Virus record (IMG/VR): IMGVR_UViG_3300008448_000017
Coordinates: 38,277 to 102,276 of that record
Reading direction: 5' to 3' (one strand)
Length of the DNA stretch: 64,000 nt
From: a virus
The notes below the pieces were generated by a model that saw only the letters and a program-made list of their open reading frames with translations, was not told the DNA's origin and made no database searches. This document shows, one piece after another, positions 1 through 64,000 of this stretch. How positions within the stretch are numbered: the stretch's first letter is position 1; each line of letters opens with the position of its first letter. The translations under genes and the position numbers were made by a program.

Positions 1-22
1 TGCGGGAGACAGTAAAATATTT

Positions 23-508
23 TTACTCTTTTACTACTAGTTCTTCTCCTATCAATGCAAAGTATAGGTTTTGGAGTTCATGAACATGGATTAAATCTTT
101 TAAAGACCAAGTTGGAGGTGAAATTCCTTCCACTGTAATACCCATATGTTTTCTTTCAGGGTTAACAAAAGATTTCATAATGATGATGTTTTTTAATTTG
201 TAAATATCACACCCACTCATATTATAATCTTGTTTAACAAACCCAAATTTTAACAACCATTCTTCTGTTAGTGGGATTGGGTCAATGTCTAAATCTCTAC
301 ATCCACTATGGATGGTTCCACCCATTATTTTACCTGGGATTTCATAGAAGCAGATGATTTTGCATCCTTTCATTGCGGAGCCATCGTTAAATCCAGTTAT
401 TTGGAATTCATTGGTTTTATAGATATCGTATCCTGTCTCCCATCCATCTTCAAAGATTTCGTCTTTTATTTTAACCCAATTTCCAATCCTTAATTCACTT
501 GCTCTCAT
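23..508 (-). CDS. Hypothetical phage protein (161 aa)
   Basis: Small soluble protein of unknown function. The reading frame opens at 544, but the start at 508 is preferred: the protein then begins MRASELRIGNWV, a typical opening for a family common in Bacteroidetes phages and prophages, and it leaves only a 4-base gap to the preceding gene. The C-terminal part contains 'IPLTEEWLLKFGF' and 'HVHELQNLYFALIGEEL', both recurrent in that family as I remember it. No catalytic motif, signal peptide or membrane segment is visible. It is the last gene of the leftward run inside this window. Confidence 0.75.
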   Translation of the reverse strand: MRASELRIGNWVKIKDEIFEDGWETGYDIYKTNEFQITGFNDGSAMKGCKIICFYEIPGKIMGGTIHSGCRDLDIDPIPLTEEWLLKFGFVKQDYNMSGCDIYKLKNIIIMKSFVNPERKHMGITVEGISPPTWSLKDLIHVHELQNLYFALIGEELVVKE

Positions 509-512
509 GACA

Positions 513-779
513 TCAATTATATGCAAAATTTTTCTCTTGGGCAACTACTCTATATTCCATTTTACCATCTTCTGTTTCTTGAAAACGCGTAGCATCATAT
601 CCAATCCATTTCATACCCCATTTAGTGGTTCCTGAGTTTGAAATACCTTTAAGGATGTAAACTTGTTGATCTAAAAAATTACAATATTCTTCTTCTACAT
701 GGTATGTTTGTCCTTCTTTAACACTTGCTCCACGAGGGAGATTTTTGTCATTGATACAAATTACTTTTTTCATTTCCAT
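513..779 (-). CDS. Hypothetical protein (88 aa)
   Basis: Short protein that I cannot assign. It opens MEMKKVICINDKNLP and has a beta-rich look (KVICIND, GQTYHVEEEY, VYILKGIS), which would suit a small SH3-like or OB-like domain; that is only an impression. Its start overlaps the end of the upstream lytic transglycosylase gene by 10 bases, so the two are probably translationally coupled. An internal Met at residue 3 is an equally possible start. Confidence 0.65.
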   Translation of the reverse strand: MEMKKVICINDKNLPRGASVKEGQTYHVEEEYCNFLDQQVYILKGISNSGTTKWGMKWIGYDATRFQETEDGKMEYRVVAQEKNFAYN

Positions 780-1300
780 TTTATTTTGTGATTTAATACT
801 TTAATAGCATATCCATTTATTTGAGGATATCCTGTGTTATAGTATCCAAACACAATTCCCCAATTTTTATATTTTTTATACAATCTACGAAGCATTTTCA
901 TAGAAGTACGCACATTGTATTTTATATCAGTTTTTAATTGTTCACGAGAAACATGGTCTTTGTTTAAACCTCTAGCAGTAGAAAGCAATACCTGCATTGG
1001 TCCCAATGCGTTTGCACAGGAGGTTTGTGCAGGGTTGTATCTCCAATGGAATGGTCCATTATATCCTGTTTCTACTTTAGCTACTCCATAAGCATATCGT
1101 TTAGGGATATTGAATGAATCAGCATAGTATTCTATATAATGATACATTTGAATACAAGGAGGATCTGTTGGTGTAACAGGGTGCATATCCCGAAGTGGTT
1201 CTTGTGGTGGTGGGGATGGGGGTGGGGTTAAAGATGCTAATAGCAAAAGCCCCACAGATGATCCAAATAAAACTTTTATCTTATTCATTAGTGACAGCAT
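770..1300 (-). CDS. Lytic transglycosylase-like lysozyme with N-terminal anchor
   Basis: Predicted peptidoglycan-cleaving enzyme of the SLT/goose-lysozyme fold. Residues about 8-25 are hydrophobic (signal peptide or membrane anchor), followed by a Pro-rich linker (TPPPSPPPQEP, 25-35). The SLT domain runs from about 50 to 170: catalytic Glu in VAKVETGY (E77), the GPMQVLLSTAR motif (100-110), and the FGYYNTG helix near 153. The start may be Met1 or Met5 (position 1288); both give the hydrophobic N-terminus. It lies with other wall-degrading genes at 3.7-4.9 kb, but an anchored form could also act as a virion or periplasmic enzyme. Confidence 0.8.
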   Translation of the reverse strand: MLSLMNKIKVLFGSSVGLLLLASLTPPPSPPPQEPLRDMHPVTPTDPPCIQMYHYIEYYADSFNIPKRYAYGVAKVETGYNGPFHWRYNPAQTSCANALGPMQVLLSTARGLNKDHVSREQLKTDIKYNVRTSMKMLRRLYKKYKNWGIVFGYYNTGYPQINGYAIKVLNHKIKWK

Positions 1301-1598
1301 TTTGATAAATACGATTAGTATACATTTTAAATATAGTCATTCCGATTTTATCTGAATAAATGACATATTTTCCTGTTTTTCTATCTAGCATGAGTAATTC
1401 GTTGCTTTCGTTTACAGCAATAGAGATTTCATCAGCATCATAAGCATGAGAGTAGGGGTTATCTTGTACATGAGGATTAGTATGAGGAAATCTTTTACCA
1501 ATAAAGAATCCAATTACTAAAGCTCCTACAATGATAGCATATGTAAATGCTTTTTTAGCAAAGGCCATAACCTTTTCTTTGTTCAAAACTGTTTTCAT
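1281..1598 (-). CDS. Small single-pass membrane protein (105 aa)
   Basis: Unknown function. The frame is open from 1685, but the start at 1598 (MKTVLNKEKVMAF) is chosen because it carries the AAGTTATATG start context found repeatedly in this genome and avoids overlap with the upstream gene. One clear transmembrane helix follows (about residues 16-35, YAIIVGALVIGFFIGKRF). The remaining 65 residues are polar and probably lie outside the membrane. It overlaps the start of the lytic transglycosylase by 20 bases, which suggests co-expression and possibly a role at the envelope during lysis; that role is inference. Confidence 0.7.
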   Translation of the reverse strand: MKTVLNKEKVMAFAKKAFTYAIIVGALVIGFFIGKRFPHTNPHVQDNPYSHAYDADEISIAVNESNELLMLDRKTGKYVIYSDKIGMTIFKMYTNRIYQNAVTNE

Positions 1599-1620
1599 AT
1601 AACTTATTTTTAGATTTAAT

Positions 1621-2133
1621 TTAAGATACGGAAGGATTTTTAGGAGGCCTACCTCTCCTTTCAATTTTTTTACCAGAACGTTCAAATGTTTTTAAACAAT
1701 ACATATAAAATTCCTCAGTTGTACCATCAAAGTTTATAACATGTGTTTCATATTCCTGGCTGGTCAGAATAAATTCTCGGGTAAAGTTCTTTTTTAGCTC
1801 AGCTAACAGATCAACTTCTATTTTGTTAAAGTCTTCCCATAAACGTTTTCTACGAGCTAAATCAACAGCATGTTTTTCTAGTAAACGTTGAATATCACCT
1901 CTATATTCTTCTGCTTTTGCATTGATTTCCATCTCACAAAACAACGCTTGCCAATAATAGTGGGAAAATTCATATTCTTTATTTTGAATACGTTGTAAAA
2001 ACGTTGCTCCTTTTGGGAGTGGTTTTGTTTTTGAATCAAAACGCCTCCACCATCTAAATTGATTGTAGTTTAGCGGTTGTAATTTTTTGATTTCTTTAAG
2101 TACAAGATTGGGATTATTGATTCTATATAACAT
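1621..2133 (-). CDS. Hypothetical protein with AT-hook-like C-terminus
   Basis: A 170-residue basic, largely helical protein without a family I recognise. The centre (about 50-115) is rich in charged residues and could be coiled coil. The C-terminus has ERRGRPPKNPS, matching the AT-hook core RGRP flanked by basic and proline residues, which in known proteins contacts the minor groove of AT-rich DNA. DNA binding is therefore a reasonable guess in this AT-rich genome, but one short motif can occur by chance. The start ATG is preceded by AAGGTT. Confidence 0.65.
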   Translation of the reverse strand: MLYRINNPNLVLKEIKKLQPLNYNQFRWWRRFDSKTKPLPKGATFLQRIQNKEYEFSHYYWQALFCEMEINAKAEEYRGDIQRLLEKHAVDLARRKRLWEDFNKIEVDLLAELKKNFTREFILTSQEYETHVINFDGTTEEFYMYCLKTFERSGKKIERRGRPPKNPSVS

Positions 2134-2179
2134 AACCTTAATTTTAATAAAATATACGAAAAAATTTTTAATGAGCCAA

Positions 2180-3226
2180 CTAATAGTCTATTTGATCTTC
2201 ATTTTCTTTTTTAAGTTTATTTAATTTTTCTTGAAGTGGTTTAACTGCAGCCTCTGTTCGTTTTCCTATAGCCCCTGATTTTTTGATTCTTTGTATTTCT
2301 TTTTCAAGATGTTTTATTTCGTCTTCGTTTTTTGAGGAAGGTTTTGATTCGATTTTTTTTTGTTTTGGTGTGGGTGGTTTTGGAATAATTGGTTCAACTT
2401 TTGGTTCCCCATACATACTCATTACTGGTTTTAGGTTAGCGAACGCTTGGTTTGTAGCTATAACAAGTACAATTGCTAATGGATCAAACACAAATATAAT
2501 TAACAGGATAAATATATTAGCTATTTGTTTTATAGGTTTACCTGTAATTTCGCTTACATATTTTACCGCCCCGAGTTCATTACCCAACTCAGCTTTAGAT
2601 TGCATATCTAGAATTTGTATTTCAATATTGGTTAAACTATCGTTTAATACCTCTATTTTTTTAGATATTGCATTTTTATTTTCTGTAGCTGTATTTAATT
2701 GGGATTCGAATGCTTTTCTATTTCCGTTATTGGCTTTGGTAATGAGTTGGCCTGTTTTTTGATCCACTGTTTGTGTTGTAGTGTTTGAAGATAAAGCGTT
2801 TCGTAAATTGGATATATCTTTGTCTAGAGTTTGTTTTTCAACGGTCAACTCATTTTTAATTTCCTCAAAGCGTTTCTTTTTAACCTCTATATTGGCTATT
2901 CTTTTATCTCCGATTTCCATTTTGGAAATATTTTCTTGAAAGCCTGTGGTTAATAAACCATAGATACCTAACGAGGTAATAAAGGATAAAACAACAAGCG
3001 CAACAGTCAAATATATTTTTAATGTTACGTATGTTTTTTTCCACTGGTCATGTAGGTAGGTTGCAATGGCTATTTTGGATATTTCCAAAAACGAACCCAT
3101 TACTATAACAGGTATAGCTACACTAGCAAACAATATGGAAAGACCCATTACACTATAATAGGCTGCGGTGAGAGATAAACCAACCGCACAAAACAAGATA
3201 AAATATGGTAAAAGTTTTTCTTTCAC
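2180..3226 (-). CDS. Multi-pass membrane protein with central coiled coil
   Basis: A 348-residue membrane protein starting with GTG. Several hydrophobic segments occupy residues about 7-30, 30-47 and 70-95, then a long charged coiled coil spans about 100-215 (KRIANIEVKKKRFEEIKNE and onward), then another hydrophobic stretch near 235-260 (IFILLIIFVFDPLAIVLVIA). The tail is Pro/Lys-rich and charged. Proteins of this layout occur in large myoviruses as unnamed membrane proteins, so the function is unknown. Remodelling of the host envelope, superinfection exclusion or a lysis-related role are all possible. Confidence 0.7.
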   Translation of the reverse strand: MKEKLLPYFILFCAVGLSLTAAYYSVMGLSILFASVAIPVIVMGSFLEISKIAIATYLHDQWKKTYVTLKIYLTVALVVLSFITSLGIYGLLTTGFQENISKMEIGDKRIANIEVKKKRFEEIKNELTVEKQTLDKDISNLRNALSSNTTTQTVDQKTGQLITKANNGNRKAFESQLNTATENKNAISKKIEVLNDSLTNIEIQILDMQSKAELGNELGAVKYVSEITGKPIKQIANIFILLIIFVFDPLAIVLVIATNQAFANLKPVMSMYGEPKVEPIIPKPPTPKQKKIESKPSSKNEDEIKHLEKEIQRIKKSGAIGKRTEAAVKPLQEKLNKLKKENEDQIDY

Positions 3227-3230
3227 TGTA

Positions 3231-3371
3231 TTATCTTCCTTGTCCTCGATTTAACTTTTTGTAGTTTTTAGAGGATTTCATTTTTGATGTTTTGGATTTT
3301 GCATGAATTCCAGGACGAGAAACCTTAGTTGTTTCCAAAACGTTAGAAGCATTTGCTTTAATTTTTGCCAT
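3231..3371 (-). CDS. Small basic phage protein (46 aa)
   Basis: A short gene filling the gap between its neighbours: 4 bases downstream of it lies the next start and 1 base separates it from the upstream stop. It translates as MAKIKANASNVLETTKVS, then RPGIHAKSKTSKMKSSKNY, then KKLNRGQGR. The protein is very basic and has no acidic residues beyond one Glu. I recall near-identical small proteins (VSRPGIHAKSK...KSSKNYKK...RGQG) in other large phages, all unassigned. Nucleic-acid binding is likely from composition alone. Codon structure, spacing and family resemblance make it a real gene. Confidence 0.75.
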   Translation of the reverse strand: MAKIKANASNVLETTKVSRPGIHAKSKTSKMKSSKNYKKLNRGQGR

Positions 3372-3372
3372 T

Positions 3373-3750
3373 TTACATTACAGTTATGTTTTGGGGATTT
3401 ACAATAAATGATTTTACCCCATCAACGCGTTTAACACTTTTAATTATATCCATAACTTTTTCACGGCTAAATCCTCCAGATTTCATAAATGGATAACCGT
3501 CTATTTTTAAATTCAATATTACTCTTAAATTATCATTATTTTGAGAATATCCATCATTTTCATCCATATCAACTGTTGATACAATTGTTACCCCAGTTAA
3601 TGATCGAATATCTGATAAGATTTCTTGTTGTGGACGAGTAGTGGTATTAGTGATAAGAATACCTTTGACTTTAAATTTGTCAACGTATTCCTCGTTTAAT
3701 ACTTTGGATAGTTCCTCTTTAATTATATGTCTTAAGTTTTCTAATTTCAT
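3373..3750 (-). CDS. Hypothetical protein with putative capsid-targeting N-terminus
   Basis: A 125-residue protein. Residues 1-20 (MKLENLRHIIKEELSKVLNE) form an amphipathic helix ending L-N-E, like the N-termini of the proteins at 56.4-56.9 and 61.9-62.9 kb. In T4, short N-terminal sequences ending in an L/I-x-E cleavage site target internal proteins to the prohead. The remainder (about 25-125) alternates strand and helix (VKGILITNTTT, LRVILNLKIDGY, VKSFIVNPQ) and could be a ferredoxin-like fold. The start overlaps the stop of the upstream peptidase gene by a single base. Packaging in the capsid is inference. Confidence 0.65.
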   Translation of the reverse strand: MKLENLRHIIKEELSKVLNEEYVDKFKVKGILITNTTTRPQQEILSDIRSLTGVTIVSTVDMDENDGYSQNNDNLRVILNLKIDGYPFMKSGGFSREKVMDIIKSVKRVDGVKSFIVNPQNITVM

Positions 3751-4211
3751 TATCTATATGATATATATGATGTGGAACCATTCTTTTTTACAGCACGTAA
3801 AATTTGTTTACGTTGTCTTCCATTTGATTCGTATGAGACATGTACCCAATCTGGGTTTGAATCGGTTCCAAATTCCCAAATTAGTTGATCAAACTCTAAA
3901 TTATCTTTAATGTAATTAAATATTTGAGCATTTGTTACGTTTGTTCCATCCATATCGATATCTGCTGCTTCACCTGAGCAGTGTTGGGAAGAAGAAGACC
4001 CTCCTACAGCTCTATTAAGGGCTGAAGATCTATAACCTGAGCTTAGGATTATAGAGCGAGAAAAATGTACACGGATTGGTTCTAAAATTTTTTCACAAAG
4101 TAATTTTATGTTTGCTAAATGAGCATCCGTTGGCATATTACTTATACCCGCACGTTTTGCTGTTGAGCTTCTGGTAAATTCGGCTAGTTCAAAATGTTCG
4201 CTTAATTGCAT
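3750..4211 (-). CDS. M15-family D,D-/L,D-peptidase (endolysin type)
   Basis: Zinc peptidase of the M15A type that cuts the peptide part of peptidoglycan. Visible motifs: SSGYRSSALN (57-66), SQHCSGEAADID (75-86) supplying zinc ligands H77 and D84, and WVHVSY (122-127) supplying H124. At 153 residues it is a single catalytic domain without signal peptide, as usual for phage endolysins that need a holin. It sits directly downstream of a GH24 lysozyme and a holin-like gene, so this is a lysis cassette with two wall hydrolases of different specificity. A role as virion enzyme cannot be excluded. Confidence 0.88.
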   Translation of the reverse strand: MQLSEHFELAEFTRSSTAKRAGISNMPTDAHLANIKLLCEKILEPIRVHFSRSIILSSGYRSSALNRAVGGSSSSQHCSGEAADIDMDGTNVTNAQIFNYIKDNLEFDQLIWEFGTDSNPDWVHVSYESNGRQRKQILRAVKKNGSTSYISYR

Positions 4212-4216
4212 ATGTT

Positions 4217-4678
4217 CTATTTTGTAAAGTATAAATTTGCTTCTGCTTCTCTACGTCTAACTAAACCTTTTAGAGTTTTACCTCCAGCTTTTACCCATTT
4301 CATAAATTCAGCTCTAATGGTTTCGTCATTCGGATTTGCGTTTACTTTTTTAAGTAAAGTAGAAGACTTAAGGTTTGCAGGACCTAAATTATATGCAAAA
4401 GAAACCAAAGCATCAAATTGGTTTTGATTAACATCGTCTCTACAATATGAGTCTACGTATTTTTCAAATGACTCTAACATATGACGTAGCAAATCTGTTG
4501 CATCCTGCTCAGTAATTGCTTTATCGGCCATAGTTACTTTTTTACCGTTTGGGTAAAATGTAGCACCATATCCAATAGTTGGAACACCCGCTGGGCATTT
4601 GTAGGGTTTGCTTTTAAAACCTTCAAATGATTTGATTAGTTCAATTCCTTTTGGACCTGTTGAAGTTATTTTAGACAT
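4217..4678 (-). CDS. GH24 (T4-type) lysozyme, endolysin
   Basis: Muramidase of glycoside hydrolase family 24. The N-terminal catalytic signature is intact: SFEGF with catalytic E19, then YKCPAGVPTIGYG. Aligned with T4 lysozyme (E11, D20, T26) these are E19, C28 and T34, so the Asp20 position is Cys, a variant found in other phage GH24 enzymes. FDALVSFAYNLG (about 89-100) and the C-terminal RRREAEANLY motif are also typical. Length (153) is normal for a single-domain endolysin. It overlaps the holin-like gene by 8 bases and precedes the M15 peptidase. Confidence 0.93.
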   Translation of the reverse strand: MSKITSTGPKGIELIKSFEGFKSKPYKCPAGVPTIGYGATFYPNGKKVTMADKAITEQDATDLLRHMLESFEKYVDSYCRDDVNQNQFDALVSFAYNLGPANLKSSTLLKKVNANPNDETIRAEFMKWVKAGGKTLKGLVRRREAEANLYFTK

Positions 4679-4880
4679 CTTCCTTAAAGAAATTGGTTAA
4701 AAATTTTCCAACTACACCAATTGCAAATAATGTAATTCCAACCCATTTATATCCAGCTAAATCAGCAGGGATACCCATTAAAGCTACACCTAAGAGTGCA
4801 TCACCTAGTTGTCTCCATTTTTTTGGAGTAGGACTATAGTAATTTTTTTTCATTTTGGTTATGTGTTTTAACATACTCAT
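4671..4880 (-). CDS. Putative holin (69 aa, membrane)
   Basis: Small membrane protein with a basic N-terminus (KMKKNYYSPTPKKWRQ) and two close hydrophobic segments (about 26-44, GDALLGVALMGIPADLAGY, and 47-64, VGITLFAIGVVGKFLTNFF), then an acidic tail. This layout and its position just ahead of the GH24 lysozyme fit a class II-like holin, which would form membrane holes to release the endolysins. The assignment rests on topology and context, not on a named family. The start at 4880 has the context AAAGTTATG; a second in-frame ATG lies two codons on. A promoter-like motif lies at 4902-4912. Confidence 0.65.
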   Translation of the reverse strand: MSMLKHITKMKKNYYSPTPKKWRQLGDALLGVALMGIPADLAGYKWVGITLFAIGVVGKFLTNFFKEDV

Positions 4881-4901
4881 AACTTTAAAATTTTAGGTTT
4901 G

Positions 4902-4912
4902 TTATACATATT
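4902..4912 (-). promoter_or_regulatory. Promoter-like motif (AATATGTATAA)
   Basis: Reads AATATGTATAA on the minus strand, 21 bases upstream of the holin-like start. It matches the AATA[TG][TG]TATAA motif found ahead of many genes in this window. It may separate control of the lysis cassette from the nrdA gene upstream. Confidence 0.5.
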
Positions 4913-4921
4913 ATAGATTGC

Positions 4922-6646
4922 TTAACCTTCACAAGCTACACAACTGTCATCTCGTTGAATAGCATCTCCTCTTAAAATACTTTCTGAGCGCATGTAGTAT
5001 AAGGTTTTGATGCCTTCTTTCCAGGCTAGTTTATGCACATCACTTATATATTTGGGTGAATCAGATGGATCAAACGTTAAATTTAACGAGATAGCTTGGT
5101 CTACATATTTTTGTCGAATACCATTTTGTCTAACGATTTCGTACGGGTTAATTTCTTTGAATGTTAAGAATATTTCTTTTTCCTCATCTGTTAAAATATA
5201 GTCAGGTAATCCCATAACAGAACCTTTATCACGAGCAATTTGTTCCCAAACACTATCAATATTATATCCTTTTGAATCAAGTAGTCTTTCAAGGGTTGGG
5301 TTACGCTTAATAAATGTACCTTTTGCTGTTTTCAAATTGTATACATTTGCGGGAATAGGTTCAATTGAGGGTGATACACCACCTGAAATATGAGCATTAG
5401 ATACAGTAGGAGCTATTGCTAAATGGTGTGTGTGACGTAATCCTGTTCCTTTACACCATTCTGGTTCTCCGTATTCTTTAGCTTGATCACGTGATGCTTT
5501 TAGAGTTTCTTTTTCAATGAAATCAAACATCAAACGTGTGTAAGAATTTGCTTGTAAGCCGGCAAATGGGATATTTTTTTCTTGTAAAAATGTATGCCAT
5601 CCCAATACTCCAATACCAATTGCTCTACCTTTTGTAGCTGAGCGGTATGTATTTTCCATGAAGCGGATATTTTTGGAGCGATCTATAAATTCTTGTAATA
5701 CACCCTCTAAAAACCAACATGCTAACTCAGGCAATGTCATTCCATTTTCAAATGTATATTCTTTCCATTCATCCCAACGTGCTAAATTCAATGAAGATAA
5801 ACAGCAAATAAATGAATGTAATTCGTCTGTGTATAGTGCAATTTCAGAACAAATATTTGTCATGGAAACATGTAAATTGTTCTTTTTATATGCTTCTGGG
5901 TTATTGTCGTTCACGTTATTTTCAAACATGATATAAGGTTCGCCGGTTTCTAAACGTGTTTTCAATATTTCACCCCATAATTTGATTGATTTTGGATCTT
6001 TATTTTCAACTTTGTTCATAAATTCATCATCAACTACAATACATTGATGTAAATTTAAACATTGACGGTTAATATCTCCTTTAGGACGTCGAATCATTAA
6101 AAATTCTTCAATGTCTGGGTGTGATATATGTAAGTTAACAGAAGAAGCACCACGTCTAACTGAACCTTGGTTTGTAGCTAAAATAGTTGAATCGTAAATT
6201 TTACACCATGGAACTACTCCTTCAGATACTCCATTTCCAGAAATTTCTTTACCTCTACCTCGGATTCGAGATACACCAATTCCAACGCCTCCACCTTGTG
6301 AGGACAAACGCATTAGCTCAGCGTTTGTTAGAGCAATTCCCTCAATCGAGTCATCTGTGTCAATTCCAAAACATGAGATAGGCATACCACGTTCTGTTCC
6401 CATGTTTGAGAGAACAGGTGAAGCTAAACAGAGCCAATTTTTAACCATCGCCTCGTAAAAGAATGGTTGCAAATCTTTACGTTTTAAACGTTTAGCTGCT
6501 GCGCGAGAGACTCGTTTAAATGCTCCATAAACGTCTTCATCAGGTAATAAATAACCTTTAGAGATCATTGATAGAGAAATCTCGTTCATAAATTCTGGGT
6601 AGTGTTTGCCTTTAACCCATTTGCTTGTATCTACTTGTATGCTCAT
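4922..6646 (-). CDS. nrdA: Ribonucleotide reductase class I, large subunit (NrdA)
   Basis: Reduces ribonucleoside diphosphates to deoxy forms for phage DNA synthesis, with NrdB as radical partner. Key residues are visible: SCFG (C92) and CCLSSLNL (C281 or C282) as the redox cysteines, TNICSE (N264, C266, E268) as the active-site triad, the LYYMRSE tyrosines near residue 550, and the C-terminal pair CVACEG (C569, C572). At 574 residues it is much shorter than E. coli NrdA (761) and starts almost at the catalytic barrel, so the N-terminal ATP-cone for allosteric activity control appears to be missing. Its ATG overlaps the stop of an ACP-like mini-gene (ATGA), implying coupled translation. Confidence 0.95.
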   Translation of the reverse strand: MSIQVDTSKWVKGKHYPEFMNEISLSMISKGYLLPDEDVYGAFKRVSRAAAKRLKRKDLQPFFYEAMVKNWLCLASPVLSNMGTERGMPISCFGIDTDDSIEGIALTNAELMRLSSQGGGVGIGVSRIRGRGKEISGNGVSEGVVPWCKIYDSTILATNQGSVRRGASSVNLHISHPDIEEFLMIRRPKGDINRQCLNLHQCIVVDDEFMNKVENKDPKSIKLWGEILKTRLETGEPYIMFENNVNDNNPEAYKKNNLHVSMTNICSEIALYTDELHSFICCLSSLNLARWDEWKEYTFENGMTLPELACWFLEGVLQEFIDRSKNIRFMENTYRSATKGRAIGIGVLGWHTFLQEKNIPFAGLQANSYTRLMFDFIEKETLKASRDQAKEYGEPEWCKGTGLRHTHHLAIAPTVSNAHISGGVSPSIEPIPANVYNLKTAKGTFIKRNPTLERLLDSKGYNIDSVWEQIARDKGSVMGLPDYILTDEEKEIFLTFKEINPYEIVRQNGIRQKYVDQAISLNLTFDPSDSPKYISDVHKLAWKEGIKTLYYMRSESILRGDAIQRDDSCVACEG

Positions 6647-6789
6647 TTATTTTGTTTTGCTTTTATTAGTTCAATTAGATTTTCTAAAGTTAATATATTT
6701 TCAACTTCTTCATCCTTTATTTCAATATTATATTTAGATTCAATAAGTTGGAGAATCTCAATTTTATATATTATATTTTCTTCTCCCAT
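6643..6789 (-). CDS. Acyl-carrier-protein-like mini-protein lacking the Ser site (48 aa)
   Basis: Short gene whose stop overlaps the nrdA start (ATGA) and whose start lies 19 bases inside the upstream gene. It translates as MGEENIIYKIEILQLIESKY, then NIEIKDEEVENILTLENLIE, then LIKAKQNK. Residues 9-46 align without gaps to helices II-IV of bacterial acyl carrier protein (E. coli: [20 protein letters not shown]). The ACP region before this, with the Asp-Ser-Leu phosphopantetheine site, is absent; upstream codons in frame soon meet a stop, so it is not a missed start. It cannot carry an acyl chain in the usual way. The fold assignment is from pattern recognition by eye. Confidence 0.6.
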   Translation of the reverse strand: MGEENIIYKIEILQLIESKYNIEIKDEEVENILTLENLIELIKAKQNK

Positions 6790-7232
6790 ATGAATATATC
6801 TGAGTCTATTAATTCTGCTTTGTTTGTATTTTTAAAGTCAGGGAAATGTTTAGTTAAATAATAATCATAAAGTTTAATCCTAGTATTACCATCAGCCCCA
6901 TATTCAAATTGTTGGATGTTATGTTTATCTACCCAATATCTAATTAACCCAAAAATAGCAGCTAAAATTCTAGATGAATATGGAGAGTTTAATAATTGAG
7001 TTAAATTTAAATTTTCATATTTTTCATCAGAACTACCAAAATTTATAGATGGTCTTTTAGGATTAAATAAAGGAAGAATTGATAAAATATAATATTGATC
7101 TTTATATTTTAATTCAACTCTAAAACGTGTAGGAGAATCTCTATCAATTCTGTATTCAATATCTTTAGAACCTAATTCTTCGGGAGAATATATATCAATT
7201 ATTTCGTTTAATAAGTCTGTTAATTTTATCAT
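6771..7232 (-). CDS. Hypothetical protein with T4-CTS-like N-terminus (153 aa)
   Basis: Unassigned 153-residue protein between nrdB and the ACP-like mini-gene. It opens MIKLTDLLNEIIDIY; the first ten residues resemble T4 capsid-targeting sequences (short, Met-Lys-like opening ending L-N-E, the T4 prohead-protease consensus). The rest is mixed alpha/beta with aromatic clusters (YKDQYYILSILPLF) and a C-terminal 'RIKLYDYYLTKHFPDF' segment of the sort seen in small phage proteins of unknown role. It precedes the mini-gene with a 19-base overlap, so these are one operon with nrdA. Packaging into the head is speculative. Confidence 0.6.
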   Translation of the reverse strand: MIKLTDLLNEIIDIYSPEELGSKDIEYRIDRDSPTRFRVELKYKDQYYILSILPLFNPKRPSINFGSSDEKYENLNLTQLLNSPYSSRILAAIFGLIRYWVDKHNIQQFEYGADGNTRIKLYDYYLTKHFPDFKNTNKAELIDSDIFIWEKKI

Positions 7233-7241
7233 AATGATGTT

Positions 7242-8192
7242 CTATAAATCGCTCCAATCAGCGGTGGATTTTGAATAATCGGTTACTCTATTTGCAAAAA
7301 AATCTTGATGTGTTTTACCACTTGTTAAATGTCCGAACCATTCTATTTGTTTTAAGAGGTTTGGATCAATATCATTATAGATAGCTGAATATCCAAGTTC
7401 TATTAGTTTTTGGTTTGCTCGTTCTTTGATGAAATTTTTGAGTTGGTCTTTGTTTAGTCCTTCAATATCACCCATTTCAAATGCTCTATCTATAAAGTCA
7501 AACTCTAATTTTACAGACAAATCACATGCCTCAAAAATTGCTTGAGTTAGTTCTTTTGTATCTAGTTCTGGGTTTTCCTCTAGTAGTGTCCTATATAACC
7601 AACATCCTGCTTTTGAATGTAAAGATTCGTCACGTACAGACCACTCTACAATCTGGCCGGTTCCTTTCATTAAGTTACGCAATTGGAAAGACATTAAGAT
7701 AGCGAATGATGAGAATAAATTTACACCTTCTGTAAACGCTGAGAATATAGCTAGTGAAAGTGCTTTCTCATGTAGTGTTTCTCCAGGTAGTTCAACTAGG
7801 CGATCGATTTTGGCTTTTGCTTCTTCATCTTCCATGAATGCCTCAAAATCATCTAATCCAAGTTCCTCGTTTAAGCGAGCATAAGCCTCAGCATGTATCG
7901 ATTCAAAATCAGCGAATGCACACGCCATAGCTTTAATTTCGTGTTTAGGAAACCATACTGCCACTTTTGTTGCCCAATAATCGTTTACATACGTTTCTGT
8001 TTGAGCGAATGACTTTAAAATGTTTCCAATTAGATTTTTTTCACTTTCGGTTAATTTAAGTTTCCAATCATTCAAATCAGATGATAAAGGTACCTCGTCT
8101 GCTAGCCAATGAGCTCTGTGTTGGTCTTTGTAAAATTCAAATGCAATTTGGTATTCAAATGGTTTGTAATGTGGGCGTAGTTCTGTAATCAT
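7242..8192 (-). CDS. nrdB: Ribonucleotide reductase class I, small subunit (NrdB)
   Basis: Di-iron protein that generates the radical used by NrdA. The ligand set can be followed: WLADEV (29-34), QTETYVNDYW with E66, FESIHAEAY with E97, H100 and radical tyrosine Y104, FTEGVNLF, and VRDESLHS near 187-194 supplying a second Glu-His pair. Spacing E-x2-H-x3-Y is that of class Ia/Ib proteins with a tyrosyl radical. At 316 residues it is slightly short for the family. Its ATG overlaps the stop of the gp41 helicase gene (ATGA). A two-gene interval separates it from nrdA. Confidence 0.95.
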   Translation of the reverse strand: MITELRPHYKPFEYQIAFEFYKDQHRAHWLADEVPLSSDLNDWKLKLTESEKNLIGNILKSFAQTETYVNDYWATKVAVWFPKHEIKAMACAFADFESIHAEAYARLNEELGLDDFEAFMEDEEAKAKIDRLVELPGETLHEKALSLAIFSAFTEGVNLFSSFAILMSFQLRNLMKGTGQIVEWSVRDESLHSKAGCWLYRTLLEENPELDTKELTQAIFEACDLSVKLEFDFIDRAFEMGDIEGLNKDQLKNFIKERANQKLIELGYSAIYNDIDPNLLKQIEWFGHLTSGKTHQDFFANRVTDYSKSTADWSDL

Positions 8193-9544
8193 GTGTTTAA
8201 TTCAAAAAATTTATGAGACAACATTCTTCTATCTAGGTCATCAAAATTGGTATTTTTAGATGGTGATTGCCTAGGTTCATCATCTGGGTCTGGGGTATCT
8301 GTAATTTCAAAATGCCCAGTGGAAGTATCAGCATTTAAATAAAAGGTAACTCCATCCATTCCATATCTGTTTTTCATAACGTGAAATCTACCTGTGTTAT
8401 TTACTTTATCTTCTTTTTTTCTTGAAAGTGATAGGGCAAAGTCTGTAATCATCATTTTGTCGTAACTACCGGCTGCTTTATCACCTTCAATAACATCATC
8501 TTTTGATCCTGCACGGTTAACTTGTGATACACTCCATATTGGGAGATTTAATTCACGAGCTAGACCCTTTGTGCTAGTATAAATATCATCTATTTCAAAT
8601 TTACGATCTGTAGATTTGCGTTTTGATGAAAGAAGATCTACATAATCTATAATGATCAAATCTGGTTGGATTCCTAGCGAGATGATTTTTTTAATATGAG
8701 ACTCTATTGTATTAATTGTTGCTTTTCCTGTTGGGAATTCTTTAATAATCAATTCACCTTGTAGTTGTGGCATTACTTCTTCTACTTTATCTCGGTTTTC
8801 CAATATTTTGTTAACTGGGATGTGGGTAAAGAAAGCATCGTACCGTCTGCCAACATAATCTTCACCTAGTTCAAGAGTGTAATGTAAAACGTTATACCCC
8901 ATTTGAACAGCATATCCGCCTAAAGCAACAAGTGACCAAGATTTACCACCTCCTGGGTTACCAAATATAAGGCCAAAATCTCCATTTCCAAGTCCACCTT
9001 GTAGCATTTCACTAATTTCAGGCCAAGGGGTTGGAACCGTATTTCGATTATCTTCTCTATACCTTGATTCAACATCTTTATTATATTCATGTCCTATATT
9101 TTTATCTTGTCCCGCTTTCATTGCATTTTCAATCATCATTTTGATTGAATCATAATCGCCAGCTTTTAATAGATCTACACTACTTAATAGTGCTTTTTTT
9201 AGTTGTTGGTTTTTACAGAATGTAGAGAATTCTTCTTGTACATATTCTGTATCTTCTTCACTAGATTTATAAGCTTCTCTAAGTTGTTCTTTAACAGCAA
9301 CTTGTAAAACCTCATTTGAGATTTTTTTCATCTCTGTTTTTAACACATCCATAGATGGATTGGTGTGATATTTTTCGTAATATCTAAGTATTTCTTTGAT
9401 TATCCACTTATGAGCATCTTTCCCAAACACATCTGGGTCAAGTATATCGTTAATGTTTACAAGGAATTCCTTGTGGGTTAATAATGAAGAGATTACTTTG
9501 GTTTGGAACTGTGGTCCATATTCCTCGATTGAATGTAACGTCAT
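8189..9544 (-). CDS. Replicative DNA helicase (DnaB / T4 gp41 type)
   Basis: Hexameric 5'-3' helicase of the replication fork. An N-terminal helical region (1-150) is followed by a RecA-like motor: Walker A GNPGGGKS (195-202), Walker B LIIIDYVD ending at about D300, the SVSQVNRAG motif III region and an arginine-rich segment near SLSRKKEDK. Length (451) fits DnaB and T4 gp41. No separate primase gene is seen in the window, and this protein lacks a TOPRIM or zinc-binding primase domain, so priming must be encoded elsewhere. The start lies 36 bases from the 5'-nuclease gene and the stop overlaps nrdB. Confidence 0.93.
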   Translation of the reverse strand: MTLHSIEEYGPQFQTKVISSLLTHKEFLVNINDILDPDVFGKDAHKWIIKEILRYYEKYHTNPSMDVLKTEMKKISNEVLQVAVKEQLREAYKSSEEDTEYVQEEFSTFCKNQQLKKALLSSVDLLKAGDYDSIKMMIENAMKAGQDKNIGHEYNKDVESRYREDNRNTVPTPWPEISEMLQGGLGNGDFGLIFGNPGGGKSWSLVALGGYAVQMGYNVLHYTLELGEDYVGRRYDAFFTHIPVNKILENRDKVEEVMPQLQGELIIKEFPTGKATINTIESHIKKIISLGIQPDLIIIDYVDLLSSKRKSTDRKFEIDDIYTSTKGLARELNLPIWSVSQVNRAGSKDDVIEGDKAAGSYDKMMITDFALSLSRKKEDKVNNTGRFHVMKNRYGMDGVTFYLNADTSTGHFEITDTPDPDDEPRQSPSKNTNFDDLDRRMLSHKFFELNT

Positions 9545-9580
9545 TTGCTTATAACTTTTATTTGTAAATATAATAATCCT

Positions 9581-10609
9581 TTATTTGGATGTCACTAGAT
9601 TTTGAAAAATATCTTTAATCCAAAATTCTACATTTCGAATTAAACCACCTAGCTGGTCTTCATTATACATATTAATGAATTCTTTGGCATGGAGTTCAAG
9701 TGGGAATGGTTTGATAAATTCAGCAATATATTCTTTATCATCATCAGTCATCATGGGATTGGATAAATCCATGATCTTGTATTTGTTTTCAAGCATTTCT
9801 ATATCATGTAGTATTCTAGCATAAACTACATGCTCTTCCATTCTTTGTTCACTTAATTCTATTATATCATCAAATGATAGATGTTCAGTAGTTAATTCAG
9901 GGAATTTTTTGAAGAGTGTTTTCGCGCCTAACCCTTTAATTCCCGGTAGAGCATCGGAAGCATCCCCAAGAAGTGTTTTCATTAAAATAAAATTGTGAGG
10001 ATCTAAACCGAATTTTTCTTTGACAACAGACTCCGTGAAAAATTCCTTTTCAATTGGTCTATACACAATTACTTGCTTGCTTACCAACTGTAGGTAGTCT
10101 TTATCGCTCGAAACTATAAATACCTTTTCATCTTCTTTTTGAGGTAATACTGAGCTTAAATGGGCTATGATATCGTCTGCCTCTACTCTATCTAGCGAGA
10201 TAACTTTAACAGGTAGTGTTTGAAGGTATTCTATAATTCGAACAATTTGGGAAACTTTTGCATCATCTTCCTCATCAATATTGTCAAACAATTCATGTTT
10301 GGTTACTCGAGTTAAATTACGGTTTGATTTATATTCGGGTATAATATTTTTACGATTGTTTGAGGAACCAACTCCATCAAATACAACTATAATTTGTGTG
10401 GGTTGTATCTGACGGGTTAGTGCTCCTAAAGATCTAAAAAAACCACCTAAACCACCAACGTGGGCTCCGTTTGAATTTACTGCGTTGATGATGGAAAAGT
10501 TTCGAAAGAATAAATTCAATCCATCAATCAGCATATATCTTTCAGGTTGAGGAGCCTCAACATTGTTCTCTTGGACATTGTCCAAAAGTTTTAATAGATC
10601 TTTTTTCAT
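9581..10609 (-). CDS. 5'-3' exonuclease / flap endonuclease (T4 RNase H type)
   Basis: Removes RNA primers and flaps during lagging-strand synthesis. The frame is open from 10675, but the start at 10609 (MKKDLLKLLDNVQ) has the AAAAGTTATATG context and avoids overlap with the upstream recombinase gene. FEN motifs: YMLIDGLNLFFRNF, VVFDGVG, IIPEYKSNR, DRVEADDIIAHL, VSSDKDYLQL, and the helix-3-turn-helix LLGDASDALPGIKGLGAKT. These provide the usual cluster of metal-binding Asp/Glu residues. 342 residues is close to T4 RNase H (305). It lies between uvsX and gp41 homologues. Confidence 0.92.
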   Translation of the reverse strand: MKKDLLKLLDNVQENNVEAPQPERYMLIDGLNLFFRNFSIINAVNSNGAHVGGLGGFFRSLGALTRQIQPTQIIVVFDGVGSSNNRKNIIPEYKSNRNLTRVTKHELFDNIDEEDDAKVSQIVRIIEYLQTLPVKVISLDRVEADDIIAHLSSVLPQKEDEKVFIVSSDKDYLQLVSKQVIVYRPIEKEFFTESVVKEKFGLDPHNFILMKTLLGDASDALPGIKGLGAKTLFKKFPELTTEHLSFDDIIELSEQRMEEHVVYARILHDIEMLENKYKIMDLSNPMMTDDDKEYIAEFIKPFPLELHAKEFINMYNEDQLGGLIRNVEFWIKDIFQNLVTSK

Positions 10610-10620
10610 ATAACTTTTAT

Positions 10621-11709
10621 TTATTGTAAATCTTCTGGTTCGAACATATCGGAGATATCTCCTTTTTCGTCCCATTCGGAGTTGTCTTCAATGACTTTGT
10701 ATTCTCCTTTACCTAAAATGTCTGCCCACTCACTAGCGTGTGATTTTTTATACTTGTCTATAGCAGTTGGTGAATCTGGGATAAATCCATGGGCTGTGCT
10801 TACAATTGTTCCAGTGGTGGCAACTCCATTGATGTGGTTTTTATCACAAGCAATTTTGGTTCGCAATGCAAATTCTACCTTCTTTTTATCTTTTGTAGCA
10901 GATAATTTTGAAGTACCAGCGTTTGTAACATTTCCAAAAGTCAAACACAATGAAGCATCATAGTAAAATGTATCTCCACCTTTGTTTGTCATTTTGGGTT
11001 GTGACATTGGAGTTAGAGCAGGAGCAACACCTACTTTATTCACAATAAACAAGGTATTCGTGTATTTTGAGCTTTCCTTACGAGACATTACAATCTGTTG
11101 ATTAATAAAGTTTCCGAATTGAGTTGCAATGGCTCCTGCGTTCCACATTGGGTTATTTGAGCCCTTTTCAATACTCATATCACATGCAATTGAACCCACT
11201 GAATCCCATACAAATAGTAAATCGTATGGTAGATTGCCTTTCTTTTGTTCTGTTAATAGATCAATGATAAAAGTAGCAATATCTTCAATTGAATTTAGAG
11301 TACTTCTATCCCTATAGATAAAGAATCCATTTTGATCAATTATTTCACCCGTTGATTCATCTACTACATCTTCGATATCGAATCCCATCATTTTCCAATG
11401 GTTCCAATCGTGTTTCATTTCTGTGATTATCAAAACAGGTAATACACCCATTTTTTGAGCATTTACTGCTGTTTCAATAGTCATTGTGGATTTCCCAGTA
11501 TTACTTTTCCCACGAACCATAGCAATATGGCCCATTGGAATTCCTGGGATAGACAATGCTTCTTGTAATGCTGCTGAGAAGGGGATCCATCTTTGTTCTT
11601 TGAATTTAACATTAGAGGATAAACCCTTATTTTCTTTAAATTTGTCTAAACTGAAGGCGGACTGGATTGCTTTTCCAGCCGCCATAGTTAGTGATTTTCT
11701 TCCGGCCAT
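10621..11709 (-). CDS. uvsX: RecA-like recombinase (T4 UvsX type)
   Basis: ATP-dependent strand-exchange protein for recombination-dependent replication and repair. Walker A GKSNTGKST lies at 67-75 and Walker B LLFVWDSVGS near 166-175, followed by a long core with FINQQIVMSRKES (L1-like region). The N-terminal 'ALSIPGIPMGHIAMVRG' is the classic RecA-family entry to the P-loop. Length 362 matches T4 UvsX (391) better than full bacterial RecA plus tail. The C-terminus is acidic (DEKGDISDMFEPEDLQ). The start has the AAGTTATGG context. It is next to the gp32-like SSB, its expected partner. Confidence 0.92.
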   Translation of the reverse strand: MAGRKSLTMAAGKAIQSAFSLDKFKENKGLSSNVKFKEQRWIPFSAALQEALSIPGIPMGHIAMVRGKSNTGKSTMTIETAVNAQKMGVLPVLIITEMKHDWNHWKMMGFDIEDVVDESTGEIIDQNGFFIYRDRSTLNSIEDIATFIIDLLTEQKKGNLPYDLLFVWDSVGSIACDMSIEKGSNNPMWNAGAIATQFGNFINQQIVMSRKESSKYTNTLFIVNKVGVAPALTPMSQPKMTNKGGDTFYYDASLCLTFGNVTNAGTSKLSATKDKKKVEFALRTKIACDKNHINGVATTGTIVSTAHGFIPDSPTAIDKYKKSHASEWADILGKGEYKVIEDNSEWDEKGDISDMFEPEDLQ

Positions 11710-11724
11710 AACTTATTTTTAATA

Positions 11725-12564
11725 TTAAAACGGCATATCATCATCTTCATCATCAAACAAAGCATCAAATTTGTCTACTGGTTTTGCTGCTTGTTTTTTG
11801 GTAGATAAGCTGTAGTTTGATTTTGGTTCTTCTTGAAGTTCTGCTTCAACAGTTGCTGTTTCTTCAACCTCGTTTGCAACATCTTCCTCTTCAGGATCCA
11901 AGAAATTCTGTAGGATTGATTTTAGATCTTCAAATGATTTTTTGAATTTCTCTTGCATATCCAAAATATTAGGTTGATTGTCAAGCCAATATTCAATTTG
12001 CGAAGCATCATCTGATAGGGTAGAAGTTTTACGTTTTGGGCGAATAGATGATTTTAAAGCTTGGCGTCCACCAACATCACCCATTACAGCCTCTAGTGTA
12101 AAGTCAAATCCTTCATTGATGTCTGTAAAGTCACCATAATCCTCATCTTCAGCTAGTGCTAAAAGTTGCATATATGTTTCTTTACCAAATTCCCATAAAC
12201 GAACACCTTTGTCTTCTTCACCGCGAACGATAACAGGAGCAAAAATACGCATTTTAGGGTCTAATTTTTTGGCTAATTGCCAATTGGTACGATCATTTGT
12301 ACCACGTAGTTGCTTTGCAAATTCAACAATTGGATCTTTTTCACCCCAATTCGTTAATGCATAGATTGGAAATTTAGATAAACCATAGTGAAGGTGTACT
12401 TCTTTAAATGGGTTATTCTTGTCGAATTTTGATGGAACAATTCGAATTTGATACTTGCCTTCTGCTCTGGGCTTCCACTGTGTTAAGGAATAATCAACCT
12501 TTTCTTTCTTTTGCCCGCTTGTTTGTAAGGCGTTGAGTTTGTTTTTAATCAGACTTAAATCCAT
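11725..12564 (-). CDS. Single-stranded DNA-binding protein (T4 gp32-like) with SSB-type tip
   Basis: Coats single-stranded DNA at forks and during recombination. The N-terminal arm is basic and helical (1-20), and the core (about 25-190) follows gp32-like order, beginning YSLTQWKPRAEGKYQIRIVPS and including the conserved-looking FKEVHLHYG and LWEFGKETY. The C-terminal third is acidic and Pro/Glu/Lys-rich, ending FDALFDDEDDDMPF. That last segment closely resembles the acidic tip of bacterial SSB (DDDIPF), which recruits partner proteins. The start has the CAAGTTATATG context. Assignment to gp32 rests on size, layout and neighbours. Confidence 0.85.
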   Translation of the reverse strand: MDLSLIKNKLNALQTSGQKKEKVDYSLTQWKPRAEGKYQIRIVPSKFDKNNPFKEVHLHYGLSKFPIYALTNWGEKDPIVEFAKQLRGTNDRTNWQLAKKLDPKMRIFAPVIVRGEEDKGVRLWEFGKETYMQLLALAEDEDYGDFTDINEGFDFTLEAVMGDVGGRQALKSSIRPKRKTSTLSDDASQIEYWLDNQPNILDMQEKFKKSFEDLKSILQNFLDPEEEDVANEVEETATVEAELQEEPKSNYSLSTKKQAAKPVDKFDALFDDEDDDMPF

Positions 12565-12622
12565 ATAACTTGTTTTTATTAATTACAACTTAAATATAAT
12601 AACCTTTATTTAATACTCCAAA

Positions 12623-13084
12623 TTAGAGTTCAACTATCCTGAAGATTTTTGTGTTTAATTGCTTGATCTCATTATGTTGAGTTAGCAATATACAATTTTT
12701 GTAATGTTGCCAATTTATGGCAAATCTTGTGTCAACTACTCCACCGTTTAAACTTTTGATAAGTTCGTTTAGAGCGTTAATTGTATAAAGGGAGTTTGTT
12801 TCTTTTTTTCTATGTACTAGAATAGTATTTTCTGGGATTCCATCAACATTTCCTTGATCAACATTGTAAGTGATAGCATATTCATTATTGCTTTTGACAT
12901 GCAATACAAACATTTTATTATATAATATATCGTACTTCTTGGTTAACTCAGAAACTAAGGTATCTAACCCCTCAAGTGGTGTAAAAGTACAGAACAGTCT
13001 ATTATTCATTGAAAAGAGATCAATTGTATCAAAATCATACTGGTGATACATATCGGTAGGGGGTTCCAAAATTGAGTTGTACAT
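12623..13084 (-). CDS. Hypothetical protein in replication cluster (153 aa)
   Basis: No family recognised. The protein is a mixed alpha/beta chain with 'NRLFCTFTPLEGLDTLVSEL', 'MFVLHVKSNNEYAITYNVD' and 'GIPENTILVHRKKETNSLYTINALNELI'; the repeated strand-helix pattern suggests a compact globular domain. No metal-binding or nucleotide-binding motif is visible. It lies between the displaced polymerase 3' end (13091-13138) and the ssb gene, so it was probably the gene directly downstream of the polymerase before the HNH gene arrived. The start context is ACAGTTATG. A replication accessory role is inferred from position only. Confidence 0.65.
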   Translation of the reverse strand: MYNSILEPPTDMYHQYDFDTIDLFSMNNRLFCTFTPLEGLDTLVSELTKKYDILYNKMFVLHVKSNNEYAITYNVDQGNVDGIPENTILVHRKKETNSLYTINALNELIKSLNGGVVDTRFAINWQHYKNCILLTQHNEIKQLNTKIFRIVEL

Positions 13085-13090
13085 AACTGT

Positions 13091-13138
13091 TTAATTAAAA
13101 TTGTAAGTGTTTCCTTTTTTAAATTTGACTTGTAATTG
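13091..13138 (-). pseudogene. Displaced duplicate of DNA polymerase 3' end
   Basis: Read on the minus strand this untranslated stretch spells QLQVKFKKGNTYNFN and a stop. The intact polymerase gene 850 bases upstream ends KLQVKLKKGTNYHNIS and a stop. The codons align one for one over about fifteen positions, with mostly silent or conservative changes. It directly follows the stop of the HNH gene. The likeliest reading is the original 3' end of the polymerase gene, cut off and displaced when the HNH gene was inserted together with a replacement tail. Homology beyond these codons is not visible. Confidence 0.7.
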
Positions 13139-13156
13139 AATTATACACAATATTTT

Positions 13157-13903
13157 TTATATTTCCAAATTAGGATCATAAATTTCTTTTTTTCCTATAT
13201 TTCTATTTCCTCTTAGAGTATCTCCAAATTGTTGAGATATTTCTGTTGTTTTCCATAACGGAAAAAGATTTTCTAAACTCCAACATTCTTTAATTTCTTC
13301 AACATTCAAAACATCAAATAGATTTTGTGGTTTAATATGATGAATTTCCCAAACATTTCCAAAATTATCCCAACACATTCCGTTCCTGAATTTGTTTTCT
13401 ATATGGGATTGGAGTTGATCAAATGTATAGGAAATTATTTTGGAAAAAGATAAATTTTTGTTTTTTCCTTTATCTTTAAAAAATAAATGGAAATTTGCTT
13501 TCATAACAGTTTGTAACTTAAATTGAATGTTATTTTTATATTTTATCTTCCAATTTAATTTTCTTTTTTCTTTTACATTATCTTGTTTAGAATAAATTAA
13601 CAATCGTTCTTTATTATCTTGATAGTATTTTTCCCAATACCCATTTTCCTTGTACTTTTTATTGAATTTATCTCTTTGGATCTGATATTTTTCTGGGTTG
13701 TTTTGTTTCCATATTTTATGTCGTTCTGTTTCTTTTTTAGTATAATATTGTTGGTTTTTTAAATATGACTGTTTTACACTAATTTTTACACATATCTTAC
13801 ATCTTTTATTAAAACCATCTTCTGTGTTTTTATTTTTATTAAAATTACATAAAGGTTGGGGGGTTTCTTTTAAATGGCATTTTGGGTTATTACATACTTT
13901 CAT
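13157..13903 (-). CDS. HNH homing endonuclease downstream of DNA polymerase
   Basis: Free-standing homing endonuclease (248 aa). The frame is open from 13930, but the start at 13903 (MKVCNNPKCHLKE) is chosen because a promoter-like motif occupies the extra codons. Order of parts: zinc-ribbon-like N-terminus (C-x4-C near residues 3-8 and CKIC near 36-39), a Lys/Asn/Tyr-rich middle, and a C-terminal HNH core with WEIHHIKPQNLF followed by WSLENLFPLWKTTEIS. The sequence before HIKP is HH where its paralogue at 25.7-26.4 kb has DH. It sits between the polymerase gene and a copy of the polymerase 3' end, which suggests homing into that gene. Confidence 0.88.
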   Translation of the reverse strand: MKVCNNPKCHLKETPQPLCNFNKNKNTEDGFNKRCKICVKISVKQSYLKNQQYYTKKETERHKIWKQNNPEKYQIQRDKFNKKYKENGYWEKYYQDNKERLLIYSKQDNVKEKRKLNWKIKYKNNIQFKLQTVMKANFHLFFKDKGKNKNLSFSKIISYTFDQLQSHIENKFRNGMCWDNFGNVWEIHHIKPQNLFDVLNVEEIKECWSLENLFPLWKTTEISQQFGDTLRGNRNIGKKEIYDPNLEI

Positions 13904-13907
13904 TTTA

Positions 13908-13918
13908 TCATAAATATT
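13908..13918 (-). promoter_or_regulatory. Promoter-like motif ahead of HNH gene
   Basis: Minus-strand AATATTTATGA, one mismatch from the recurring AATATTTATAA, 4 bases from the chosen ATG. The short distance would give a nearly leaderless transcript. It gives the HNH gene its own promoter within the replication cluster. Confidence 0.45.
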
Positions 13919-13944
13919 GAAAGTCTCCAAGTTTTGTAAATTTT

Positions 13945-15207
13945 CTATGAAATATTATGATAATTTGTGCCTTTTTTGAGTTTAACTTGTAATTTGTTTT
14001 TTTTAAATACTTTTAATATTTCTTTTAAAATATCTTTTTCACTTTTATCTACGTCAAATAAAAAAGAATCATAGACATACAAGATCAACTTTGTATTTTT
14101 TCCTCTAAGTAATTTTAAAATATCCCACAATATTAATATGTTCTGGGAAGTTTCTAGGTTTTGAAGTAAGTAATTTAATAACTTTTGTGGATTCATATCC
14201 TCCAACTGGTCTCTTTTATATATGTGTTTTGAAATTGGACATTCAATGTATCCTTGATAGTTAAAGGTATCCCACAAATCATCTGTGTATGATTGCATTT
14301 TCTTAAAAAATTCAAGGTGTTCATATTCTTTCCAAACACCACCATACATTTGTTTAAATGTTATTTCTTTAGACTTGGCGTAATCCACTCCATACATTTC
14401 AGCAAAACTTTGATGAATATCATCGCTAGAAAAAGTATAATCAAGTAAATTGGCCAAAAGAGTAGGATGATAAGCGCTAATATCCATTTCAAGGAAAAAA
14501 TCATTACGCGGGATGAAACATTTTCTTTCTCCATTGTCTTTGTTTAATGCTGCAAAATTTATACCCCCAAATTTATTGGAAGGGCGAGTTGTTGTTGTAC
14601 TTAAATTATATTGGGTGTATATATAACCTCCATTATTTTTGTTAAAATATTCCTCAAATAAAGGAACATTTACTTTTATTCCATTGCGCTCTATAGCGTT
14701 AAATACAATAGTTGTTTTATCGTTATAGAATTTGTTTGGTTGTATATCAAAGTATTCTTTTAATGTATCAAAATGTCTTTCACAAACTTCATAATGTTTA
14801 ACAATAGGAACAATTATGTTTATATTTTTTTGCTCTGGGTATTTGGAGTAAAAGAATGAATGTGTTGTAGTTGTTTCTTTTTCAAATTTAGGGTGTAGTA
14901 GGGTAAGGGAAACTATAGTTGGGTGGTAAAAGTAGTGTAAAAATTCCTTTTTATCTATCACATATATTTTCTCTATACTATATAATAGTTCTTGAACTAA
15001 ATTAAAATCAACGCGAAACGTTTCGCTATGATGAACAGTCACCATATGCCCCTTACTTCCATCTACCGGTTTAATATACACGGTAGATACGCTGTTTTCG
15101 GTTGGGTGGATGGTAGGTGAGAAAGGAATTACTTCAACATATGCTTCCTTTATTTTTATTGTGGAGAGTATGTCTATTTTTTCCTTATCTTCTATCAACC
15201 AGTACAT
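13945..15207 (-). CDS. Short, divergent family A DNA polymerase
   Basis: Probable replicative polymerase (420 aa), much shorter than Pol I. Palm and fingers motifs: motif A FLEMDISAYHPTLLA (metal Asp D242), motif B KEITFKQMYG (K280 to Y288, spacing identical to Pol I KAINFGLIYG), motif C LYVYDSFLFDV (metal Asp D380). Departures: the Pol I Glu after motif A Asp is His here, and the motif C triad His-Asp-Glu is Tyr-Asp-Ser. Residues 1-165 occupy the place of a 3'-5' exonuclease but show no DxE motif, so proofreading is probably absent or degenerate. Its C-terminal codons are duplicated downstream of the HNH gene. Confidence 0.85.
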   Translation of the reverse strand: MYWLIEDKEKIDILSTIKIKEAYVEVIPFSPTIHPTENSVSTVYIKPVDGSKGHMVTVHHSETFRVDFNLVQELLYSIEKIYVIDKKEFLHYFYHPTIVSLTLLHPKFEKETTTTHSFFYSKYPEQKNINIIVPIVKHYEVCERHFDTLKEYFDIQPNKFYNDKTTIVFNAIERNGIKVNVPLFEEYFNKNNGGYIYTQYNLSTTTTRPSNKFGGINFAALNKDNGERKCFIPRNDFFLEMDISAYHPTLLANLLDYTFSSDDIHQSFAEMYGVDYAKSKEITFKQMYGGVWKEYEHLEFFKKMQSYTDDLWDTFNYQGYIECPISKHIYKRDQLEDMNPQKLLNYLLQNLETSQNILILWDILKLLRGKNTKLILYVYDSFLFDVDKSEKDILKEILKVFKKNKLQVKLKKGTNYHNIS

Positions 15208-15231
15208 GGGATGTAAGATACAAAAAGTATT

Positions 15232-15831
15232 TTACTCTCCCACATAGTATTTTGAAAAATCTTCTTTAAAGTACTGTGAAAAACCATACCACTTTTGTTT
15301 TTGCTCAATTAACGAGATCAAATTTTTATTAGTGTTATATACTTTTTCTCTATCCCCTTTTATATACCATAAAGTATCCAATGGGGTGTATAAATCCCAG
15401 GCTATTTGTGATGATTTAGCTTTTAATTGAGAATATGTTGGTTGGTTAATTTCTACATATATCAATTCGTTGTTTTTCTTACAGAAGAAACGTTGAAATA
15501 CTCCCAAGGATATATCTTTTTGGGTAGGTGTTGTTGGATTATATTGAGGTAATGATCTATTTGGGAGGGAGTTTGATATAGATTCATTAAGAGAATATAT
15601 TATTGGAGATGTTAAGTCTGTGGTTGGTGGGGTTGGTGGGGTTATGGATTGAATTGAGTTTTGAACAATTAAAAGTATATTCTGTCCGTCTTGTGGTGTT
15701 TTACCTGTGTATTTTCTTCCATTAGATATTTCATAGTAATATCCTTTATATTCTTCCTTTGTGGTGGATAGAATATATTCATTACCATTGGTAAATAAAT
15801 TGGATTTTATTTGAGATTTTGGAAAGTACAT
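15232..15831 (-). CDS. Virion-associated hypothetical protein (199 aa)
   Basis: Opens MYFPKSQIKSNLFTNGNEYI and has two short domains separated by a Pro/Thr/Ser-rich linker (about 58-105, SITPPTPPTTDLTSP). The N-terminal half has 'YYYEISNGRKYTGKTPQDG', a pattern I associate with structural proteins of related marine phages, though I cannot name it. The C-terminal half has aromatic-rich 'QIAWDLYTPLDTLWYIKGD'. It is the last gene of the baseplate block, 9 bases after the tail lysozyme gene, and directly precedes the polymerase gene, so it marks the boundary from structure to replication. Baseplate-associated role is inferred from position. Confidence 0.65.
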   Translation of the reverse strand: MYFPKSQIKSNLFTNGNEYILSTTKEEYKGYYYEISNGRKYTGKTPQDGQNILLIVQNSIQSITPPTPPTTDLTSPIIYSLNESISNSLPNRSLPQYNPTTPTQKDISLGVFQRFFCKKNNELIYVEINQPTYSQLKAKSSQIAWDLYTPLDTLWYIKGDREKVYNTNKNLISLIEQKQKWYGFSQYFKEDFSKYYVGE

Positions 15832-15840
15832 TTATATTTT

Positions 15841-16488
15841 TTAATTGCTATATATTTCATCTACTATGTCTATTACCGATCTAGCATATCCTATTCGTAT
15901 GTTTTGGGTAGCTTTATATGCTTGTGGATTTGCTTTTCTATTTAAATATGTACCCGGGACTTCAAATTTTTCTAGGACATATATTGTGCTTTCTTCAATA
16001 GATTTACTGGTTGATAGTTTTTTTAGTACAGAGGGATAGGAGGATTTTAATTCATTCCCTAAGAACTGGAGTTGAAAGTTTAGATTAAATAGTATATTTG
16101 GGTTTTTATTTGCAGCATTTTCTAGTTTCCTTCTCCTAGATGATGTCCATTGAACTATACCTATTCCTCCACTTCCTCCTATATTTGGATTACTTTCAGC
16201 CGCTTTAGGATTAGCTTGAGATTCCCCTAATATATTCCCTAAAAATCCTATAGTTCCTTCTCTAGTTATCCCTAATGATTTAAAATAGTATGCTATTTTT
16301 CTAATAGTATCTTTTTTAGAACTAAGAGTTATTTTTTCTGCTACAAACGATCTAACCTCTCCAATCAATCCCGAAACACTATTTAATGGTGGGTTGTTGG
16401 TTGATTCAAGTGAAGAACCTAGGGATCTTGTTCCTTCATCTATTAACTTGTCTACTATAGCTTTTATTTCTTGATACGATAATGGCAT
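15841..16488 (-). CDS. Tail lysozyme (Phage_lysozyme2-like) baseplate protein
   Basis: Predicted to cut peptidoglycan during DNA entry. The frame is open from 16536, but the start at 16488 (MPLSYQEIKAIVDK) abuts the stop of the upstream gene. The N-terminal 65 residues are a linker or attachment part. From about 75 the sequence follows the phage tail-lysozyme domain: FLGNILGESQANPKA with the likely catalytic Glu, then GGIGIVQWTSSRR and a long helical C-terminus ending near the YARSVIDIVDEIY helix. Location directly after the large baseplate protein supports a spike or hub-associated enzyme, not an endolysin. Confidence 0.78.
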   Translation of the reverse strand: MPLSYQEIKAIVDKLIDEGTRSLGSSLESTNNPPLNSVSGLIGEVRSFVAEKITLSSKKDTIRKIAYYFKSLGITREGTIGFLGNILGESQANPKAAESNPNIGGSGGIGIVQWTSSRRRKLENAANKNPNILFNLNFQLQFLGNELKSSYPSVLKKLSTSKSIEESTIYVLEKFEVPGTYLNRKANPQAYKATQNIRIGYARSVIDIVDEIYSN

Positions 16489-16490
16489 AA

Positions 16491-19055
16491 CTATTCGGAT
16501 TTGGATATGGTTACTGTCTCTATTGTAGTTTCCCAATCACTGTCTGAGAGTTTATGGTTTACTCCTTTGATAATAAATCGTAGGTTCTTTGGATAATTTC
16601 TTGGGAGAAATCTAGTGTTTACATTTACTTCATTATATATCTTAATTCCTGAAATCCCATCCATAGTTACACTAAGGTTAATTGGTATGAATCCGGATGT
16701 TGGGGATGCATAGGAACCACTTGTTTCTTCTTGGATTTTGGATTGACAATATTTGTAAAATTCTGTTACTAGTGTGATGTTTTTGTCAATAATTTCATCG
16801 TTTATAGCAGCAACATCATCGCTAAAGTAGTCGTTTGCAACATCTTTTAAAGTATACCCAAAAGGGGATAAAACTTTTGTCCAAAATTCCTTAACATATA
16901 GTTCATTCGGTTCATCAACTGAGCCGGATATGGAAGTGGTTCTTGCATTTTTAGGTGGGACATATTTTTCTTTCCATGGATCTTGTAAACCTTTATTCCA
17001 TTTGGAAAACATTGTATTTTCTACCCCTTTTGTATAACCTCCAGCAGTGGAACCAATGGTGGCCATGTTGGCAAAATCGTTTGTAATTTCTGTTTTAAGG
17101 TTAAAATTACGAACAAAATTAGATGCGTTTTTCTGGTCTGGGTTGTATCCGTATAGTTCTAGTTCGTATGTGGGGGTGTTTATTGGTTGGTAGCTTCCAT
17201 CTATTATATAAATGGTGTTTGTATCCTCATCTAGTACTGGTTCTAGGTTGTTTACACCACCTAGTGCTTTGTTTAAAGCTATGCAAATTGAATTTAAAAA
17301 ATCAAATAGGTTAACATTTCCTTTTTCATCCATATTCTCGTTCAAACTAGTAAGAATTTGAGCATGGCTAATATAAATATTCATTGTCCATCCATATCCT
17401 TTATCTAAATTTTTCCATGGGATCAATGTAGGGAAATATTCTTTTTCACTAATTTTTTCTCCTCCATTCACTATACAAACTCTAGGATCCAATGATACTT
17501 GATACGGGAAAATATACATTCTAGTTCCCCATTCATCCAAGTCAATATTTACCATAGGAACCTCATTCCCATAATTATCTGAGTTGGCAATTGATGGGAC
17601 AACATATTGTTGGAGGAATTGGAGAAGATGACCGAATCTCATGTAAAAACCTTGATCATTAATTGGACCATTTTCATCATCCGTACCATTATTATAGTTT
17701 AAGTATACTACATCTTTATCACCTTGATCAGTATCAAAAGAATCTAATACAGGAAAAGTACGTAATATAACTTGATAATCACCTGCTGACGTTCTTACTA
17801 TAGTATAAACATTTGTAGTGGATGGAAAAAGTGCTGAGGGGGAACTTACTTCGGTTGGTGCTGGGTCAATATTTTGAGATGTAACCCATTCTATTGATTG
17901 TTCTTTTGTGTTAAATACAGGGGAATTAACTAAAACACCTCTATCAATTTTTATAGCTCCTTCAGGTTTTTTAACAAATACACCTCCAAGTTCGGGTATT
18001 TGATTATTTATTCGGATAAATACATCTCTTCTGTCACGTCTTTGTTTTGCTGTGTATCCATCAGAAGTATTGTTGAATTTATCTACGTATAACTTTTGTA
18101 AAAATAGATATGCAGAAATCCAATTATCAGATGGAGATGGTGGGATTGCACCATCTTCTACTACTGCTGTATCTTCCTTATACAGAGCATATGTTTGAGA
18201 TATAAAATTTGAAACATCTAGAGATGGTGCAATGTTTAGTTTTAAAGATTCTATAACATCTCCTAAACTAATTAATTCCAAAGAAATATCATATGAACCA
18301 TCTTGAGCAAATGACCAACTAAAGTTAACTACTTTGGATAATAGACCATCGTAATTGCCTTTTTTGTTTTTTCTATACCCCTCTATTACTGGAAGGAAAC
18401 CAGAATATGAGCTGTTTTTCCATCTGTCTGAGAAAAATCCATATTCTTGGGCTTCTGTTAGAGTATAGGCCATTTTTTGAAGTTTACCATCTTCCTCTAA
18501 ATATAAGCTATTTCCCCACTCTAGAAATACAGTGTATCCTAGGCGCAAATATAGAAGATCTATAATTTGGAATTGTTCGGGGCTATAACACTTAATATTT
18601 ACCGTTGCTCGTTTTATAGAACCTCGGTTTAAACACTTTACCTCCACACTTGTAATACCAGGCATAGGAGCCAAACCAAACTCACTCGGTTTAGTGGAAG
18701 CATTCACATTGTATGTTCCATTTTGTGCACCCCAAATATTACCGTCTGTGGAAGAACTCATGGTTCCTCTAGGATCTAATGAACCTGATAGAAGTGTTGA
18801 GGTACCGCTGAACAATACATGGTGTTTAGCTAAAGATTCCCATGCAAATCCACCACGTATTTCTTCTTCTTCTAATCTTTCTGGGGTAACTCGAACGCTA
18901 GAGGCTAATTTTACCCATGCTGTTTTGGAGTTTAGATATGATAATTGTTCAAGGGTTCTAGAGGAACCATTTGTTCCCGAACCATGAGCTTCTTGTCTAG
19001 CTTTAATTTGATCTCTTACATATCCTCGGAGTTGTTCTCCTATAATTTTTCCCAT
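16491..19055 (-). CDS. Large baseplate (hub-type) structural protein (854 aa)
   Basis: Structural protein of the tail tip. After an N-terminal helix (QLRGYVRDQIKARQEA), residues about 130-210 read as a beta-rich domain (GITSVEVKCLNRGSIKRATV, then a YLRLGYTVFLEWGNSLY segment) that I associate with the N-terminal part of baseplate hub proteins in related myoviruses. The rest is mostly beta with aromatic-rich turns and a C-terminal strand-rich domain (GISGIKIYNEVNVNTRFLP). No enzyme motif is visible. It lies between a gp53-like protein and the tail lysozyme. The hub identity (T4 gp27 position) is inferred from layout. Confidence 0.7.
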   Translation of the reverse strand: MGKIIGEQLRGYVRDQIKARQEAHGSGTNGSSRTLEQLSYLNSKTAWVKLASSVRVTPERLEEEEIRGGFAWESLAKHHVLFSGTSTLLSGSLDPRGTMSSSTDGNIWGAQNGTYNVNASTKPSEFGLAPMPGITSVEVKCLNRGSIKRATVNIKCYSPEQFQIIDLLYLRLGYTVFLEWGNSLYLEEDGKLQKMAYTLTEAQEYGFFSDRWKNSSYSGFLPVIEGYRKNKKGNYDGLLSKVVNFSWSFAQDGSYDISLELISLGDVIESLKLNIAPSLDVSNFISQTYALYKEDTAVVEDGAIPPSPSDNWISAYLFLQKLYVDKFNNTSDGYTAKQRRDRRDVFIRINNQIPELGGVFVKKPEGAIKIDRGVLVNSPVFNTKEQSIEWVTSQNIDPAPTEVSSPSALFPSTTNVYTIVRTSAGDYQVILRTFPVLDSFDTDQGDKDVVYLNYNNGTDDENGPINDQGFYMRFGHLLQFLQQYVVPSIANSDNYGNEVPMVNIDLDEWGTRMYIFPYQVSLDPRVCIVNGGEKISEKEYFPTLIPWKNLDKGYGWTMNIYISHAQILTSLNENMDEKGNVNLFDFLNSICIALNKALGGVNNLEPVLDEDTNTIYIIDGSYQPINTPTYELELYGYNPDQKNASNFVRNFNLKTEITNDFANMATIGSTAGGYTKGVENTMFSKWNKGLQDPWKEKYVPPKNARTTSISGSVDEPNELYVKEFWTKVLSPFGYTLKDVANDYFSDDVAAINDEIIDKNITLVTEFYKYCQSKIQEETSGSYASPTSGFIPINLSVTMDGISGIKIYNEVNVNTRFLPRNYPKNLRFIIKGVNHKLSDSDWETTIETVTISKSE

Positions 19056-19062
19056 AACATTT

Positions 19063-19377
19063 TTATATTCCTCTATTTAAACTATCATATTGCGATAATA
19101 TGTTAGGTATTCTTTGTGGGGATGGTATTCTAATTTGATCCCCATAATTTGGAATTAATGAATCCGTTGGTTGAGTTGGGTTTGCTCTAGTTATAACCCA
19201 CCATAAAGAAACATCTCCATAATATGTTAAAGCCAAAGTATCATACCTATCACCTCTTGTAGTATACACATAGATATCTGAAAAGTCAAGGATAATTTCA
19301 GGGTATTTTACTGTAGTATATCTTCTTTGAGGGATTTCTACAGTTTGGGTAATTGGTATGTTTGAATAACGGGCCAT
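19063..19377 (-). CDS. Baseplate wedge protein, LysM-type (T4 gp53-like)
   Basis: 104-residue protein with the LysM-like pattern of T4 gp53 and tail protein X: RGDRYDTLALTYYGDVSLWW, then VITRANPTQPTDSLIPNYG, then DQIRIPSPQ. In T4, gp53 bridges neighbouring baseplate wedges to the hub. Here the domain occupies residues about 38-90. The gene sits between two large baseplate proteins, with gaps of only 7 and 1 bases, so the three are one translational block. Confidence 0.8.
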   Translation of the reverse strand: MARYSNIPITQTVEIPQRRYTTVKYPEIILDFSDIYVYTTRGDRYDTLALTYYGDVSLWWVITRANPTQPTDSLIPNYGDQIRIPSPQRIPNILSQYDSLNRGI

Positions 19378-19378
19378 A

Positions 19379-21346
19379 TTATTGGTTTATAAATGTATGT
19401 TGAGTTCCATCCCATAGTATTTCTGGTCTGAAGTTATGGATTGGGGTAAATTTAATACCTGTTACCTTAATATACATTGGCAATTGTCTTCCTGGGGTAA
19501 TTTCCCAAGGTGATTCATCCATTACCTCGTATGTTAAACCATCCATGATACCAACTTGATTTGAAATGTAATTTCCTACAGTTAATTGATGTAAATTTCC
19601 AGCCATATATCCGTATGTAGTATACGTAGGGGCTAATGATGCAGCAAGTAAATTTAATTGTCTATACATTACATCCAAGTTATCAGATGAATCTGCCACT
19701 ATTGTAAAGCCCAAAGATATACTCCTATCGAATGAATTGTATTTGTAGAATTTTTCACCGCGACCCATATATGTTTGGCTTTTCCAATCTGAATTGTATG
19801 AATCTGAAAAATTGTCTATATATGCTCTGAATTTTAATGGTTTAGGGTTATTTGTTGGGTTACCAGGGTTTAAAATTTCAAAACGAAAATCAATTAAATC
19901 GTTTTTTGATTCAATTGAATTGGAAGTACGTTTGTTTGCGGATGAATAATATATATTATCTACTGTAGTTACAGTTTCATAATCTGTAGAGTCTGTTATA
20001 TAATCGTATGATCCAGTATAGTCAATAAATCCTCTTTTTCTTCGGCTAGCTAATCTAAAATCACCTGCTATTCCTCTCCCTCCTTCTCTTGGTGGGTTTT
20101 GTTGAAAAGTATATGTGTTTGTAATAGGGTCTACATATGAACCAGCATTTTTATTTAAATTAGCTAAATATCCTTTATTATTGTCATTAAAAAGGGAGGA
20201 TATTTCAGTATTGTTTAAACCATTAACATCAGCATCAGGGTCAATAGCCAATGAAGATAATGAATTGTATTCTGGGATTATTCCATTATATGTAGAAGTA
20301 GCTCTCCAGGTATTTCCTGTAAGGAAGGTTGAGTCTGAGAGTAATTCCCGTCCAAAAAATCTAAGTTTTTGTTGGATTTGTGATTTATAAGTAGTTTCAG
20401 ATTGTTCTGTTTGGTGTTTTAAACTGTTTCCAATTTGATATCCATTACTTCCACTCAAAGTTAACCCTTTTGTGTCTTTGCTTAAAGTTGAAAATGGGAA
20501 TGTGTAATTATATAAAGATGTAAAAGTACCATCTTCTGTAATTCCTATTTGAGAGTCATCTAATCCTTGTTTTTTACTAGCCCCTAAACCATATGTAATC
20601 TTATCATTATAAATAATACTATCGCTATTTGGTCTGGTTAAACCACCAGTATAAAAATATTTTTTATTGGTGGAAGATAATGGATTGTTTACACCTGTTC
20701 TTTGATCAGCATGTCTAATATGAGTTCTACCAACACCTAAAACAGATCCAGGTCCTCCACCGTAAGTAATAACATCATTACCTTGATTTAGATCATATCC
20801 TTTTACTCCATTAAAATTTTTAAGAGAATATAGAGATAAATTTACTAATTTATTTTTTTCGGAAGGTTGATCAAACGTAACAATATCATTGTATTTGTTT
20901 ATGCTTAACCCAGGCAACAACCCAGTTGGGTCAATACCTTGTTTATTTAAATGTATACCCGCGAATCCAACTCCAGCTTGCGCTAATGTGGATAATGGTG
21001 TATAAACACCTTCATTCAACGCTCCACCGGCATATCCTATACCTTTGGAAGCTTCGGTTTTTGGAGCTGTACGGGATAGGAGGTTTTGTTTGGCTGTGAA
21101 AAGTAAACCACTAGGTGATTTCAAATCAAACATGTATTTGGTTAACCTAACAACATCTTGTGCAGCATCAATTGGAGCATTCAACCCACCACGCAATAAA
21201 AAATCTTTTGATTCTGGTAGTGGGTTATTCAGTATTGGGTCTTGAATATATGGTTGTCCGCTATCCCCACCTCCAGGTCTGTCGTTTCCAAACTTGAGAG
21301 ATTTCAGTGCGGTATCACCGTTCTGTAATTTAATTAAAAGACCCAT
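19379..21346 (-). CDS. Tail/baseplate structural protein (655 aa)
   Basis: Large virion protein of unknown exact role. The N-terminal 320 residues are Gly/Asn/Leu-rich with short repetitive turns. The C-terminal 170 residues are more ordered: 'FRAYIDNFSDSYNSDWKSQT', 'YMGRGEKFYKYNSFDRSISL', then a helix 'DVMYRQLNLLAASLAPTY' and a final strand pair. A segment of the type 'YMGRGE.FY.Y..F.R.IS' recurs in tail proteins of other large myoviruses in my memory. It shares an opening with the neighbouring small gene (MGLL-x-KL). Position between the tape measure and gp53-like genes supports a baseplate or tail-tip protein. Confidence 0.68.
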   Translation of the reverse strand: MGLLIKLQNGDTALKSLKFGNDRPGGGDSGQPYIQDPILNNPLPESKDFLLRGGLNAPIDAAQDVVRLTKYMFDLKSPSGLLFTAKQNLLSRTAPKTEASKGIGYAGGALNEGVYTPLSTLAQAGVGFAGIHLNKQGIDPTGLLPGLSINKYNDIVTFDQPSEKNKLVNLSLYSLKNFNGVKGYDLNQGNDVITYGGGPGSVLGVGRTHIRHADQRTGVNNPLSSTNKKYFYTGGLTRPNSDSIIYNDKITYGLGASKKQGLDDSQIGITEDGTFTSLYNYTFPFSTLSKDTKGLTLSGSNGYQIGNSLKHQTEQSETTYKSQIQQKLRFFGRELLSDSTFLTGNTWRATSTYNGIIPEYNSLSSLAIDPDADVNGLNNTEISSLFNDNNKGYLANLNKNAGSYVDPITNTYTFQQNPPREGGRGIAGDFRLASRRKRGFIDYTGSYDYITDSTDYETVTTVDNIYYSSANKRTSNSIESKNDLIDFRFEILNPGNPTNNPKPLKFRAYIDNFSDSYNSDWKSQTYMGRGEKFYKYNSFDRSISLGFTIVADSSDNLDVMYRQLNLLAASLAPTYTTYGYMAGNLHQLTVGNYISNQVGIMDGLTYEVMDESPWEITPGRQLPMYIKVTGIKFTPIHNFRPEILWDGTQHTFINQ

Positions 21347-21359
21347 ATATAAAACTTAA

Positions 21360-21575
21360 TTATTCAGGTAAGTTATCCAAATATTTTGGTGGAGTCACGC
21401 CATTCAAATCTAATTGTGATGGGGTTGGAAATCCTGTCATGTTTGGGTTACCATTAATTGAATATTGATAGTGTAAAGTTGAACCTTGCACATCAATGTT
21501 TGCTGGTGGTGGAGTTGCCCCATCAAAATCAGTTAACTGTGATCCGTCTGTTGTAAGTTTGTTTAATAGTCCCAT
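21360..21575 (-). CDS. Small structural-region protein (71 aa)
   Basis: Short Pro/Asn/Gly-rich protein of unknown function, opening MGLLNKLTTDGSQLTDFDG. The first ten residues resemble those of the 655-aa tail protein encoded 14 bases downstream (MGLLIKLQNGDTALKSLKFG), so the two may share an attachment or targeting segment. The body has three repeats of a turn-rich pattern ending 'GVTPPKYLDNLPE'. A promoter-like motif lies 14 bases upstream of its start, so it appears to head a transcription unit into the baseplate genes. Confidence 0.65.
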   Translation of the reverse strand: MGLLNKLTTDGSQLTDFDGATPPPANIDVQGSTLHYQYSINGNPNMTGFPTPSQLDLNGVTPPKYLDNLPE

Positions 21576-21589
21576 GGTTGTTTATTTTA

Positions 21590-21600
21590 TTATAAATATT
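21590..21600 (-). promoter_or_regulatory. Promoter-like motif AATATTTATAA
   Basis: Exact AATATTTATAA on the minus strand, 14 bases before the start of the small gene that opens the baseplate block and just upstream of the tape measure stop at 21606. Confidence 0.55.
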
Positions 21601-21605
21601 AAATA

Positions 21606-24026
21606 TTATTGAACTTTTAAAGTTGATATAGAATTTACTTTACCTGTCATTGCAATCAAAGCATCTAATCGAGCATTTGTACCTGCATTTGTATCAACTG
21701 GTGTTTCTTTTTTAGGTGCTGTTTTGTTAGATACGGTAACTGATCCTTTAGGGGAAGAAACCATGTCATCGGCTTTATCAAATAGGTTAGTTCCTGCTAT
21801 TACTGTATCTTTGTCGTTTAATTGGATAGCTCCTTCTGGTCCGAATAGGGTGCGTTTACCGTAGCCACCACCTGAGTCCCCAGGGGACATAATGTCATTG
21901 CCTTTTTTAGATGAAGATGTAGCTAAACTAACCATTCCTGCTATTGTTGTAATCGCTAATGGGATTCCTAGACCAAATGGGATTTTAGCAAATGACTCAA
22001 ATATAGAGAATATAGCAGTCATTATAGCTTGAGCTTTCATAGCAACCAATGCAGCTGTTAAACCTACAATAATGGGTTGACCTTCTTTTAGACCATTTAC
22101 AAACATACCAACCAAGTCTCCGATAAGGCTAAAACCTTCAATTAGTGGTGAAAGGAGGAAATTAATAGCTGGAAGAACATTAGATACTATATCCATTAGT
22201 GGGGATAAGATTGATAGAATAGGGTTTGCTAACTGTACAAATAATTCTTGTAATTTTTCAACTGATTGGTTAAATCGTTCTTGTACAGATTGTTGTTCAT
22301 ATTGGTTAGCTAATCCTTCATCCCCTAAACGTTTTTTAGCTTCTTCCATTCCAACCTCTTTTACAAGGTTGTTAAAGCGTTCTTGTGCTGTTTTTCCTTC
22401 AACCCCAGATAGTTTAGCTAATGCTTCTCTATCCATTAAAGATTGGGCAAGTTCATCTTTTGTCATCCCAGCAGCTTTTGCTATAGCTTCTTGTTGGATA
22501 ACGTTCATTTTAGCAAATTCAGCAGAAGTACCAACTTGTTTTGCTATTTCTTCAGCAGCTTTTGCTGTTTCTCCATTTAAAGCTAAACCTCTTGCTCGCT
22601 CAAAATTTAAATCTCTACCAGTTAGTAACTCAGCGCTTAACTCACCTTCAATGGATGATTCAAATTGTAGTAAACTTTGTGATATTTTTTCGGCTTGCTC
22701 TAAGTTTAAACCAAATTGTCTTGCTCTAACTGCAGCCTCTGCTACCGCTTCCGCACTTCCACCTAAAGTTAACTTTAAAGAAGCAGATGCTTTAGATACA
22801 TCCCTTAACACTTGTTTTTCGTTTATAACAAGTTTGTTGCGAGAAGCATATGCTTTAGCACCACCAAGTATTTCTGCTGTGTTTTGCTCTAGTGTTTTAT
22901 TGTTTATTAGAGATAATTGCTGTATACCATATAATTCCTCATTGGTATATCCTGCTTGTTCTCTGAGTTTGGTGAATGTTTTAAGATCAGCCTCATTCAA
23001 TTTTGCATTTGATCCTAATTGTGCACCAACAAATGTTAAAGTTTCTTGGAGGTTTTTAGTGTTTAAAGCAGCATCCATGGAGGTAGCTGCAATATTGCCT
23101 AGTTCTCGTCTAACGTTTAGGGCCTCGGAGTATGTTAAATTAAAGTCTTTAGCTAACTTTCCTGCTCCATCATCTGTTGCTTTAAGGGCAGCAGTCATTT
23201 GTGTGATAAAGCCAAGAGCAAGGTTAGCTGGGTTTAGAAGGCCTGATTTGATTTGTCCACCTATATTTTTAAAGGCAGCTCCCATTCCACTAACTGCTGT
23301 TCCTCCTTTTCTAATGTTTCCTTCTGCTTCTTTTAATGCTTCATTAGCATCAAACATGTTACCTAAAATAGGTATTTTAGATATTCCTTTTAAAGCTCCC
23401 CCAAGTATCCCTGTTTTTTTCTCAATACCCTCCGTTAATTTAGATTCTTCATTTAACAATTTGTTAGTTTCATGGAGAATAGAATCTTTTTCTTCTAAAA
23501 GACTATTAATGTTATTATATACGGTTTGAGATTGTGCAAGTTTTTTAATTTCCTCCTCAGTTAATGTATCTTTTTTAGATAAATCATCAATTGTTTGAGC
23601 AAGTGATTGTTGGTTAGATTTAAGTTTATCTTTTTCAACTCTATATTGTTCTTGTAAGGATTTTAATTGTTTGGAAGATAAAGAAGATAAACCTTTTTGA
23701 TGTTCTTTTAATTTTTCTGAGATACTAGAAAGGGAATTAATGGAAGATTTAGAGGAGTTTATAGTATTTTTATAACCCTTCACCTCATCTAAAATAGCTT
23801 TCCATGATTTGGTAATATCTCCGATACCTCCATCCATATCATGGAGAATATCATTGGCATTTTCTAATTCATCTTTTAAAACACCAACATTATCTATAAA
23901 GTCTTTAGCTTCTTTTCCACTAAAGGGGTTGGCCAAACCTATTTTTTTATAGGCCCTTTCAATGTCCGAAAGGAGCTCCTTTATTCGTTGGAGTTCTTGT
24001 GAGTTTGGACCTTGTTGTTTTGCCAT
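21606..24026 (-). CDS. Tail tape measure protein
   Basis: 806-residue protein that should set tail length. The first 200 residues are heptad-rich coiled coil (IKELLSDIERAYKKI, LKEHQKGLSSLSSKQLKSLQ). The middle (about 240-560) is Ala/Leu/Lys-rich helix with many short amphipathic stretches. Two hydrophobic blocks follow (about 590-620, ANPILSILSPLMDIVSNVLP, and 645-700, IVGLTAALVAMKAQAIMTAI), as expected for a protein that contacts the host membrane during DNA entry. At roughly 1.5 angstrom per residue the tail would be about 120 nm, close to T4 size. It follows the gp26-like chaperone genes, the normal place. Confidence 0.87.
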   Translation of the reverse strand: MAKQQGPNSQELQRIKELLSDIERAYKKIGLANPFSGKEAKDFIDNVGVLKDELENANDILHDMDGGIGDITKSWKAILDEVKGYKNTINSSKSSINSLSSISEKLKEHQKGLSSLSSKQLKSLQEQYRVEKDKLKSNQQSLAQTIDDLSKKDTLTEEEIKKLAQSQTVYNNINSLLEEKDSILHETNKLLNEESKLTEGIEKKTGILGGALKGISKIPILGNMFDANEALKEAEGNIRKGGTAVSGMGAAFKNIGGQIKSGLLNPANLALGFITQMTAALKATDDGAGKLAKDFNLTYSEALNVRRELGNIAATSMDAALNTKNLQETLTFVGAQLGSNAKLNEADLKTFTKLREQAGYTNEELYGIQQLSLINNKTLEQNTAEILGGAKAYASRNKLVINEKQVLRDVSKASASLKLTLGGSAEAVAEAAVRARQFGLNLEQAEKISQSLLQFESSIEGELSAELLTGRDLNFERARGLALNGETAKAAEEIAKQVGTSAEFAKMNVIQQEAIAKAAGMTKDELAQSLMDREALAKLSGVEGKTAQERFNNLVKEVGMEEAKKRLGDEGLANQYEQQSVQERFNQSVEKLQELFVQLANPILSILSPLMDIVSNVLPAINFLLSPLIEGFSLIGDLVGMFVNGLKEGQPIIVGLTAALVAMKAQAIMTAIFSIFESFAKIPFGLGIPLAITTIAGMVSLATSSSKKGNDIMSPGDSGGGYGKRTLFGPEGAIQLNDKDTVIAGTNLFDKADDMVSSPKGSVTVSNKTAPKKETPVDTNAGTNARLDALIAMTGKVNSISTLKVQ

Positions 24027-24037
24027 TTAATATTTTA

Positions 24038-24048
24038 TTATAAATATT
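24038..24048 (-). promoter_or_regulatory. Promoter-like motif AATATTTATAA
   Basis: Exact match on the minus strand, 11 bases before the tape measure start. Confidence 0.55.
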
Positions 24049-24063
24049 GAAACCTGCAGAGTT

Positions 24064-24408
24064 TTATTTGTACTTTGCAGGTTTCTTATATTGTTCACTA
24101 GCTTGTAGGAATTCTGGGGTGTTTACTTTTCCTGATGGGTCTATTAGGTTCTTTTGTTTACCCCCATTTTGGGAATTGTCTATTTGTTCTTTTTGTTTGG
24201 TATAGTATTCTTGTATCTTATTGAATGTAAATTTACGTAACCAAATAGGCATATTGTATATAGTATTCCAATCATATCCACCTTGTCCATGAAAACATAT
24301 TTCATGTATTTGTGTAAAAAGCGCGGCTCTAGCCTGGGGTGCTATATCAAATGTCAGGCCAAAAAAAGCTAACCCCAATTGGGATATTGACTCCAACCCC
24401 ATCGTCAC
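24064..24408 (-). CDS. Tail assembly chaperone, second frame (114 aa)
   Basis: Overlaps the 3' end of the gp26-like gene by 62 bases in the +1 frame. The annotated start is GTG; an ATG follows two codons later (24402). The sequence runs LGLAFFGLTFDIAPQARAAL, then FTQIHEICFHGQGGYDWNTI, then YNMPIWLRKFTFNKIQEYYT, ending in a Lys/Gln-rich tail. The 'HGQGGY...YNMPIWLRKF' pattern is like C-terminal parts of tail assembly chaperones as I recall them. The overlap contains a run of seven T (24361-24367), so the protein may be made as an extension of the upstream one by frameshifting, as in many long-tailed phages, not only from its own start. Confidence 0.72.
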   Translation of the reverse strand: MTMGLESISQLGLAFFGLTFDIAPQARAALFTQIHEICFHGQGGYDWNTIYNMPIWLRKFTFNKIQEYYTKQKEQIDNSQNGGKQKNLIDPSGKVNTPEFLQASEQYKKPAKYK

Positions 24409-25075
24409 TGGGAAAGAATGTTAGATCCACGTCTGGTTGTAAATTTTTAATATATTCTCTTAATGCACGAGAATCTTTTGCTAACAGATAATTATCTACA
24501 AAATCACGAATATCTTTTTTCTCTCTAGCACCCTCAACTGATGTGATAATGTATTTCAATCGTGTGGTCAAATCTGATGATGCTTCTTTGTTGATTTTCT
24601 TTAAACCTTCAAGTTCACGGTTAATGTCCTGCTCATCTTTATGTGTTAAGAAACGAAACGTTACACGGTTACCAGAATGGGGTAAAACAAACTCAAACTC
24701 GTTTACTTTACGTGATTCAATTTCTGGTTTGAGAGGTAAGTTTTCTAGTTGGGATAAGTCTATTGTGTGAGATTCTCCGTCGTAATCAAATGAGTAATCT
24801 TTTCCATAACCTAAAACACGGGCTGCAACCATAATTGCATTCTTGTCTCCAATTAACAATTCATCATAATTGATTGGGGATACGATCAATGCTTTCATCA
24901 ATTTGTCTAGCACTGTTCCATTTTTAATGTAGGATTGGTTGGTAAGAATATCCTCGTGTTTAGCTGTCATGTAGGACATTTCAACTACTCCTTTTGATAA
25001 TTCGGATCCTTCGGGATAAAGTAAACCTTTAGAAGGCAATTCAACAGTTTCTGTTGGAAGTTTAAATTCACTCAT
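24347..25075 (-). CDS. T4 gp26-like baseplate/tail assembly protein
   Basis: 242-residue protein resembling T4 gp26 and related chaperone-type proteins. Typical stretch: LPSKGLLYPEGSELSKGVVE, MSYMTAKHEDILTNQSYIKN, GTVLDKLMKALIVSPINYDE. A central domain recognises no cofactor; the C-terminal part is helical (RLKYIITSVEGAREKKDIRD) and ends VGVNIPIGVSFFWPDI. In T4 relatives this family assists baseplate hub assembly; by position (after tail tube, before tape measure) it matches the tail assembly chaperone of other phages. Its last codons contain T7 and overlap a second frame, see the neighbouring entry. Confidence 0.8.
   Translation of the reverse strand: MSEFKLPTETVELPSKGLLYPEGSELSKGVVEMSYMTAKHEDILTNQSYIKNGTVLDKLMKALIVSPINYDELLIGDKNAIMVAARVLGYGKDYSFDYDGESHTIDLSQLENLPLKPEIESRKVNEFEFVLPHSGNRVTFRFLTHKDEQDINRELEGLKKINKEASSDLTTRLKYIITSVEGAREKKDIRDFVDNYLLAKDSRALREYIKNLQPDVDLTFFPSDDGVGVNIPIGVSFFWPDI
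24361..24367 (-). other. Candidate slippery run (T7) for +1/-2 frameshift
   Basis: Seven A on the plus strand, T7 in the transcript sense: zero-frame codons AGC TTT TTT TGG. Moving by +1 (or -2) continues into the 114-aa chaperone frame (GCT TTT TTT GGC); moving by -1 meets TGA at once. It lies twelve bases before the zero-frame stop. Confidence 0.45.
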
Positions 25076-25107
25076 AGATTTTATTTTATTATAACTTTAT
25101 TTATCAT

Positions 25108-25121
25108 ATATAAATATATTG
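25108..25121 (-). promoter_or_regulatory. Promoter-like AT-rich element ahead of gp26-like gene
   Basis: Minus-strand AATATATTTATATA, a relaxed version of the recurring AATATTTATAA, 33 bases before the gp26-like start and just downstream of the terminator hairpin of the tail tube gene. Confidence 0.35.
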
Positions 25122-25129
25122 AAAGATAA

Positions 25130-25156
25130 GAAGCCTACCTAAACTAGGCAAGCTTC
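25130..25156 (-). terminator. Hairpin after tail tube gene
   Basis: On the minus strand GAAGC-TTG-CCTA-GTT-TAGG-TAG-GCTTC: an outer 5-bp and inner 4-bp stem separated by a small internal loop. The following minus-strand sequence is TTATCTTTC, a weak U-tract, while the plus side has a better T-run. It lies 43 bases after the tail tube stop. Confidence 0.6.
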
Positions 25157-25198
25157 TTTTCAAAAAATTTAAAAATATGTTGTTGTTAGATTGTACTA

Positions 25199-25687
25199 TC
25201 AGAAATTCAATACACAGTAATCTGGCTGAACTGTCATAGTAATGTTTGTGGCAACTCCATCATCATCCCAGCTATAATCACCAAATGTGGCACTAGTAAT
25301 CATGGCTCCTTTAACTACCCATTCAGAAACGATATCTCCAACTGGTCCTACGATATTGAATGTCAAATCTTTCTTGTAGAAATCAGAATAACCATCTCTA
25401 CCTGTTACAGATTCGTGATGTAAACGAACCCATTCCATTACTGCTTGAGCTCCACTTGGAGTGATTGGATCAAACAATGTAAAATCGATAGTATTCCATG
25501 TTGTTTTTCCTTTTACAAAACGTTGAACGTTAATGTGGTTAAGAGCAACAGCTGTTTGTGATAAAGATACAGCACCCATTCCTTTTACCATATAAGATGG
25601 AATACCATCAATGTATAGAATAAATCGGTTGGTTTGTTTTGGTTCAAAAGCCGTAAAAAAGACCTCATTAGGATCAAGAATAGCCAT
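25199..25687 (-). CDS. Tail tube protein (T4 gp19-like)
   Basis: Major component of the inner tail tube (162 aa, T4 gp19 is 163). The sequence has the usual order of a gp19-type fold: N-terminal NRFILYIDGIPSYMVKGMG, a strand-rich middle (TTWNTIDFTLFDPITPSGAQ, then the helix VMEWVRLHH), and a C-terminal strand pair (VKGAMITSATFGDYSWDDDG). No enzyme motif. It is next to the two sheath genes, with an HNH gene inserted between. It has its own hairpin downstream, in keeping with the need for high-level expression. Confidence 0.9.
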   Translation of the reverse strand: MAILDPNEVFFTAFEPKQTNRFILYIDGIPSYMVKGMGAVSLSQTAVALNHINVQRFVKGKTTWNTIDFTLFDPITPSGAQAVMEWVRLHHESVTGRDGYSDFYKKDLTFNIVGPVGDIVSEWVVKGAMITSATFGDYSWDDDGVATNITMTVQPDYCVLNF

Positions 25688-25747
25688 AATTTTTTTAATT
25701 TAATTTGTTTATCGATGATACATATATGAAATAGAAGGAAAATGTAC

Positions 25748-26431
25748 CTAATTTTTACTTTTATTTCTATTTCCTGTTTGATCTACATATCCAAAACTTT
25801 TTGCTATTTCTGTTGTTTTAAATAGGGGTTGGAGGTTGGTGTAGTGGAAGCATTCTTTTTGTTGATCCAAATCTATTAAATCAAAGGAAGCACAAGGTTT
25901 GATATGATCTACTTCCCAAATTTCTCCGTGATTTTTCCAAGACATTTCTGGGAGGAATTGGGTTGAGATGTGTTGTTTTAGGTAATCTAAGGAGCAATCT
26001 AAAAGTTGGATGATATTACTATTTTTATATGTTTTGTTCTTCTTTAAAACTTCATTTAATCTATTACCTAATATAATTCTTAATTTATAATTTGTATCAT
26101 TTTCCCATTTATTTTTTCTCCAAATCTTAAAATACTCTGCATTATTACGTCTCCATTTATTGTATGTTTGTTTTGTTTGGGTAGGATTATTTTTTTGGTA
26201 AGCTATACTTTTTTGATTAACTTTCTGTTTGTTTGTTTGGTAGTATTTTTTGCTGTTTAATTGGTATTTTTCTTTATTTTCTTGATAGTAGAGTTGATTG
26301 TGTTCTCTTTTAAGGTTATTGTATTCTATTCTACATAAGGTGCAAATATTGTTGTATCCATCTTTGGATGATGTTTTTTTATAGAAATTTGAATATTCTT
26401 TCTCTTGGAGGCATTTTGTACATTTTTTCAT
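25748..26431 (-). CDS. HNH homing endonuclease between sheath and tube genes
   Basis: Free-standing HNH endonuclease (227 aa), paralogue of the one at 13.2-13.9 kb. The frame is open from 26503, but the extra codons cover the sheath terminator hairpin, so the start at 26431 (MKKCTKCLQEKEYSNFYKK) is chosen. Parts: N-terminal zinc ribbon with CTKC and CTLC, a Lys/Asn/Tyr-rich spacer, then HNH core WEVDHIKPCASFDL followed by HYTNLQPLFKTTEIAKSFG and a C-terminal GNRNKSKN shared with the paralogue (GNRN). A promoter-like motif lies 19 bases upstream. Insertion between late genes after a terminator is typical of homing genes. Confidence 0.88.
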   Translation of the reverse strand: MKKCTKCLQEKEYSNFYKKTSSKDGYNNICTLCRIEYNNLKREHNQLYYQENKEKYQLNSKKYYQTNKQKVNQKSIAYQKNNPTQTKQTYNKWRRNNAEYFKIWRKNKWENDTNYKLRIILGNRLNEVLKKNKTYKNSNIIQLLDCSLDYLKQHISTQFLPEMSWKNHGEIWEVDHIKPCASFDLIDLDQQKECFHYTNLQPLFKTTEIAKSFGYVDQTGNRNKSKN

Positions 26432-26450
26432 AATATGTCGTTTGGGTCCA

Positions 26451-26461
26451 TTATACATATT
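26451..26461 (-). promoter_or_regulatory. Promoter-like motif AATATGTATAA
   Basis: Minus-strand AATATGTATAA, 19 bases before the chosen HNH start and just downstream of the sheath terminator; identical to the element ahead of the holin-like gene. Confidence 0.5.
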
Positions 26462-26475
26462 GAGAAAAACAAAAA

Positions 26476-26495
26476 GAGTGCAATAATTTGCACTC
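26476..26495 (-). terminator. Rho-independent terminator after tail sheath
   Basis: Perfect 8-bp stem GAGTGCAA/TTGCACTC with a 4-base loop, followed on the minus strand by TTTTTGTTTTT. It lies 27 bases after the stop of the sheath gene. Confidence 0.88.
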
Positions 26496-26521
26496 CTTTC
26501 CATATTTAGTTTTCCAATTTC

Positions 26522-28222
26522 CTATACTGGGAATGTTGCTCCTGTTGGTTGAAGGATAAAGTCAAGTGCTATAAATTCTGCTGTGCGAGATGGTTGAACA
26601 TAAATTTGACCAATCAATTGATTTCTATCTACCACATCAGGTGTATTGTTTGATTCATCCATAATCACTTTAAACGCATACAAACCTTGTTTTTGTTGGA
26701 TTGTAGTTAAGTATGGGTTTACACGAGATAAGAAATTGTTACGTGTTGTGATTGTGTTTTGTTCAAATACTAATGTATCAGCAATTTGTGCAATATATGC
26801 TTTCAATTCAATCATCAATCTTCTTACGTTAATTCTATCTAAAGCAGAAGCACCTTTTTGTAGTGTTTTCTGTCCAAATACAGATACTCCTGTTCTTGGG
26901 AATGTTGCAATTGGGTTGATGTTGTTTGAATACAATGCATCTCTATCTGCTTGAGACAATTTAGATTTAGCGGCGATTACTGATGAAAGACCACCTCTAT
27001 TGATACCCGCTGGAGCGAACCAAGGAGCAGATACTTTATCGTTATAAGCGTAAACACCTGGGATTAGAGTTGAAGCAGGTACGAATACTTGTTTTCCTGT
27101 TCCCGGATCTACTATGCGAACCCAAGGCCAGTAAGTAGCAGCATATGAAGTATCTCTACTTGTTGCTTGTGTTATTGCATCACCTAATATTCCACTGTAA
27201 TCTACCATATCAACTACATATAAATTATCTCCTCTATTTGTAGTGTTTGTGATAATTGTTGAGATAGTTGCTGTGTGATGTTCGTTGATTAGACCTGGTG
27301 TAGATAAAATGTTGAATTGGTAGTCATCTTTGTTAGCTAACAAATTAACCATATTATCGTAGCATCCTGCTGTTAATCCTTGTGTATTTGAAGAGTTGAT
27401 TGCTTCATAGAAATTAGCACCACCCATTACAGTACCTGTTGCTCCACCAAATGAACCAGATCCATTAATTGGAAGTGATGCAGTATAAGCAGAAACAGGT
27501 TGTCCGTTATTGTCTAAATAGTTTGGTGTAGGTGTTACATTTTTAACACGTACATATCGTGATTGGTTAGCAAATGAACCTGTAGTGATTTCGATTTGAT
27601 TTGTAGTTGAACTATATTCTACTACTTGGTCTCCAATTACTCTAGAGATAAAACGTGATGAATTTGGATCTAAACTAACGTTGTTCCATGTTTCCAATAT
27701 TGCTTTATTGCTATTTTTGTCATCCCCTCGTCTAATCAATACATTAAATGTTCCAGATCCAGTATTTGAATTTGTAATTTCCCATCTAACGTTATCTTTT
27801 GAACCAGAAACAAGTGAACTAGATACTTCAGCACCACCGTTGTTCATGATAACTCCTTCAGAGATAGTTTCTAAAGCAAATGAAGAAGAAGCAGCATTTA
27901 TATAGTTTGAAACAACCGAACTTGTAGCAGGAGAAAATGAACCTGTTACAACACGAGTAACAATCAATGAAGTTCCTCCATTTTGGAAATAATTGTATGC
28001 TGAAACTGATGTTAAATATGAGTAAGTATTGCTACCGCTCATTAAAACATCTCCAAATCGGTTTACGTAATCTGCGTATGAGGTAACAAGTGTAGGAATT
28101 TCAACTGGTCCCTTAACTGTAGGTCCAACGATAGCTGCACCAGCTTGTACAGGTTGTCCTGTTAAAAATGTGTTGTCTATTTCACTTGTAGTTACTCCCG
28201 GGGATACTGAGAAATTTGCCAT
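26522..28222 (-). CDS. Tail sheath protein, copy A (T4 gp18-like)
   Basis: Contractile sheath subunit (566 aa). Family features: N-terminal SPGVTTSEIDNTFLTGQPVQ, then AGAAIVGPTVKGPVEIPTLV; a variable inserted middle; and a conserved C-terminal half with FGQKTLQKGASALDRINVRR, LMIELKAYIAQIADTLVFEQNT and a final QIYVQPSRTAEFIALDFILQ. The C-terminal strands are those that interlock neighbouring subunits. It is followed by a strong terminator. The neighbouring gene at 28.3-30.0 kb encodes a clear paralogue, so the virion may use two sheath proteins. Start at 28222 with a promoter-like motif 25 bases upstream. Confidence 0.93.
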   Translation of the reverse strand: MANFSVSPGVTTSEIDNTFLTGQPVQAGAAIVGPTVKGPVEIPTLVTSYADYVNRFGDVLMSGSNTYSYLTSVSAYNYFQNGGTSLIVTRVVTGSFSPATSSVVSNYINAASSSFALETISEGVIMNNGGAEVSSSLVSGSKDNVRWEITNSNTGSGTFNVLIRRGDDKNSNKAILETWNNVSLDPNSSRFISRVIGDQVVEYSSTTNQIEITTGSFANQSRYVRVKNVTPTPNYLDNNGQPVSAYTASLPINGSGSFGGATGTVMGGANFYEAINSSNTQGLTAGCYDNMVNLLANKDDYQFNILSTPGLINEHHTATISTIITNTTNRGDNLYVVDMVDYSGILGDAITQATSRDTSYAATYWPWVRIVDPGTGKQVFVPASTLIPGVYAYNDKVSAPWFAPAGINRGGLSSVIAAKSKLSQADRDALYSNNINPIATFPRTGVSVFGQKTLQKGASALDRINVRRLMIELKAYIAQIADTLVFEQNTITTRNNFLSRVNPYLTTIQQKQGLYAFKVIMDESNNTPDVVDRNQLIGQIYVQPSRTAEFIALDFILQPTGATFPV

Positions 28223-28247
28223 TTTAATATATTATATTTTTATTTTA

Positions 28248-28258
28248 TTATAAATATT
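28248..28258 (-). promoter_or_regulatory. Promoter-like motif AATATTTATAA
   Basis: Exact match on the minus strand, 25 bases upstream of sheath copy A, in the 59-base gap between the two sheath genes. It allows independent expression of the second copy. Confidence 0.55.
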
Positions 28259-28281
28259 GTTTTTTCTGTTAAAAACTATTT

Positions 28282-30006
28282 TTACCCAAAAGAAACTCCA
28301 GTTGGTAATATATTGAAATCCAAGTAAATGAATTCTGATGTTTTAGTTGGTTGTAAATAAATAGCACCTATCAATTGGTTATTGTCTATTGTTGTAGGTG
28401 TATTGTTTGTCTCATCCATAACTACTCTAAATGCATATAAACCGTTTCTTTGTTGAACTGATGATAAATATGGGTTAACTTGGAGTAAGAAGTTGTTACG
28501 CGTTGCAACTGTGTTTTGTTCAAATACAAGTGTATCTGCAATTTGTGTAATGTAGTTTTTAAGTTCAATTAATAAACGTCTAACGTTTACACGATCGAGT
28601 GCACTTGCTTTCTTTTGTAGTGTTTTTTGTCCAAATACTACAACTCCAACATTTGGAAATGTTGCAATTGGGTTTACATTTGCTTCATATAACGTGTCTC
28701 TGTTTCCTTGAGTTAAATATCTTTCAGCCATTATTACTGTAGGCATTAAACCACGTGTTGTTCCAGCAGGTGCAAACCATGCTTCAGCAGCATTATCGTT
28801 AAATGCATATACACCAGGAATCATTGTTGAAGCAGGTACCCATACTTGTTGACCTGTTCCCGGATCAATTGTACGAACCCAAGGCCAATATGCAGCAGCA
28901 TATGAAGAATCTATACCAGATGCTTCTAAAGCAACAGATGATACTTGAGATCCGTATGATTTAAGATCAAATACCAACATTGAATTTCCATTATTACTGC
29001 AAACAGAATCTAAAAGACTAATAGTTGAAGTATGAGATGAAAAATCATATATTAACCCAGGTACTGTGATAAAATTAAATTTATATGCATCTTTGTTAGA
29101 GAGCAAATAAATAGAATCGGTGTATTCTGATGCTGGGATACCTTGTGGTAATGAATCACTAATATTTTCATAGTAATTACCTGTACCGTTTGGTAGGTTA
29201 GAACCAAATGCAGCTCCAAATGTTCCGCTAGCGGCAGTTGGAATAGATGCTGTGTATTGTGGTTTTGGGTTACCTGAATTATCTAGGTAATTTGGTGTGG
29301 TAATGTTAACTTGTTTTACTCTAACATAGCTTGAAGCATTTCTGTAACTTCCAGATAATTGGATATAGAATTCCCCACTATCAGAGGCTACATTTTCAGC
29401 TTGGTTACCAATTACTTTCTCTATGTAGTTTGAAGATAATGGATCTAAAGATAATGGGCCCCATGATTCTAGAATAGAAGGGGAGTTTGTTGAATCGTTT
29501 CCTCGTCTAATCAACAATGAAAATGTTCCGGTGTTGATATTTGGAGAAACAATTTGCCATCTAAAGTTATCTGCTGATCCTGAAGGTAAAGTACCATCTG
29601 CGTTTAGAGGGCTAGTGCTGTTCATGATTTGTCCTTCAGATAATGTCTCTAGAACAAATACACTGTTTAAAGAACCCGAATCAGGGATAAATGAAGAAGT
29701 AGCAGGACTCCAATGAGTACTACCACTTACTACTCTAGTTACAAGCAATGAAGCACCTCCATTCTGGAAGTAGTTGTATGCTGAAATTGATGTGAAGTAT
29801 GAGTAGGTTTGGCTACCACTTAAGAATGTATCTCCATATTTGTTTAAATATTCACTATATGTTGTTACAATAGTTGGGATTCCTACAGGTCCTTTAACTG
29901 TAGGTCCTATAATTGCTGCTCCAGCTTGTACAGGTTGTGTTGTAACAAACGATTGATCGTTTTCAATTGCTAAAACTCCTGGGGATATTAATATTTCTTG
30001 TGGCAT
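28282..30006 (-). CDS. Tail sheath protein, copy B (T4 gp18-like paralogue)
   Basis: 574-residue paralogue of the adjacent sheath gene, similar over its whole length (roughly half the residues identical by eye). Shared blocks: QPVQAGAAIIGPTVKGPVGI, SAYNYFQNGGASLLVTRVVS, AAYWPWVRTIDPGTGQQVWV, FGQKTLQKKASALDRVNVRR. Differences cluster in the middle, surface-facing domain (about 110-330). It has its own promoter-like motif 11 bases upstream that overlaps the stop of the preceding gene. It could replace, cap or mix with copy A in the tail; which one is the main sheath cannot be told from sequence. Confidence 0.92.
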   Translation of the reverse strand: MPQEILISPGVLAIENDQSFVTTQPVQAGAAIIGPTVKGPVGIPTIVTTYSEYLNKYGDTFLSGSQTYSYFTSISAYNYFQNGGASLLVTRVVSGSTHWSPATSSFIPDSGSLNSVFVLETLSEGQIMNSTSPLNADGTLPSGSADNFRWQIVSPNINTGTFSLLIRRGNDSTNSPSILESWGPLSLDPLSSNYIEKVIGNQAENVASDSGEFYIQLSGSYRNASSYVRVKQVNITTPNYLDNSGNPKPQYTASIPTAASGTFGAAFGSNLPNGTGNYYENISDSLPQGIPASEYTDSIYLLSNKDAYKFNFITVPGLIYDFSSHTSTISLLDSVCSNNGNSMLVFDLKSYGSQVSSVALEASGIDSSYAAAYWPWVRTIDPGTGQQVWVPASTMIPGVYAFNDNAAEAWFAPAGTTRGLMPTVIMAERYLTQGNRDTLYEANVNPIATFPNVGVVVFGQKTLQKKASALDRVNVRRLLIELKNYITQIADTLVFEQNTVATRNNFLLQVNPYLSSVQQRNGLYAFRVVMDETNNTPTTIDNNQLIGAIYLQPTKTSEFIYLDFNILPTGVSFG

Positions 30007-30017
30007 TTGCTATTTAG

Positions 30018-30028
30018 TTATAAATATT
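30018..30028 (-). promoter_or_regulatory. Promoter-like motif AATATTTATAA
   Basis: Exact match on the minus strand, 11 bases before sheath copy B, overlapping the TAA stop of the 87-aa gene. Confidence 0.55.
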
Positions 30029-30290
30029 ATAGAGATGATGTAATTTCACCTGTTTGTGGGTTGAGATTAACTCTCCCATATTTTTCAAATACGAGTTGAG
30101 TGAAATCTTGTTCTTTTTGAGATACTTCGGATAAAAAAGCTTTGGCTTTTTCTCGTCGTTCTTCAAGTTGGAACTTGATCAGTTCAATTTCACCTAGCTC
30201 ATTGATTAGAGCTTGTGTTTCTTGTTGGATTGTGTTTAGTGTTTGTAACTCTTCTTGGGTTAAAACTTTGTTTTCTGTAACTGTTTCCAT
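30027..30290 (-). CDS. Small coiled-coil protein (87 aa)
   Basis: An almost entirely helical, heptad-rich protein (VLTQEELQTLNTIQQETQAL, then INELGEIELIKFQLEERREK) with a short C-terminal turn region 'YGRVNLNPQTGEITSSL'. No family name is assigned. Proteins of this sort are common next to fibre genes in large phages and could be assembly chaperones or small virion parts; that is inference. It starts 10 bases after the fibre gene and ends within the promoter motif of sheath copy B. Confidence 0.7.
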   Translation of the reverse strand: METVTENKVLTQEELQTLNTIQQETQALINELGEIELIKFQLEERREKAKAFLSEVSQKEQDFTQLVFEKYGRVNLNPQTGEITSSL

Positions 30291-30300
30291 TTTATTTGTT

Positions 30301-32400
30301 TTATAGGGTTAATTTACGCCAAGCACTTCCGCTTCCAAAATAAAAATCTCCACTTGAAGAGAATGCAATAGCACCATTTGTAACTGTTGGGAGAGGGGAA
30401 GTTGGTTCAATAGTTAATAAATCTCTAGTATAAAGTGATCCTGTTATACCCGCTGTTACATTTAATGAGCCAGTTATTGTAGTATTACCGTTAACATCTA
30501 GTTTTGTGTTTGGGGTTGCAGTTCCTATACCAACATTACCTGACCCTGATATTCGCATACGTTCTACGCCGGCGGTTAAAAACGCCATACTGTCATCGGT
30601 ATTATTATAATTTACCAATCCGTAATTACCTGTGGCTAATCCTTTTGAAAATAATACCCCAGCATTAGATGCAGTGGATGCGGCTAATTCTAAATAATTT
30701 TGTCCAGCTATATTCTCAGAATATACTACAGTCCCAACACCTCCACGTTTTGCAGTAGCTGAAGCAGATCCGGATTTGATATGTAATAATGCTAACGATG
30801 ATGTAATACCAATACCGACGTTACCTGCGGCATCAATTATAAATGGCGTTGCATCTGGATTTGTGGAATCTTCAACTAGGAATGATGCTGATGTTGAGGT
30901 ATTATTTACATGGAATTTAGCATTAACTTCAGTAGGAAGACTTACTCCGACCCCAACATTTCCATTAGCTTGTATTGACATACGGATTAAATTTTCCGTT
31001 GCAAATAACATTCTGCCTCCTATGGGTTGGTTAAATAATCTTAAATCTGTTGACCCAGAACTGCTGTATCCTAAATATCCAAATCGAGTTCCACCACTTT
31101 GAGGATAGAATTCTTGGAACATGTGATCTGTTCCTTCAAGTCTTAATATAGCAGGACCTCCGGAAACATGTAATTTAACGGAGGGTGTAGTTGTTCCTAT
31201 ACCAACGTTACCAGAAGCATCAATAACAAATGGTGTTGTATCTGGATTGGTTGAATCTTCTACTAAGAATGAGTTGCGTGTACCAACATTTGTTACATGA
31301 AGTGTTGCACTTCCGCTTTCAAGTGGACTAACTCTAGGATTTCCTATCAATACTTGACTGGCAGATGTAATATACATAGCCTGCGATATATTGTTAACAA
31401 CAAAAGCAATACCAGCTGCCGTTCCTGCATTTAATCCTAGATTTCCATTGGAATTTAAGTTAATAATATTTCCGGAGCCCGGAGATATGAATGTTGTAGA
31501 AAAAGTTTGCGAACCAGATGTTATGTTTAAACTTCCAGATGATATATTTAAACTACCTGTTATTCCGTATGATCCACTTAATTGATTGGTATGTTCCCAT
31601 ACTCCAAAAGAGCCACTTTGTTTATATACCCAAAGATCTCCATAACTGTAAGATCCTGATTTGTATACAGAACTTAAATCTGAAAAATCAAGTGGTTGTT
31701 GTACAGCAACATATATAACACCACTTGTTCCAGGGGATGCTTTCACACATACACCTACAGGAATAATTTCATAGGGTGCTGAAGGGGCTGTATTTTGTAA
31801 GGCACCTGATGAGCCTGTTCCTACAAAAAGTGTATCACCATCGTTAAATACATTTGTGTTTAATCCTCGAACTAGACCTTGTGTTGTTACATATCCAAAA
31901 CTACTATCTTCAATAGTGTGAGTTGCAACACCTAATATTTGGGTATCTACATTTATACTACCTGATTTGGCTATAGATTGTGCTCTTTCTATTGTAGGGG
32001 CATCACCTTGTGATCCTATAATTCTTACAACAGTACCATTTGTTACGGTTGTTCCCGTATTGTTTCTAACACGGGTCCAGTTTTCCTGTCCTACTTGTAA
32101 TGTTACATCTGCTTCAGCATTATATACCGATAATGCTCCATCTACATTATCCCAAAACACACGACCTGATTTCCAAGCAGGTACAGCTGAGCCTGTATTA
32201 AAATCAATATAATCCACATTATTTATGGATCCAGACATTTGTAGGTTATTGGAATATGAAGCTGTTAGGGCATAGCTAGAGGAAATTGCGTTTAGAGCAT
32301 ATGATGCTGTTCCATGTAAAGATCCTGTTATGCTTGGAGCATATAATGAGTTTAATTCTGCATCACTACCTGAGGTGATGACTTTTTTCCAACTTGGCAT
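30301..32400 (-). CDS. Fibre-like protein with head-binding N-terminus and TSGSL repeats
   Basis: 699-residue beta-rich virion protein. It opens MPSWKKVITSGSDAELNSLY, closely matching the opening of the 939-aa fibre upstream (MAEWKKVVVSGSDISQLN), which suggests a common attachment point on the virion. The body has repeated Ser/Gly/Thr-rich strands and three to four copies of 'FxVEDSTNPD(T/A)TPFVIDAxGNVGIG', a pattern found in tail fibres with beta-helical or triple-stranded shafts. The C-terminus is 'GSAWRKLTL'. There is no intramolecular chaperone (S74 peptidase) domain. A sulfotransferase gene lies directly upstream. Confidence 0.8.
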   Translation of the reverse strand: MPSWKKVITSGSDAELNSLYAPSITGSLHGTASYALNAISSSYALTASYSNNLQMSGSINNVDYIDFNTGSAVPAWKSGRVFWDNVDGALSVYNAEADVTLQVGQENWTRVRNNTGTTVTNGTVVRIIGSQGDAPTIERAQSIAKSGSINVDTQILGVATHTIEDSSFGYVTTQGLVRGLNTNVFNDGDTLFVGTGSSGALQNTAPSAPYEIIPVGVCVKASPGTSGVIYVAVQQPLDFSDLSSVYKSGSYSYGDLWVYKQSGSFGVWEHTNQLSGSYGITGSLNISSGSLNITSGSQTFSTTFISPGSGNIINLNSNGNLGLNAGTAAGIAFVVNNISQAMYITSASQVLIGNPRVSPLESGSATLHVTNVGTRNSFLVEDSTNPDTTPFVIDASGNVGIGTTTPSVKLHVSGGPAILRLEGTDHMFQEFYPQSGGTRFGYLGYSSSGSTDLRLFNQPIGGRMLFATENLIRMSIQANGNVGVGVSLPTEVNAKFHVNNTSTSASFLVEDSTNPDATPFIIDAAGNVGIGITSSLALLHIKSGSASATAKRGGVGTVVYSENIAGQNYLELAASTASNAGVLFSKGLATGNYGLVNYNNTDDSMAFLTAGVERMRISGSGNVGIGTATPNTKLDVNGNTTITGSLNVTAGITGSLYTRDLLTIEPTSPLPTVTNGAIAFSSSGDFYFGSGSAWRKLTL

Positions 32401-32484
32401 ATTATTTTAGTTTTTTTATTGTGGTTAGATACATACACTCATGCCGTGTATATGCCTACTTCCTTACGGCCAACAATAGTTTTG

Positions 32485-32495
32485 TTATAAATATT
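32485..32495 (-). promoter_or_regulatory. Promoter-like motif AATATTTATAA
   Basis: Exact match on the minus strand, 84 bases upstream of the 699-aa fibre gene, overlapping the stop of the sulfotransferase gene. The leader it would produce is the longest in the window and includes a weak GCCGT/ACGGC hairpin. Confidence 0.5.
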
Positions 32496-33312
32496 ATATA
32501 TATCGGAACTCTTTAAAGAACCAATCGTATTTTGATTTGATAAAATTGCATGTTTGACTTCCTAGTACTTCTTTGTATGTATTTTGTACTGGTTCTACTT
32601 TTTGTCTGATGTTGTGGTCACCATATATTCCATACACTTCATCATCCTCTACTGTAAGTTGTTCTACATTGTCAAAGTCGTGTTGGTATGTTGAAATATT
32701 TAAATATCCATAAATTTTATCCATAGTTTGTTGTGGGTTGGATGTTAAATCTTCAAATTTTACAAACAATACCTTTTCCCCTATTCCCTCATGCAACATT
32801 TGTTGGATGCGCTCAAATGCTAATCCAACAGGAGGTGTTGAAGACCATGTTTCTACACGTTTTTGTGTAGTTGTGTTTTGCATTTTTGAATGGTTAACAA
32901 AACCAGGATCTTTGTCAGGATTCTTTCTATAGTTTTTTTCCATAGAAGCATATATAGCTCTAGGATCCCGGACCATACATACAATTTTAGGTTCTGGGTA
33001 AAATGAGTTTAAGAATCCATAATGTATTCCCCATCCTCTTGACTTATCCATTACATATAGTTTGTTTGTGATTCCGTTGAAGAATCCAGACAATGCATAT
33101 ACGCAAAACGATTGGAATCCACGACGCATCAATTCACTATCTTGTGCTTTGAATTCGGGTGATGAACTATAGTTTGCTCTAGCAGCATATAATAGCTCTA
33201 AAACACCTGAAGTTGGTGTAACATAAAAGTCTGGGTTTTGTCCTATAATGTTTTGTAATAGAGTGGATCCTGCTCTTGGGAGAGAGGATTGGAAAAATAT
33301 CTGTTTTGGCAT
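32494..33312 (-). CDS. PAPS-dependent sulfotransferase-like protein
   Basis: Probably moves sulfate from PAPS to a sugar or other hydroxyl. The 5'-phosphosulfate loop FFQSSLPRAGSTLLQNII lies at residues 6-23 and the 3'-phosphate site CMVRDPRAIYASMEKNYRK at about 112-130; both match the Sulfotransfer fold. A conserved-looking C-terminal stretch 'NIRQKVEPVQNTYKEVLG' follows. Length 272 is normal. It sits between two fibre genes, and two other sulfotransferase-type genes lie at 39.8-41.0 kb. Substrate is unknown: fibre glycan, host surface glycan, or a small molecule. Confidence 0.85.
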   Translation of the reverse strand: MPKQIFFQSSLPRAGSTLLQNIIGQNPDFYVTPTSGVLELLYAARANYSSSPEFKAQDSELMRRGFQSFCVYALSGFFNGITNKLYVMDKSRGWGIHYGFLNSFYPEPKIVCMVRDPRAIYASMEKNYRKNPDKDPGFVNHSKMQNTTTQKRVETWSSTPPVGLAFERIQQMLHEGIGEKVLFVKFEDLTSNPQQTMDKIYGYLNISTYQHDFDNVEQLTVEDDEVYGIYGDHNIRQKVEPVQNTYKEVLGSQTCNFIKSKYDWFFKEFRYI

Positions 33313-33314
33313 AA

Positions 33315-33476
33315 CTATTTTTTGGATGGTTTTGGAGGACTTTGAGAGAGTTCTTGTAGTTGTTGTTCTATTTTGATTTGCAGTTGAGCCAAAAATTGAG
33401 CATCTGCTCCCTTGATAGTAATGGAATCCAACCCTGCTCGTAAAAGTTGGAATTCGGGTAAAGAAAATTCAATCAT
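33315..33476 (-). CDS. Small hypothetical protein (53 aa)
   Basis: Short gene linking the 60-aa gene to the sulfotransferase gene. Its ATG overlaps the upstream stop (ATGA) and its stop lies 2 bases before the next start (TAGTTATG). It translates as MIEFSLPEFQLLRAGLDSIT, then IKGADAQFLAQLQIKIEQQL, then QELSQSPPKPSKK: a helical, Gln-rich peptide with a basic Pro-rich tail. No function can be given. The tight junctions on both sides are the main evidence that it is real. Confidence 0.6.
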   Translation of the reverse strand: MIEFSLPEFQLLRAGLDSITIKGADAQFLAQLQIKIEQQLQELSQSPPKPSKK

Positions 33477-33655
33477 TTGTTTAAATATTGTTGTTGTAGT
33501 TTATATGCTATATTGTAGAGTATCTCTACATGTTCCCCTTTAAAGGTGGATTCTTTTAGCAGCAACAATATAAATTCAATTTCGTGCTTCTCCAAGGAAA
33601 AATCCCCTTCCTTTTGAGAAGGGGATTCTTGGTTGATTTTGTCTAATATACTCAT
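33473..33655 (-). CDS. Small hypothetical protein (60 aa) containing a terminator-like hairpin
   Basis: Opens MSILDKINQESPSQKEGDFS and continues as two charged helices ('EIEFILLLLKESTFKGEHVE', 'ILYNIAYKLQQQYLNK'). Its start has the AAAGTTATG context. No family recognised. Unusually, codons for residues 10-19 form a perfect 10-bp hairpin with a T-run (33601-33627), which would stop most transcription coming from the long fibre gene upstream. The next gene overlaps its stop by ATGA. Confidence 0.65.
   Translation of the reverse strand: MSILDKINQESPSQKEGDFSLEKHEIEFILLLLKESTFKGEHVEILYNIAYKLQQQYLNK
33601..33627 (-). terminator. Intragenic rho-independent terminator
   Basis: Perfect 10-bp stem AATCCCCTTC/GAAGGGGATT with a 7-base loop, followed on the minus strand by a T5 tract. 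It lies 47 bases after the 939-aa fibre stop but inside the coding region of the 60-aa gene, so downstream genes would be read-through products or need another promoter. Confidence 0.75.
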
Positions 33656-33673
33656 AACTTTTTAAATATTCTA

Positions 33674-36493
33674 TTAAGCGTAGATATAAATATCACTTCC
33701 AGATACTCTGATGTTTCCGTTTTTCTGGTATTTTGCTATATCTGATTGACCACCGTCTACATCTACTACAGCTGCAATGTATGCTTCTGGTGCGTAGCTA
33801 GTGGAAGTAGCATTGAACGATCCTGTGAATCCCCAACGTTGTACTCCACTGTCATATCCATATAGCTCACCTATATTTTGGGTTCCTTGTTGAACTACAA
33901 TACCACCATCTCCTGTTGCATTTGAGCCAGAAGCAAACAATACGAATCTATCTGCCACTAACAGATTTTCTGCGTTTTGGAAAGATGCTGTACCTTGTAC
34001 TGTAATATCTCCTTGGAATAAAGCGTCTGTTGAAAAAGTAACTAACGTTCCATCATCCGTAATGCTAGTGTTTGCAAATGCATCTCCTGTCCACTTTGTA
34101 AGTGTGTTTGAGCTTAAAGCAGAAGCACCCGATACTTCAACTGTTACGTTTGAGGTACCATTGTATGTGAATGTTGAGATACCTGTTCCGTTTGACGCTG
34201 AACTTGCTAGGTATGAAGCAGATATTCCTGTTAATCCACTACCATCTCCTACAAACGAACCTGTAAATATAGAACCAGTTACTGGTTGGTTAAATGTGAT
34301 GCTTTGTGAGTTGAATAAAGCTAAATCGCTTCTGTTTGCATCATCTACACCGTTACCAATTACTACTAGCGAATCTAGATTGTTGTGGGTGTTGTATTTA
34401 CCCGCTGCTAATTGACCAGAACCAGATGCGATAGTGTGTAAACCTTCAGCGTGTGATACAGGACCATATGCAACTGTACTTTCACCTTCAGCGTGAGAAT
34501 AATCACCTAATGCTATTGATGTATCACCTTCTGCGTGTGAAAATGAACCAGATGCTATTGTACCAGAACCTTCAGCATGTGAATAATTACCGGATGCTGT
34601 TGTTCCTTGTCCTTCAGCATGTGAATAATTACCGGATGCTGTTGTTCCTTGTCCTTCAGCGTGTGAACTATAACCAGATGCTGTTGTACTAAGACCTTCT
34701 GCATGGGAATAATTGCCGGATGCTGTTGTTCCTTGTCCTTCAGCGTGTGAGTATGAACCAGATGCTGTTGTACTACTACCTTCTGCATGGGAATAATTGC
34801 CTGATGCTGTTGTGGTATTACCTTCAGCGTGTGAATAATTACCGGATGCTGTTGTGGTATTACCTTCAGCGTGTGAATAATCACCGGATGCTGTTGTAGT
34901 ACTACCTTCTGCGTGTGAACCAATTGCAGATGCTACCGTTTGGTAACCTTCAGCATGAGAGTATGAACCAGATGCTATAGTTAAATAACCTTCTGCGTGT
35001 GAATATAAACCAGATGCCGTTGCGTCTCTACCTTCTGCGTGTGACCATGAACCAGATGCTATAGTTCCGTTACCTTCTGCGTGGGATGCATATCCGGATG
35101 CTGTTGTACCGTTACCTTCTGCGTGTGATGTATACCCAGATGCTGTTGTACCACCACCTTCAGCATGAGAATAATTTCCAGATGCAGTTGTAGTATCACC
35201 TTCTGCGTGTGAATAATTTCCAGATGCTACTGTATTAACGCCTTCTGCATGACTCCACGCTCCACTTGCAGTTACATTTAAACCATTTTCAAATCCACCA
35301 TTTGCTCTAACATTCATTAAAGCGATAGATTCGGAAACTAGTGTAAATGAGTTTGAACCTACATCAACTGAACCTGTAACAGATCCTGTTGCAATTTGGT
35401 TAGATTCAAATGATTGTGTTGGTAAATTAGTTAACCCACTACCATCACCTTGGAATGAACCGGAGAATGAACCGGAGAATAAACCATTTTCCCAATCTAC
35501 TATTATATCTCCATTAGAATTATTTAATTGTCTATTATCAACCCAAACAGCTCTACTACCGTTTAAATCAAATAATTCAAAACTAGATCCTGATTGGGCA
35601 AATACTATTTGAGAATTGTTATTATCTATACTAACTTGCCACTGCTCAGTGATAAGATTAATATTGGAACCAGTTACATCCAATGATCCCGTTACTGAGA
35701 TTCCATTATCAGCTCTTAACTCCATTGAATTATTTGTACTGTAATTGTCAACTTTTACATAAGTTGTATCATCACCTAAAAATAACCAACCGCCGCTTGC
35801 TGTAATGTGTGTATCTTGAGCAGCTGTATTATAGATTTCTAAGTATCTAGCATCATTTGAATCAGGTTGTAGTTTTAAACTACCCGTACCTTTAATATTA
35901 CCAGTTACAGTTAAAGATCCGCTCAAAACAGCATCACCAGAAGAGGAGATGTTGAATAGATCAATTGAGCCACTTGAAACTGTAAATATATCGCCACTTA
36001 AATCATCTACTATGCTAAATAGAGCACCACTAGAGCCACTTACTTCAAATACTGTTGAACCTGAGTTGTACAAAGTAGTTAATCCAATTACCTCTAAGCT
36101 ACCTGATATAATAGCAGACCCTGTGTATGGGAATGGAGATACGGAAGGTGCATATGAAGCAGATGTTGCTGTGTCCGCATATGAACTAGATAATGCATAT
36201 GAACTTGATTCAGCATATGAAGCACTAGTTGATGTTTCAGCATATGAAGAGCTTGTAGCTGTTTCAGAGTATGAAGCACTTGTAGCTGTTTCAGCGTATG
36301 AAGCACTCGTTGCAGTGTTAGCATATGATGCTGATGTTGCATATGATGCGGTACCTGTAAAATCTCCTATAAAGGAACCACTAAAGGAGCCTGTTAAATA
36401 AGCTCCATCTTGCCCTTGAATTAAATAATTTACGTCATTGTTGAGTTGCGATATATCACTACCCGAGACAACAACTTTTTTCCATTCTGCCAT
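33674..36493 (-). CDS. Long fibre/adhesin with YadA-type head repeats
   Basis: 939-residue virion protein. Residues 1-20 (MAEWKKVVVSGSDISQLNND) match the opening of the 699-aa fibre. Residues about 45-110 contain repeated ATSASYAET units, giving a regular beta or coiled shaft. About 415-690 hold twenty copies of a 14-residue repeat, core YSHAEGxxTTASGN, the repeat of trimeric adhesin (YadA/Hep_Hag) left-handed beta-roll heads. The C-terminal part (about 700-939) contains GSFxGDGSGLT and a globular end. It is probably a trimeric receptor-binding or adhesive fibre. It is followed by an intragenic terminator. Confidence 0.88.
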   Translation of the reverse strand: MAEWKKVVVSGSDISQLNNDVNYLIQGQDGAYLTGSFSGSFIGDFTGTASYATSASYANTATSASYAETATSASYSETATSSSYAETSTSASYAESSSYALSSSYADTATSASYAPSVSPFPYTGSAIISGSLEVIGLTTLYNSGSTVFEVSGSSGALFSIVDDLSGDIFTVSSGSIDLFNISSSGDAVLSGSLTVTGNIKGTGSLKLQPDSNDARYLEIYNTAAQDTHITASGGWLFLGDDTTYVKVDNYSTNNSMELRADNGISVTGSLDVTGSNINLITEQWQVSIDNNNSQIVFAQSGSSFELFDLNGSRAVWVDNRQLNNSNGDIIVDWENGLFSGSFSGSFQGDGSGLTNLPTQSFESNQIATGSVTGSVDVGSNSFTLVSESIALMNVRANGGFENGLNVTASGAWSHAEGVNTVASGNYSHAEGDTTTASGNYSHAEGGGTTASGYTSHAEGNGTTASGYASHAEGNGTIASGSWSHAEGRDATASGLYSHAEGYLTIASGSYSHAEGYQTVASAIGSHAEGSTTTASGDYSHAEGNTTTASGNYSHAEGNTTTASGNYSHAEGSSTTASGSYSHAEGQGTTASGNYSHAEGLSTTASGYSSHAEGQGTTASGNYSHAEGQGTTASGNYSHAEGSGTIASGSFSHAEGDTSIALGDYSHAEGESTVAYGPVSHAEGLHTIASGSGQLAAGKYNTHNNLDSLVVIGNGVDDANRSDLALFNSQSITFNQPVTGSIFTGSFVGDGSGLTGISASYLASSASNGTGISTFTYNGTSNVTVEVSGASALSSNTLTKWTGDAFANTSITDDGTLVTFSTDALFQGDITVQGTASFQNAENLLVADRFVLFASGSNATGDGGIVVQQGTQNIGELYGYDSGVQRWGFTGSFNATSTSYAPEAYIAAVVDVDGGQSDIAKYQKNGNIRVSGSDIYIYA
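34430..35270 (-). repeat. Twenty tandem 42-bp coding repeats (SHAEG)
   Basis: Array of 42-bp units encoding the 14-residue SHAEG repeat. Several neighbouring units are nearly identical at DNA level (for example the NTTTASGNYSHAEG pair), others differ in the two variable residues after SHAEG. The array is a likely site for copy-number change by recombination. Confidence 0.9.
36150..36350 (-). repeat. Short tandem coding repeats (ATSASYAE)
   Basis: About ten 24- or 21-bp imperfect units encoding (A/S)xSASYAET near the N-terminus of the 939-aa fibre. They form the thin shaft before the beta-roll head. Confidence 0.75.
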
Positions 36494-36538
36494 TTTTTCT
36501 TTTTTTCTAGTTTATTAATATTCTATATGTTATATATA

Positions 36539-36943
36539 TTAATCAAGTCCTATATATAGCGCACCTGATGTGAAGTATATTGCACCATTTGGTGCCGGGT
36601 TTGTTAATGTTAGTGATTGTGTGGATAGTGTTACCATACCACTTTGAGATACCGCTAAAACAGATGTTCCAACAGCATTTTTGATTAGAAACAAATCAGA
36701 AGCACTACCCGAAATTGTGGTTTGTCCTTGTGAATCTACTTTTAAAAATGGAATGCTACCGGACGAGATCAAGAATACATTTGTTCCAATATTAAGTTGA
36801 GTTGATCCAGTTACAGTTAAAGATCCAGATATGGTAATGTCATATGCCTCTATACCAGTAAATGCATCCACAGATTGGGATACATGCCACGGTCTAACTA
36901 CACCTAGGGATACAATGGATGATTTGTCGAGTATTTTTGCCAT
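36539..36943 (-). CDS. Small fibre-associated structural protein (134 aa)
   Basis: Beta-rich Ser/Thr/Gly protein: 'ITISGSLTVTGSTQLNIGTN' and 'PFLKVDSQGQTTISGSASDL' repeat the same GSLTVTG and VDSQG patterns found in the long fibre next to it. It opens MAKILDKSSIVSLGVVRPWH. It looks like a short relative of the fibre shaft, perhaps an attachment adaptor. A promoter-like element 9 bases upstream (AATACTTATAA) gives it its own transcript start. Function is inferred from composition and position. Confidence 0.72.
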   Translation of the reverse strand: MAKILDKSSIVSLGVVRPWHVSQSVDAFTGIEAYDITISGSLTVTGSTQLNIGTNVFLISSGSIPFLKVDSQGQTTISGSASDLFLIKNAVGTSVLAVSQSGMVTLSTQSLTLTNPAPNGAIYFTSGALYIGLD

Positions 36944-36952
36944 CTGTTTTAG

Positions 36953-36963
36953 TTATAAGTATT
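36953..36963 (-). promoter_or_regulatory. Promoter-like motif AATACTTATAA
   Basis: One mismatch from AATATTTATAA on the minus strand, 9 bases ahead of the 134-aa structural gene. Confidence 0.45.
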
Positions 36964-36974
36964 TGTAAATCGCA

Positions 36975-37901
36975 TCATATTCTAGATGATGTTGGGTTAG
37001 TATTTGGTAGATTCACAACTGTTTCTGTTCCAATAGTAACCTTTGATTTACTGTTATATTTCTTGATAGCAGTCATATCTTTTTGGATTGTATCTGGTAT
37101 GATGTATCCATTTAAAACTAAAGTAAATGAGCTGCGTACTATACGCTCATCGTCTTGTCTCAACTCTGTGATTGAGTTGAATCCATTGATGTTTGCTTTG
37201 AATTTAAAGCGTTCCGGATCTCCCCAATATGAATTGGAAGCATAGTTGATAGCTTCAACTATTTTGTTTAATTGTTCAATGTAGTATGTTTGTATAATAA
37301 AACTATATGTTAATGTAACATAGTCTGGTATAATGTTAACTACATATTGCTGTGTAGGTACTCTATTGTTAAGCAAGTCAAAGTTAGAGTATGAATTTTT
37401 TGGGTTATATGTTTTTTGCCACGAAGTATATAGATGTGGTTGGTTAGCATCTAGTTTGTTTGATATGGATTTATTTGGCTCCATACTATCGCGCTTAAAC
37501 ATCATGATCGGGGACATGATTTTCCCATTCACATCTTTGTAGTATCCGTCTTTTTGAACAGATTTCCACTTTTCGGGAGCGCCGTATATCAACGGAACAG
37601 GTATGCGTACACCATTTTGGTGAACAAACGGTTTGATAACATTTTCCACGTAATATAGAACAGATTCGTCTATATCCTGTATACCGATGGTAAATGGTTT
37701 TGTTGTATCGTCTTTGAATGATAGCTTTTCAGATCTGTTAAAGTCTACTCCATTTTGCTCATTTGGGGTAAATTGTCTAAAGTCAGAAGGCATGTTAGGA
37801 TTTCCCAGAGTCTCGCCATTCTCCGGGTTAACATACGGGTTAACTTGCTCGTTGGAGATTTCTTTTTGTGACTTTGGTGTAGGTCTTCTGTATTGTGGCA
37901 T
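36975..37901 (-). CDS. Virion structural protein (308 aa), unassigned
   Basis: A two-part protein: a polar N-terminal 75 residues, then an ordered domain with 'DIDESVLYYVENVIKPFVHQ', 'NGVRIPVPLIYGAPEKWKSV' and later 'QYVVNIIPDYVTLTYSFIIQ'. I recall this 'VPLIYGAPEKW' type among structural genes of large marine myoviruses, where it is not named. It is the first gene of the leftward fibre block after a divergent promoter region at 37902-37953. A tail terminator or fibre-anchoring part is possible. No enzyme motif is visible. Confidence 0.65.
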   Translation of the reverse strand: MPQYRRPTPKSQKEISNEQVNPYVNPENGETLGNPNMPSDFRQFTPNEQNGVDFNRSEKLSFKDDTTKPFTIGIQDIDESVLYYVENVIKPFVHQNGVRIPVPLIYGAPEKWKSVQKDGYYKDVNGKIMSPIMMFKRDSMEPNKSISNKLDANQPHLYTSWQKTYNPKNSYSNFDLLNNRVPTQQYVVNIIPDYVTLTYSFIIQTYYIEQLNKIVEAINYASNSYWGDPERFKFKANINGFNSITELRQDDERIVRSSFTLVLNGYIIPDTIQKDMTAIKKYNSKSKVTIGTETVVNLPNTNPTSSRI

Positions 37902-37907
37902 ATCAGG

Positions 37908-37918
37908 TTATAAATATA
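37908..37918 (-). promoter_or_regulatory. Promoter-like motif (leftward) at divergent junction
   Basis: Minus-strand TATATTTATAA, 6 bases before the 308-aa structural gene. A second minus-direction copy (37925-37935) overlaps the plus-direction one. Confidence 0.5.
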
Positions 37919-37929
37919 ATACGATTATA

Positions 37930-37940
37930 AATATTTATAG
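37930..37940 (+). promoter_or_regulatory. Promoter-like motif (rightward) AATATTTATAG
   Basis: The same motif in the plus direction, 13 bases before the J-domain gene, the only rightward unit in the window. The motif turns with the gene. It overlaps a minus-direction copy, together forming the near-palindrome TTATAAATATTTATAG. Confidence 0.55.
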
Positions 37941-37953
37941 TAAATGGATAAAC

Positions 37954-38529
37954 ATGAGTAAAAAACTAGAACAACTTGAGATACAAAAACTGCTCCAAGA
38001 ATATAGTTTTTTGCTACTGGATGAGGAATATAAGTTGGAAGTTGTGGACACTAACAAGATGGAGTTTTTAAATAAAGTACGCGAGATTACAGGTGCATTA
38101 CCTGAACCGCCTCCACCGCCTCCACAAGAGGAGCAAGATGCTCCACCACCCAAAAAGGAAAAGATAGATCCTTCCACAGTGGATCCTTCCACTAGAGACA
38201 AGGTTAAGAAACTCTATAGAGAGATAGCTAAAATCACACACCCCGATAAGGTAAATTCAGAGGAACTAGTTGATTTGTATATGCGCGCAACAGTAGCGGC
38301 AGAGGAATTTGACTTGTTTACTTTATTTGAGATATGCTCTAAATTGCAAATAGAGCATTCAGTGGATGGGGAAGATAAAGAAATTTTAAAGGTCAAAATA
38401 GACAAGAAGAAAGATAAACTCAAGAACATTGAAGGGTCTTTCATATGGTTGTATGCACACGCTAAAACAGAACAAGAAAAACAATTTTTAATTAACCAAT
38501 TTGCAGAAAAACATGGCAGCAAAATCTAA
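37954..38529 (+). CDS. J-domain (DnaJ-like) protein with polyproline linker
   Basis: 191-residue protein with an N-terminal helical part (1-48), a Pro-rich linker (PEPPPPPPQEEQDAPPPKK, 50-68) and a J-like domain: KVKKLYREIAKITHPDKV with HPD at 96-98, then a long helix 'DLYMRATVAAEEFDLFTLF'. The HPD tripeptide is what J proteins use to stimulate Hsp70 (DnaK). No zinc-finger or substrate-binding part of full DnaJ is present. It would recruit host DnaK to a phage task such as fibre folding. The frame opens earlier, but the start at 37954 follows the promoter motif and an upstream ATG leads to a stop. Confidence 0.82.
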   Translation: MSKKLEQLEIQKLLQEYSFLLLDEEYKLEVVDTNKMEFLNKVREITGALPEPPPPPPQEEQDAPPPKKEKIDPSTVDPSTRDKVKKLYREIAKITHPDKVNSEELVDLYMRATVAAEEFDLFTLFEICSKLQIEHSVDGEDKEILKVKIDKKKDKLKNIEGSFIWLYAHAKTEQEKQFLINQFAEKHGSKI

Positions 38530-39757
38530 AAAGAAGAAAAACAAGCAAGTAAGCAAACCCCAAACTATCAAGATTGGTATCACGTTGGGTTTAAAAGACA
38601 ACAAGGAATCTATCTGGACAAATGGTATCAAACAGAATGTGTTGATGATGATCCACATGTTGAAGAATTCCGAGAAGAACTATGAGGTGCATCTATTAAA
38701 TACCTTGAAAGCAGATTTTTCCACTAAACCATCTTACTTGAACGATATAGATGTAAGCTACTTTGAGGACAAGTATTTGGAGATGGATTTGCTTGTGGTT
38801 ATGGGTGCACAAATCCACAACCACCAAATCGATTCGTTTAAAAAATCAGGTGCTAACAAAAAGATTGTTGCCTACAAATGTGGAAACAACTATGTGATTG
38901 CTATGGAAAATATTTTGTTTGGTGAAAATCCAAACAAATCTTACCAGTTTGATGAAGTGTACGATGAGATATGGTACATACCACAACAGGATGAGGTTAA
39001 CCGCGGTTACTACCATACACTATATCGTACAAACGCTCTTATTGTTCCGTTCATTTGGCATCACAAGTTTCTTTTAGAAAGTGTAACGGATATTGAGAAA
39101 GGTTTCAAACGTGGAACATACAAAAAATCATGGCAATACGAGATTGGCAAAGACAAGAAAATATTAGGTATCATGGAGCCGAATTTGAATATCGTTAAGT
39201 TTAGTTTGATTCCAACTATGATTGCGGAGGAGTGCTATCGTGGAGATATTGGTAAAGAACATATAGATAAACTTCGTATCACAAACTCTGAGAAAGTCAA
39301 ATCACATAAAGAGTTTCTAGCCATGATTGCCACGTTTGATTTATATAAAGACAATAAGATTTCTGCTGAATCGCGTTATCAAACAGCATATATGTTAACT
39401 CAACATTTGGATGTGTTGATTTGTCATCAAATATTGAACCCACTGAATTACTTGTATTTGGATGCTGCCTTTTTAGGGTATCCAGTGTTGCATAATGCTC
39501 CGATGTGTAAGGATCTTGGCTACTATTATGAAGGTTCAGATACAATAGATGCTGCTAAACAATTGGATTATATTTTAACAGAGCACGATAAGAATATAGA
39601 TGCATATGATGAGCGTAACGATAAAGTGTTGCAACGTTACCATGCAGACAATATGGATATTGTTAAAACATACGATAAGCTAATTGAGAATTTGTTTAAT
39701 GGTGGAAACCATGGGTTGGTATACAATCCAAGTACAAACTTGTACGATAACTTGTAG
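38513..39757 (+). CDS. DUF2827 glycosyltransferase-like protein
   Basis: 414-residue protein. After a Lys-rich start (MAAKSKKKKNKQVS) it matches the DUF2827 pattern: IKIGITLGLKDNKESIWTNG, then NVLMMIHMLKNSEKNYEVHL, and near the end LNPLNYLYLDAAFLGYPVLH, NAPMCKDLGYYYEGSD. This family has the two-domain GT-B look of nucleotide-sugar glycosyltransferases, but the reaction has not been shown to my knowledge. The ATG at 38513 overlaps the end of the J-domain gene by 17 bases, so the pair is co-translated. A TTG at 38501 is a less likely start. It ends in a strong terminator. Confidence 0.8.
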   Translation: MAAKSKKKKNKQVSKPQTIKIGITLGLKDNKESIWTNGIKQNVLMMIHMLKNSEKNYEVHLLNTLKADFSTKPSYLNDIDVSYFEDKYLEMDLLVVMGAQIHNHQIDSFKKSGANKKIVAYKCGNNYVIAMENILFGENPNKSYQFDEVYDEIWYIPQQDEVNRGYYHTLYRTNALIVPFIWHHKFLLESVTDIEKGFKRGTYKKSWQYEIGKDKKILGIMEPNLNIVKFSLIPTMIAEECYRGDIGKEHIDKLRITNSEKVKSHKEFLAMIATFDLYKDNKISAESRYQTAYMLTQHLDVLICHQILNPLNYLYLDAAFLGYPVLHNAPMCKDLGYYYEGSDTIDAAKQLDYILTEHDKNIDAYDERNDKVLQRYHADNMDIVKTYDKLIENLFNGGNHGLVYNPSTNLYDNL

Positions 39758-39778
39758 AATATATGTAGGGAAAAGGAA

Positions 39779-39798
39779 GGGAACGCGTTTGCGTTCCC
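39779..39798 (+). terminator. Bidirectional rho-independent terminator
   Basis: Perfect 8-bp stem GGGAACGC/GCGTTCCC with GTTT loop, followed by T6 on the plus strand; on the minus side there is an A/T-poor but GGAAAAGG run, so it serves mainly the rightward DUF2827 gene and may also block leftward transcripts after the sulfotransferase gene. Confidence 0.85.
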
Positions 39799-39814
39799 TT
39801 TTTTCTATGTTTCA

Positions 39815-40468
39815 TTAAAACTGGTAGTCAAATAAATCCATATAAAATTTAAAGTGTTTTTCAACTAAGTTTTTTGTCTCCTCTGTATACATTTTTTTCC
39901 AATCTTTATCGGGTCTTCTTTTATTCTTTTTATATTCAGATAATTCTCTTGTTGGTTCGGGTAGATTTAACTTAATCAATAGTTTGTTTATATCACTATC
40001 CAAGTTTTCAAATCTTACAATCTCATCAACGATAAATTGATTATCAATATACATTAGATCCCAATATTTTTTAGACAAATCCTCAACCACATTAGTTGTT
40101 AATAGATAATCCTCAAAAGACATTTCAACTCTACTATATAAATCAAATGTTGGTTTGAAATAGTAATGACTAACCATCATATCAAATGGGTTTCTAACAT
40201 TTATAATTTTTGTATATGAATTGAATTTTTCCTCACCAATACTATTTTTTATTTTGTATGGTGGCATATGGTTATAGAACTCTGACATTTCAGCTAACAT
40301 CTGATTCATTCTAGTTCCGATTATACCTTCTTCGGTTTGGGTCATTTCTCTACCGTGACTTTCCTCTATGTGAGATACACAATATGGTTCTAAAAATATT
40401 TCAGTACTTGTTCCTGCTGTCTTTATACTTTTGATAAAAATGAATTTGTGTTTATGAGATACTAACAT
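39815..40468 (-). CDS. Sulfotransferase-family protein (Sulfotransfer_2-like)
   Basis: 217-residue protein resembling carbohydrate sulfotransferases. The opening HKHKFIFIKSIKTAGTSTEI holds the phosphosulfate loop (residues about 5-19), and IINVRNPFDMMVSHYYFKP (about 88-106) is the 3'-phosphate binding part with Arg and Ser in place. The C-terminal half is helical and charged. It differs in subtype from the sulfotransferase at 32.5 kb, so these are separate acquisitions, not a local duplication. It is followed by another sulfotransferase-type gene on the same strand, 5 bases away. Confidence 0.82.
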   Translation of the reverse strand: MLVSHKHKFIFIKSIKTAGTSTEIFLEPYCVSHIEESHGREMTQTEEGIIGTRMNQMLAEMSEFYNHMPPYKIKNSIGEEKFNSYTKIINVRNPFDMMVSHYYFKPTFDLYSRVEMSFEDYLLTTNVVEDLSKKYWDLMYIDNQFIVDEIVRFENLDSDINKLLIKLNLPEPTRELSEYKKNKRRPDKDWKKMYTEETKNLVEKHFKFYMDLFDYQF

Positions 40469-40473
40469 TGTTT

Positions 40474-41040
40474 TTAATTTTCGGTTTTATTATGGTGTCC
40501 AAATTGAGTGGATTTTATTTCAATATATTCAGAGAAAAACTCTATTAATTTATGTGATTCACTTTCAATATCAAACACTAGTAAATCTTTTGGTCTGTCT
40601 TTAAAGTATTCTTGAACTGAAGTTATATGGTCGTTCCATTGTTTTTTCCAATGTTCAATAACACCATTTTCATCCAACCCTGTTATTCTTTGAAAAACTT
40701 TAAGATAGTTTTGATGTTTGATTCTTGATTGTATCCATTTATCTACTGGTCTTAGGTTTAAGATAAATTTTGAGTTTGGGTATTGTTTATCCAATTCTTT
40801 AAAGTGGGTTAGATATATGAATGTGTTACTTTGTACTTCTTCCATATCTGTAAAACAATCATAATCCTCGTATCCTCTTAAAAGTGGTTGATTTGTTTCG
40901 TGGTTTCTTTTAATGGTTGTTGCTAACATACTCATACCCCAATGAATTGACTGTAAGCCATTTTCTTCAAAGAAGTGATGTATGGATAAGGTTCCACATT
41001 TGTTAAACCCTATTTGAAATATTTTATTTATTTTCTCCAT
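40474..41040 (-). CDS. Sulfotransferase-like protein, third subtype
   Basis: 188-residue protein with a P-loop-like opening IFQIGFNKCGTLSIHHFFEE (residues about 7-26), typical of the Sulfotransfer_4-type group, then FLNLRPVDKWIQSRIKHQNY-like 'FILNLRPVDKWIQSRI' for the 3'-phosphate. The middle has 'CFTDMEEVQSNTFIYLTHFK'. Short for the family but both nucleotide-binding parts are there. Its start overlaps the end of the GT25 gene by 17 bases, so sugar transfer and sulfation may be co-expressed. Exact acceptor unknown. Confidence 0.75.
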   Translation of the reverse strand: MEKINKIFQIGFNKCGTLSIHHFFEENGLQSIHWGMSMLATTIKRNHETNQPLLRGYEDYDCFTDMEEVQSNTFIYLTHFKELDKQYPNSKFILNLRPVDKWIQSRIKHQNYLKVFQRITGLDENGVIEHWKKQWNDHITSVQEYFKDRPKDLLVFDIESESHKLIEFFSEYIEIKSTQFGHHNKTEN

Positions 41041-41638
41041 TTTTTAAAATGTCTCTTGCTTTTGGTATTTGTGTTTTAAAATCCCAGTTATTTTGACGAA
41101 ATATTATTTTTTTACTAAATATTCCAATGATATCATCATTTGCTATCAACTCCGCAATTCTATAATCAACGTGTGTTATTGGTTCACCTAATTGATCTAA
41201 TATTTTATTAACACTTAATGGGTTTATAATATATCCGTGCATTCCAATAAATCTATTGAGTTTAACAAACGTATCACAAATCTCTTTTTTACTAAAGTCT
41301 TCGTGGTGTGGAAAATACCCAATAACCATTATATCCCATTGATGTTCTGTTTTTAATAGTTCATCAATATGATTTAGATAATTGTTATCTCTTGGAGTTG
41401 AATCATCTTCTAAAATTAGTAATGGTACACCTTTACAAGAACCAATTATTTTTCTATGTGATTCAAATGTTGCGACTGCCTCTCTTGATAATAATTCAGG
41501 TTTATTTTCAAATAACTTTTCATCAATATCCTTTGGGGACAATGCTTCAAAAAAGGAGAATGAAGCCCCAGATAATTGGGACTTCATATACTCTCTTCTT
41601 TTTGTTTCGGTTTTAAGATTTAAAACTTTGATTTCCAT
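41024..41638 (-). CDS. Glycosyltransferase family 25-like protein
   Basis: 204-residue protein of the LPS-type GT25 kind, which adds galactose or glucose to glycans or proteins. The start at 41638 (MEIKVLNLKTETKRREYMKS) is chosen over an upstream ATG that overlaps the preceding gene's end. Family pattern: FSFFEALSPKDIDEKL, then ESHRKIIGSCKGVPLLILED, with LILEDD as the metal-binding acidic motif, and a later 'MHGYIINPLSVNKIL' that matches the usual 'a.aYlis..gA' segment. It lies upstream of two sulfotransferase-type genes and downstream of an LRR structural gene. Confidence 0.83.
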   Translation of the reverse strand: MEIKVLNLKTETKRREYMKSQLSGASFSFFEALSPKDIDEKLFENKPELLSREAVATFESHRKIIGSCKGVPLLILEDDSTPRDNNYLNHIDELLKTEHQWDIMVIGYFPHHEDFSKKEICDTFVKLNRFIGMHGYIINPLSVNKILDQLGEPITHVDYRIAELIANDDIIGIFSKKIIFRQNNWDFKTQIPKARDILKNGENK

Positions 41639-41645
41639 TGTTTGA

Positions 41646-42314
41646 TTAACCGATTGTAGTTGCACCTTTGATTCGGAGTTTTCCTGTTATGTTGATTCCT
41701 CCGTTACCTCCAGTTAAATCTAAACCAATTAAATTCCATCCTTTACCTACCAACGCATCGTAATCTGCTGTTCCAGCCGATGTTCTACCATTGATTGTAA
41801 AGAATTGACCATTTTCAACACCATTGGCATTAAGTTGATCCAATATTGAATTGTTGGATACCGCAGTCATTGGGTTAGTTAATGTTCCATATGCATCGGC
41901 CAAATATAAATTAGTTAAGGATACCATAGGAGAAACATCTAATGATGTTAAGAGGTTACCAAATAAAACCAAATAATTTAAACCTGATAGACCTGTACCA
42001 TTAAATGAGGTTAATTGGTTATTACCTAAATCCAAATAATTTAAACCTGATAGACCTGTACCATTAAATGAGGTTAATTGGTTATCATATAAATACAAAT
42101 AAGTTATATTCCCACTAACTGTTCCATCAGATAAACATGGAATGATTGTGAATTCACCATTTGCATTTGCTACAGTAATAGTTTGATTACCACTATATTG
42201 GTTAAATACACTTGAATCAGATCCATCGTGATTATATTTCCAATATCCTGTTGATGTTTGAACATAAATGGTAATGTCTTGACCAACTGCTTTGGATGTT
42301 ATGAATGTTGCCAT
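41646..42314 (-). CDS. Leucine-rich-repeat virion-type protein
   Basis: 222-residue protein with three parts: an N-terminal beta domain (1-65, 'DITIYVQTSTGYWKYNHDGS'), three leucine-rich repeats of 21 residues (about 70-135; YLYLYDNQLTSFNGTGLSGLN and two further copies), and a C-terminal domain ending 'GGINITGKLRIKGATTIG'. The ending resembles structural genes nearby. LRR units bind proteins or glycans in bacteria and phages, so this may be a receptor-binding accessory. Two repeats are identical at DNA level over 54 bases, so the array grew recently. It is not recognised as a named family. Confidence 0.78.
   Translation of the reverse strand: MATFITSKAVGQDITIYVQTSTGYWKYNHDGSDSSVFNQYSGNQTITVANANGEFTIIPCLSDGTVSGNITYLYLYDNQLTSFNGTGLSGLNYLDLGNNQLTSFNGTGLSGLNYLVLFGNLLTSLDVSPMVSLTNLYLADAYGTLTNPMTAVSNNSILDQLNANGVENGQFFTINGRTSAGTADYDALVGKGWNLIGLDLTGGNGGINITGKLRIKGATTIG
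41969..42085 (-). repeat. Recent LRR duplication, two identical 54-bp copies
   Basis: Copies at 41969-42022 and 42032-42085, period 63 bases (one 21-residue LRR unit), identical by eye. The 9 bases between them code for the variable residues of the repeat. Confidence 0.85.
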
Positions 42315-42344
42315 AGTTTTTTATTTTTTTAAACGTTTAATTTA

Positions 42345-42355
42345 TTATAATTATT
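42345..42355 (-). promoter_or_regulatory. Promoter-like motif AATAATTATAA
   Basis: One mismatch from the recurring motif on the minus strand, 30 bases before the LRR gene and just after the terminator of the 1030-aa fibre gene. Confidence 0.4.
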
Positions 42356-42361
42356 TAAAAA

Positions 42362-42387
42362 ACATCAAGGAGCGTCCCCCTTGATGT
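42362..42387 (-). terminator. Rho-independent terminator after 1030-aa fibre gene
   Basis: Perfect 9-bp stem ACATCAAGG/CCTTGATGT with an 8-base loop, followed on the minus strand by a T5 tract. A second hairpin with 7-bp arms (GGGAGGA/TCCTCCC, 42405-42426) lies between it and the fibre stop. Confidence 0.88.
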
Positions 42388-42404
42388 AATTTTGTTTAGA
42401 TATT

Positions 42405-42426
42405 GGGAGGAGTATTTCATCCTCCC
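42405..42426 (-). terminator. Second hairpin after 1030-aa fibre gene
   Basis: Seven-bp perfect stem with an 8-base loop, 26 bases after the fibre stop. The U-tract following is poor, so it may stabilise the mRNA 3' end more than stop transcription. Confidence 0.5.
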
Positions 42427-42451
42427 TTTATCTTGTTTTAATCGTTATGGA

Positions 42452-45400
42452 TTAATATACTCCGTAGATCACTACTTTATCACCTGTTTCAGGTGCTGAA
42501 GTAAAATTAAATGTACCACCCCCACTATAGGTGTAATCTACACCAGCCTCTTGTAATAGACCGTTTAGGTATACTGTATCTGAGCCAGCTCTAATACCAG
42601 TTTCCAATTGAAACTCAACGTTTGTTCCATTGATAGCCCCAGTGTAAGATGCTCTCTTGAAGTAAATTGCTTCAACATCATCCACCAATGCTGACAATTC
42701 AGTTGAAATTTCAGCAAATGAATCAATTGATGTAAGATCTGTGTTAGCGATTAGGTAAGATACTTCAGTAGACAATGCAACTTCCAATGAATCCTCAGCT
42801 GCTTCAGCACGAGATACTTCAGAAGAAATAGCCGCCATCACGTCAACACCACCAACAGTTAATGTATCACTAACTTCAACATTACTGTTGAATGTGTACA
42901 TTCCAGATGCAGGAGCAGCAATAGCAGCTTTCAAACGGATTGTGTTAGTTGCAGTGTCAAGACTGATTGTAGCGTTATCAACATCAGCTAAACTATCAAT
43001 GTCAGAAGACAATTGAGCTTCCAATGAAGTGTCAACAGATGTAAGTGAAACAACTTGTGAAGATATTTCAGTTGACAATGATTCATCACCAGCGATACGT
43101 GATGATTCTTCAGCAGATACAGCAGCAGCTCTATCAACGATTTCAGTTGAAAGGTTTGCAGCGATTGAACCTTCAGCAGCAATAGCTCTTGATTCTTCAG
43201 CGTCAACGTCAGCGATACGAGCAGATGTTTCAGCAGACAAGTCAGATGCCAATGAACCATCAGCAGCAACACGTAAAGATGCTTCTGTAGATACAGCAGA
43301 TTCACGGTTAGCAATCTCAGAAGACAAATCAGAAGTCAATACTGCTTCAGCAGACATTGCTCTTGTTTCCTCAGCGTTAACATCAGAGATACGAGCTTCA
43401 ATTTCACTTGACAAGTCAAGAGCAACAGATGCATCACCTGAGATACGTGCAACCTCTTCAGTAGAGATAGCAGCTTCACGGTCAGCGATTTCTGAAGATA
43501 GGTCTCCAGCAATTGAATTATCAGCGGCCAAACGGATAGATGCCTCATTGTCAACAGCTGCAGTAGCTGCAGTAGCCAATGAAGTGATAGCTCCGTTCAA
43601 GTCGCCATCTGCGCTTTGGAATGCTCCAACAATCTCAGTCAATGAATCAATTGCAGCAGGGTCTGTGTTAGAGATTACAAAATCAACTTTTGTATTCAAT
43701 GACAATTCAGCACTTGTAGCACGAGATGCTTCAGCAGACAAATTAGAAGCCAATGAACCTTCAGCAGCGATAGCTCTTGATTCTTCAGCGTCAACATCAG
43801 CGATACGAAGCGATGCTTCAGCGTCGATATTGTTTTGAAGTGAAATTTCACCAACTACTCTTGTAGATGCTTCAGCAGAAATAGCTGAATCTACAGATGC
43901 GTTAGCGTTTGATAGGTCAGTACCAATTTTAGTTTCCAATGAACCTTCAGCAGCTGTAGCACGAGATGCTTCAGCAGACAAGTCAGATGCAAGAGATGCA
44001 TCACCAGATACTCTTGAAGATGCTTCAGCAGATACTGCAGCAGCTCTATCAACTAGTTCAGAAGAAAGGTTAGATGCGATAGAAGCGTCACCAGCAACAC
44101 GAGCAGAAGCTTCAGCAGATACTGCAGCAGCACGATCAACGATTTCTGTTGAAAGGTTAGATGCGATAGAAGCATCAGCAGCTAAACGGATAGAAGCCTC
44201 AGCTGAATCAGCAGCAGCCATTGCTGTAGCTAATGAACCTTCAGCAGCGATTGCACGAGATTCTTCAGCGTCAACGTCTGCAATACGAGCAGAAGTTTCT
44301 GAAGATAGGTCAGCAGTGATTGATTGGTCAGCAGCCAAACGAGTTGAAGCTTCAGCAGATACTGCAGCAGCACGATCAACTAGTTCAGTTGAAAGACCAG
44401 CAGCAATTGAAGCATCACCTGATACTCTTGCAGATTCCTCAGCAGATACTGCAGATGTTCTATCAACGATTTCAGTTGACAAGTTAGCAGCGATTGAAGC
44501 GTCAGCAGCAACACGACCTTCTTGTTCTTGAACAAGTTTGTAGTCAGCTACAGCAACTACAGATGCATCAGCAATTGACATTTGTTCCATCAATGAGCTG
44601 TCCATTTCATCAACATACATTTCCAATGAATACTCAGCGCTTGCAGCACGAGCAATTTCAGAAGACAAATCAGAAGCCAATGAACCTTCAGCAGCTGTAG
44701 CACGAGATGCTTCAGCAGATACTGCAGCTTCACGGTTTGCTGTTTCTGTAGACAAATCAGCGTTAACTGAAGCGTCACCTGAAATACGAGCAGCTTCTTC
44801 CAAAGATACTGCAGATTCGCGGTCAGCGATTTCTGAAGAAAGATCACCTGCGATTGACTGGTCAGCAGCCAAACGAATAGATGCTTCATTATCAACAGCT
44901 GTTGTTGCTGCAGTAGCCAAAGATGTGATAGCACCATTTAGGTCACCATCAGCTGATTGGAACGCTCCAACGATTTCAGTCAATGAATCAATTGCTGCAG
45001 GATCAACGTTAGAGATAACGTAATCTACTTTAGTGTTTAATGAAGTTTCTGCACTTGTTGCACGAGATACTTCTGCAGACAATGCTGTGTTGATAGAAGC
45101 ATCAGCTACACTCATTGCAGCCGCTACTGACTCATCACCAACAATACGTAAAGATGCTTCAGCATCAATGTTATTTTGTAATGAAGTTTCAGCAACAATT
45201 GCACGTGATTCCTCAGCGTCAACGTCTGCGATACGGTTAGCTACTTCTGTAGAAAGGTTAGCTGCAAGTGATTCGTCACCAGCAACACGAGAAGATGCTT
45301 CAGCAGATACTGCTGCTGCGCGGCTAGATGCTTCAGAAGAAAGATCTGCAGCTACAGATGCATCACCAGCGATACGGTTAGATACCTCAGCGGACATATC

Positions 45401-45544
45401 AACGCTAGCTTGAGTATCAATGGATGTTACAACGGATTGTAAACCATCGATATCAGCAACGACGATACCAACTGGGGCAGTAATTTGTGCGTTGTCCAAT
45501 ATTAAATCGGACTGTCTATTTAAGACAATTTTAGTTTCTGCCAT
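42452..45544 (-). CDS. Very long repetitive fibre protein (1030 aa)
   Basis: Fibre-like protein built of Ala/Ser/Glu/Asp-rich repeats of about 11 and 22 residues, such as AAVSAEASSRVAGDESLAAN and RIADVDAEESRAIAAEGSLA, spanning about residues 45-880. The regular pattern fits a long trimeric coiled-coil shaft. A longer block with AAIDSLTEIVGAFQSADGDL occurs twice (about 200-235 and 615-650), so the gene has large internal duplications. The C-terminal 70 residues (FKRASYTGAINGTNVEFQLE, then YLNGLLQEAGVDYTYSGG) are a separate module shared with the 235-aa protein at 45.9 kb. Followed by a strong terminator. Confidence 0.82.
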   Translation of the reverse strand: MAETKIVLNRQSDLILDNAQITAPVGIVVADIDGLQSVVTSIDTQASVDMSAEVSNRIAGDASVAADLSSEASSRAAAVSAEASSRVAGDESLAANLSTEVANRIADVDAEESRAIVAETSLQNNIDAEASLRIVGDESVAAAMSVADASINTALSAEVSRATSAETSLNTKVDYVISNVDPAAIDSLTEIVGAFQSADGDLNGAITSLATAATTAVDNEASIRLAADQSIAGDLSSEIADRESAVSLEEAARISGDASVNADLSTETANREAAVSAEASRATAAEGSLASDLSSEIARAASAEYSLEMYVDEMDSSLMEQMSIADASVVAVADYKLVQEQEGRVAADASIAANLSTEIVDRTSAVSAEESARVSGDASIAAGLSTELVDRAAAVSAEASTRLAADQSITADLSSETSARIADVDAEESRAIAAEGSLATAMAAADSAEASIRLAADASIASNLSTEIVDRAAAVSAEASARVAGDASIASNLSSELVDRAAAVSAEASSRVSGDASLASDLSAEASRATAAEGSLETKIGTDLSNANASVDSAISAEASTRVVGEISLQNNIDAEASLRIADVDAEESRAIAAEGSLASNLSAEASRATSAELSLNTKVDFVISNTDPAAIDSLTEIVGAFQSADGDLNGAITSLATAATAAVDNEASIRLAADNSIAGDLSSEIADREAAISTEEVARISGDASVALDLSSEIEARISDVNAEETRAMSAEAVLTSDLSSEIANRESAVSTEASLRVAADGSLASDLSAETSARIADVDAEESRAIAAEGSIAANLSTEIVDRAAAVSAEESSRIAGDESLSTEISSQVVSLTSVDTSLEAQLSSDIDSLADVDNATISLDTATNTIRLKAAIAAPASGMYTFNSNVEVSDTLTVGGVDVMAAISSEVSRAEAAEDSLEVALSTEVSYLIANTDLTSIDSFAEISTELSALVDDVEAIYFKRASYTGAINGTNVEFQLETGIRAGSDTVYLNGLLQEAGVDYTYSGGGTFNFTSAPETGDKVVIYGVY
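42650..45410 (-). repeat. Coding repeats of the 1030-aa fibre shaft
   Basis: Imperfect 33-bp and 66-bp units encoding (A/E)-rich coiled-coil repeats, with two about 350-bp blocks (near 43.5-43.75 and 44.8-45.05 kb) nearly alike at protein level, including the DGDLNGAITSLATAAT segment. This indicates segmental duplication in the gene. Confidence 0.8.
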
Positions 45545-45640
45545 TTTTTTTAAGTTTTAAACAGTTAAATAAATAAATAAAAGTGTGAACCAGAGTGTTT
45601 CCCTTAAATTTTTGACAATAAAATCCTATAAAGGAAAATA

Positions 45641-45871
45641 TTACCTGTTAAATAAGAGGTTTTTAAGGTTCTTTATGGCGTTTGTATAAGCCAAAGGTTC
45701 GCACGAACCCGTTTCTGTTAAATACTCATCTACATGGGATAGTAGTTCGGGACTAGATACAAATACGAATGTAGATTTTTTGCTTGATTTTTCTACGGTG
45801 AATTTGTGCCCCTTGATCTTAAGGTAGGCTGTTAAATATAAATCTGATGTTGAATATACTTCTGGATTCAT
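45641..45871 (-). CDS. Small hypothetical protein (DUF5659-like)
   Basis: 76-residue protein: YSTSDLYLTAYLKIKGHKFT, then VFVSSPELLSHVDEYLTETG, ending YTNAIKNLKNLLFNR. The order 'ysTsdLyLAAyLk..G' followed by a phenylalanine-rich strand and 'Y..AIKNLKN' resembles DUF5659 as I remember it, a small family in phages and bacteria with unknown function. It lies between two fibre-type genes but has no structural-repeat character. A weak promoter-like CATACGTATAATAAAA lies 15-25 bases upstream. Confidence 0.68.
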   Translation of the reverse strand: MNPEVYSTSDLYLTAYLKIKGHKFTVEKSSKKSTFVFVSSPELLSHVDEYLTETGSCEPLAYTNAIKNLKNLLFNR

Positions 45872-45908
45872 CTAAATAGTCTTGTTTTATTATACGTATG
45901 AAGGATTT

Positions 45909-46616
45909 CTATAAAATATAATAGTACGTACAACGAAGTTTCATTGTGGATAAAGGTGCATCCATGAACGTAATTACGGAGCTAGATATATTGTAATCTC
46001 CACCGCTCTCTTGCAATACACCATTCAAATATATGTGCTCACTTTCCTCAACGGGTGTATGGTTTAATGTAAAGGTCATGTTATTCCCGTCAATACTTCC
46101 ACTAGGTTGTTCTTTGTCTTTAAATACTTTTACAGGGGAAGAATCTTGGTAGTAGTATGTGCAACGAAGTTTCATTCCAGGCAATAGTGGATTCGAAAAG
46201 GTAATGAGAGAGCCAGATATGGAATAGTCGTTGTCTTTGTCCTCAATAAGAACGCCATTTAAATAAATATGATCGCTACCTAAAATAGGTTTATGTAAAA
46301 GTGTATATGTTGTGTTAATTCCATCAATATTTCCCGTAGGAATTTCTTTGTTTGAAAACAATTTGTTTGATCCGATTGAGCGAGCAGTTGTCTCTAAATT
46401 TCCAATTTGTATACTTTGTGAAACAAAAGAGCCAGATATATCTTTGAGGGATTGGGATACAAATGTAAATGAGGAAGTAATTTGAGATATAACATTTGTA
46501 ACATCTCCCATCATAGCCAAAACATCTCCCGAAATATCAATGGTGGTTGAAACCACATTTCTATTTTTAAATTGGTTTAGATATTTACGTGGTTGGTTTG
46601 TTGGAAAATCTGCCAT
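45909..46616 (-). CDS. Modular structural protein with two C-terminal fibre modules
   Basis: 235-residue protein. The frame opens at 46631, but the start at 46616 (MADFPTNQPRKYLNQFKNRN) follows the upstream stop with no overlap. Residues 20-95 are helical (QITSSFTFVSQSLKDISGSF). The C-terminal part has two tandem copies of a 60-residue module: GNIDGINTTYTLLHKPILGS, DHIYLNGVLIEDKDNDYSIS, then the same with GSIDGNNMTFTLNHTPVEES. The module also closes the 1030-aa fibre. Probably a fibre-attachment or neck-associated protein. Confidence 0.75.
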   Translation of the reverse strand: MADFPTNQPRKYLNQFKNRNVVSTTIDISGDVLAMMGDVTNVISQITSSFTFVSQSLKDISGSFVSQSIQIGNLETTARSIGSNKLFSNKEIPTGNIDGINTTYTLLHKPILGSDHIYLNGVLIEDKDNDYSISGSLITFSNPLLPGMKLRCTYYYQDSSPVKVFKDKEQPSGSIDGNNMTFTLNHTPVEESEHIYLNGVLQESGGDYNISSSVITFMDAPLSTMKLRCTYYYIL

Positions 46617-46617
46617 A

Positions 46618-47139
46618 TTATAAACGTTCACGAGTTATTGCTACACGATCAGCAGGTACATAATGTGCTTGACATATTACAGAAATACTTGAGCCAAAGT
46701 TTTCCAATCCTGGGTTCAATGGGTTATTTCCATTGTCATCGTAGTTAGGGTATGCAGGGTTTTTACCTACAAAGTATTGGTTGGCATTTGTGTTATCTAC
46801 TTCATAGTATCCTTCTTGGTACATGATGATATCTCCTACTTCAGGTACTAGATTTGCATCAACCAAATCATCCAAGAAGAATCTAAATTCAGTATTCCAT
46901 GAGAAATCTACACCGAATTCATCTATTGGGTTGGTTTGGGCTTCTCTAGATATAAGTGCATTAAAGAGTACAGGTGCTTCATAGAATTTCTCACCTGCTG
47001 ATTCACCATACATGTTTACTTTGGTTTGAGTTAAATTCAATTTATAGTAAACACATTGTTGTGTGATAACATCCCATAGCAACTCGCGGTTGAGGTGTCT
47101 AAAAAGTGAAATATCTCTTGCAGATCCAAATAATGCCAT
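46618..47139 (-). CDS. Neck protein (T4 gp14-like)
   Basis: 173-residue protein, shorter than T4 gp14 (256). It follows the gp13-like gene directly, with a 10-base gap. Its N-terminal third (SARDISLFRHLNRELLWDVI) is helical, then 'NMYGESAGEKFYEAPVLFNAL', and a segment 'LVPEVGDIIMYQEGYYEVDNTNA' that resembles the T4 gp14 stretch '[21 protein letters not shown]'. gp13 and gp14 close the head after DNA packaging and connect the tail. The assignment rests on this local resemblance and gene order. Confidence 0.68.
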   Translation of the reverse strand: MALFGSARDISLFRHLNRELLWDVITQQCVYYKLNLTQTKVNMYGESAGEKFYEAPVLFNALISREAQTNPIDEFGVDFSWNTEFRFFLDDLVDANLVPEVGDIIMYQEGYYEVDNTNANQYFVGKNPAYPNYDDNGNNPLNPGLENFGSSISVICQAHYVPADRVAITRERL

Positions 47140-47149
47140 GTTATCTTAT

Positions 47150-48304
47150 TTATCCAATGAATATAGGCCATGGAACATTGTTGAGTTCCTGTTTCAAAAA
47201 TTCAGCTTCAGCTGCTTTTCTCTCCAATAGTTTTTGACGGGATGAATTATCAAAATAGTCTCGTAAACGCGTTATAAGCGCATCACGATCCGCTGTCGCC
47301 GAAGCAATCAAATCACTTTGGTTAAGCGTTACTTCCGCGTTTGGAATAGGTATAGATGAATATTTTCCCCTAACATACCCCAAAATTTCTTTAACTACAG
47401 CTAAAGCATACTCAAATATCCATTGTCTACCAATTGAGTTAATTTGAGAATATGTTGGATTAGAATATGGTACTTGTGAAATATTTGTAATTGAACCTCC
47501 ATTAGCTGCATTATTTACATATGGATTGTTTCTATCTGATTTTTTAATATATTGTACCCATAGTTTGGTTTGGAAGTTTCCTGGTATAGGGAATATTTTC
47601 AAATGGTTGTTTACTAGTTCAAAAGAATATTGTGACTTTCTAATTTGATCGTTAAATTCAATAGCTTGTAGTTTCTGCAAGTCATAGTTCATTGGCATCA
47701 TCAAAAAGTTGATGGCAGGTGAATATCCACCGAATCCAAAACTATCCAATAATTGCATCATCCCTGTACCTGTACCAGCGTATGGATCAAAGTATCGTAC
47801 GATTGCAGGTGGTGCTTCGTAGTATACACGTTTAATTTCAAGATCACCTTCAGCTATACCCAATTCCAGTGCCCATTCAGTCAAATTATAGTTTTGTTGT
47901 CCTGGTGTTAATTGAATTGATCCTGAATAGTAGGAAACTGTTCCACCAACACCAGCTTCAACTCCATATTGATCAGCTAAACGAACTATAGTTGCTAGGT
48001 TTGGTTGTGGTAAACTGTTGTTTGCGGATTCTATTGTTAAAGGAGCACCTTGAAAAGACAAGAAATTCTCTTGTGCTTGGTATGCATATAATTCGTTTCC
48101 GTAAGTGGTAATTGCTTCCTCAAACGCTGCATAAAAATTGATATCCTGTAGTTCTATTTCAACTATTGGATATCCCAATCTACGTGAGGCAAATACAGCA
48201 AATTTATCTGCGTCTGCTTGAAATTGAGGATCATTATCGTAGAACCCAAACGGAGTTTCTCCGGGTTGAAATGAGCTCGAGCCTGGCCAAATTGGAATAT
48301 TCAT
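47150..48304 (-). CDS. Neck protein (T4 gp13-like)
   Basis: 384 residues (T4 gp13 is 309). It aligns with gp13 at both ends: FASRRLGYPIVEIELQDINF and YAAFEEAITTYGNELYAY near the start (T4: [20 protein letters not shown]), and QWIFEYALAVVKEILGYVRG with a C-terminal 'ATADRDALITRLRDYF' and 'NVPWPIFIG' (T4 ends DPPFGILVG). The inserted middle (about 120-250) is strand-rich. gp13 forms the head-completion ring with gp14. Five bases separate it from the next upstream gene. Confidence 0.82.
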   Translation of the reverse strand: MNIPIWPGSSSFQPGETPFGFYDNDPQFQADADKFAVFASRRLGYPIVEIELQDINFYAAFEEAITTYGNELYAYQAQENFLSFQGAPLTIESANNSLPQPNLATIVRLADQYGVEAGVGGTVSYYSGSIQLTPGQQNYNLTEWALELGIAEGDLEIKRVYYEAPPAIVRYFDPYAGTGTGMMQLLDSFGFGGYSPAINFLMMPMNYDLQKLQAIEFNDQIRKSQYSFELVNNHLKIFPIPGNFQTKLWVQYIKKSDRNNPYVNNAANGGSITNISQVPYSNPTYSQINSIGRQWIFEYALAVVKEILGYVRGKYSSIPIPNAEVTLNQSDLIASATADRDALITRLRDYFDNSSRQKLLERKAAEAEFLKQELNNVPWPIFIG

Positions 48305-48308
48305 ATGT

Positions 48309-48755
48309 TTAAGCGTTTATTAGTACATACTCAACATCTACACTACCACTAAGTGCATACGCTGTAACAAATTCTATATTGTCTCCAAAAGTACCATTAA
48401 AGTTACTTGAGGTAATTTGAGAACCGGCTAGAAATAAAGTGTTGCTTGGTGTCAATTCTTGTGTAAATTGTCCTTGAGATCCACTTAATGTAATTGCAAT
48501 ACTGTTTGTATCATCCAAATTGGTAATTCGAACATATTGTAAACTACTTGAAGGGAATGTACCTGCTCCTGGGTTTACTCCATTTATATTAAATATATTA
48601 ATTGAGGAAGAGTTAGGGCATGTTACTATTCTATGGTCAACGTTGGTAACGTTTTGGATAGAATGAACTACTTCGTTTTTAATTACATTATTGCGAACAA
48701 CTTGCTCTTCTGTAATTTTAATTTTAAATGTTGATGGAGTTAAGGTAGAAGCCAT
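48309..48755 (-). CDS. Structural protein of unknown type (148 aa)
   Basis: Beta-rich protein of Ser/Asn/Thr composition: 'FKIKITEEQVVRNNVIKNEV', 'SINIFNINGVNPGAGTFPSS', 'YVRITNLDDTNSIAITLSGS', and an end 'ALSGSVDVEYVLINA'. The order of strands could be a jelly-roll or immunoglobulin-like domain, as in head decoration or tail accessory proteins. Neither is certain. It is the first gene of the neck block and has an exact promoter-like core (ATATTTATAA) 12 bases upstream. Confidence 0.68.
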   Translation of the reverse strand: MASTLTPSTFKIKITEEQVVRNNVIKNEVVHSIQNVTNVDHRIVTCPNSSSINIFNINGVNPGAGTFPSSSLQYVRITNLDDTNSIAITLSGSQGQFTQELTPSNTLFLAGSQITSSNFNGTFGDNIEFVTAYALSGSVDVEYVLINA

Positions 48756-48767
48756 TTCTATTTTTTG

Positions 48768-48778
48768 TTATAAATATC
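48768..48778 (-). promoter_or_regulatory. Promoter-like motif GATATTTATAA
   Basis: Ten of eleven positions match the recurring motif on the minus strand, 12 bases before the 148-aa structural gene that opens the neck block. Confidence 0.5.
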
Positions 48779-48801
48779 TAAAAATACCTCCTAGTCAATA
48801 T

Positions 48802-49500
48802 TTATCCTCTAATATCTCTATACACCTCCAAAATATGATCTACTATCTCGTGTCTATGATTTGTTTGCAATGTTACAACACCAAACCCAGGTACATCTTT
48901 CATATGTTTACATACAATGTCAAATCCAGAAGTTTTTCTGTCTTTCAAGTCAACTTGAGCTCCATCTCCACAAAATACCATTTTGGAACCATAGCATATA
49001 CGTGTTAAAAGTAGTTCAGTTTGGTTGTCTGTTAAGTTTTGTGCTTCATCCACCACTACTAAACAGTTTGTAAAGTTTCTACCTCGCATAAAAGATACAG
49101 GTACAATTTCGATCTCGCCTTCCGCTATACATTTTTCAATTTTCTCTTTGTTGTATAAACGGTGCATATTCTCGTACACTGGGGCAGTAAATGGGGCTAG
49201 TTTCTCGTTTACATCACCGGGTAAAAAGCCGATGTCTTGTCCTGCTACTACTGTGGGGCGTGTGATGATTATTTTCTCTATTTCTCTACTAAAGAGCATA
49301 TCAAGTGCAACATTAGCTGCTAGTAAAGATTTACCCGAACCTGCTTTACCTTTTAGTACTGTAACAGTATTGTTTAGGATTTGCTCTTTAGCTCGCTTTT
49401 GCTCTTCGTTTAACGAAATTTCAAATTTGATTGGACCTTTGGGTTTTCTTTTTGCTTTAAAAACCTCTTGCGCCTGTGGCGTTCTATTAAAATCGGACAT
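48802..49500 (-). CDS. phoH: PhoH-like ATPase
   Basis: 232-residue P-loop protein of the PhoH family, common in marine and other large phages. Walker A GKAGSGKS (51-58) and Walker B LVVVDEAQN (about 147-155), with RPTVVAGQDIGFLPGDVNEK and the terminal TLQTNHRHEIVDHILEVYRD typical of the family. In bacteria PhoH-type proteins have helicase and RNase associations; the phage role is not settled. The gene sits between the homing endonuclease and the neck block, with a promoter-like element 14 bases upstream, so it can be expressed apart from the structural genes. Confidence 0.92.
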   Translation of the reverse strand: MSDFNRTPQAQEVFKAKRKPKGPIKFEISLNEEQKRAKEQILNNTVTVLKGKAGSGKSLLAANVALDMLFSREIEKIIITRPTVVAGQDIGFLPGDVNEKLAPFTAPVYENMHRLYNKEKIEKCIAEGEIEIVPVSFMRGRNFTNCLVVVDEAQNLTDNQTELLLTRICYGSKMVFCGDGAQVDLKDRKTSGFDIVCKHMKDVPGFGVVTLQTNHRHEIVDHILEVYRDIRG

Positions 49501-49514
49501 ATAACGTTATTTGT

Positions 49515-49525
49515 GTATAAATATA
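49515..49525 (-). promoter_or_regulatory. Promoter-like motif TATATTTATAC
   Basis: Matches the AATATTTATAA core at nine of eleven positions, 14 bases before phoH, directly after the homing endonuclease stop. Confidence 0.4.
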
Positions 49526-49535
49526 TAGTATAGTA

Positions 49536-51044
49536 TCATAGATACAAAACATATTTGGTAGAACCACAGTCCCATACTCTAGTATATCCCATTTCTTCCA
49601 TAATTTGGCGTTCTGTTTTATTTTCTGTATCTGCTCCTAGTTTCTTCAGATGGTATTTTGTGAAATTATACCTATGGATTCGTGTTAAGTAATTTTTTGT
49701 GTAAAAATATCCGGGAGACGAGGTTCCTGTTTTAGAAAAACCTATAACCAAATACATATTTTTGTTTGGGTTTGTCCATCTGTTATCAGAATACGAGTAT
49801 ATTTGTGTTGGGTTGTATGTATTTTGAAAGAATTTAATGAGTTTGGATGCACCTCCAACAACGTTAAATGAAGAGGCATATCTTGACAATTCATATACAT
49901 CAGGGGTTGGAGTTGCTCCTAGAGATACACGTGGGTGTGAAAATGTCATAACTGCTACTAGTTCACCTCTATTAAATAGACCCAATTTGATAGAACTTCT
50001 ATCTTCTCCTTGTATGTGATGGTTGTTGAGAAATTCATTTTTTTGTTTGGATGATATTTCTTCTATATGACATTTACGGGCGTATATTGTATGGGATTTT
50101 GGCGATTGTTTCAATATGGATTGCAGTTTGGCTTTTACAATGTCTTTTTTGTTTAGCCATTCATCTGAGAATATTTGGATAAGGTGGATGTTTTGAGCGA
50201 GACAATGATTTGTTTTGTTAATGTGATAGTCTTTCATGCGCCCCCCTTTTTCAGAATGCCAGTAAAGACCATTGTATTCTATACCTATAGACAATTCAGG
50301 GAAAAATATGTCTATTTCATTACGAGGTACTATACCCTTGAGGTTGGTTTGTATTTCCCCATCATATATAGATTGCACATATTCAAGAAGCTCTATTTCT
50401 TCTTTGGATTGTTTACCAACACTAGAAAACACATCCCAATCGACATGTCCTTTTATATAATCTCTATGGTATATATCTTTACCAAGGTCACAATTTCTTC
50501 CATTTATCAATATGTTTACTTTCTCACCACACCCACATTTACATAAAGGATCATTTCCATCTAACATATGTTTTATGATATATTCACTTTTGGTGGTTTC
50601 TGGGTGTTTTTTGTTAATATGGAACATTAGGTGTCTATTGCTAGATAGGATTTCTCCACATTCTTGGCAGGTGAATTTAGGGTTTTGTGAGGTTTTTGCT
50701 TTGAGTTGTTTGGGGCGAAATTCCCCGTGTTGGGTTACATATTCTTCTGTTGATATATTATGGACCCACTTTAAGTGCATACTCATGGAGCGTATAGTTT
50801 CGGAAGAACCACAGATATTACATATATGGTTGGGTCCATCTATTTGTTTTGAATATGAAATATTGAATGAATCTCCTTCAAACCGCCATATATATCCTCC
50901 TGCTGTTTTGTATTTTCCTTTACAACAGTTTATAATAGAATCATAGTTTACTATATGGGTGGCTAATTGAGGTGTTGGGAAAATGTCAATAACTGTCCCA
51001 TCTAACGAATATTGTATAACTTTTTTATTGTATATTTTTTTCAT
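49536..51044 (-). CDS. Homing endonuclease, EDxHD/Vsr-like with NUMOD1 and zinc fingers
   Basis: 502-residue multi-domain homing endonuclease. Residues 1-55 (VIQYSLDGTVIDIFPTPQLA and SIINCCKGKYKTAGGYIWRF) are a NUMOD1-type DNA-binding helix-turn-helix. Two C2H2-like fingers follow (CNICGSSETIRSMSMHLKWVH and CQECGEILSSNRHLMFHINKKH, about 72-150), then a CKCGCGE treble-cysteine part. The nuclease part (about 215-310) has NEIDIFFPELSIGIEYNGLY, WHSE, and LIQIFSDEW, the pattern of Vsr/EDxHD enzymes. A C-terminal domain of the type seen with such enzymes follows. Inserted between the capsid terminator and phoH. Confidence 0.87.
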   Translation of the reverse strand: MKKIYNKKVIQYSLDGTVIDIFPTPQLATHIVNYDSIINCCKGKYKTAGGYIWRFEGDSFNISYSKQIDGPNHICNICGSSETIRSMSMHLKWVHNISTEEYVTQHGEFRPKQLKAKTSQNPKFTCQECGEILSSNRHLMFHINKKHPETTKSEYIIKHMLDGNDPLCKCGCGEKVNILINGRNCDLGKDIYHRDYIKGHVDWDVFSSVGKQSKEEIELLEYVQSIYDGEIQTNLKGIVPRNEIDIFFPELSIGIEYNGLYWHSEKGGRMKDYHINKTNHCLAQNIHLIQIFSDEWLNKKDIVKAKLQSILKQSPKSHTIYARKCHIEEISSKQKNEFLNNHHIQGEDRSSIKLGLFNRGELVAVMTFSHPRVSLGATPTPDVYELSRYASSFNVVGGASKLIKFFQNTYNPTQIYSYSDNRWTNPNKNMYLVIGFSKTGTSSPGYFYTKNYLTRIHRYNFTKYHLKKLGADTENKTERQIMEEMGYTRVWDCGSTKYVLYL

Positions 51045-51068
51045 CCTACTGTTTGTCTAGCATATCGT

Positions 51069-51079
51069 GTATACATATT
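51069..51079 (-). promoter_or_regulatory. Promoter-like motif AATATGTATAC
   Basis: Like the holin and HNH elements with one change, 24 bases ahead of the homing endonuclease and directly after the capsid terminator. Confidence 0.45.
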
Positions 51080-51095
51080 AGTAAGATACAAAAAA

Positions 51096-51115
51096 AGCCT
51101 GGCTTTCACCAGGCT
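51096..51115 (-). terminator. Rho-independent terminator after major capsid gene
   Basis: Perfect 7-bp stem AGCCTGG/CCAGGCT with 6-base loop, followed by a T-run of about six on the minus strand, 24 bases after the capsid stop. A strong end for the head operon. Confidence 0.92.
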
Positions 51116-51139
51116 CTTTAGAAAATGTTTGTATTATGA

Positions 51140-52813
51140 TTAGATAGATGCTAGATCATTTACAAATACACGTCCATAAAACTCAGGTCTTATCATTTTC
51201 TTAGCGTAACGAGTTAAGAGACCTTTACGTGGAGTAAATGTGTCTGGATCGTACACAAGTGGAGTCATGATTAACGGAATGTATGGAGCAAATACAGCAC
51301 CTGTTTCAAGGAACTGAGATCCTCTATAACCCATCAAGATAACGTTCTCAGTCATATAAGGATTCTTATAAACTGTGAAACGGTTATTCAATTGACCTGA
51401 TTTTTGGATACCGAATGCGTAAGACATTTTAGTAGCTTCACCATCTGAAGTTGAAGCGAATCCTGGGATTGACTCAAGAACAGTAGCAACTGTAGGAGAA
51501 ACAACCATGAAGTTAGCACCTCCACGTAGAGTTTTCTGGTGGATTTTGTTGCTTACTTTTTGGAATTTCGTACCCAAAGTTTGGAACCACTGACCTTGTG
51601 TATTGTAGAATCCAAGGTTATCATATCCTGTGTTAGCAGAATTCAATGAACGGTTATTTACAGCTGACCACCACTCATCTGCAGCAGAAGCGTCTTGGAT
51701 CAACATATCAAGTACTTCAAGGTCAATTTCCAATGAAATGTACTCAGACATGATAGATGTCAATTCAGCTTCAGCATCAAGTGCTTGGTAAGCGTTCAAA
51801 TCTTGTGCGAATTCAGGTGTCCATTGTGCTTTCAACTTACGAGTTTTAGCAACGATAGCTTCTGATTTCAATTTAACGTCAATTTGTGGGATAGCTAAAG
51901 CATCAGCAGATGTAGATTGTGCGTTTGGATAACCACCAGCATTTCCTGATTGGTCTTCGAAATCACCTCTGTAGTTATCTTTTGGTTGTACGTTGTAGTA
52001 AACAACAAGTTTTCCTGTGATAGGTCCAACAGATGGAGTGTTGTATACAAAACGAATAGCACCACCAACAACTTTAGTGTATTGTGGAAGTAATGTATTT
52101 GCAGAGTATGAACCTGAAAGAGCAGCAAATGCACGAACACCTTCAAGATCTGGGCTGTTCAATGAACCTGTTGGTACATCGATGTATGAAATAAGACTAC
52201 CAGCAGCAACTGAAGCAGATAATTCAGCATCGTAGTTAACCATAGCCCAAGTTGCATCACCTCTTTGGATTGACCATTCAGATCCAGTAACTGAAGCTGA
52301 GAATTGGTTGATTGAGTATCCGAAACGACCTGCTCCGTAAAGACCACCTTCAGGGTCAACACCAGCACCAGGGTTAGTGTTACCGTACATTGAAGAAGGA
52401 GATGTAAATACTTCACCTACTCCACCAAACTTCAATTGTTTTGCTTGGTCATATTGGAAATCTAGGAAGAATACAAGTCCAGAAGGCAAGTTCATAGGTT
52501 GTACAGAAACGAATTCTTTTGAAGAAATCGCACCGAATACCTTACGTACCAATGGAAGAGCAACTCCAGCCCACTGTGCACCTGCACCAACTGTAAATGT
52601 ACCACCTACTCCAGCAGTGTTAGTTGAAGTTTCAACAACAAGTTGTTTTGCTTGGTTTTCAAGGATCATAGCCATGTTGTTTTTCTCAACCTCGTTTCCA
52701 AGGCCTTCCAACAAACCTGTCTTACCCCATTTTGCAGCCATTCTTGCTGCATCACTCTGCATGTTTTTCCAACCGCTTGCAGAGCTTTCTAGTAATGAAT
52801 TAATGTTTGACAT
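51140..52813 (-). CDS. Major capsid protein (T4 gp23-like)
   Basis: 557 residues (T4 gp23 is 521). Opens MSNINSLLESSASGWKNMQS with an N-terminal helical part that the T4 protein loses on maturation; ILENQAKQLVVETSTNTAG (about 50-68) offers a cleavage site after Glu in LVVE, near T4 position 65. Then GAQWAGVALPLVRKVFGAIS begins the mature HK97-type fold. The C-terminal half includes FMVVSPTVATVLESIPGF and ILMGYRGSQFLETGAVFAPY, PLIMTPLVYDPDTFTPRKGL, a match to gp23. It follows scaffold and protease and ends with a strong terminator, as expected for the most abundant virion protein. Confidence 0.94.
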   Translation of the reverse strand: MSNINSLLESSASGWKNMQSDAARMAAKWGKTGLLEGLGNEVEKNNMAMILENQAKQLVVETSTNTAGVGGTFTVGAGAQWAGVALPLVRKVFGAISSKEFVSVQPMNLPSGLVFFLDFQYDQAKQLKFGGVGEVFTSPSSMYGNTNPGAGVDPEGGLYGAGRFGYSINQFSASVTGSEWSIQRGDATWAMVNYDAELSASVAAGSLISYIDVPTGSLNSPDLEGVRAFAALSGSYSANTLLPQYTKVVGGAIRFVYNTPSVGPITGKLVVYYNVQPKDNYRGDFEDQSGNAGGYPNAQSTSADALAIPQIDVKLKSEAIVAKTRKLKAQWTPEFAQDLNAYQALDAEAELTSIMSEYISLEIDLEVLDMLIQDASAADEWWSAVNNRSLNSANTGYDNLGFYNTQGQWFQTLGTKFQKVSNKIHQKTLRGGANFMVVSPTVATVLESIPGFASTSDGEATKMSYAFGIQKSGQLNNRFTVYKNPYMTENVILMGYRGSQFLETGAVFAPYIPLIMTPLVYDPDTFTPRKGLLTRYAKKMIRPEFYGRVFVNDLASI

Positions 52814-52839
52814 TGTTTTTGTTTTTTAAAATGAAAAAA

Positions 52840-53982
52840 TTATTTAATACCTGCCAATTTTTGGAATCGAGCCACCATTGGATCAGATTCAACAATTGGT
52901 TGTTTTGTGTTTGTAGTACCTAATGTTTTAGAAGCGCTACCTAAGTTTTCTTTAAGTGATGTTGGTTTTGTTTTAAGACCTTCGCTTAAAGTTTCAAACA
53001 CCAATTTAGTTTCTTTTACAGTAGTTGCTTTATCAAACATACCAAGTACGTTTATTTTTTGACTTTCAGTCAAGTTTTTCGCTTTGAAGATTTTATTTGT
53101 GTAAAGCAATTTAGCATTTAACAAATTAACTTCATTTAAATCTTTACGAAGAGATTCGATTGTAGAATAAGCTTCAGATAATTCTTCAGAAACTTCTGGT
53201 TTAGCTTCAGATTTTACTTTATCGATGATGTTTTTAACTTCTCCTTTATTTTTTGCTTTCTTAATTTGAGCAATTGTAGAAGTAGCTGCTGCTCCAACTA
53301 CACCAAATGCAGCAAGGATAGCAGGTAAGAATTCAGACATAGATACAGCAATATTTCCATAATCTTCTTCTAATTCTTCCTCATACATCATACCTTCGTC
53401 TTTCATTTCATCTTCTTCAAGAGAAGCGATTTCAGCAAGTAGTTCATCAAGGTTGATTTCCTCTTCTTCTTCACCCATTTCCATTTCAGGTTCCATTTCT
53501 TCAGACTCTTCAGCTTCACCAGCTTCAAGATCTAGTTCACCAGAACTCATCATATCAGCGATAACATCTTCGATCATTTTTTTAAGATCTTCATCTGTCA
53601 TGTCTTCAAGATCAAGTGGTTCACCTTCTTTTTCTTCAGATTCTTCAGATTCTTCAGACTCCATGTCTTCTTCCTCTTCTTCTTCGTTTAGCTCGTTAAG
53701 TAATTCATCTAAATTCAATTCTTCTTCTAACTCACCTTCTTCGTCAAGTGCTTTTTTAAACATTGATGAGTCTGGGTTTTCTCCGTCGTCTGAGAATTTT
53801 CCAAAATCTTCTTCTAATTCATCCTCTTCTAATTCCATTTCTTGGAGTTTAGCAGAGAGCATAGATTTCAATTGTGGAGTGAATGATTCCTCTAGAGCTG
53901 CTTTTGCGTTTGCTATAGCCATGTCTTTAACAGCTTTAGCGTCTGCGATTGCTTCTTTAAGCAAATCTCTGTTTGTTGCCAT
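52840..53982 (-). CDS. Prohead scaffolding/core protein (T4 gp22-like)
   Basis: 380 residues. Residues 1-50 (LLKEAIADAKAVKDMAIANA, then LEESFTPQLKSMLSAKLQEM) match the start of scaffold cores in T4-like marine phages. A very acidic middle (about 50-210, runs of Glu/Asp with EESEESEEKEGE-like stretches) is typical of cleaved core proteins. A hydrophobic helix (about 215-235, SEFLPAILAAFGVVGAAATS) is an odd addition. The C-terminal part is Lys-rich helical (LRKDLNEVNLLNAKLLYTNK) and ends KLAGIK. Many L/I-x-E sites could be cut by the neighbouring protease. Confidence 0.85.
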   Translation of the reverse strand: MATNRDLLKEAIADAKAVKDMAIANAKAALEESFTPQLKSMLSAKLQEMELEEDELEEDFGKFSDDGENPDSSMFKKALDEEGELEEELNLDELLNELNEEEEEEDMESEESEESEEKEGEPLDLEDMTDEDLKKMIEDVIADMMSSGELDLEAGEAEESEEMEPEMEMGEEEEEINLDELLAEIASLEEDEMKDEGMMYEEELEEDYGNIAVSMSEFLPAILAAFGVVGAAATSTIAQIKKAKNKGEVKNIIDKVKSEAKPEVSEELSEAYSTIESLRKDLNEVNLLNAKLLYTNKIFKAKNLTESQKINVLGMFDKATTVKETKLVFETLSEGLKTKPTSLKENLGSASKTLGTTNTKQPIVESDPMVARFQKLAGIK

Positions 53983-54166
53983 TTTTCCTAAATTTATTTT
54001 TTTGTTGGGAAAGTACGTTTATTAAGAAACGTAATAGAAATTATTTAATTGATACTGTATAAGAGACAGCATATTCATATTATATGTATGTATATAGAAT
54101 GTCAAAATCGCAAGAGACAAAAAAAGCTCCCCGAAGGAAGCAATTTCTGTACCGGTTTGCATATTT
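53983..54166. other. Intergenic region between protease and scaffold genes
   Basis: Longest non-coding gap of the head block (184 bases). It holds a 7-bp perfect inverted repeat TACGTTT/AAACGTA (54014-54033) close to the scaffold start, a 14-base match to the Tn5 mosaic end (54056-54069), an AT-rich stretch with TATATACATACATATAATA on the minus strand, and the protease terminator. No clear AATATTTATAA motif is seen, so how scaffold and capsid are started is uncertain. Confidence 0.6.
54126..54141 (-). terminator. UUCG-loop terminator after prohead protease
   Basis: Minus-strand GCTTCC-TTCG-GGGAGC followed by T7. A 6-bp stem (one G-U pair) with the extra-stable UUCG tetraloop, 25 bases after the protease stop. 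It separates the protease from the highly expressed scaffold and capsid genes. Confidence 0.85.
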
Positions 54167-54775
54167 TTACCAAATAGGACACACTCCTTGCGAGCAAAGA
54201 ATTTCAGTCACTATTGAATTTACTTTAGAATATTGATTTGTTGTTGGTTGTTCTAAACCTTCTCTAAGTGGAGACATATATGATCCTGGGTTTGAAGGTG
54301 TAGAGACAAAATCCCAACATAATAGATCAAAATCGTTTTGTACCACTAATAGGCCTTTTTCCTCTTGTAATGATCCCATACCACGAGAAGATACTCCAAC
54401 ATTAATACCACTATCAATAAGTGCTTTTAAAATGTTTCCTGATGGGGTAGGTAATATTTCAATTTTACCCATTACGTTATCTCCATCCCACCAAATTTCT
54501 GAGATATTATGGGAAACATTTTTTAGGTTGATGATAGAGGATTCAGGGTGATCTAGTTCACCTAGAGCACGTTTTTCTTTAACGCTAGACATATATTTGT
54601 CTATTTCGCGTTCCCATAAATCTTTAGAGTAGTATCTACCGTTTCCGTTTTTTACTTCAGCAGTAGCTAAAATACCCTCTACTAGCGGATTACCACGATC
54701 AGATATTTTACCTTCTGTTAGGGAAACAGGGGATGTTTTGAAGATTTGGGTTTCTATTAATACTTGTTTGCTCAT
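54167..54775 (-). CDS. Prohead maturation protease (T4 gp21-like)
   Basis: Serine protease that cleaves scaffold and capsid during head maturation (202 aa; T4 gp21 is 212). The catalytic His lies in GELDHPESS (H76) and the nucleophile in NVGVSSRGMG (S129 or S130), matching the S78-type herpes-protease-like fold. 'NGNGRYYSKDLWEREIDKYM' and 'LLCWDFVSTPSNPGSYMSP' are typical for the family. It lies between a large head protein and the scaffold gene, as in T4. The terminator after it has a UUCG loop. Confidence 0.92.
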   Translation of the reverse strand: MSKQVLIETQIFKTSPVSLTEGKISDRGNPLVEGILATAEVKNGNGRYYSKDLWEREIDKYMSSVKEKRALGELDHPESSIINLKNVSHNISEIWWDGDNVMGKIEILPTPSGNILKALIDSGINVGVSSRGMGSLQEEKGLLVVQNDFDLLCWDFVSTPSNPGSYMSPLREGLEQPTTNQYSKVNSIVTEILCSQGVCPIW

Positions 54776-54777
54776 GT

Positions 54778-56400
54778 TTAGTCGTTGTCGGTACCTTCAT
54801 ATCCCATTCTTAAATGGCGTTCAATATCATCACGCATATCCGGGTTGAATTTGGATAAAATATCATCCATATCCAAACCATCTTCATACATTTCTTCGGA
54901 TTGGGCAAGAGCTTTTGACAATTCCGGGTTAACTTCTTCGTCTCCCATTTCATCAATTAATTCTTTTTTCTTGCCTTTACCTTTAGACATCATTTTCTCT
55001 ATTTTAGCTTTTGCTTTTTCTAGAGCTTTGATGTCTTTTTCAAGTTCTTTTACTTTTTTAGCGTCGGTAAGGTTTTTCATATCCTCATCCTCATCTAATT
55101 TGTTGAGTTGGGATTTGCGTTTTTCAATAGCAGCATCAATTTTTTCTAGTTTAGAAGCTAGGATTTCATGTTCTGCTTCTTTGTTAATTGCTGCTAGTTC
55201 TTTTTCGATGCTTTCTTTTAAAGTTTCAGTTACTTCTTCTTTCATCACATTTAAATTTGGAAATAAGAAATCACCTGCAGCCCAATATTGTTTATCACCA
55301 GCTTTATTAAATTTATCTTCTTTTGCTTTTGTTACTTCAGCTTTTAATGGATGGTATACTTTAAATTCCTTTGGAAGATCAACTGTAGGGCCATAGTTGT
55401 CAGGTTTATTTAAAATTTGTTTAACCATAGGTGGAATATCCATAATCAACTTTTTAATCGCTGGTTGATTAGCATATCCTTTAACTAAATTGTTATACAA
55501 GATATCTGAGATATAAAATGTCTCACTGCCAGGATTATATACCATATGGTCTTTAAAGTGTTTTCTAATATTTGAAGGAAATGGTAATTGTTTAGGGATA
55601 AAACGTTTACCACCACTACCCCCACCATGTGTGTTGATGGTCATCATTCCATAGTTACCACCACCTCTTACTTCTTCTAATTCTTCATTGATGATAGAAC
55701 GAATAATTTCACGTAATGTTTGTTCTTCCTCGTTGATAGGTTGAATAGATTCTTTCAAATCACCATATCCGGATGCTTTATATTTTCCTGTTGGCTCTTT
55801 CGGGGTACCTAATCCAGGATGTTCAGTTGTATATCCCAATCCTTTGATTCCGAATTGACCATCTTTAACATAGTATGTTGAATCCTTTTCTAGGTTTTTC
55901 AACACAATATCTCTAATTTGTTCTACTGTTTTGTCCTCGTTTTTAGGGTCTTTCATTTCAGCGTAATAACCTTTCATCAATTGACCATAGATAACATTAT
56001 CTAGGTTTTTCTTATCAGAATGATCGTATCCGTGTTTAAGGTCATCTTCAACTTGGTTTGAAGTTTTTTTCAATTCAGCCTTTTCGTCTTCTTCTTGAGA
56101 TTTAAGTTTTTTCTCTTTAACTTCTTTGGCTTTGATTTGTGGATCTTTTGCTTCTTCTAAGAATTTCTCAAATGCAAGCTCATATGATTCTTTTTTAGAT
56201 TCACCTAGTGTATTAATTGGAGATAGACCTACTAAATTTTCATTTACAATCCCTTTTTGTTTTAGAATTGTAGTTGCTTCGTCAAACGTAGCAGCATTAC
56301 GAATATAATTTGGAAATTGACGTTTTGCTTCAGTTAAGAATACACCTTTGTGTCCTTTTCCTTCTTTAATTAATTGATATTGTTCATTTAAGGTTTTCAT
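54778..56400 (-). CDS. Large head-associated protein (540 aa), function unknown
   Basis: Highly charged protein encoded just before the protease (2-base gap). It opens MKTLNEQYQLIKEGKGHKGV, includes FLTEAKRQ (a possible L-T-E cleavage site), and has a helical Lys/Glu-rich first 200 residues. In the middle, LREIIRSIINEELEEVRGGG (about 230-249) is the same kind of amphipathic segment found at the N-termini of other proteins here. A more ordered part (about 265-370, 'PKQLPFPSNIRKHFKDHMVY') is followed by coiled coil (380-475) and an acidic end. Probably a core or internal head protein cut by the protease; inference from place and composition. Confidence 0.68.
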   Translation of the reverse strand: MKTLNEQYQLIKEGKGHKGVFLTEAKRQFPNYIRNAATFDEATTILKQKGIVNENLVGLSPINTLGESKKESYELAFEKFLEEAKDPQIKAKEVKEKKLKSQEEDEKAELKKTSNQVEDDLKHGYDHSDKKNLDNVIYGQLMKGYYAEMKDPKNEDKTVEQIRDIVLKNLEKDSTYYVKDGQFGIKGLGYTTEHPGLGTPKEPTGKYKASGYGDLKESIQPINEEEQTLREIIRSIINEELEEVRGGGNYGMMTINTHGGGSGGKRFIPKQLPFPSNIRKHFKDHMVYNPGSETFYISDILYNNLVKGYANQPAIKKLIMDIPPMVKQILNKPDNYGPTVDLPKEFKVYHPLKAEVTKAKEDKFNKAGDKQYWAAGDFLFPNLNVMKEEVTETLKESIEKELAAINKEAEHEILASKLEKIDAAIEKRKSQLNKLDEDEDMKNLTDAKKVKELEKDIKALEKAKAKIEKMMSKGKGKKKELIDEMGDEEVNPELSKALAQSEEMYEDGLDMDDILSKFNPDMRDDIERHLRMGYEGTDND

Positions 56401-56855
56401 TCTTCTCCTTTTAATAATGTTAATGTTTTTTCTAAAAAGTCTATAATCATTTTAGTTGATATAACCACATCATACGTATCTGGGTTAGAATTGTATGCTG
56501 ATATTACTTTATCTTTTGCGTTATCCATTGCTGGGGATAACTGGTTGATGAGTTCTTCAATTTTGTTAAAATCACCTAAAATATCTTGTTGGAATTCGTT
56601 GTATTTATTGTCTTCAAACAATTTTTTTACCTCTAAACCAGACCCTTTAATCTTGTTTGGAACTGGTTTCCATCCTAGTTTATAGTAGTATGGTTTTTTT
56701 ACTCCTTTTTCGTTTGTTCCTTTTTTAAAGGAATATTTGGAAACATATTGTGCTCCAGCTCCGGGTGAAAAAGTTGCACCTCCAGTTCCTGTGCTAGATT
56801 CTTCAGATAAGTTTTTTAACTTTTCCTTAATTATATTTATAATTCTATCACGCAT
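56397..56855 (-). CDS. Head-associated protein with CTS-like N-terminus (152 aa)
   Basis: Opens MRDRIINIIKEKLKNLSEES, an amphipathic helix ending L-S-E, like other proteins here proposed to be packaged in the head. It is followed by a Gly/Thr/Ser/Ala segment (TGTGGATFSPGAGAQYVS) and a basic strand region 'FKKGTNEKGVKKPYYYKLGW', which I have seen in uncharacterised proteins of related phages. The C-terminal half is two helices. Start overlaps the upstream gene end by 8 bases, and its stop overlaps the next ATG (ATGA). Position between portal and protease supports a head role. Confidence 0.68.
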   Translation of the reverse strand: MRDRIINIIKEKLKNLSEESSTGTGGATFSPGAGAQYVSKYSFKKGTNEKGVKKPYYYKLGWKPVPNKIKGSGLEVKKLFEDNKYNEFQQDILGDFNKIEELINQLSPAMDNAKDKVISAYNSNPDTYDVVISTKMIIDFLEKTLTLLKGEE

Positions 56856-57705
56856 TTACTGTTTCCAATTCTGTTAACAAGTCACAGTATTGTAAAAGAT
56901 CAACCAAATCATTGTCCGTTACCTTATAGTTTTTATCTACGGGTTTGATCAATGATGTAATTTCGTTGATTTTAATTTTAGTTACTGGGTCTTTTGTTTT
57001 GTTGTTTAGGGTTGTTAATTCTTTTTTAATTTCTTTTGATTTAGAAATATAGAATTCTTTTAAACGTGGAGTGTTATCAATTGAATTAATTAATTCTTTT
57101 AATATAAGTTTTTGATGTGTATTCAATTCGTTGTATTTACCGTTAAATTTTTCAAGGATAATACGGTATGTTAATATGCGAGTATCTTTATCTTCTTTTC
57201 TAAATTCCTCCAATATATTTTCACGTACTTTTTTCTCTGCAATAGGGGCTGCTGTTAAGTGCTCTAAAATAGTTACTTTATTGATGATGATATATTCGGG
57301 ATTGATCGGTGTTGGAGTATTATACATTTCTAACAATGTATAGAAAGCAGCTTGTGTTTTGTAGTTGGGAAGCTTGTGGTTGAAAAATTCATTCAAATCA
57401 TAATATTTTTGAATTTCATTAATCAAATTGTATTTTTGTTTTTTAATTGATTTTCTATTTAAAGTTTTAGAAGACTCTAAAAGTGTATCAATAATCACAT
57501 TAGCTTTAGTTTCTGTTAAACTAGTACGTTTAAGTAATGTCTCATACAATCTATATTCTTTCCCTAGTTCTGTTTTGACAAAATATTTTTTCAAAAGACC
57601 TTTAATTGGGGAATCTTTCCCCTCTAAAGTGTCAGCTGTGATTTGTCTAACGAGCAATTCAAAAAGAATGCCAGAATTTTTGTACTTCGAATGTTTAATC
57701 TTCAT
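56848..57705 (-). CDS. Head-region helical protein (285 aa), unassigned
   Basis: An almost all-helical, basic protein with no family name: MKIKHSKYKNSGILFELLVR, then 'LRLYETLLKRTSLTETKANV'-like helices, 'FFNHKLPNYKTQAAFYTLLE' and 'DNDLVDLLQYCDLLTELETV'. The N-terminus 'KYKNSGILFELLVRQITADTLEG' recurs in proteins found next to portal genes in other large phages, as I recall. No enzymatic motif. It is directly downstream of the portal gene, with a promoter-like motif in the 40-base gap, and is followed by a gene overlapping by 8 bases. Confidence 0.68.
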   Translation of the reverse strand: MKIKHSKYKNSGILFELLVRQITADTLEGKDSPIKGLLKKYFVKTELGKEYRLYETLLKRTSLTETKANVIIDTLLESSKTLNRKSIKKQKYNLINEIQKYYDLNEFFNHKLPNYKTQAAFYTLLEMYNTPTPINPEYIIINKVTILEHLTAAPIAEKKVRENILEEFRKEDKDTRILTYRIILEKFNGKYNELNTHQKLILKELINSIDNTPRLKEFYISKSKEIKKELTTLNNKTKDPVTKIKINEITSLIKPVDKNYKVTDNDLVDLLQYCDLLTELETVNA

Positions 57706-57724
57706 TCTGTGGTAATTAGTTTAT

Positions 57725-57735
57725 TTATAAATATA
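57725..57735 (-). promoter_or_regulatory. Promoter-like motif TATATTTATAA
   Basis: Ten of eleven positions of the recurring motif on the minus strand, 19 bases before the 285-aa gene and just after the portal stop. Confidence 0.5.
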
Positions 57736-57745
57736 TTAAATTTTG

Positions 57746-59641
57746 TTACTCACGTATCTGATTTTCATCTAATAGCGATTCTTTGTTATTATCCGCCTCA
57801 AACACTAATTGTTTTCTATTAATTGGGATTTTCTTTAACATATCTGATTGGGTATTAGATAGTGGTTTGTTTTCAAGTGCTAAAGGAGATCCACCTTTAT
57901 ATTGAGGTTTAATGGAATCTGATGCATCGTTATCTTTCTTCATACCTAATGATCCAATTCTGTCTTTACCAAAAGCATTATCTTGTGTATTTCTGTTTGT
58001 TACTTTTTCTTCTGGTCTTCCTAGCTCTTTATCTTCATCATACCCTACAGGTACTTCTCCATTATCATATCTACCTCTACCATATAGAGAAGCTAAATCG
58101 TGTGGTGTACCATATGATTGGCCTGTTTCTACTGGGTCATTTCCTTCAGATTCGATTTGTGTGATTCTAAATTTACGTTTAGCATCTTCTCTAATTAAAT
58201 CTCTATATTCATCATATTGGTCTTGGCTTAAATGCCATATGTTTTCATATATCCAATCAGAAGGCATTAAATGTCCATCCATCATTTGATTAGATAACTC
58301 AACTTTTTCCTTCATTAACGCTATTCTTTCTTGATCATAAATGATAGAAGGAGTAGTTAAAGATAATTCAAAGTTTGTTAAACTTTCAGCTGTATACCCT
58401 TGAGTGTATAGGTGAACTAGAGCAATTTTGTTTAATTCTGAAAGTATAATGCGCTGGATTCTGTCAATTGTACGAGCAAATCTGATATCTTCTGCAGCTA
58501 GTGTAGCTTTACCTGTTAGATCTTTTTCGTATCCTAGGAATGCTTTTGGAATTTTAAGCGCAGCAAATAATTTATCTCTTAAATATTCTACGTCAGTAAT
58601 ACCATCATACTGTAAACCTTGAAGTGTATCAATTTTAGTTGATTGATCATTTCCACGAATTGGGATATAAAAATCTTCAAGTAAGTTTTGCATGTTGTAC
58701 TTTAAGTTATATTCACCTGTACTTTGGTCAATATATGGAGTACGTTTCATTTTAGAGATTGTCTTTTGCATGAAGTTTTCTACTTCAGCAGGAGCAATAT
58801 TTCCAACGTTTACATAAAATATACGTTTTTCAGGTGCACGTACAATTCTATGAATTAACATTGCATCTTCCATCAATGTATATTGCTTAAACAATTTACG
58901 ACCCGGCTCTAGATATGATCTACCATAAGGTAAAAAGTTAGTATCTGTCAGCAATCTAAAGTGAGCAATTTCGTAGTTGTCAAAGTATATGTCTCTACCT
59001 TGATCCGCTGAATTCGGCACGTTATAATAGCCGTAACTGGATGCTGATATACCGTCTGGGTCAAATCTAAATCGAACTGATGCTGGGTTTTTAAGGTCAT
59101 ATCCTTCTTGTCTTTCCATGTGGTAAGAAGAATATGGGATAACATTATATACACCATACTTTTCAGCAATTTCTAATTTTAAAAAGAAATCACCATATTT
59201 ACACATATTACGAATCCATGGCCATAGGTTAAATTCAATATTTAACACATCATAGAACAAATTGTATAGGATTTTTTGTACATCTTCATCCGAACTTCGA
59301 ATTTGAAGTACTTCTCCCATATCATTTTTTAATGTACTTTCATCTGCTATAATATCAAGTGCAGAAGCAATGATAGCATCTGTATCCATTGCATCGTACT
59401 CTGAATATAGAGTAGGGCGCAACATTTGATAGTTAAATGAGTTTTGGTAACCATACAATGAAGTTGCTGAGTTGGTATAGATTCGATTGAATCTATCTAC
59501 TAGCGAGTTGGTTTGTAATTCTCCAGATTGTTGGATTTGATTAACGTCCATAACCTTGAGTTGAGTACCTCCTTGGTTACGTATGATAACGTCCGTTGAA
59601 AATAATCGTTTTAATCTAGAAAATAATGTAGTATCTGCCAT
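57746..59641 (-). CDS. Portal protein (T4 gp20-like)
   Basis: 631 residues (T4 gp20 is 524). Characteristic stretches: YDAMDTDAIIASALDIIADE (about 80-98), YGRSYLEPGRKLFKQYTLME (about 240-259), DAMLIHRIVRAPEKRIFYVN (260-279), YLRDKLFAALKIPKAFLGYE and KDLTGKATLAAEDIRFARTI (about 365-395), all of the gp20 wing, stem and clip layout. The C-terminal 110 residues are polar and extended (DKELGRPEEKVTNRNTQDNA), longer than in T4, and perhaps internal to the head. It forms the ring for DNA packaging with the terminase encoded 46 bases upstream. Confidence 0.94.
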   Translation of the reverse strand: MADTTLFSRLKRLFSTDVIIRNQGGTQLKVMDVNQIQQSGELQTNSLVDRFNRIYTNSATSLYGYQNSFNYQMLRPTLYSEYDAMDTDAIIASALDIIADESTLKNDMGEVLQIRSSDEDVQKILYNLFYDVLNIEFNLWPWIRNMCKYGDFFLKLEIAEKYGVYNVIPYSSYHMERQEGYDLKNPASVRFRFDPDGISASSYGYYNVPNSADQGRDIYFDNYEIAHFRLLTDTNFLPYGRSYLEPGRKLFKQYTLMEDAMLIHRIVRAPEKRIFYVNVGNIAPAEVENFMQKTISKMKRTPYIDQSTGEYNLKYNMQNLLEDFYIPIRGNDQSTKIDTLQGLQYDGITDVEYLRDKLFAALKIPKAFLGYEKDLTGKATLAAEDIRFARTIDRIQRIILSELNKIALVHLYTQGYTAESLTNFELSLTTPSIIYDQERIALMKEKVELSNQMMDGHLMPSDWIYENIWHLSQDQYDEYRDLIREDAKRKFRITQIESEGNDPVETGQSYGTPHDLASLYGRGRYDNGEVPVGYDEDKELGRPEEKVTNRNTQDNAFGKDRIGSLGMKKDNDASDSIKPQYKGGSPLALENKPLSNTQSDMLKKIPINRKQLVFEADNNKESLLDENQIRE

Positions 59642-59659
59642 TTTTTATTTACAATATAA

Positions 59660-59670
59660 TAATAAATATT
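59660..59670 (-). promoter_or_regulatory. Promoter-like motif AATATTTATTA
   Basis: One mismatch from the recurring motif on the minus strand, 18 bases before the portal gene. Confidence 0.45.
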
Positions 59671-59687
59671 GAGAAAACCAATGAATT

Positions 59688-61268
59688 TTAAAGAAGCCAT
59701 CGTATGTCTTCCTCCCCTCCAGAATATGGGTTATCTATTTTCCAAGGGTTTTCTGTTAAACCTGTATTTGAGTAACCACCTGCAAAGTTATGTTTTGCAG
59801 TAGCCATACTTTGGAGCATACTTTTGGTTAAATCTACTCCGTGTTGTTTAAATTTAAATGAAGTATCTCGCATGAATTGTCCTATAGCAAATGACATTAC
59901 AAGATCATCATTGTAGCCTGATTGGGCTTCTGCTCTACCATTTTTCCAAACAAATACTTTCATTTCCTCAATTAAGCGTTTTGATTGGATGGTTACACCT
60001 TTATCAGATAATGCTTCTACAAGTTTTGAAATACATAAAGGACGTGTACGTGTATTAGTTGTAAATCCAGGTACCATTTTACTTGTATCCATATATTCAG
60101 AGAAATATGTATCAGCATTTATTTCTCCACTTTTTGGAGAATAGTACAAGTTTGGATAACCTCTTTCAATTACTGTTTGAATAGTAGCCCATCCAATGTT
60201 TGCATTTTCAATTACTAGTAGTGCATTGTTATATTCTGTTGCTATACCTACAAGTAAATATCCAAATTCTTTGGTACCAATTTGACCTTTATATTCAGCT
60301 ACTTGTGTATTTGTTTCAATATCTAAAATATGGAATGCTGAGTAATCTCTAGAATCACCTCTAGCAACATCCGCTATAACCATATATGAACGGGAATAAT
60401 CAGCTGGTTCCCATACCCATAGGTTTCTGTCGGCTCCACGTTTCTCTAGTGGTTCTTTTACATATGTTTTTTCATAGAATTCTATAAATTCAGAATAGAA
60501 TACAACATCACCTGAGGTACTAAAGTCACAGTCACATTCTTGGGCTGCTTGTCTAGGATCACCTAGCAATTCATCTTGCTTATCTCTCCAAGCTTGATCA
60601 CGTTCAGGGTGAACAAACCATGGTAATCTAACGGGTAAAAAATCGTTTTCTTGGTTTTCTGCTCTAACCCATGTTTGATGAAACCAGTTACCAGTACCAT
60701 AAGGGGTAGATAGTACAATAGCTCCACCACCCGTTGCTAGGGTTTGTTGAGCTGAAGCCCATGTCTCACCAATATTTTCAATGAAGGCTGCCTCATCTAC
60801 TAGTAGCAAAGATACTGCTTCTGATCGTGCTGCGTCTGCATTTGATGATTTTGCTTTAATTTGAGAACCATTGGTTAAACGAAGTGTTAATTTATTGTTT
60901 TCTTCTGCTGGTACTTTGAGCCATGAAGGTAAATTTTCGTACATGAATTTTACCTTAGTTACCATGTTTTTGGCTGTTTCTTGTGTAGTTGCTATACACA
61001 GCACGTTTTTGTCTTGATGGAATATCATTAACCACAAAGCATATCCTGCTCCCAATGTTGATATACCCAACTGTCTAGATTTAAGTACAATAGAGTATGG
61101 ATTATCTTTCCATAAATGAAGTACTTTCTCTTGAAATGGATATAAATTAAATTGAATTCTACCTCGTTGTGGATGTTGGATAAAACAATATTTTCGCATA
61201 AAATGTGCTGGGTCGGAGGCACATTTAATATATTCTTGGCGAAGTATCTGTTTTATGTCTTGGCTCAT
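59688..61268 (-). CDS. Terminase large subunit (T4 gp17-like)
   Basis: Packaging ATPase and nuclease (526 aa). The Walker A-like loop is SRQLGIST (64-71): T4 gp17 has SRQLGKT, so the usual lysine is Ile and Arg65 may serve, as in other deviant terminase loops. Walker B with catalytic Glu is LLLVDEAAF. The nuclease part has VIADVARGDSRDYSAFHI and, near the end, YNDDLVMSFAIGQFM, giving the metal-binding aspartates. 'LSTPYGTGNWFHQTWVRAEN' is the coupling motif. Shorter than T4 gp17 (610), mainly at the N-terminus. Its ATG overlaps the upstream stop (TAATG). Confidence 0.94.
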   Translation of the reverse strand: MSQDIKQILRQEYIKCASDPAHFMRKYCFIQHPQRGRIQFNLYPFQEKVLHLWKDNPYSIVLKSRQLGISTLGAGYALWLMIFHQDKNVLCIATTQETAKNMVTKVKFMYENLPSWLKVPAEENNKLTLRLTNGSQIKAKSSNADAARSEAVSLLLVDEAAFIENIGETWASAQQTLATGGGAIVLSTPYGTGNWFHQTWVRAENQENDFLPVRLPWFVHPERDQAWRDKQDELLGDPRQAAQECDCDFSTSGDVVFYSEFIEFYEKTYVKEPLEKRGADRNLWVWEPADYSRSYMVIADVARGDSRDYSAFHILDIETNTQVAEYKGQIGTKEFGYLLVGIATEYNNALLVIENANIGWATIQTVIERGYPNLYYSPKSGEINADTYFSEYMDTSKMVPGFTTNTRTRPLCISKLVEALSDKGVTIQSKRLIEEMKVFVWKNGRAEAQSGYNDDLVMSFAIGQFMRDTSFKFKQHGVDLTKSMLQSMATAKHNFAGGYSNTGLTENPWKIDNPYSGGEEDIRWLL

Positions 61269-61834
61269 TATTTTTTAATTTTAATATTGTTAATGACTGC
61301 AATTGTATCTTGCATACATTCACTATATACTTTAGAAGTGTAATATGGTTTGAATTTTAACAATCCCCACAAATATTTTTTATCCCAATCTTTATACAAG
61401 AATGTTGTTATATTATCGTTAAATGTCTTGCTAGTAAATGATATAGAATCTTTTTTAATGAATCCAGAAAACTTATAACATTTTTCAGCCAATGTAAAAT
61501 ATGCCTTTTCAGATATACTATCTTTTTTTAGTACAGTTGTAGTTAAAGTAGAATCTTTAAAGCGATATTGAGTTTCTACTATATCTGTAATATTTTTGGT
61601 TTTGATCTGGAGTAATTTGGCTATAGAATCGTATTTTGGGTATAATGTTTTAAGTTCATCTATAGTAAGTGATTGTTGTCTATTCTTATCTCCTATAAGA
61701 GCAATCATATTATTGTTGTATCGTTTACGCTCTTCTTTTTCGTGTTGGTATAGTTTAAATAGACCATATAGAGCCATCAAACATATTACTAGCACGGCTA
61801 GCAATCCAAGAATTAATTTGTTTTTTGTTATCAT
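61268..61834 (-). CDS. Single-pass membrane protein, spanin-like layout (188 aa)
   Basis: N-terminal transmembrane helix (about 7-27, ILGLLAVLVICLMALYGLF) followed by a charged coiled-coil-like segment (YQHEKEERKRYNNNMIALIG) and a beta-rich outer part (RFKDSTLTTTVLKKDSISEK, KPYYTSKVYSECMQDTIAVI). This topology, N-in with an extended periplasmic domain, resembles an inner-membrane spanin and unnamed membrane proteins of Bacteroidetes phages. But it is translationally coupled to the terminase (TAATG) and far from the lysis genes, so a spanin role is doubtful. Function unknown. Confidence 0.68.
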   Translation of the reverse strand: MITKNKLILGLLAVLVICLMALYGLFKLYQHEKEERKRYNNNMIALIGDKNRQQSLTIDELKTLYPKYDSIAKLLQIKTKNITDIVETQYRFKDSTLTTTVLKKDSISEKAYFTLAEKCYKFSGFIKKDSISFTSKTFNDNITTFLYKDWDKKYLWGLLKFKPYYTSKVYSECMQDTIAVINNIKIKK

Positions 61835-61847
61835 ATTGTAGAAAAAA

Positions 61848-61874
61848 GTGTCTGCTCTATATTAGAACAGACAC
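61848..61874 (-). terminator. Rho-independent terminator
   Basis: Minus-strand stem GTGTCTG/CAGACAC extended by an inner TCTA/TAGA-type pairing, then a T6 tract. It is 41 bases after the stop of the Lys-rich gene and ends that unit before the head genes. Confidence 0.88.
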
Positions 61875-61914
61875 ATAATTATGTTAATATAAAAATAGAA
61901 CCATTTAAATAAGA

Positions 61915-62895
61915 TTATGCTTCAACTTCTCTTCCAGCAGCACGTTTAAGATCTTTAATCATATTAGCAGGAAGTTTATATTCGTCTTTTGCTTTTTTCA
62001 AATACGCATCGATTACTTTTTTATCGTCTTTGTATTTTTTGATGAATTTTAAACCAGTGTTAAATTTTTCTAGTTTATCCGAAGAAACATTACCAAATTC
62101 TTGTTCAGCAGATTTAACATCTTTTGCAGATGGTTCTTTTTCTGTTGATCCAAATTCTTCTTCTGATTTGTAGTATGTTGAATCATCTATTTCTTCAGCG
62201 TCTTCCTCTTCGTCTTTTGCTTTTGATTTTGATTTAGATTCTGGTTTTTCTTTTGCAGGTTTTTCTGCTTTTTCTTTTTTAGCTTTAGGTTCTTCTGCTT
62301 TCTTTTCAGATGATTTACGTCCGCGTTGTCCAGCTTCTTTTCCTGTTATTTGGTTAGCAGCATCTTTTTCGATAGTATTTGTTGAAATATCATCTTTAAA
62401 TTTATCTCCTGCCTCTTCAGCATCTAGCATAACTACAGTTAATAAATCTTGTAATCCAATATCGTGTGATGCTTTAAGTTCTTTTTTAAATGCAGATACA
62501 TATCCTTTTAAACGACCATCTGAAGTAATGTTTGGGTCTTTTTTAAGGGCATCTAAAACTGTTTTCTCAGTAGCTTTAACAGCTTGAAGTTCTTTTTCTT
62601 TGCCTTGTTTCTCTAATTGAGCTTTCAATTGTTTGATACTAGCCATTTCATTAAGAGTTTCCTCATCAATTTGATATTTATCGGCTAATTCTTTAATTTT
62701 TTGTCCAGCTGTAGTTTTAATCCCAGCAATATTAGAATCTTGTTTTAATTTATTTACTTCGGCTTTTTCAACAGGGCTATTATATGGTAAAGTATCACTT
62801 TCACCTTTTTTATTTGTGATTATAACATTAGTAGTTTCACTTAAAGCGCTAGTAATTTCTTCACGTATAATTTCGAGTAAACGAGTTTTTTTCAT
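61915..62895 (-). CDS. Lys/Glu-rich protein with CTS-like N-terminus (326 aa)
   Basis: Opens MKKTRLLEIIREEITSALSE, an amphipathic helix ending L-S-E, then TTNV. The middle (about 185-245) is low-complexity and highly charged (SEKKAEEPKAKKEKAEKPAK), with an AT-hook-like GQRGRKSS just before. Two helical domains frame it: residues about 60-175 (IKELADKYQIDEETLNEMAS) and the C-terminal 75 (FIKKYKDDKKVIDAYLKKAK). This is the composition of DNA-associated head internal proteins. An exact promoter motif lies 15 bases upstream, and a terminator follows. DNA condensation or ejection with the genome is a guess from composition. Confidence 0.7.
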   Translation of the reverse strand: MKKTRLLEIIREEITSALSETTNVIITNKKGESDTLPYNSPVEKAEVNKLKQDSNIAGIKTTAGQKIKELADKYQIDEETLNEMASIKQLKAQLEKQGKEKELQAVKATEKTVLDALKKDPNITSDGRLKGYVSAFKKELKASHDIGLQDLLTVVMLDAEEAGDKFKDDISTNTIEKDAANQITGKEAGQRGRKSSEKKAEEPKAKKEKAEKPAKEKPESKSKSKAKDEEEDAEEIDDSTYYKSEEEFGSTEKEPSAKDVKSAEQEFGNVSSDKLEKFNTGLKFIKKYKDDKKVIDAYLKKAKDEYKLPANMIKDLKRAAGREVEA

Positions 62896-62910
62896 TTTAA
62901 TATATTTTTG

Positions 62911-62921
62911 TTATAAATATT
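62911..62921 (-). promoter_or_regulatory. Promoter-like motif AATATTTATAA
   Basis: Exact match on the minus strand, 15 bases before the Lys/Glu-rich gene, making that gene and its terminator a complete unit. Confidence 0.6.
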
Positions 62922-63450
62922 AAGAAAACATTACTTGTTTAATTTTTTCAATCCTTTCCTCGGTTGTACCAGATAGTTCAACATATTTTTTAATTTTATT
63001 TCTGTTGGATGAAATAATTTTTTTAATTTCTTTATCTATCTTCATTCTATATTCAGGATCAATTGCACGCACTCCATTATCCTCTAATTCAACTCCCTCA
63101 GGTGAAACATAAAATACATAGTCATACTCTGAGATTAAACGTGATGCTAGTTGATCAAATTCATCACATACATAATGTGGGATTGATTTAGCTAGATGTG
63201 TAAATGCTATAACATCAATTACTGTGCGATCTGTTATGATTCTTGGTTGGATCAATTCACTAGCACGTTCAGCTAAAAATATCATTTGACCTTTAATTGT
63301 TGAATCTGTATTTAAAGGTATTCCCAAATCACGTAAATATTTTGAACGTTCAGTTGCAAATGTATATTCTGTGAATTCAGGGAGTTCCTTTAATGCGTTT
63401 ACTAGTGTTGTTTTACCTACACTTACTGTACCTACAAATCCTATCTTCAT
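62920..63450 (-). CDS. P-loop ATPase / kinase-like protein (AAA_28-type)
   Basis: 176 residues. It opens MKIGFVGTVSVGKTTLVNAL, a clear Walker A (GTVSVGKTT, 7-15), followed by 'FATERSKYLRDLGIPLNTDS' and 'RASELIQPRIITDRTVIDVI' with the Asp-Arg pair of nucleotide- or small-molecule kinases, and 'EYDYVFYVSPEGVELEDNGV'. This is like the AAA_28/NadR-kinase group found in phages, whose substrates are mostly unknown; nicotinamide riboside or nucleotide phosphorylation are possible. It lies 1 base from the upstream gene and is the last early-type gene before the head block. Confidence 0.8.
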   Translation of the reverse strand: MKIGFVGTVSVGKTTLVNALKELPEFTEYTFATERSKYLRDLGIPLNTDSTIKGQMIFLAERASELIQPRIITDRTVIDVIAFTHLAKSIPHYVCDEFDQLASRLISEYDYVFYVSPEGVELEDNGVRAIDPEYRMKIDKEIKKIISSNRNKIKKYVELSGTTEERIEKIKQVMFS

Positions 63451-63451
63451 A

Positions 63452-63685
63452 TTAAAATCTTGATTTAGCTACACCACTTTTATAATATGGTAATCCATCA
63501 CCACCTTTTTTAGCTGCTTTCCACTCAGCTTCTGTATATTTGAGTCCGTTAATATAGTATTCTCTTTTGGATTCATCACCTTCAGGTATAAAAGCAGGAC
63601 CTTCTAAGTTATGCATTTTACCATCCAAATAATATACTATAGTTCCATTAGGAGAAACTAACCTCTTTGTTTGTGTGTTTGACAT
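63452..63685 (-). CDS. Small hypothetical protein (MORN-like motif, 77 aa)
   Basis: SNTQTKRLVSPNGTIVYYLD, GKMHNLEGPAFIPEGDESKR, EYYINGLKYTEAEWKAAKKG. The 'YLDGKMHNLEGPAFI...YYINGLKYTEAEW' order is that of small phage and bacterial proteins with a MORN-like repeat, often beginning 'hr.dGPA'. No function is established for them. Spacing to its neighbours is 1 and 5 bases, so it is part of one operon with the ATPase and the oxidoreductase. Confidence 0.72.
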   Translation of the reverse strand: MSNTQTKRLVSPNGTIVYYLDGKMHNLEGPAFIPEGDESKREYYINGLKYTEAEWKAAKKGGDGLPYYKSGVAKSRF

Positions 63686-63690
63686 ATATT

Positions 63691-64000
63691 TTATTTTAAT
63701 AAATTTTCTGCTACATAAATTGCTTGCGCTCCTGATACTGTAATTCCACGAGCACTTAAAGCATCACCCACGAAATGTACGTTAGAATAGTCAATCAAAC
63801 TAAGGTTTTTATAATCTACTTTAACCTCAGGCGATAGATATTTTACCTCAGGTATATAGATCCCCCAATCATCTCCCAATGTTGGGAATACTTTTTTCAT
63901 GTCTTGAATAAAATCCATAACATATTTAAAGTAACCTTCCATAACAGGTTCAACAACATGAGTTAATGTATCTAAACTAATTTGGGTACTAGATACTTCA
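63691..64000 (-). CDS. FAD-dependent oxidoreductase-like protein, C-terminal part
   Basis: The frame is open to the window edge, so the gene starts beyond 64000 and only its last 102 codons are seen. The end has YIPEVKYLSPEVKVDYKNLS, then VHFVGDALSARGITVSGAQA, then IYVAENLLK. The 'VGDALSARGITVSGAQAIYVAE' pattern is the C-terminal FAD-contacting segment of flavoprotein dehydrogenases (thioredoxin-reductase and COG2509-like), where a Gly-Asp/Glu and a following helix hold the flavin. The substrate cannot be guessed from this part. Five bases separate it from the next gene. Confidence 0.65.
   Translation of the reverse strand, partial: EVSSTQISLDTLTHVVEPVMEGYFKYVMDFIQDMKKVFPTLGDDWGIYIPEVKYLSPEVKVDYKNLSLIDYSNVHFVGDALSARGITVSGAQAIYVAENLLK

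Follow-up and report, generated by a model that had tools for sequence, protein, structure and literature searches.

Intact sulfotransferase and glycosyltransferase genes within the tail-fibre operon of an uncultured T4-like phage

The window analysed here is a stretch of 64,000 nucleotides (positions 38,277 to 102,276) of the viral record IMGVR_UViG_3300008448_000017. It comes from an uncultured T4-like phage, and its tail-fibre operon contains intact sulfotransferase and glycosyltransferase genes. Genes lie on the minus strand unless otherwise stated. FibA (30301..32400; 699 aa, N-terminus MPSWKKVITSGSD) is a tail-fibre-like protein with a PHROG tail fibre match at 1.8e-11. Beside it lies the sulfotransferase ST1 (32494..33312; 272 aa; PF13469, Sulfotransfer_3, 5e-18), then a 60-aa ORF (33473..33655) that had no match in a Pfam search and occupies the same position, between FibB and ST1, in the related loci L049, L050, L053 and L054. 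FibB (33674..36493; 939 aa) is a YadA-head-type fibre (PF05658, YadA_head, 2.1e-18) with 20 SHAEG repeats spaced at exactly 14 residues. The short fibre-like protein next to it (36539..36943; 134 aa) matched no family in Pfam and PHROG searches, and its homologues adjoin FibB-type fibres in L050, L054 and L093. The conserved structural protein of 308 aa encoded at 36975..37901 was our anchor for finding relatives; homologues occur at 42 loci in viral contigs, flanked by the same head and tail genes. A fibre assignment for this gene was rejected: it is a conserved structural gene beside the neck/sheath block.

Two genes on the plus strand, opposite to the fibres and sulfotransferases, encode a J-domain protein (37954..38529; 191 aa from its likely start) and a DUF2827 protein (about 38513..39757; PF10933, 1.4e-97). 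For the former, a start at 37954 is more likely than the ORF start at 37687. The minus strand resumes with ST2 (39815..40468; 217 aa; PF03567, Sulfotransfer_2, 1.5e-5), ST3 (40474..41040; 188 aa; PF17784, Sulfotransfer_4, 3.6e-14), a GT25-family glycosyltransferase gene (41024..41665, probable start 41638; PF01755, Glyco_transf_25, 6.3e-12, 46.2 bits against a cut-off of 24) and an LRR protein gene (41646..42314; 222 aa; LRR_4, 2.8e-8). The GT25 gene overlaps both ST3 and the LRR gene. LRR homologues in relatives are 428-1472 aa long, with LRR_4 at 3e-75 in L119. FibC (42452..45544; 1030 aa), a repetitive fibre-like protein with no match in Pfam, stands beside LRR/DUF2827 in most DUF2827 loci and belongs to the block, though it lies just beyond 30301-42314. 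The original prediction had GT25, DUF2827 and J-domain genes among four fibre-like or adhesin genes and an LRR gene; all the named genes are present, but 36975-37901 is not a fibre gene and the J-domain/DUF2827 pair runs on the opposite strand. Another part of the genome carries a separate glycan gene cluster, which includes GT2, GT4, DegT and PglD-like genes.

Sulfotransferase family calls required a score over the curated Pfam cut-off. ST1 (66.6 bits against 27), ST2 (25.7 against 22) and ST3 (53.6 against 22.8) all pass, bearing out the earlier claim of three genes of three subtypes. The 5'-PSB and 3'-PB motifs are intact and conserved in all three. The motif residues of ST1 (SLPRAGSTLL and RDPRAIYAS) are invariant in 31 relatives, as are those of ST2 (G19, R92 and S100) in 11; ST3 homologues occur only in L119 and L120, in the same place, and in identical contigs. 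By family and motif the three are predicted to act as PAPS-dependent sulfotransferases. dN/dS is 0.06-0.07 for ST1, 0.07-0.09 for ST2, 0.16 for ST3 and 0.20 for GT25, and the order FibC-LRR-GT25-ST3-ST2 recurs in two other phages, L119 and L120, the latter with APS kinase and DUF2061 accompanying the operon. Low dN/dS and shared gene order together indicate that the block is not a chance assembly.

Relatives carry a recurrent ST1 cassette made up of a fibre, a GT9-like glycosyltransferase, ST1, APS kinase, a nucleotidyltransferase and the small membrane protein DUF2061. Often the sheath genes follow directly downstream of it, and ST1 has this same position in the window phage. A search with ST1 alone gave 34 distinct loci, at which neighbouring genes were counted and compared with expectations from a local null. 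APS kinase is a direct neighbour of ST1 at 18 of them (expected 2.0) and the GT9-like enzyme at 15 (expected 2.2), while a fibre-like gene lies at most three genes away at 23 (expected 11.9); many of the latter have matches in the tail-spike, tail-fibre, S74 or beta-roll families. Proximity of ST1 to the sheath did not rise above the local null. Over 68 distinct loci, the GT9-like enzyme directly adjoins ST1 in 44. The close relative L053, whose ST1 is 83% identical, has the order YadA-fibre, ST1, APS kinase-nucleotidyltransferase fusion, DUF2061, GT9-like enzyme, FibA-type fibre; the full cassette there sits between the same two fibres, and the FibA-type homologue closing it has 1076 aa. Relatives differ widely in the fibre-sheath interval and in module contents. 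Among bacteria, ST1 relatives adjoin secreted YadA-head proteins in Verrucomicrobia and accompany a GT9-like enzyme and repeat-rich surface-type proteins in Bacteroidota; fibre linkage in bacterial ST1 loci was not above the local null.

The cassette APS kinase matches PF01583 at up to 8e-67 (L058) and a PDB profile at 4e-18, and its P-loop, DGD-R and PY motifs are invariant. It is found in 9 of 13 sulfotransferase-bearing records as against none of 8 records without a sulfotransferase; none was found in the 102 kb of the window phage's record, which is probably a fragment. In a wider set of viral APS kinases, only 26 of 80 adjoin a window-type sulfotransferase, far from the near-universal adjacency to ST1 that a narrower reverse scan had indicated; by Pfam, genes around APS kinases without ST1 are of glycan type (2OG oxygenase, carbamoyltransferase, epimerase) or DNA-modification type. 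The nucleotidyltransferase is short and CTP_transf_like/NMN-adenylyltransferase-like, is fused to APS kinase in L053 and L058, and scored 0.086 and 12.7 bits (cut-off 24.3) with the ATP sulfurylase model PF01747. NAD salvage by a NadR-like kinase and NMN adenylyltransferase was rejected for the kinase (APS_kinase 8e-67 vs nicotinamide riboside kinase 0.009), and the Campylobacter-type cytidine diphosphoramidate route was set aside, the transferase being a PAPS-type sulfotransferase. Searches of the 13 sulfotransferase-bearing records found no classical ATP sulfurylase, no PAPS reductase (the same search was positive in 14 of 14 control genomes) and no GtrA, the flippase expected in a serotype-conversion cassette; these absences weigh against sulfur assimilation and serotype conversion.

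The GT9-like enzyme (291 aa; absent from the window) has a predicted GT-B fold of the GT9 type. Foldseek matched it to 3tov at 1.2e-11, with WaaC and WaaF the best matches after that and TibC at 1e-6; the matches came from fold comparison alone, a profile search against PDB sequences giving nothing.

On balance we think it probable that the locus is a late fibre operon with cargo for placing sulfated glycans, fed by PAPS, on the fibres by which this phage itself binds its host. Cytoplasmic glycosyltransferases (GT25 and DUF2827, with the GT9-like enzyme in relatives) would put sugars on repeated Ser/Thr residues of the fibres before virion assembly, and the sulfotransferases would then add sulfate from the donor PAPS. 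In many relatives a phage APS kinase, nucleotidyltransferase and DUF2061 would supply PAPS; the window phage, with transferases only in its available part, might take it from the host or from genes in the missing part. We infer the activities of the enzymes, the fibre as acceptor, the reaction order, late expression and the benefit, which may be adsorption, shielding or fibre stability. This reading is favoured by sulfotransferases that pass their cut-offs with invariant PAPS motifs and dN/dS of 0.06-0.16, by the excess of APS kinase, GT9-like and fibre genes near ST1, by the L053 cassette between two fibres and the ST2-ST3-GT25-LRR order kept in L119 and L120, by the restriction of APS kinase, among the records compared, to sulfotransferase-bearing ones lacking PAPS reductase and GtrA, and by the YadA-head or surface-type proteins that accompany ST1 in Verrucomicrobia and Bacteroidota. 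Against it stand the missing APS kinase in the 102 kb, YadA-type fibres without ST1 (L009, L012), cyanophage ST1 relatives away from annotated fibres, the 26 of 80 APS kinases and the bacterial null, and it leaves DUF2061 and the J-domain gene unaccounted for. A phage-coded glycan-sulfating system, as originally predicted, is well supported by the intact sulfotransferases and glycosyltransferases and by the relatives' APS kinase and GT9-like enzyme. The further argument that interleaving favours virion acceptors agrees with fibre linkage above the local null, though the fibre is a presumed acceptor and host LPS core a possible alternative; co-variation of fibre type with sulfotransferase type was partly seen in relatives, the fibres of L009 and L012 and the cyanophage genes departing from it.

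A more far-reaching proposal, which we regard as possible but doubtful, is that aquatic T4-like phages share a sulfation cassette that is mobile and self-sufficient. Its compact PAPS synthase would consist of APS kinase, paired or fused with a minimal nucleotidyltransferase in the role of a new ATP sulfurylase, and would supply sulfotransferases making sulfated O-glycans on YadA-like trimeric tail fibres. If true, some of the viral cysC now attributed to sulfur assimilation serves virion decoration.

The enzymes might instead act during infection on glycans of the host surface (LPS core or surface polysaccharide), so that progeny avoid debris or infected cells, or rivals are excluded, the position beside fibres reflecting late expression and a cargo hotspot. 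Bacterial enzymes of the GT25 and GT9 families act on LPS core, WaaC and WaaF are close in fold to the GT9-like enzyme, DUF2061 is a membrane protein, and the separate glycan cluster leaves room for another acceptor. We nevertheless consider this unlikely: GtrA is lacking from the 13 sulfotransferase-bearing records, the phage fibre linkage is recurrent and above the local null, and Verrucomicrobia ST1 adjoins secreted YadA-head proteins. Direct sulfation of Tyr in the fibre repeats by ST1 as a protein-tyrosine sulfotransferase, with no sugar, would fit its best solved profile relatives, TPST1 (5.7e-10, the best PDB match) and TPST2 (range 5.7e-10 to 8e-6), and the Tyr that often directly precedes SHAEG in FibB. 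It is improbable in view of the adjacent GT9-like enzyme and of a Tyr frequency at that position that is the same regardless of ST1 (0.52 vs 0.54). Ser/Thr in repeats is enriched alongside ST1 (0.62 vs 0.45 without; permutation p 0.002), which is only suggestive, several rows being close relatives. The GEETR stretch of TPST, which contains the catalytic Glu, aligns with PTSG in ST1 in a single profile alignment, in which ST1 has other residues than these closest solved sequences. ST1 also travels with glycosyltransferases.

That the genes are mixed cargo at a recombination hotspot, with no common function, is very improbable: the variable fibre-sheath interval, the changing module contents and the antisense J-domain/DUF2827 pair speak for it, but divergent phages keep the same gene orders, the LRR-GT25-ST3 reading frames overlap and selection is purifying. 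Reviews and virome papers place viral cysC under assimilatory sulfate reduction in unvalidated listings (PMC12713726, PMC9529941), and numerous viral APS kinases are encoded apart from ST1. Yet for the sulfur genes here this usual reading as auxiliary metabolic genes is most improbable, PAPS reductase being absent from the 13 sulfotransferase-bearing records, APS kinase from the 8 compared records without a sulfotransferase, and APS kinase so often directly beside ST1.

Phage glycosyltransferases are known to modify a phage's own capsid and tail proteins in mycobacteriophages (Freeman 2023, cited in PMC12363180), a likeness to the fibre decoration that we infer here. As described in the available part of PMC12363180, the acceptors there are capsid and tail tube and sulfation is not mentioned, whereas here there are fibre linkage, sulfotransferases and, in relatives, APS kinase. 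The adhesin heptosyltransferases TibC/AAH of the BAHT family (PMC4358343) share the GT9-like fold and a gene position beside a repetitive surface adhesin; the relatives' phage enzyme lacks their four-Cys iron finger, with one conserved Cys only, and sulfation is added. Some cassettes carry ADP-heptose-type genes (PfkB-like kinase, HldE-like nucleotidyltransferase). The fusion in L053 and L058 resembles bifunctional PAPS synthases (SAT/APS kinase; PAPSS1), but its second domain is not ATP sulfurylase. Sulfotransferases of cyanophages S-SKS1, S-SRM01 and S-SCSM1 belong to the same superfamily (27-29% identity to ST1) and, unlike ST1, are not beside annotated fibres.

A survey calls phage sulfotransferase function unclear (PMC10580990), and our literature search on tail-fibre glycosylation with a sulfotransferase found nothing on point, subscription journals lying mostly outside it; sulfated sugars on a phage's own fibres seem not to have been shown before for any phage. 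The conserved fibre-glycosyltransferase-sulfotransferase-APS kinase block gives phage sulfotransferases and viral cysC a common, testable role. If the fibre-decoration reading is true, sulfated sugars carried by the phage would be needed for its adsorption, adding a level of host recognition so far unconsidered. Phages could then also supply sulfotransferases and, perhaps, a compact PAPS synthase.

A second lead is the J-domain/DUF2827 pair next to the fibres. The DUF2827 protein is a predicted GT-B glycosyltransferase: its AF2 model (pLDDT 81) matches GT-B/GT4 enzymes (BshA, WaaG) at 1e-11 to 1e-8, with Foldseek values of 1.4e-11 to 6eji and 2e-10 to BshA, fold comparison alone giving matches and a PDB sequence search nothing. 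Its partner, with an HPD motif and a DnaJ score (PF00226) of 17.9 bits, below the cut-off of 27.8, is probably a divergent J-domain protein, and its gene is kept beside DUF2827 in relatives' viral loci.

The viral record, T4-like in architecture, is 102,276 bases long and probably a fragment of a phage genome; the window covers 64 kb of it. The window's sheath protein shares ~50% identity with its counterpart in Flavobacterium phage immuto, in which no sulfotransferase is annotated near the sheath gene. Between the sheath genes and the fibre gene FibC (42452-45544), the minus strand carries fibre gene FibA (30301-32400), sulfotransferase gene ST1 (32494-33312), a 60-aa ORF, FibB (33674-36493; 20 repeats of YadA-head type, SHAEG recurring at 14-residue intervals), a short fibre gene, a structural gene, ST2 (39815-40468), ST3 (40474-41040), GT25 (41024-41665) and an LRR gene (41646-42314). 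The GT25 reading frame overlaps its two neighbours, ST3 and the LRR gene, which suggests that the three are translationally coupled. Two tail sheath genes, tandem and diverged, occupy 26522-30006, and genes that, from their translations, are likely of HNH or other homing-endonuclease type adjoin core genes (13157-13930, 25748-26503 and 49536-51044).

The presence of sulfotransferase and glycan genes among fibre genes, as originally noted, is confirmed. ST1, ST2 and ST3 fall into three different Pfam families, each above the curated cut-off, and their PAPS-binding motif residues are invariant in 31 ST1 relatives, 11 ST2 relatives and three ST3 sequences. dN/dS is 0.06-0.09 for ST1 and ST2, 0.16 for ST3 and 0.20 for GT25.

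When viral contigs were scanned with ST1, 69 loci came up; several belong to copies of the window phage. A recurrent block surrounds ST1: a fibre-like gene, a ~110-aa gene, a ~290-aa enzyme, ST1, a ~150-aa P-loop protein identified as APS kinase (Pfam 9e-12 to 8e-67; PDB profile 4e-18), a ~130-aa nucleotidyltransferase and then a DUF2061 membrane protein. For the 290-aa enzyme, sequence comparison gave no match; its model (pLDDT 92.6) resembles GT9 heptosyltransferases, including the adhesin heptosyltransferase TibC, but lacks TibC's iron finger, so by predicted fold it is GT9-like and outside the TibC family. Additional genes in some cassettes encode an HldE-like nucleotidyltransferase, PfkB-type kinase, HAD phosphatase-like protein, FkbM methyltransferase, GT4, GT8 or 2OG oxygenase. 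In many loci the cassette lies immediately upstream of the s87 and sheath genes, the slot of ST1 in the window.

Linkage was evaluated in 34 of these loci, near-identical ST1 genes having been removed, against random placement among same-strand genes of the same locus. APS kinase adjoins ST1 in 18 (2.0 expected), the GT9-like enzyme in 15 (2.2 expected), and a fibre-like gene lies within three genes in 23 (11.9 expected); this last test is conservative because the locality itself is rich in fibres. Nearness to sheath genes was not above this null. Fibre-like genes were chosen by composition; among 45 scanned against families, 17 match the S74 chaperone domain, 17 a tail-spike PHROG, and others match tail-fibre or beta-roll families. 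The association is directional: it runs from ST1 towards APS kinase but does not always hold the other way round, since a window-type sulfotransferase adjoins only 26 of 80 loci in a broader viral APS kinase sample. Other phages (L352:3000-7500; similarly L371-L374) have an APS kinase, a nucleotidyltransferase and DUF2061, with no ST1 alongside, in the replication region near a gp32-like gene.

A close relative, locus L053, has the order FibB-type fibre (69% identical), 67-aa ORF, ST1 (83%), 298-aa protein, DUF2061, GT9-like enzyme and FibA-type fibre. The 298-aa protein combines an APS kinase with a CTP_transf_like nucleotidyltransferase in one chain, and locus L058 encodes the same fusion. 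The window therefore looks like the same locus without three genes: the fusion, DUF2061 and the GT9-like enzyme. APS kinase was not found in the 102 kb of this probably fragmentary record. Fusions of APS kinase occur with an NMN-adenylyltransferase-like domain in phages (L053:10824-11720, L058:10803-11852) and with DUF2061 in a Bacteroidota genome (L265:8824-9729).

The order FibC, LRR, GT25, ST3, ST2, with DUF2827 and J-domain genes nearby, recurs in two further loci, L119 and L120; ST2 is directly followed by APS kinase and DUF2061 in L120, and by a DUF2061-like ORF in L119. DUF2827, a GT-B glycosyltransferase as predicted by modelling, had no match at 1e-5 among deposited phage records. In the viral DUF2827 loci examined a J-domain gene is near, and FibC or LRR genes mostly adjoin. 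The window's J-domain/DUF2827 pair (37954-39757, plus strand) is antisense inside the fibre operon, among the minus-strand fibre and sulfotransferase genes; DUF2827 loci of many phages, some on contigs >280 kb, also have the pair near fibres.

The original prediction that sulfated sugars decorate fibres or host glycans, for which we infer enzyme activity, acceptor and benefit, has partial support, and the recurrent cassette strengthens it considerably. ST1 relatives in Verrucomicrobia genomes adjoin YadA-head proteins that probably have signal peptides, and those on Bacteroidota contigs accompany the GT9-like enzyme, FkbM and a fusion of DUF2061 with APS kinase (one such contig also carries a lipoyl-synthase-like chromosomal gene); these neighbourhoods support surface adhesins and fibres as acceptors. 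Linkage in bacterial ST1 loci was not above the local null, and distant cyanophage sulfotransferases have no annotated fibre genes adjoining. YadA-type fibres also occur in relatives without ST1, so decoration would be optional.

Viral cysC has been classed as unvalidated sulfur assimilation (PMC12713726), and phage sulfotransferase function has been called unclear (PMC10580990). APS kinase was found in 9 of the 13 records that carry any sulfotransferase and in none of the 8 that lack one (deduplicated p 0.007; the 21 records were chosen by us and some are close relatives). No PAPS reductase, classical ATP sulfurylase or GtrA was found in the 13 sulfotransferase-bearing records, which argues against both phage-coded sulfur assimilation and serotype conversion. 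For part of the phage sulfotransferases and viral cysC genes, the locus family described here provides an alternative reading that is specific and open to test. Another phage record (L123) has seven Sulfotransfer_2 matches, six within 15 kb, plus APS kinase.

Outside the window, the window phage's own record contains a large glycan cluster (L003:4814-14338) of GT2, GT4, PglD-like acyltransferase, short DegT-type aminotransferase and methyltransferases, which might make the sugar to which sulfate is added, or might serve a different target. It also encodes, judging from translations, GroEL and GroES (L004:1879-3823) and a FolE/QueE/QueD/QueC-like set of preQ0-type pathway (L004:10819-15486).
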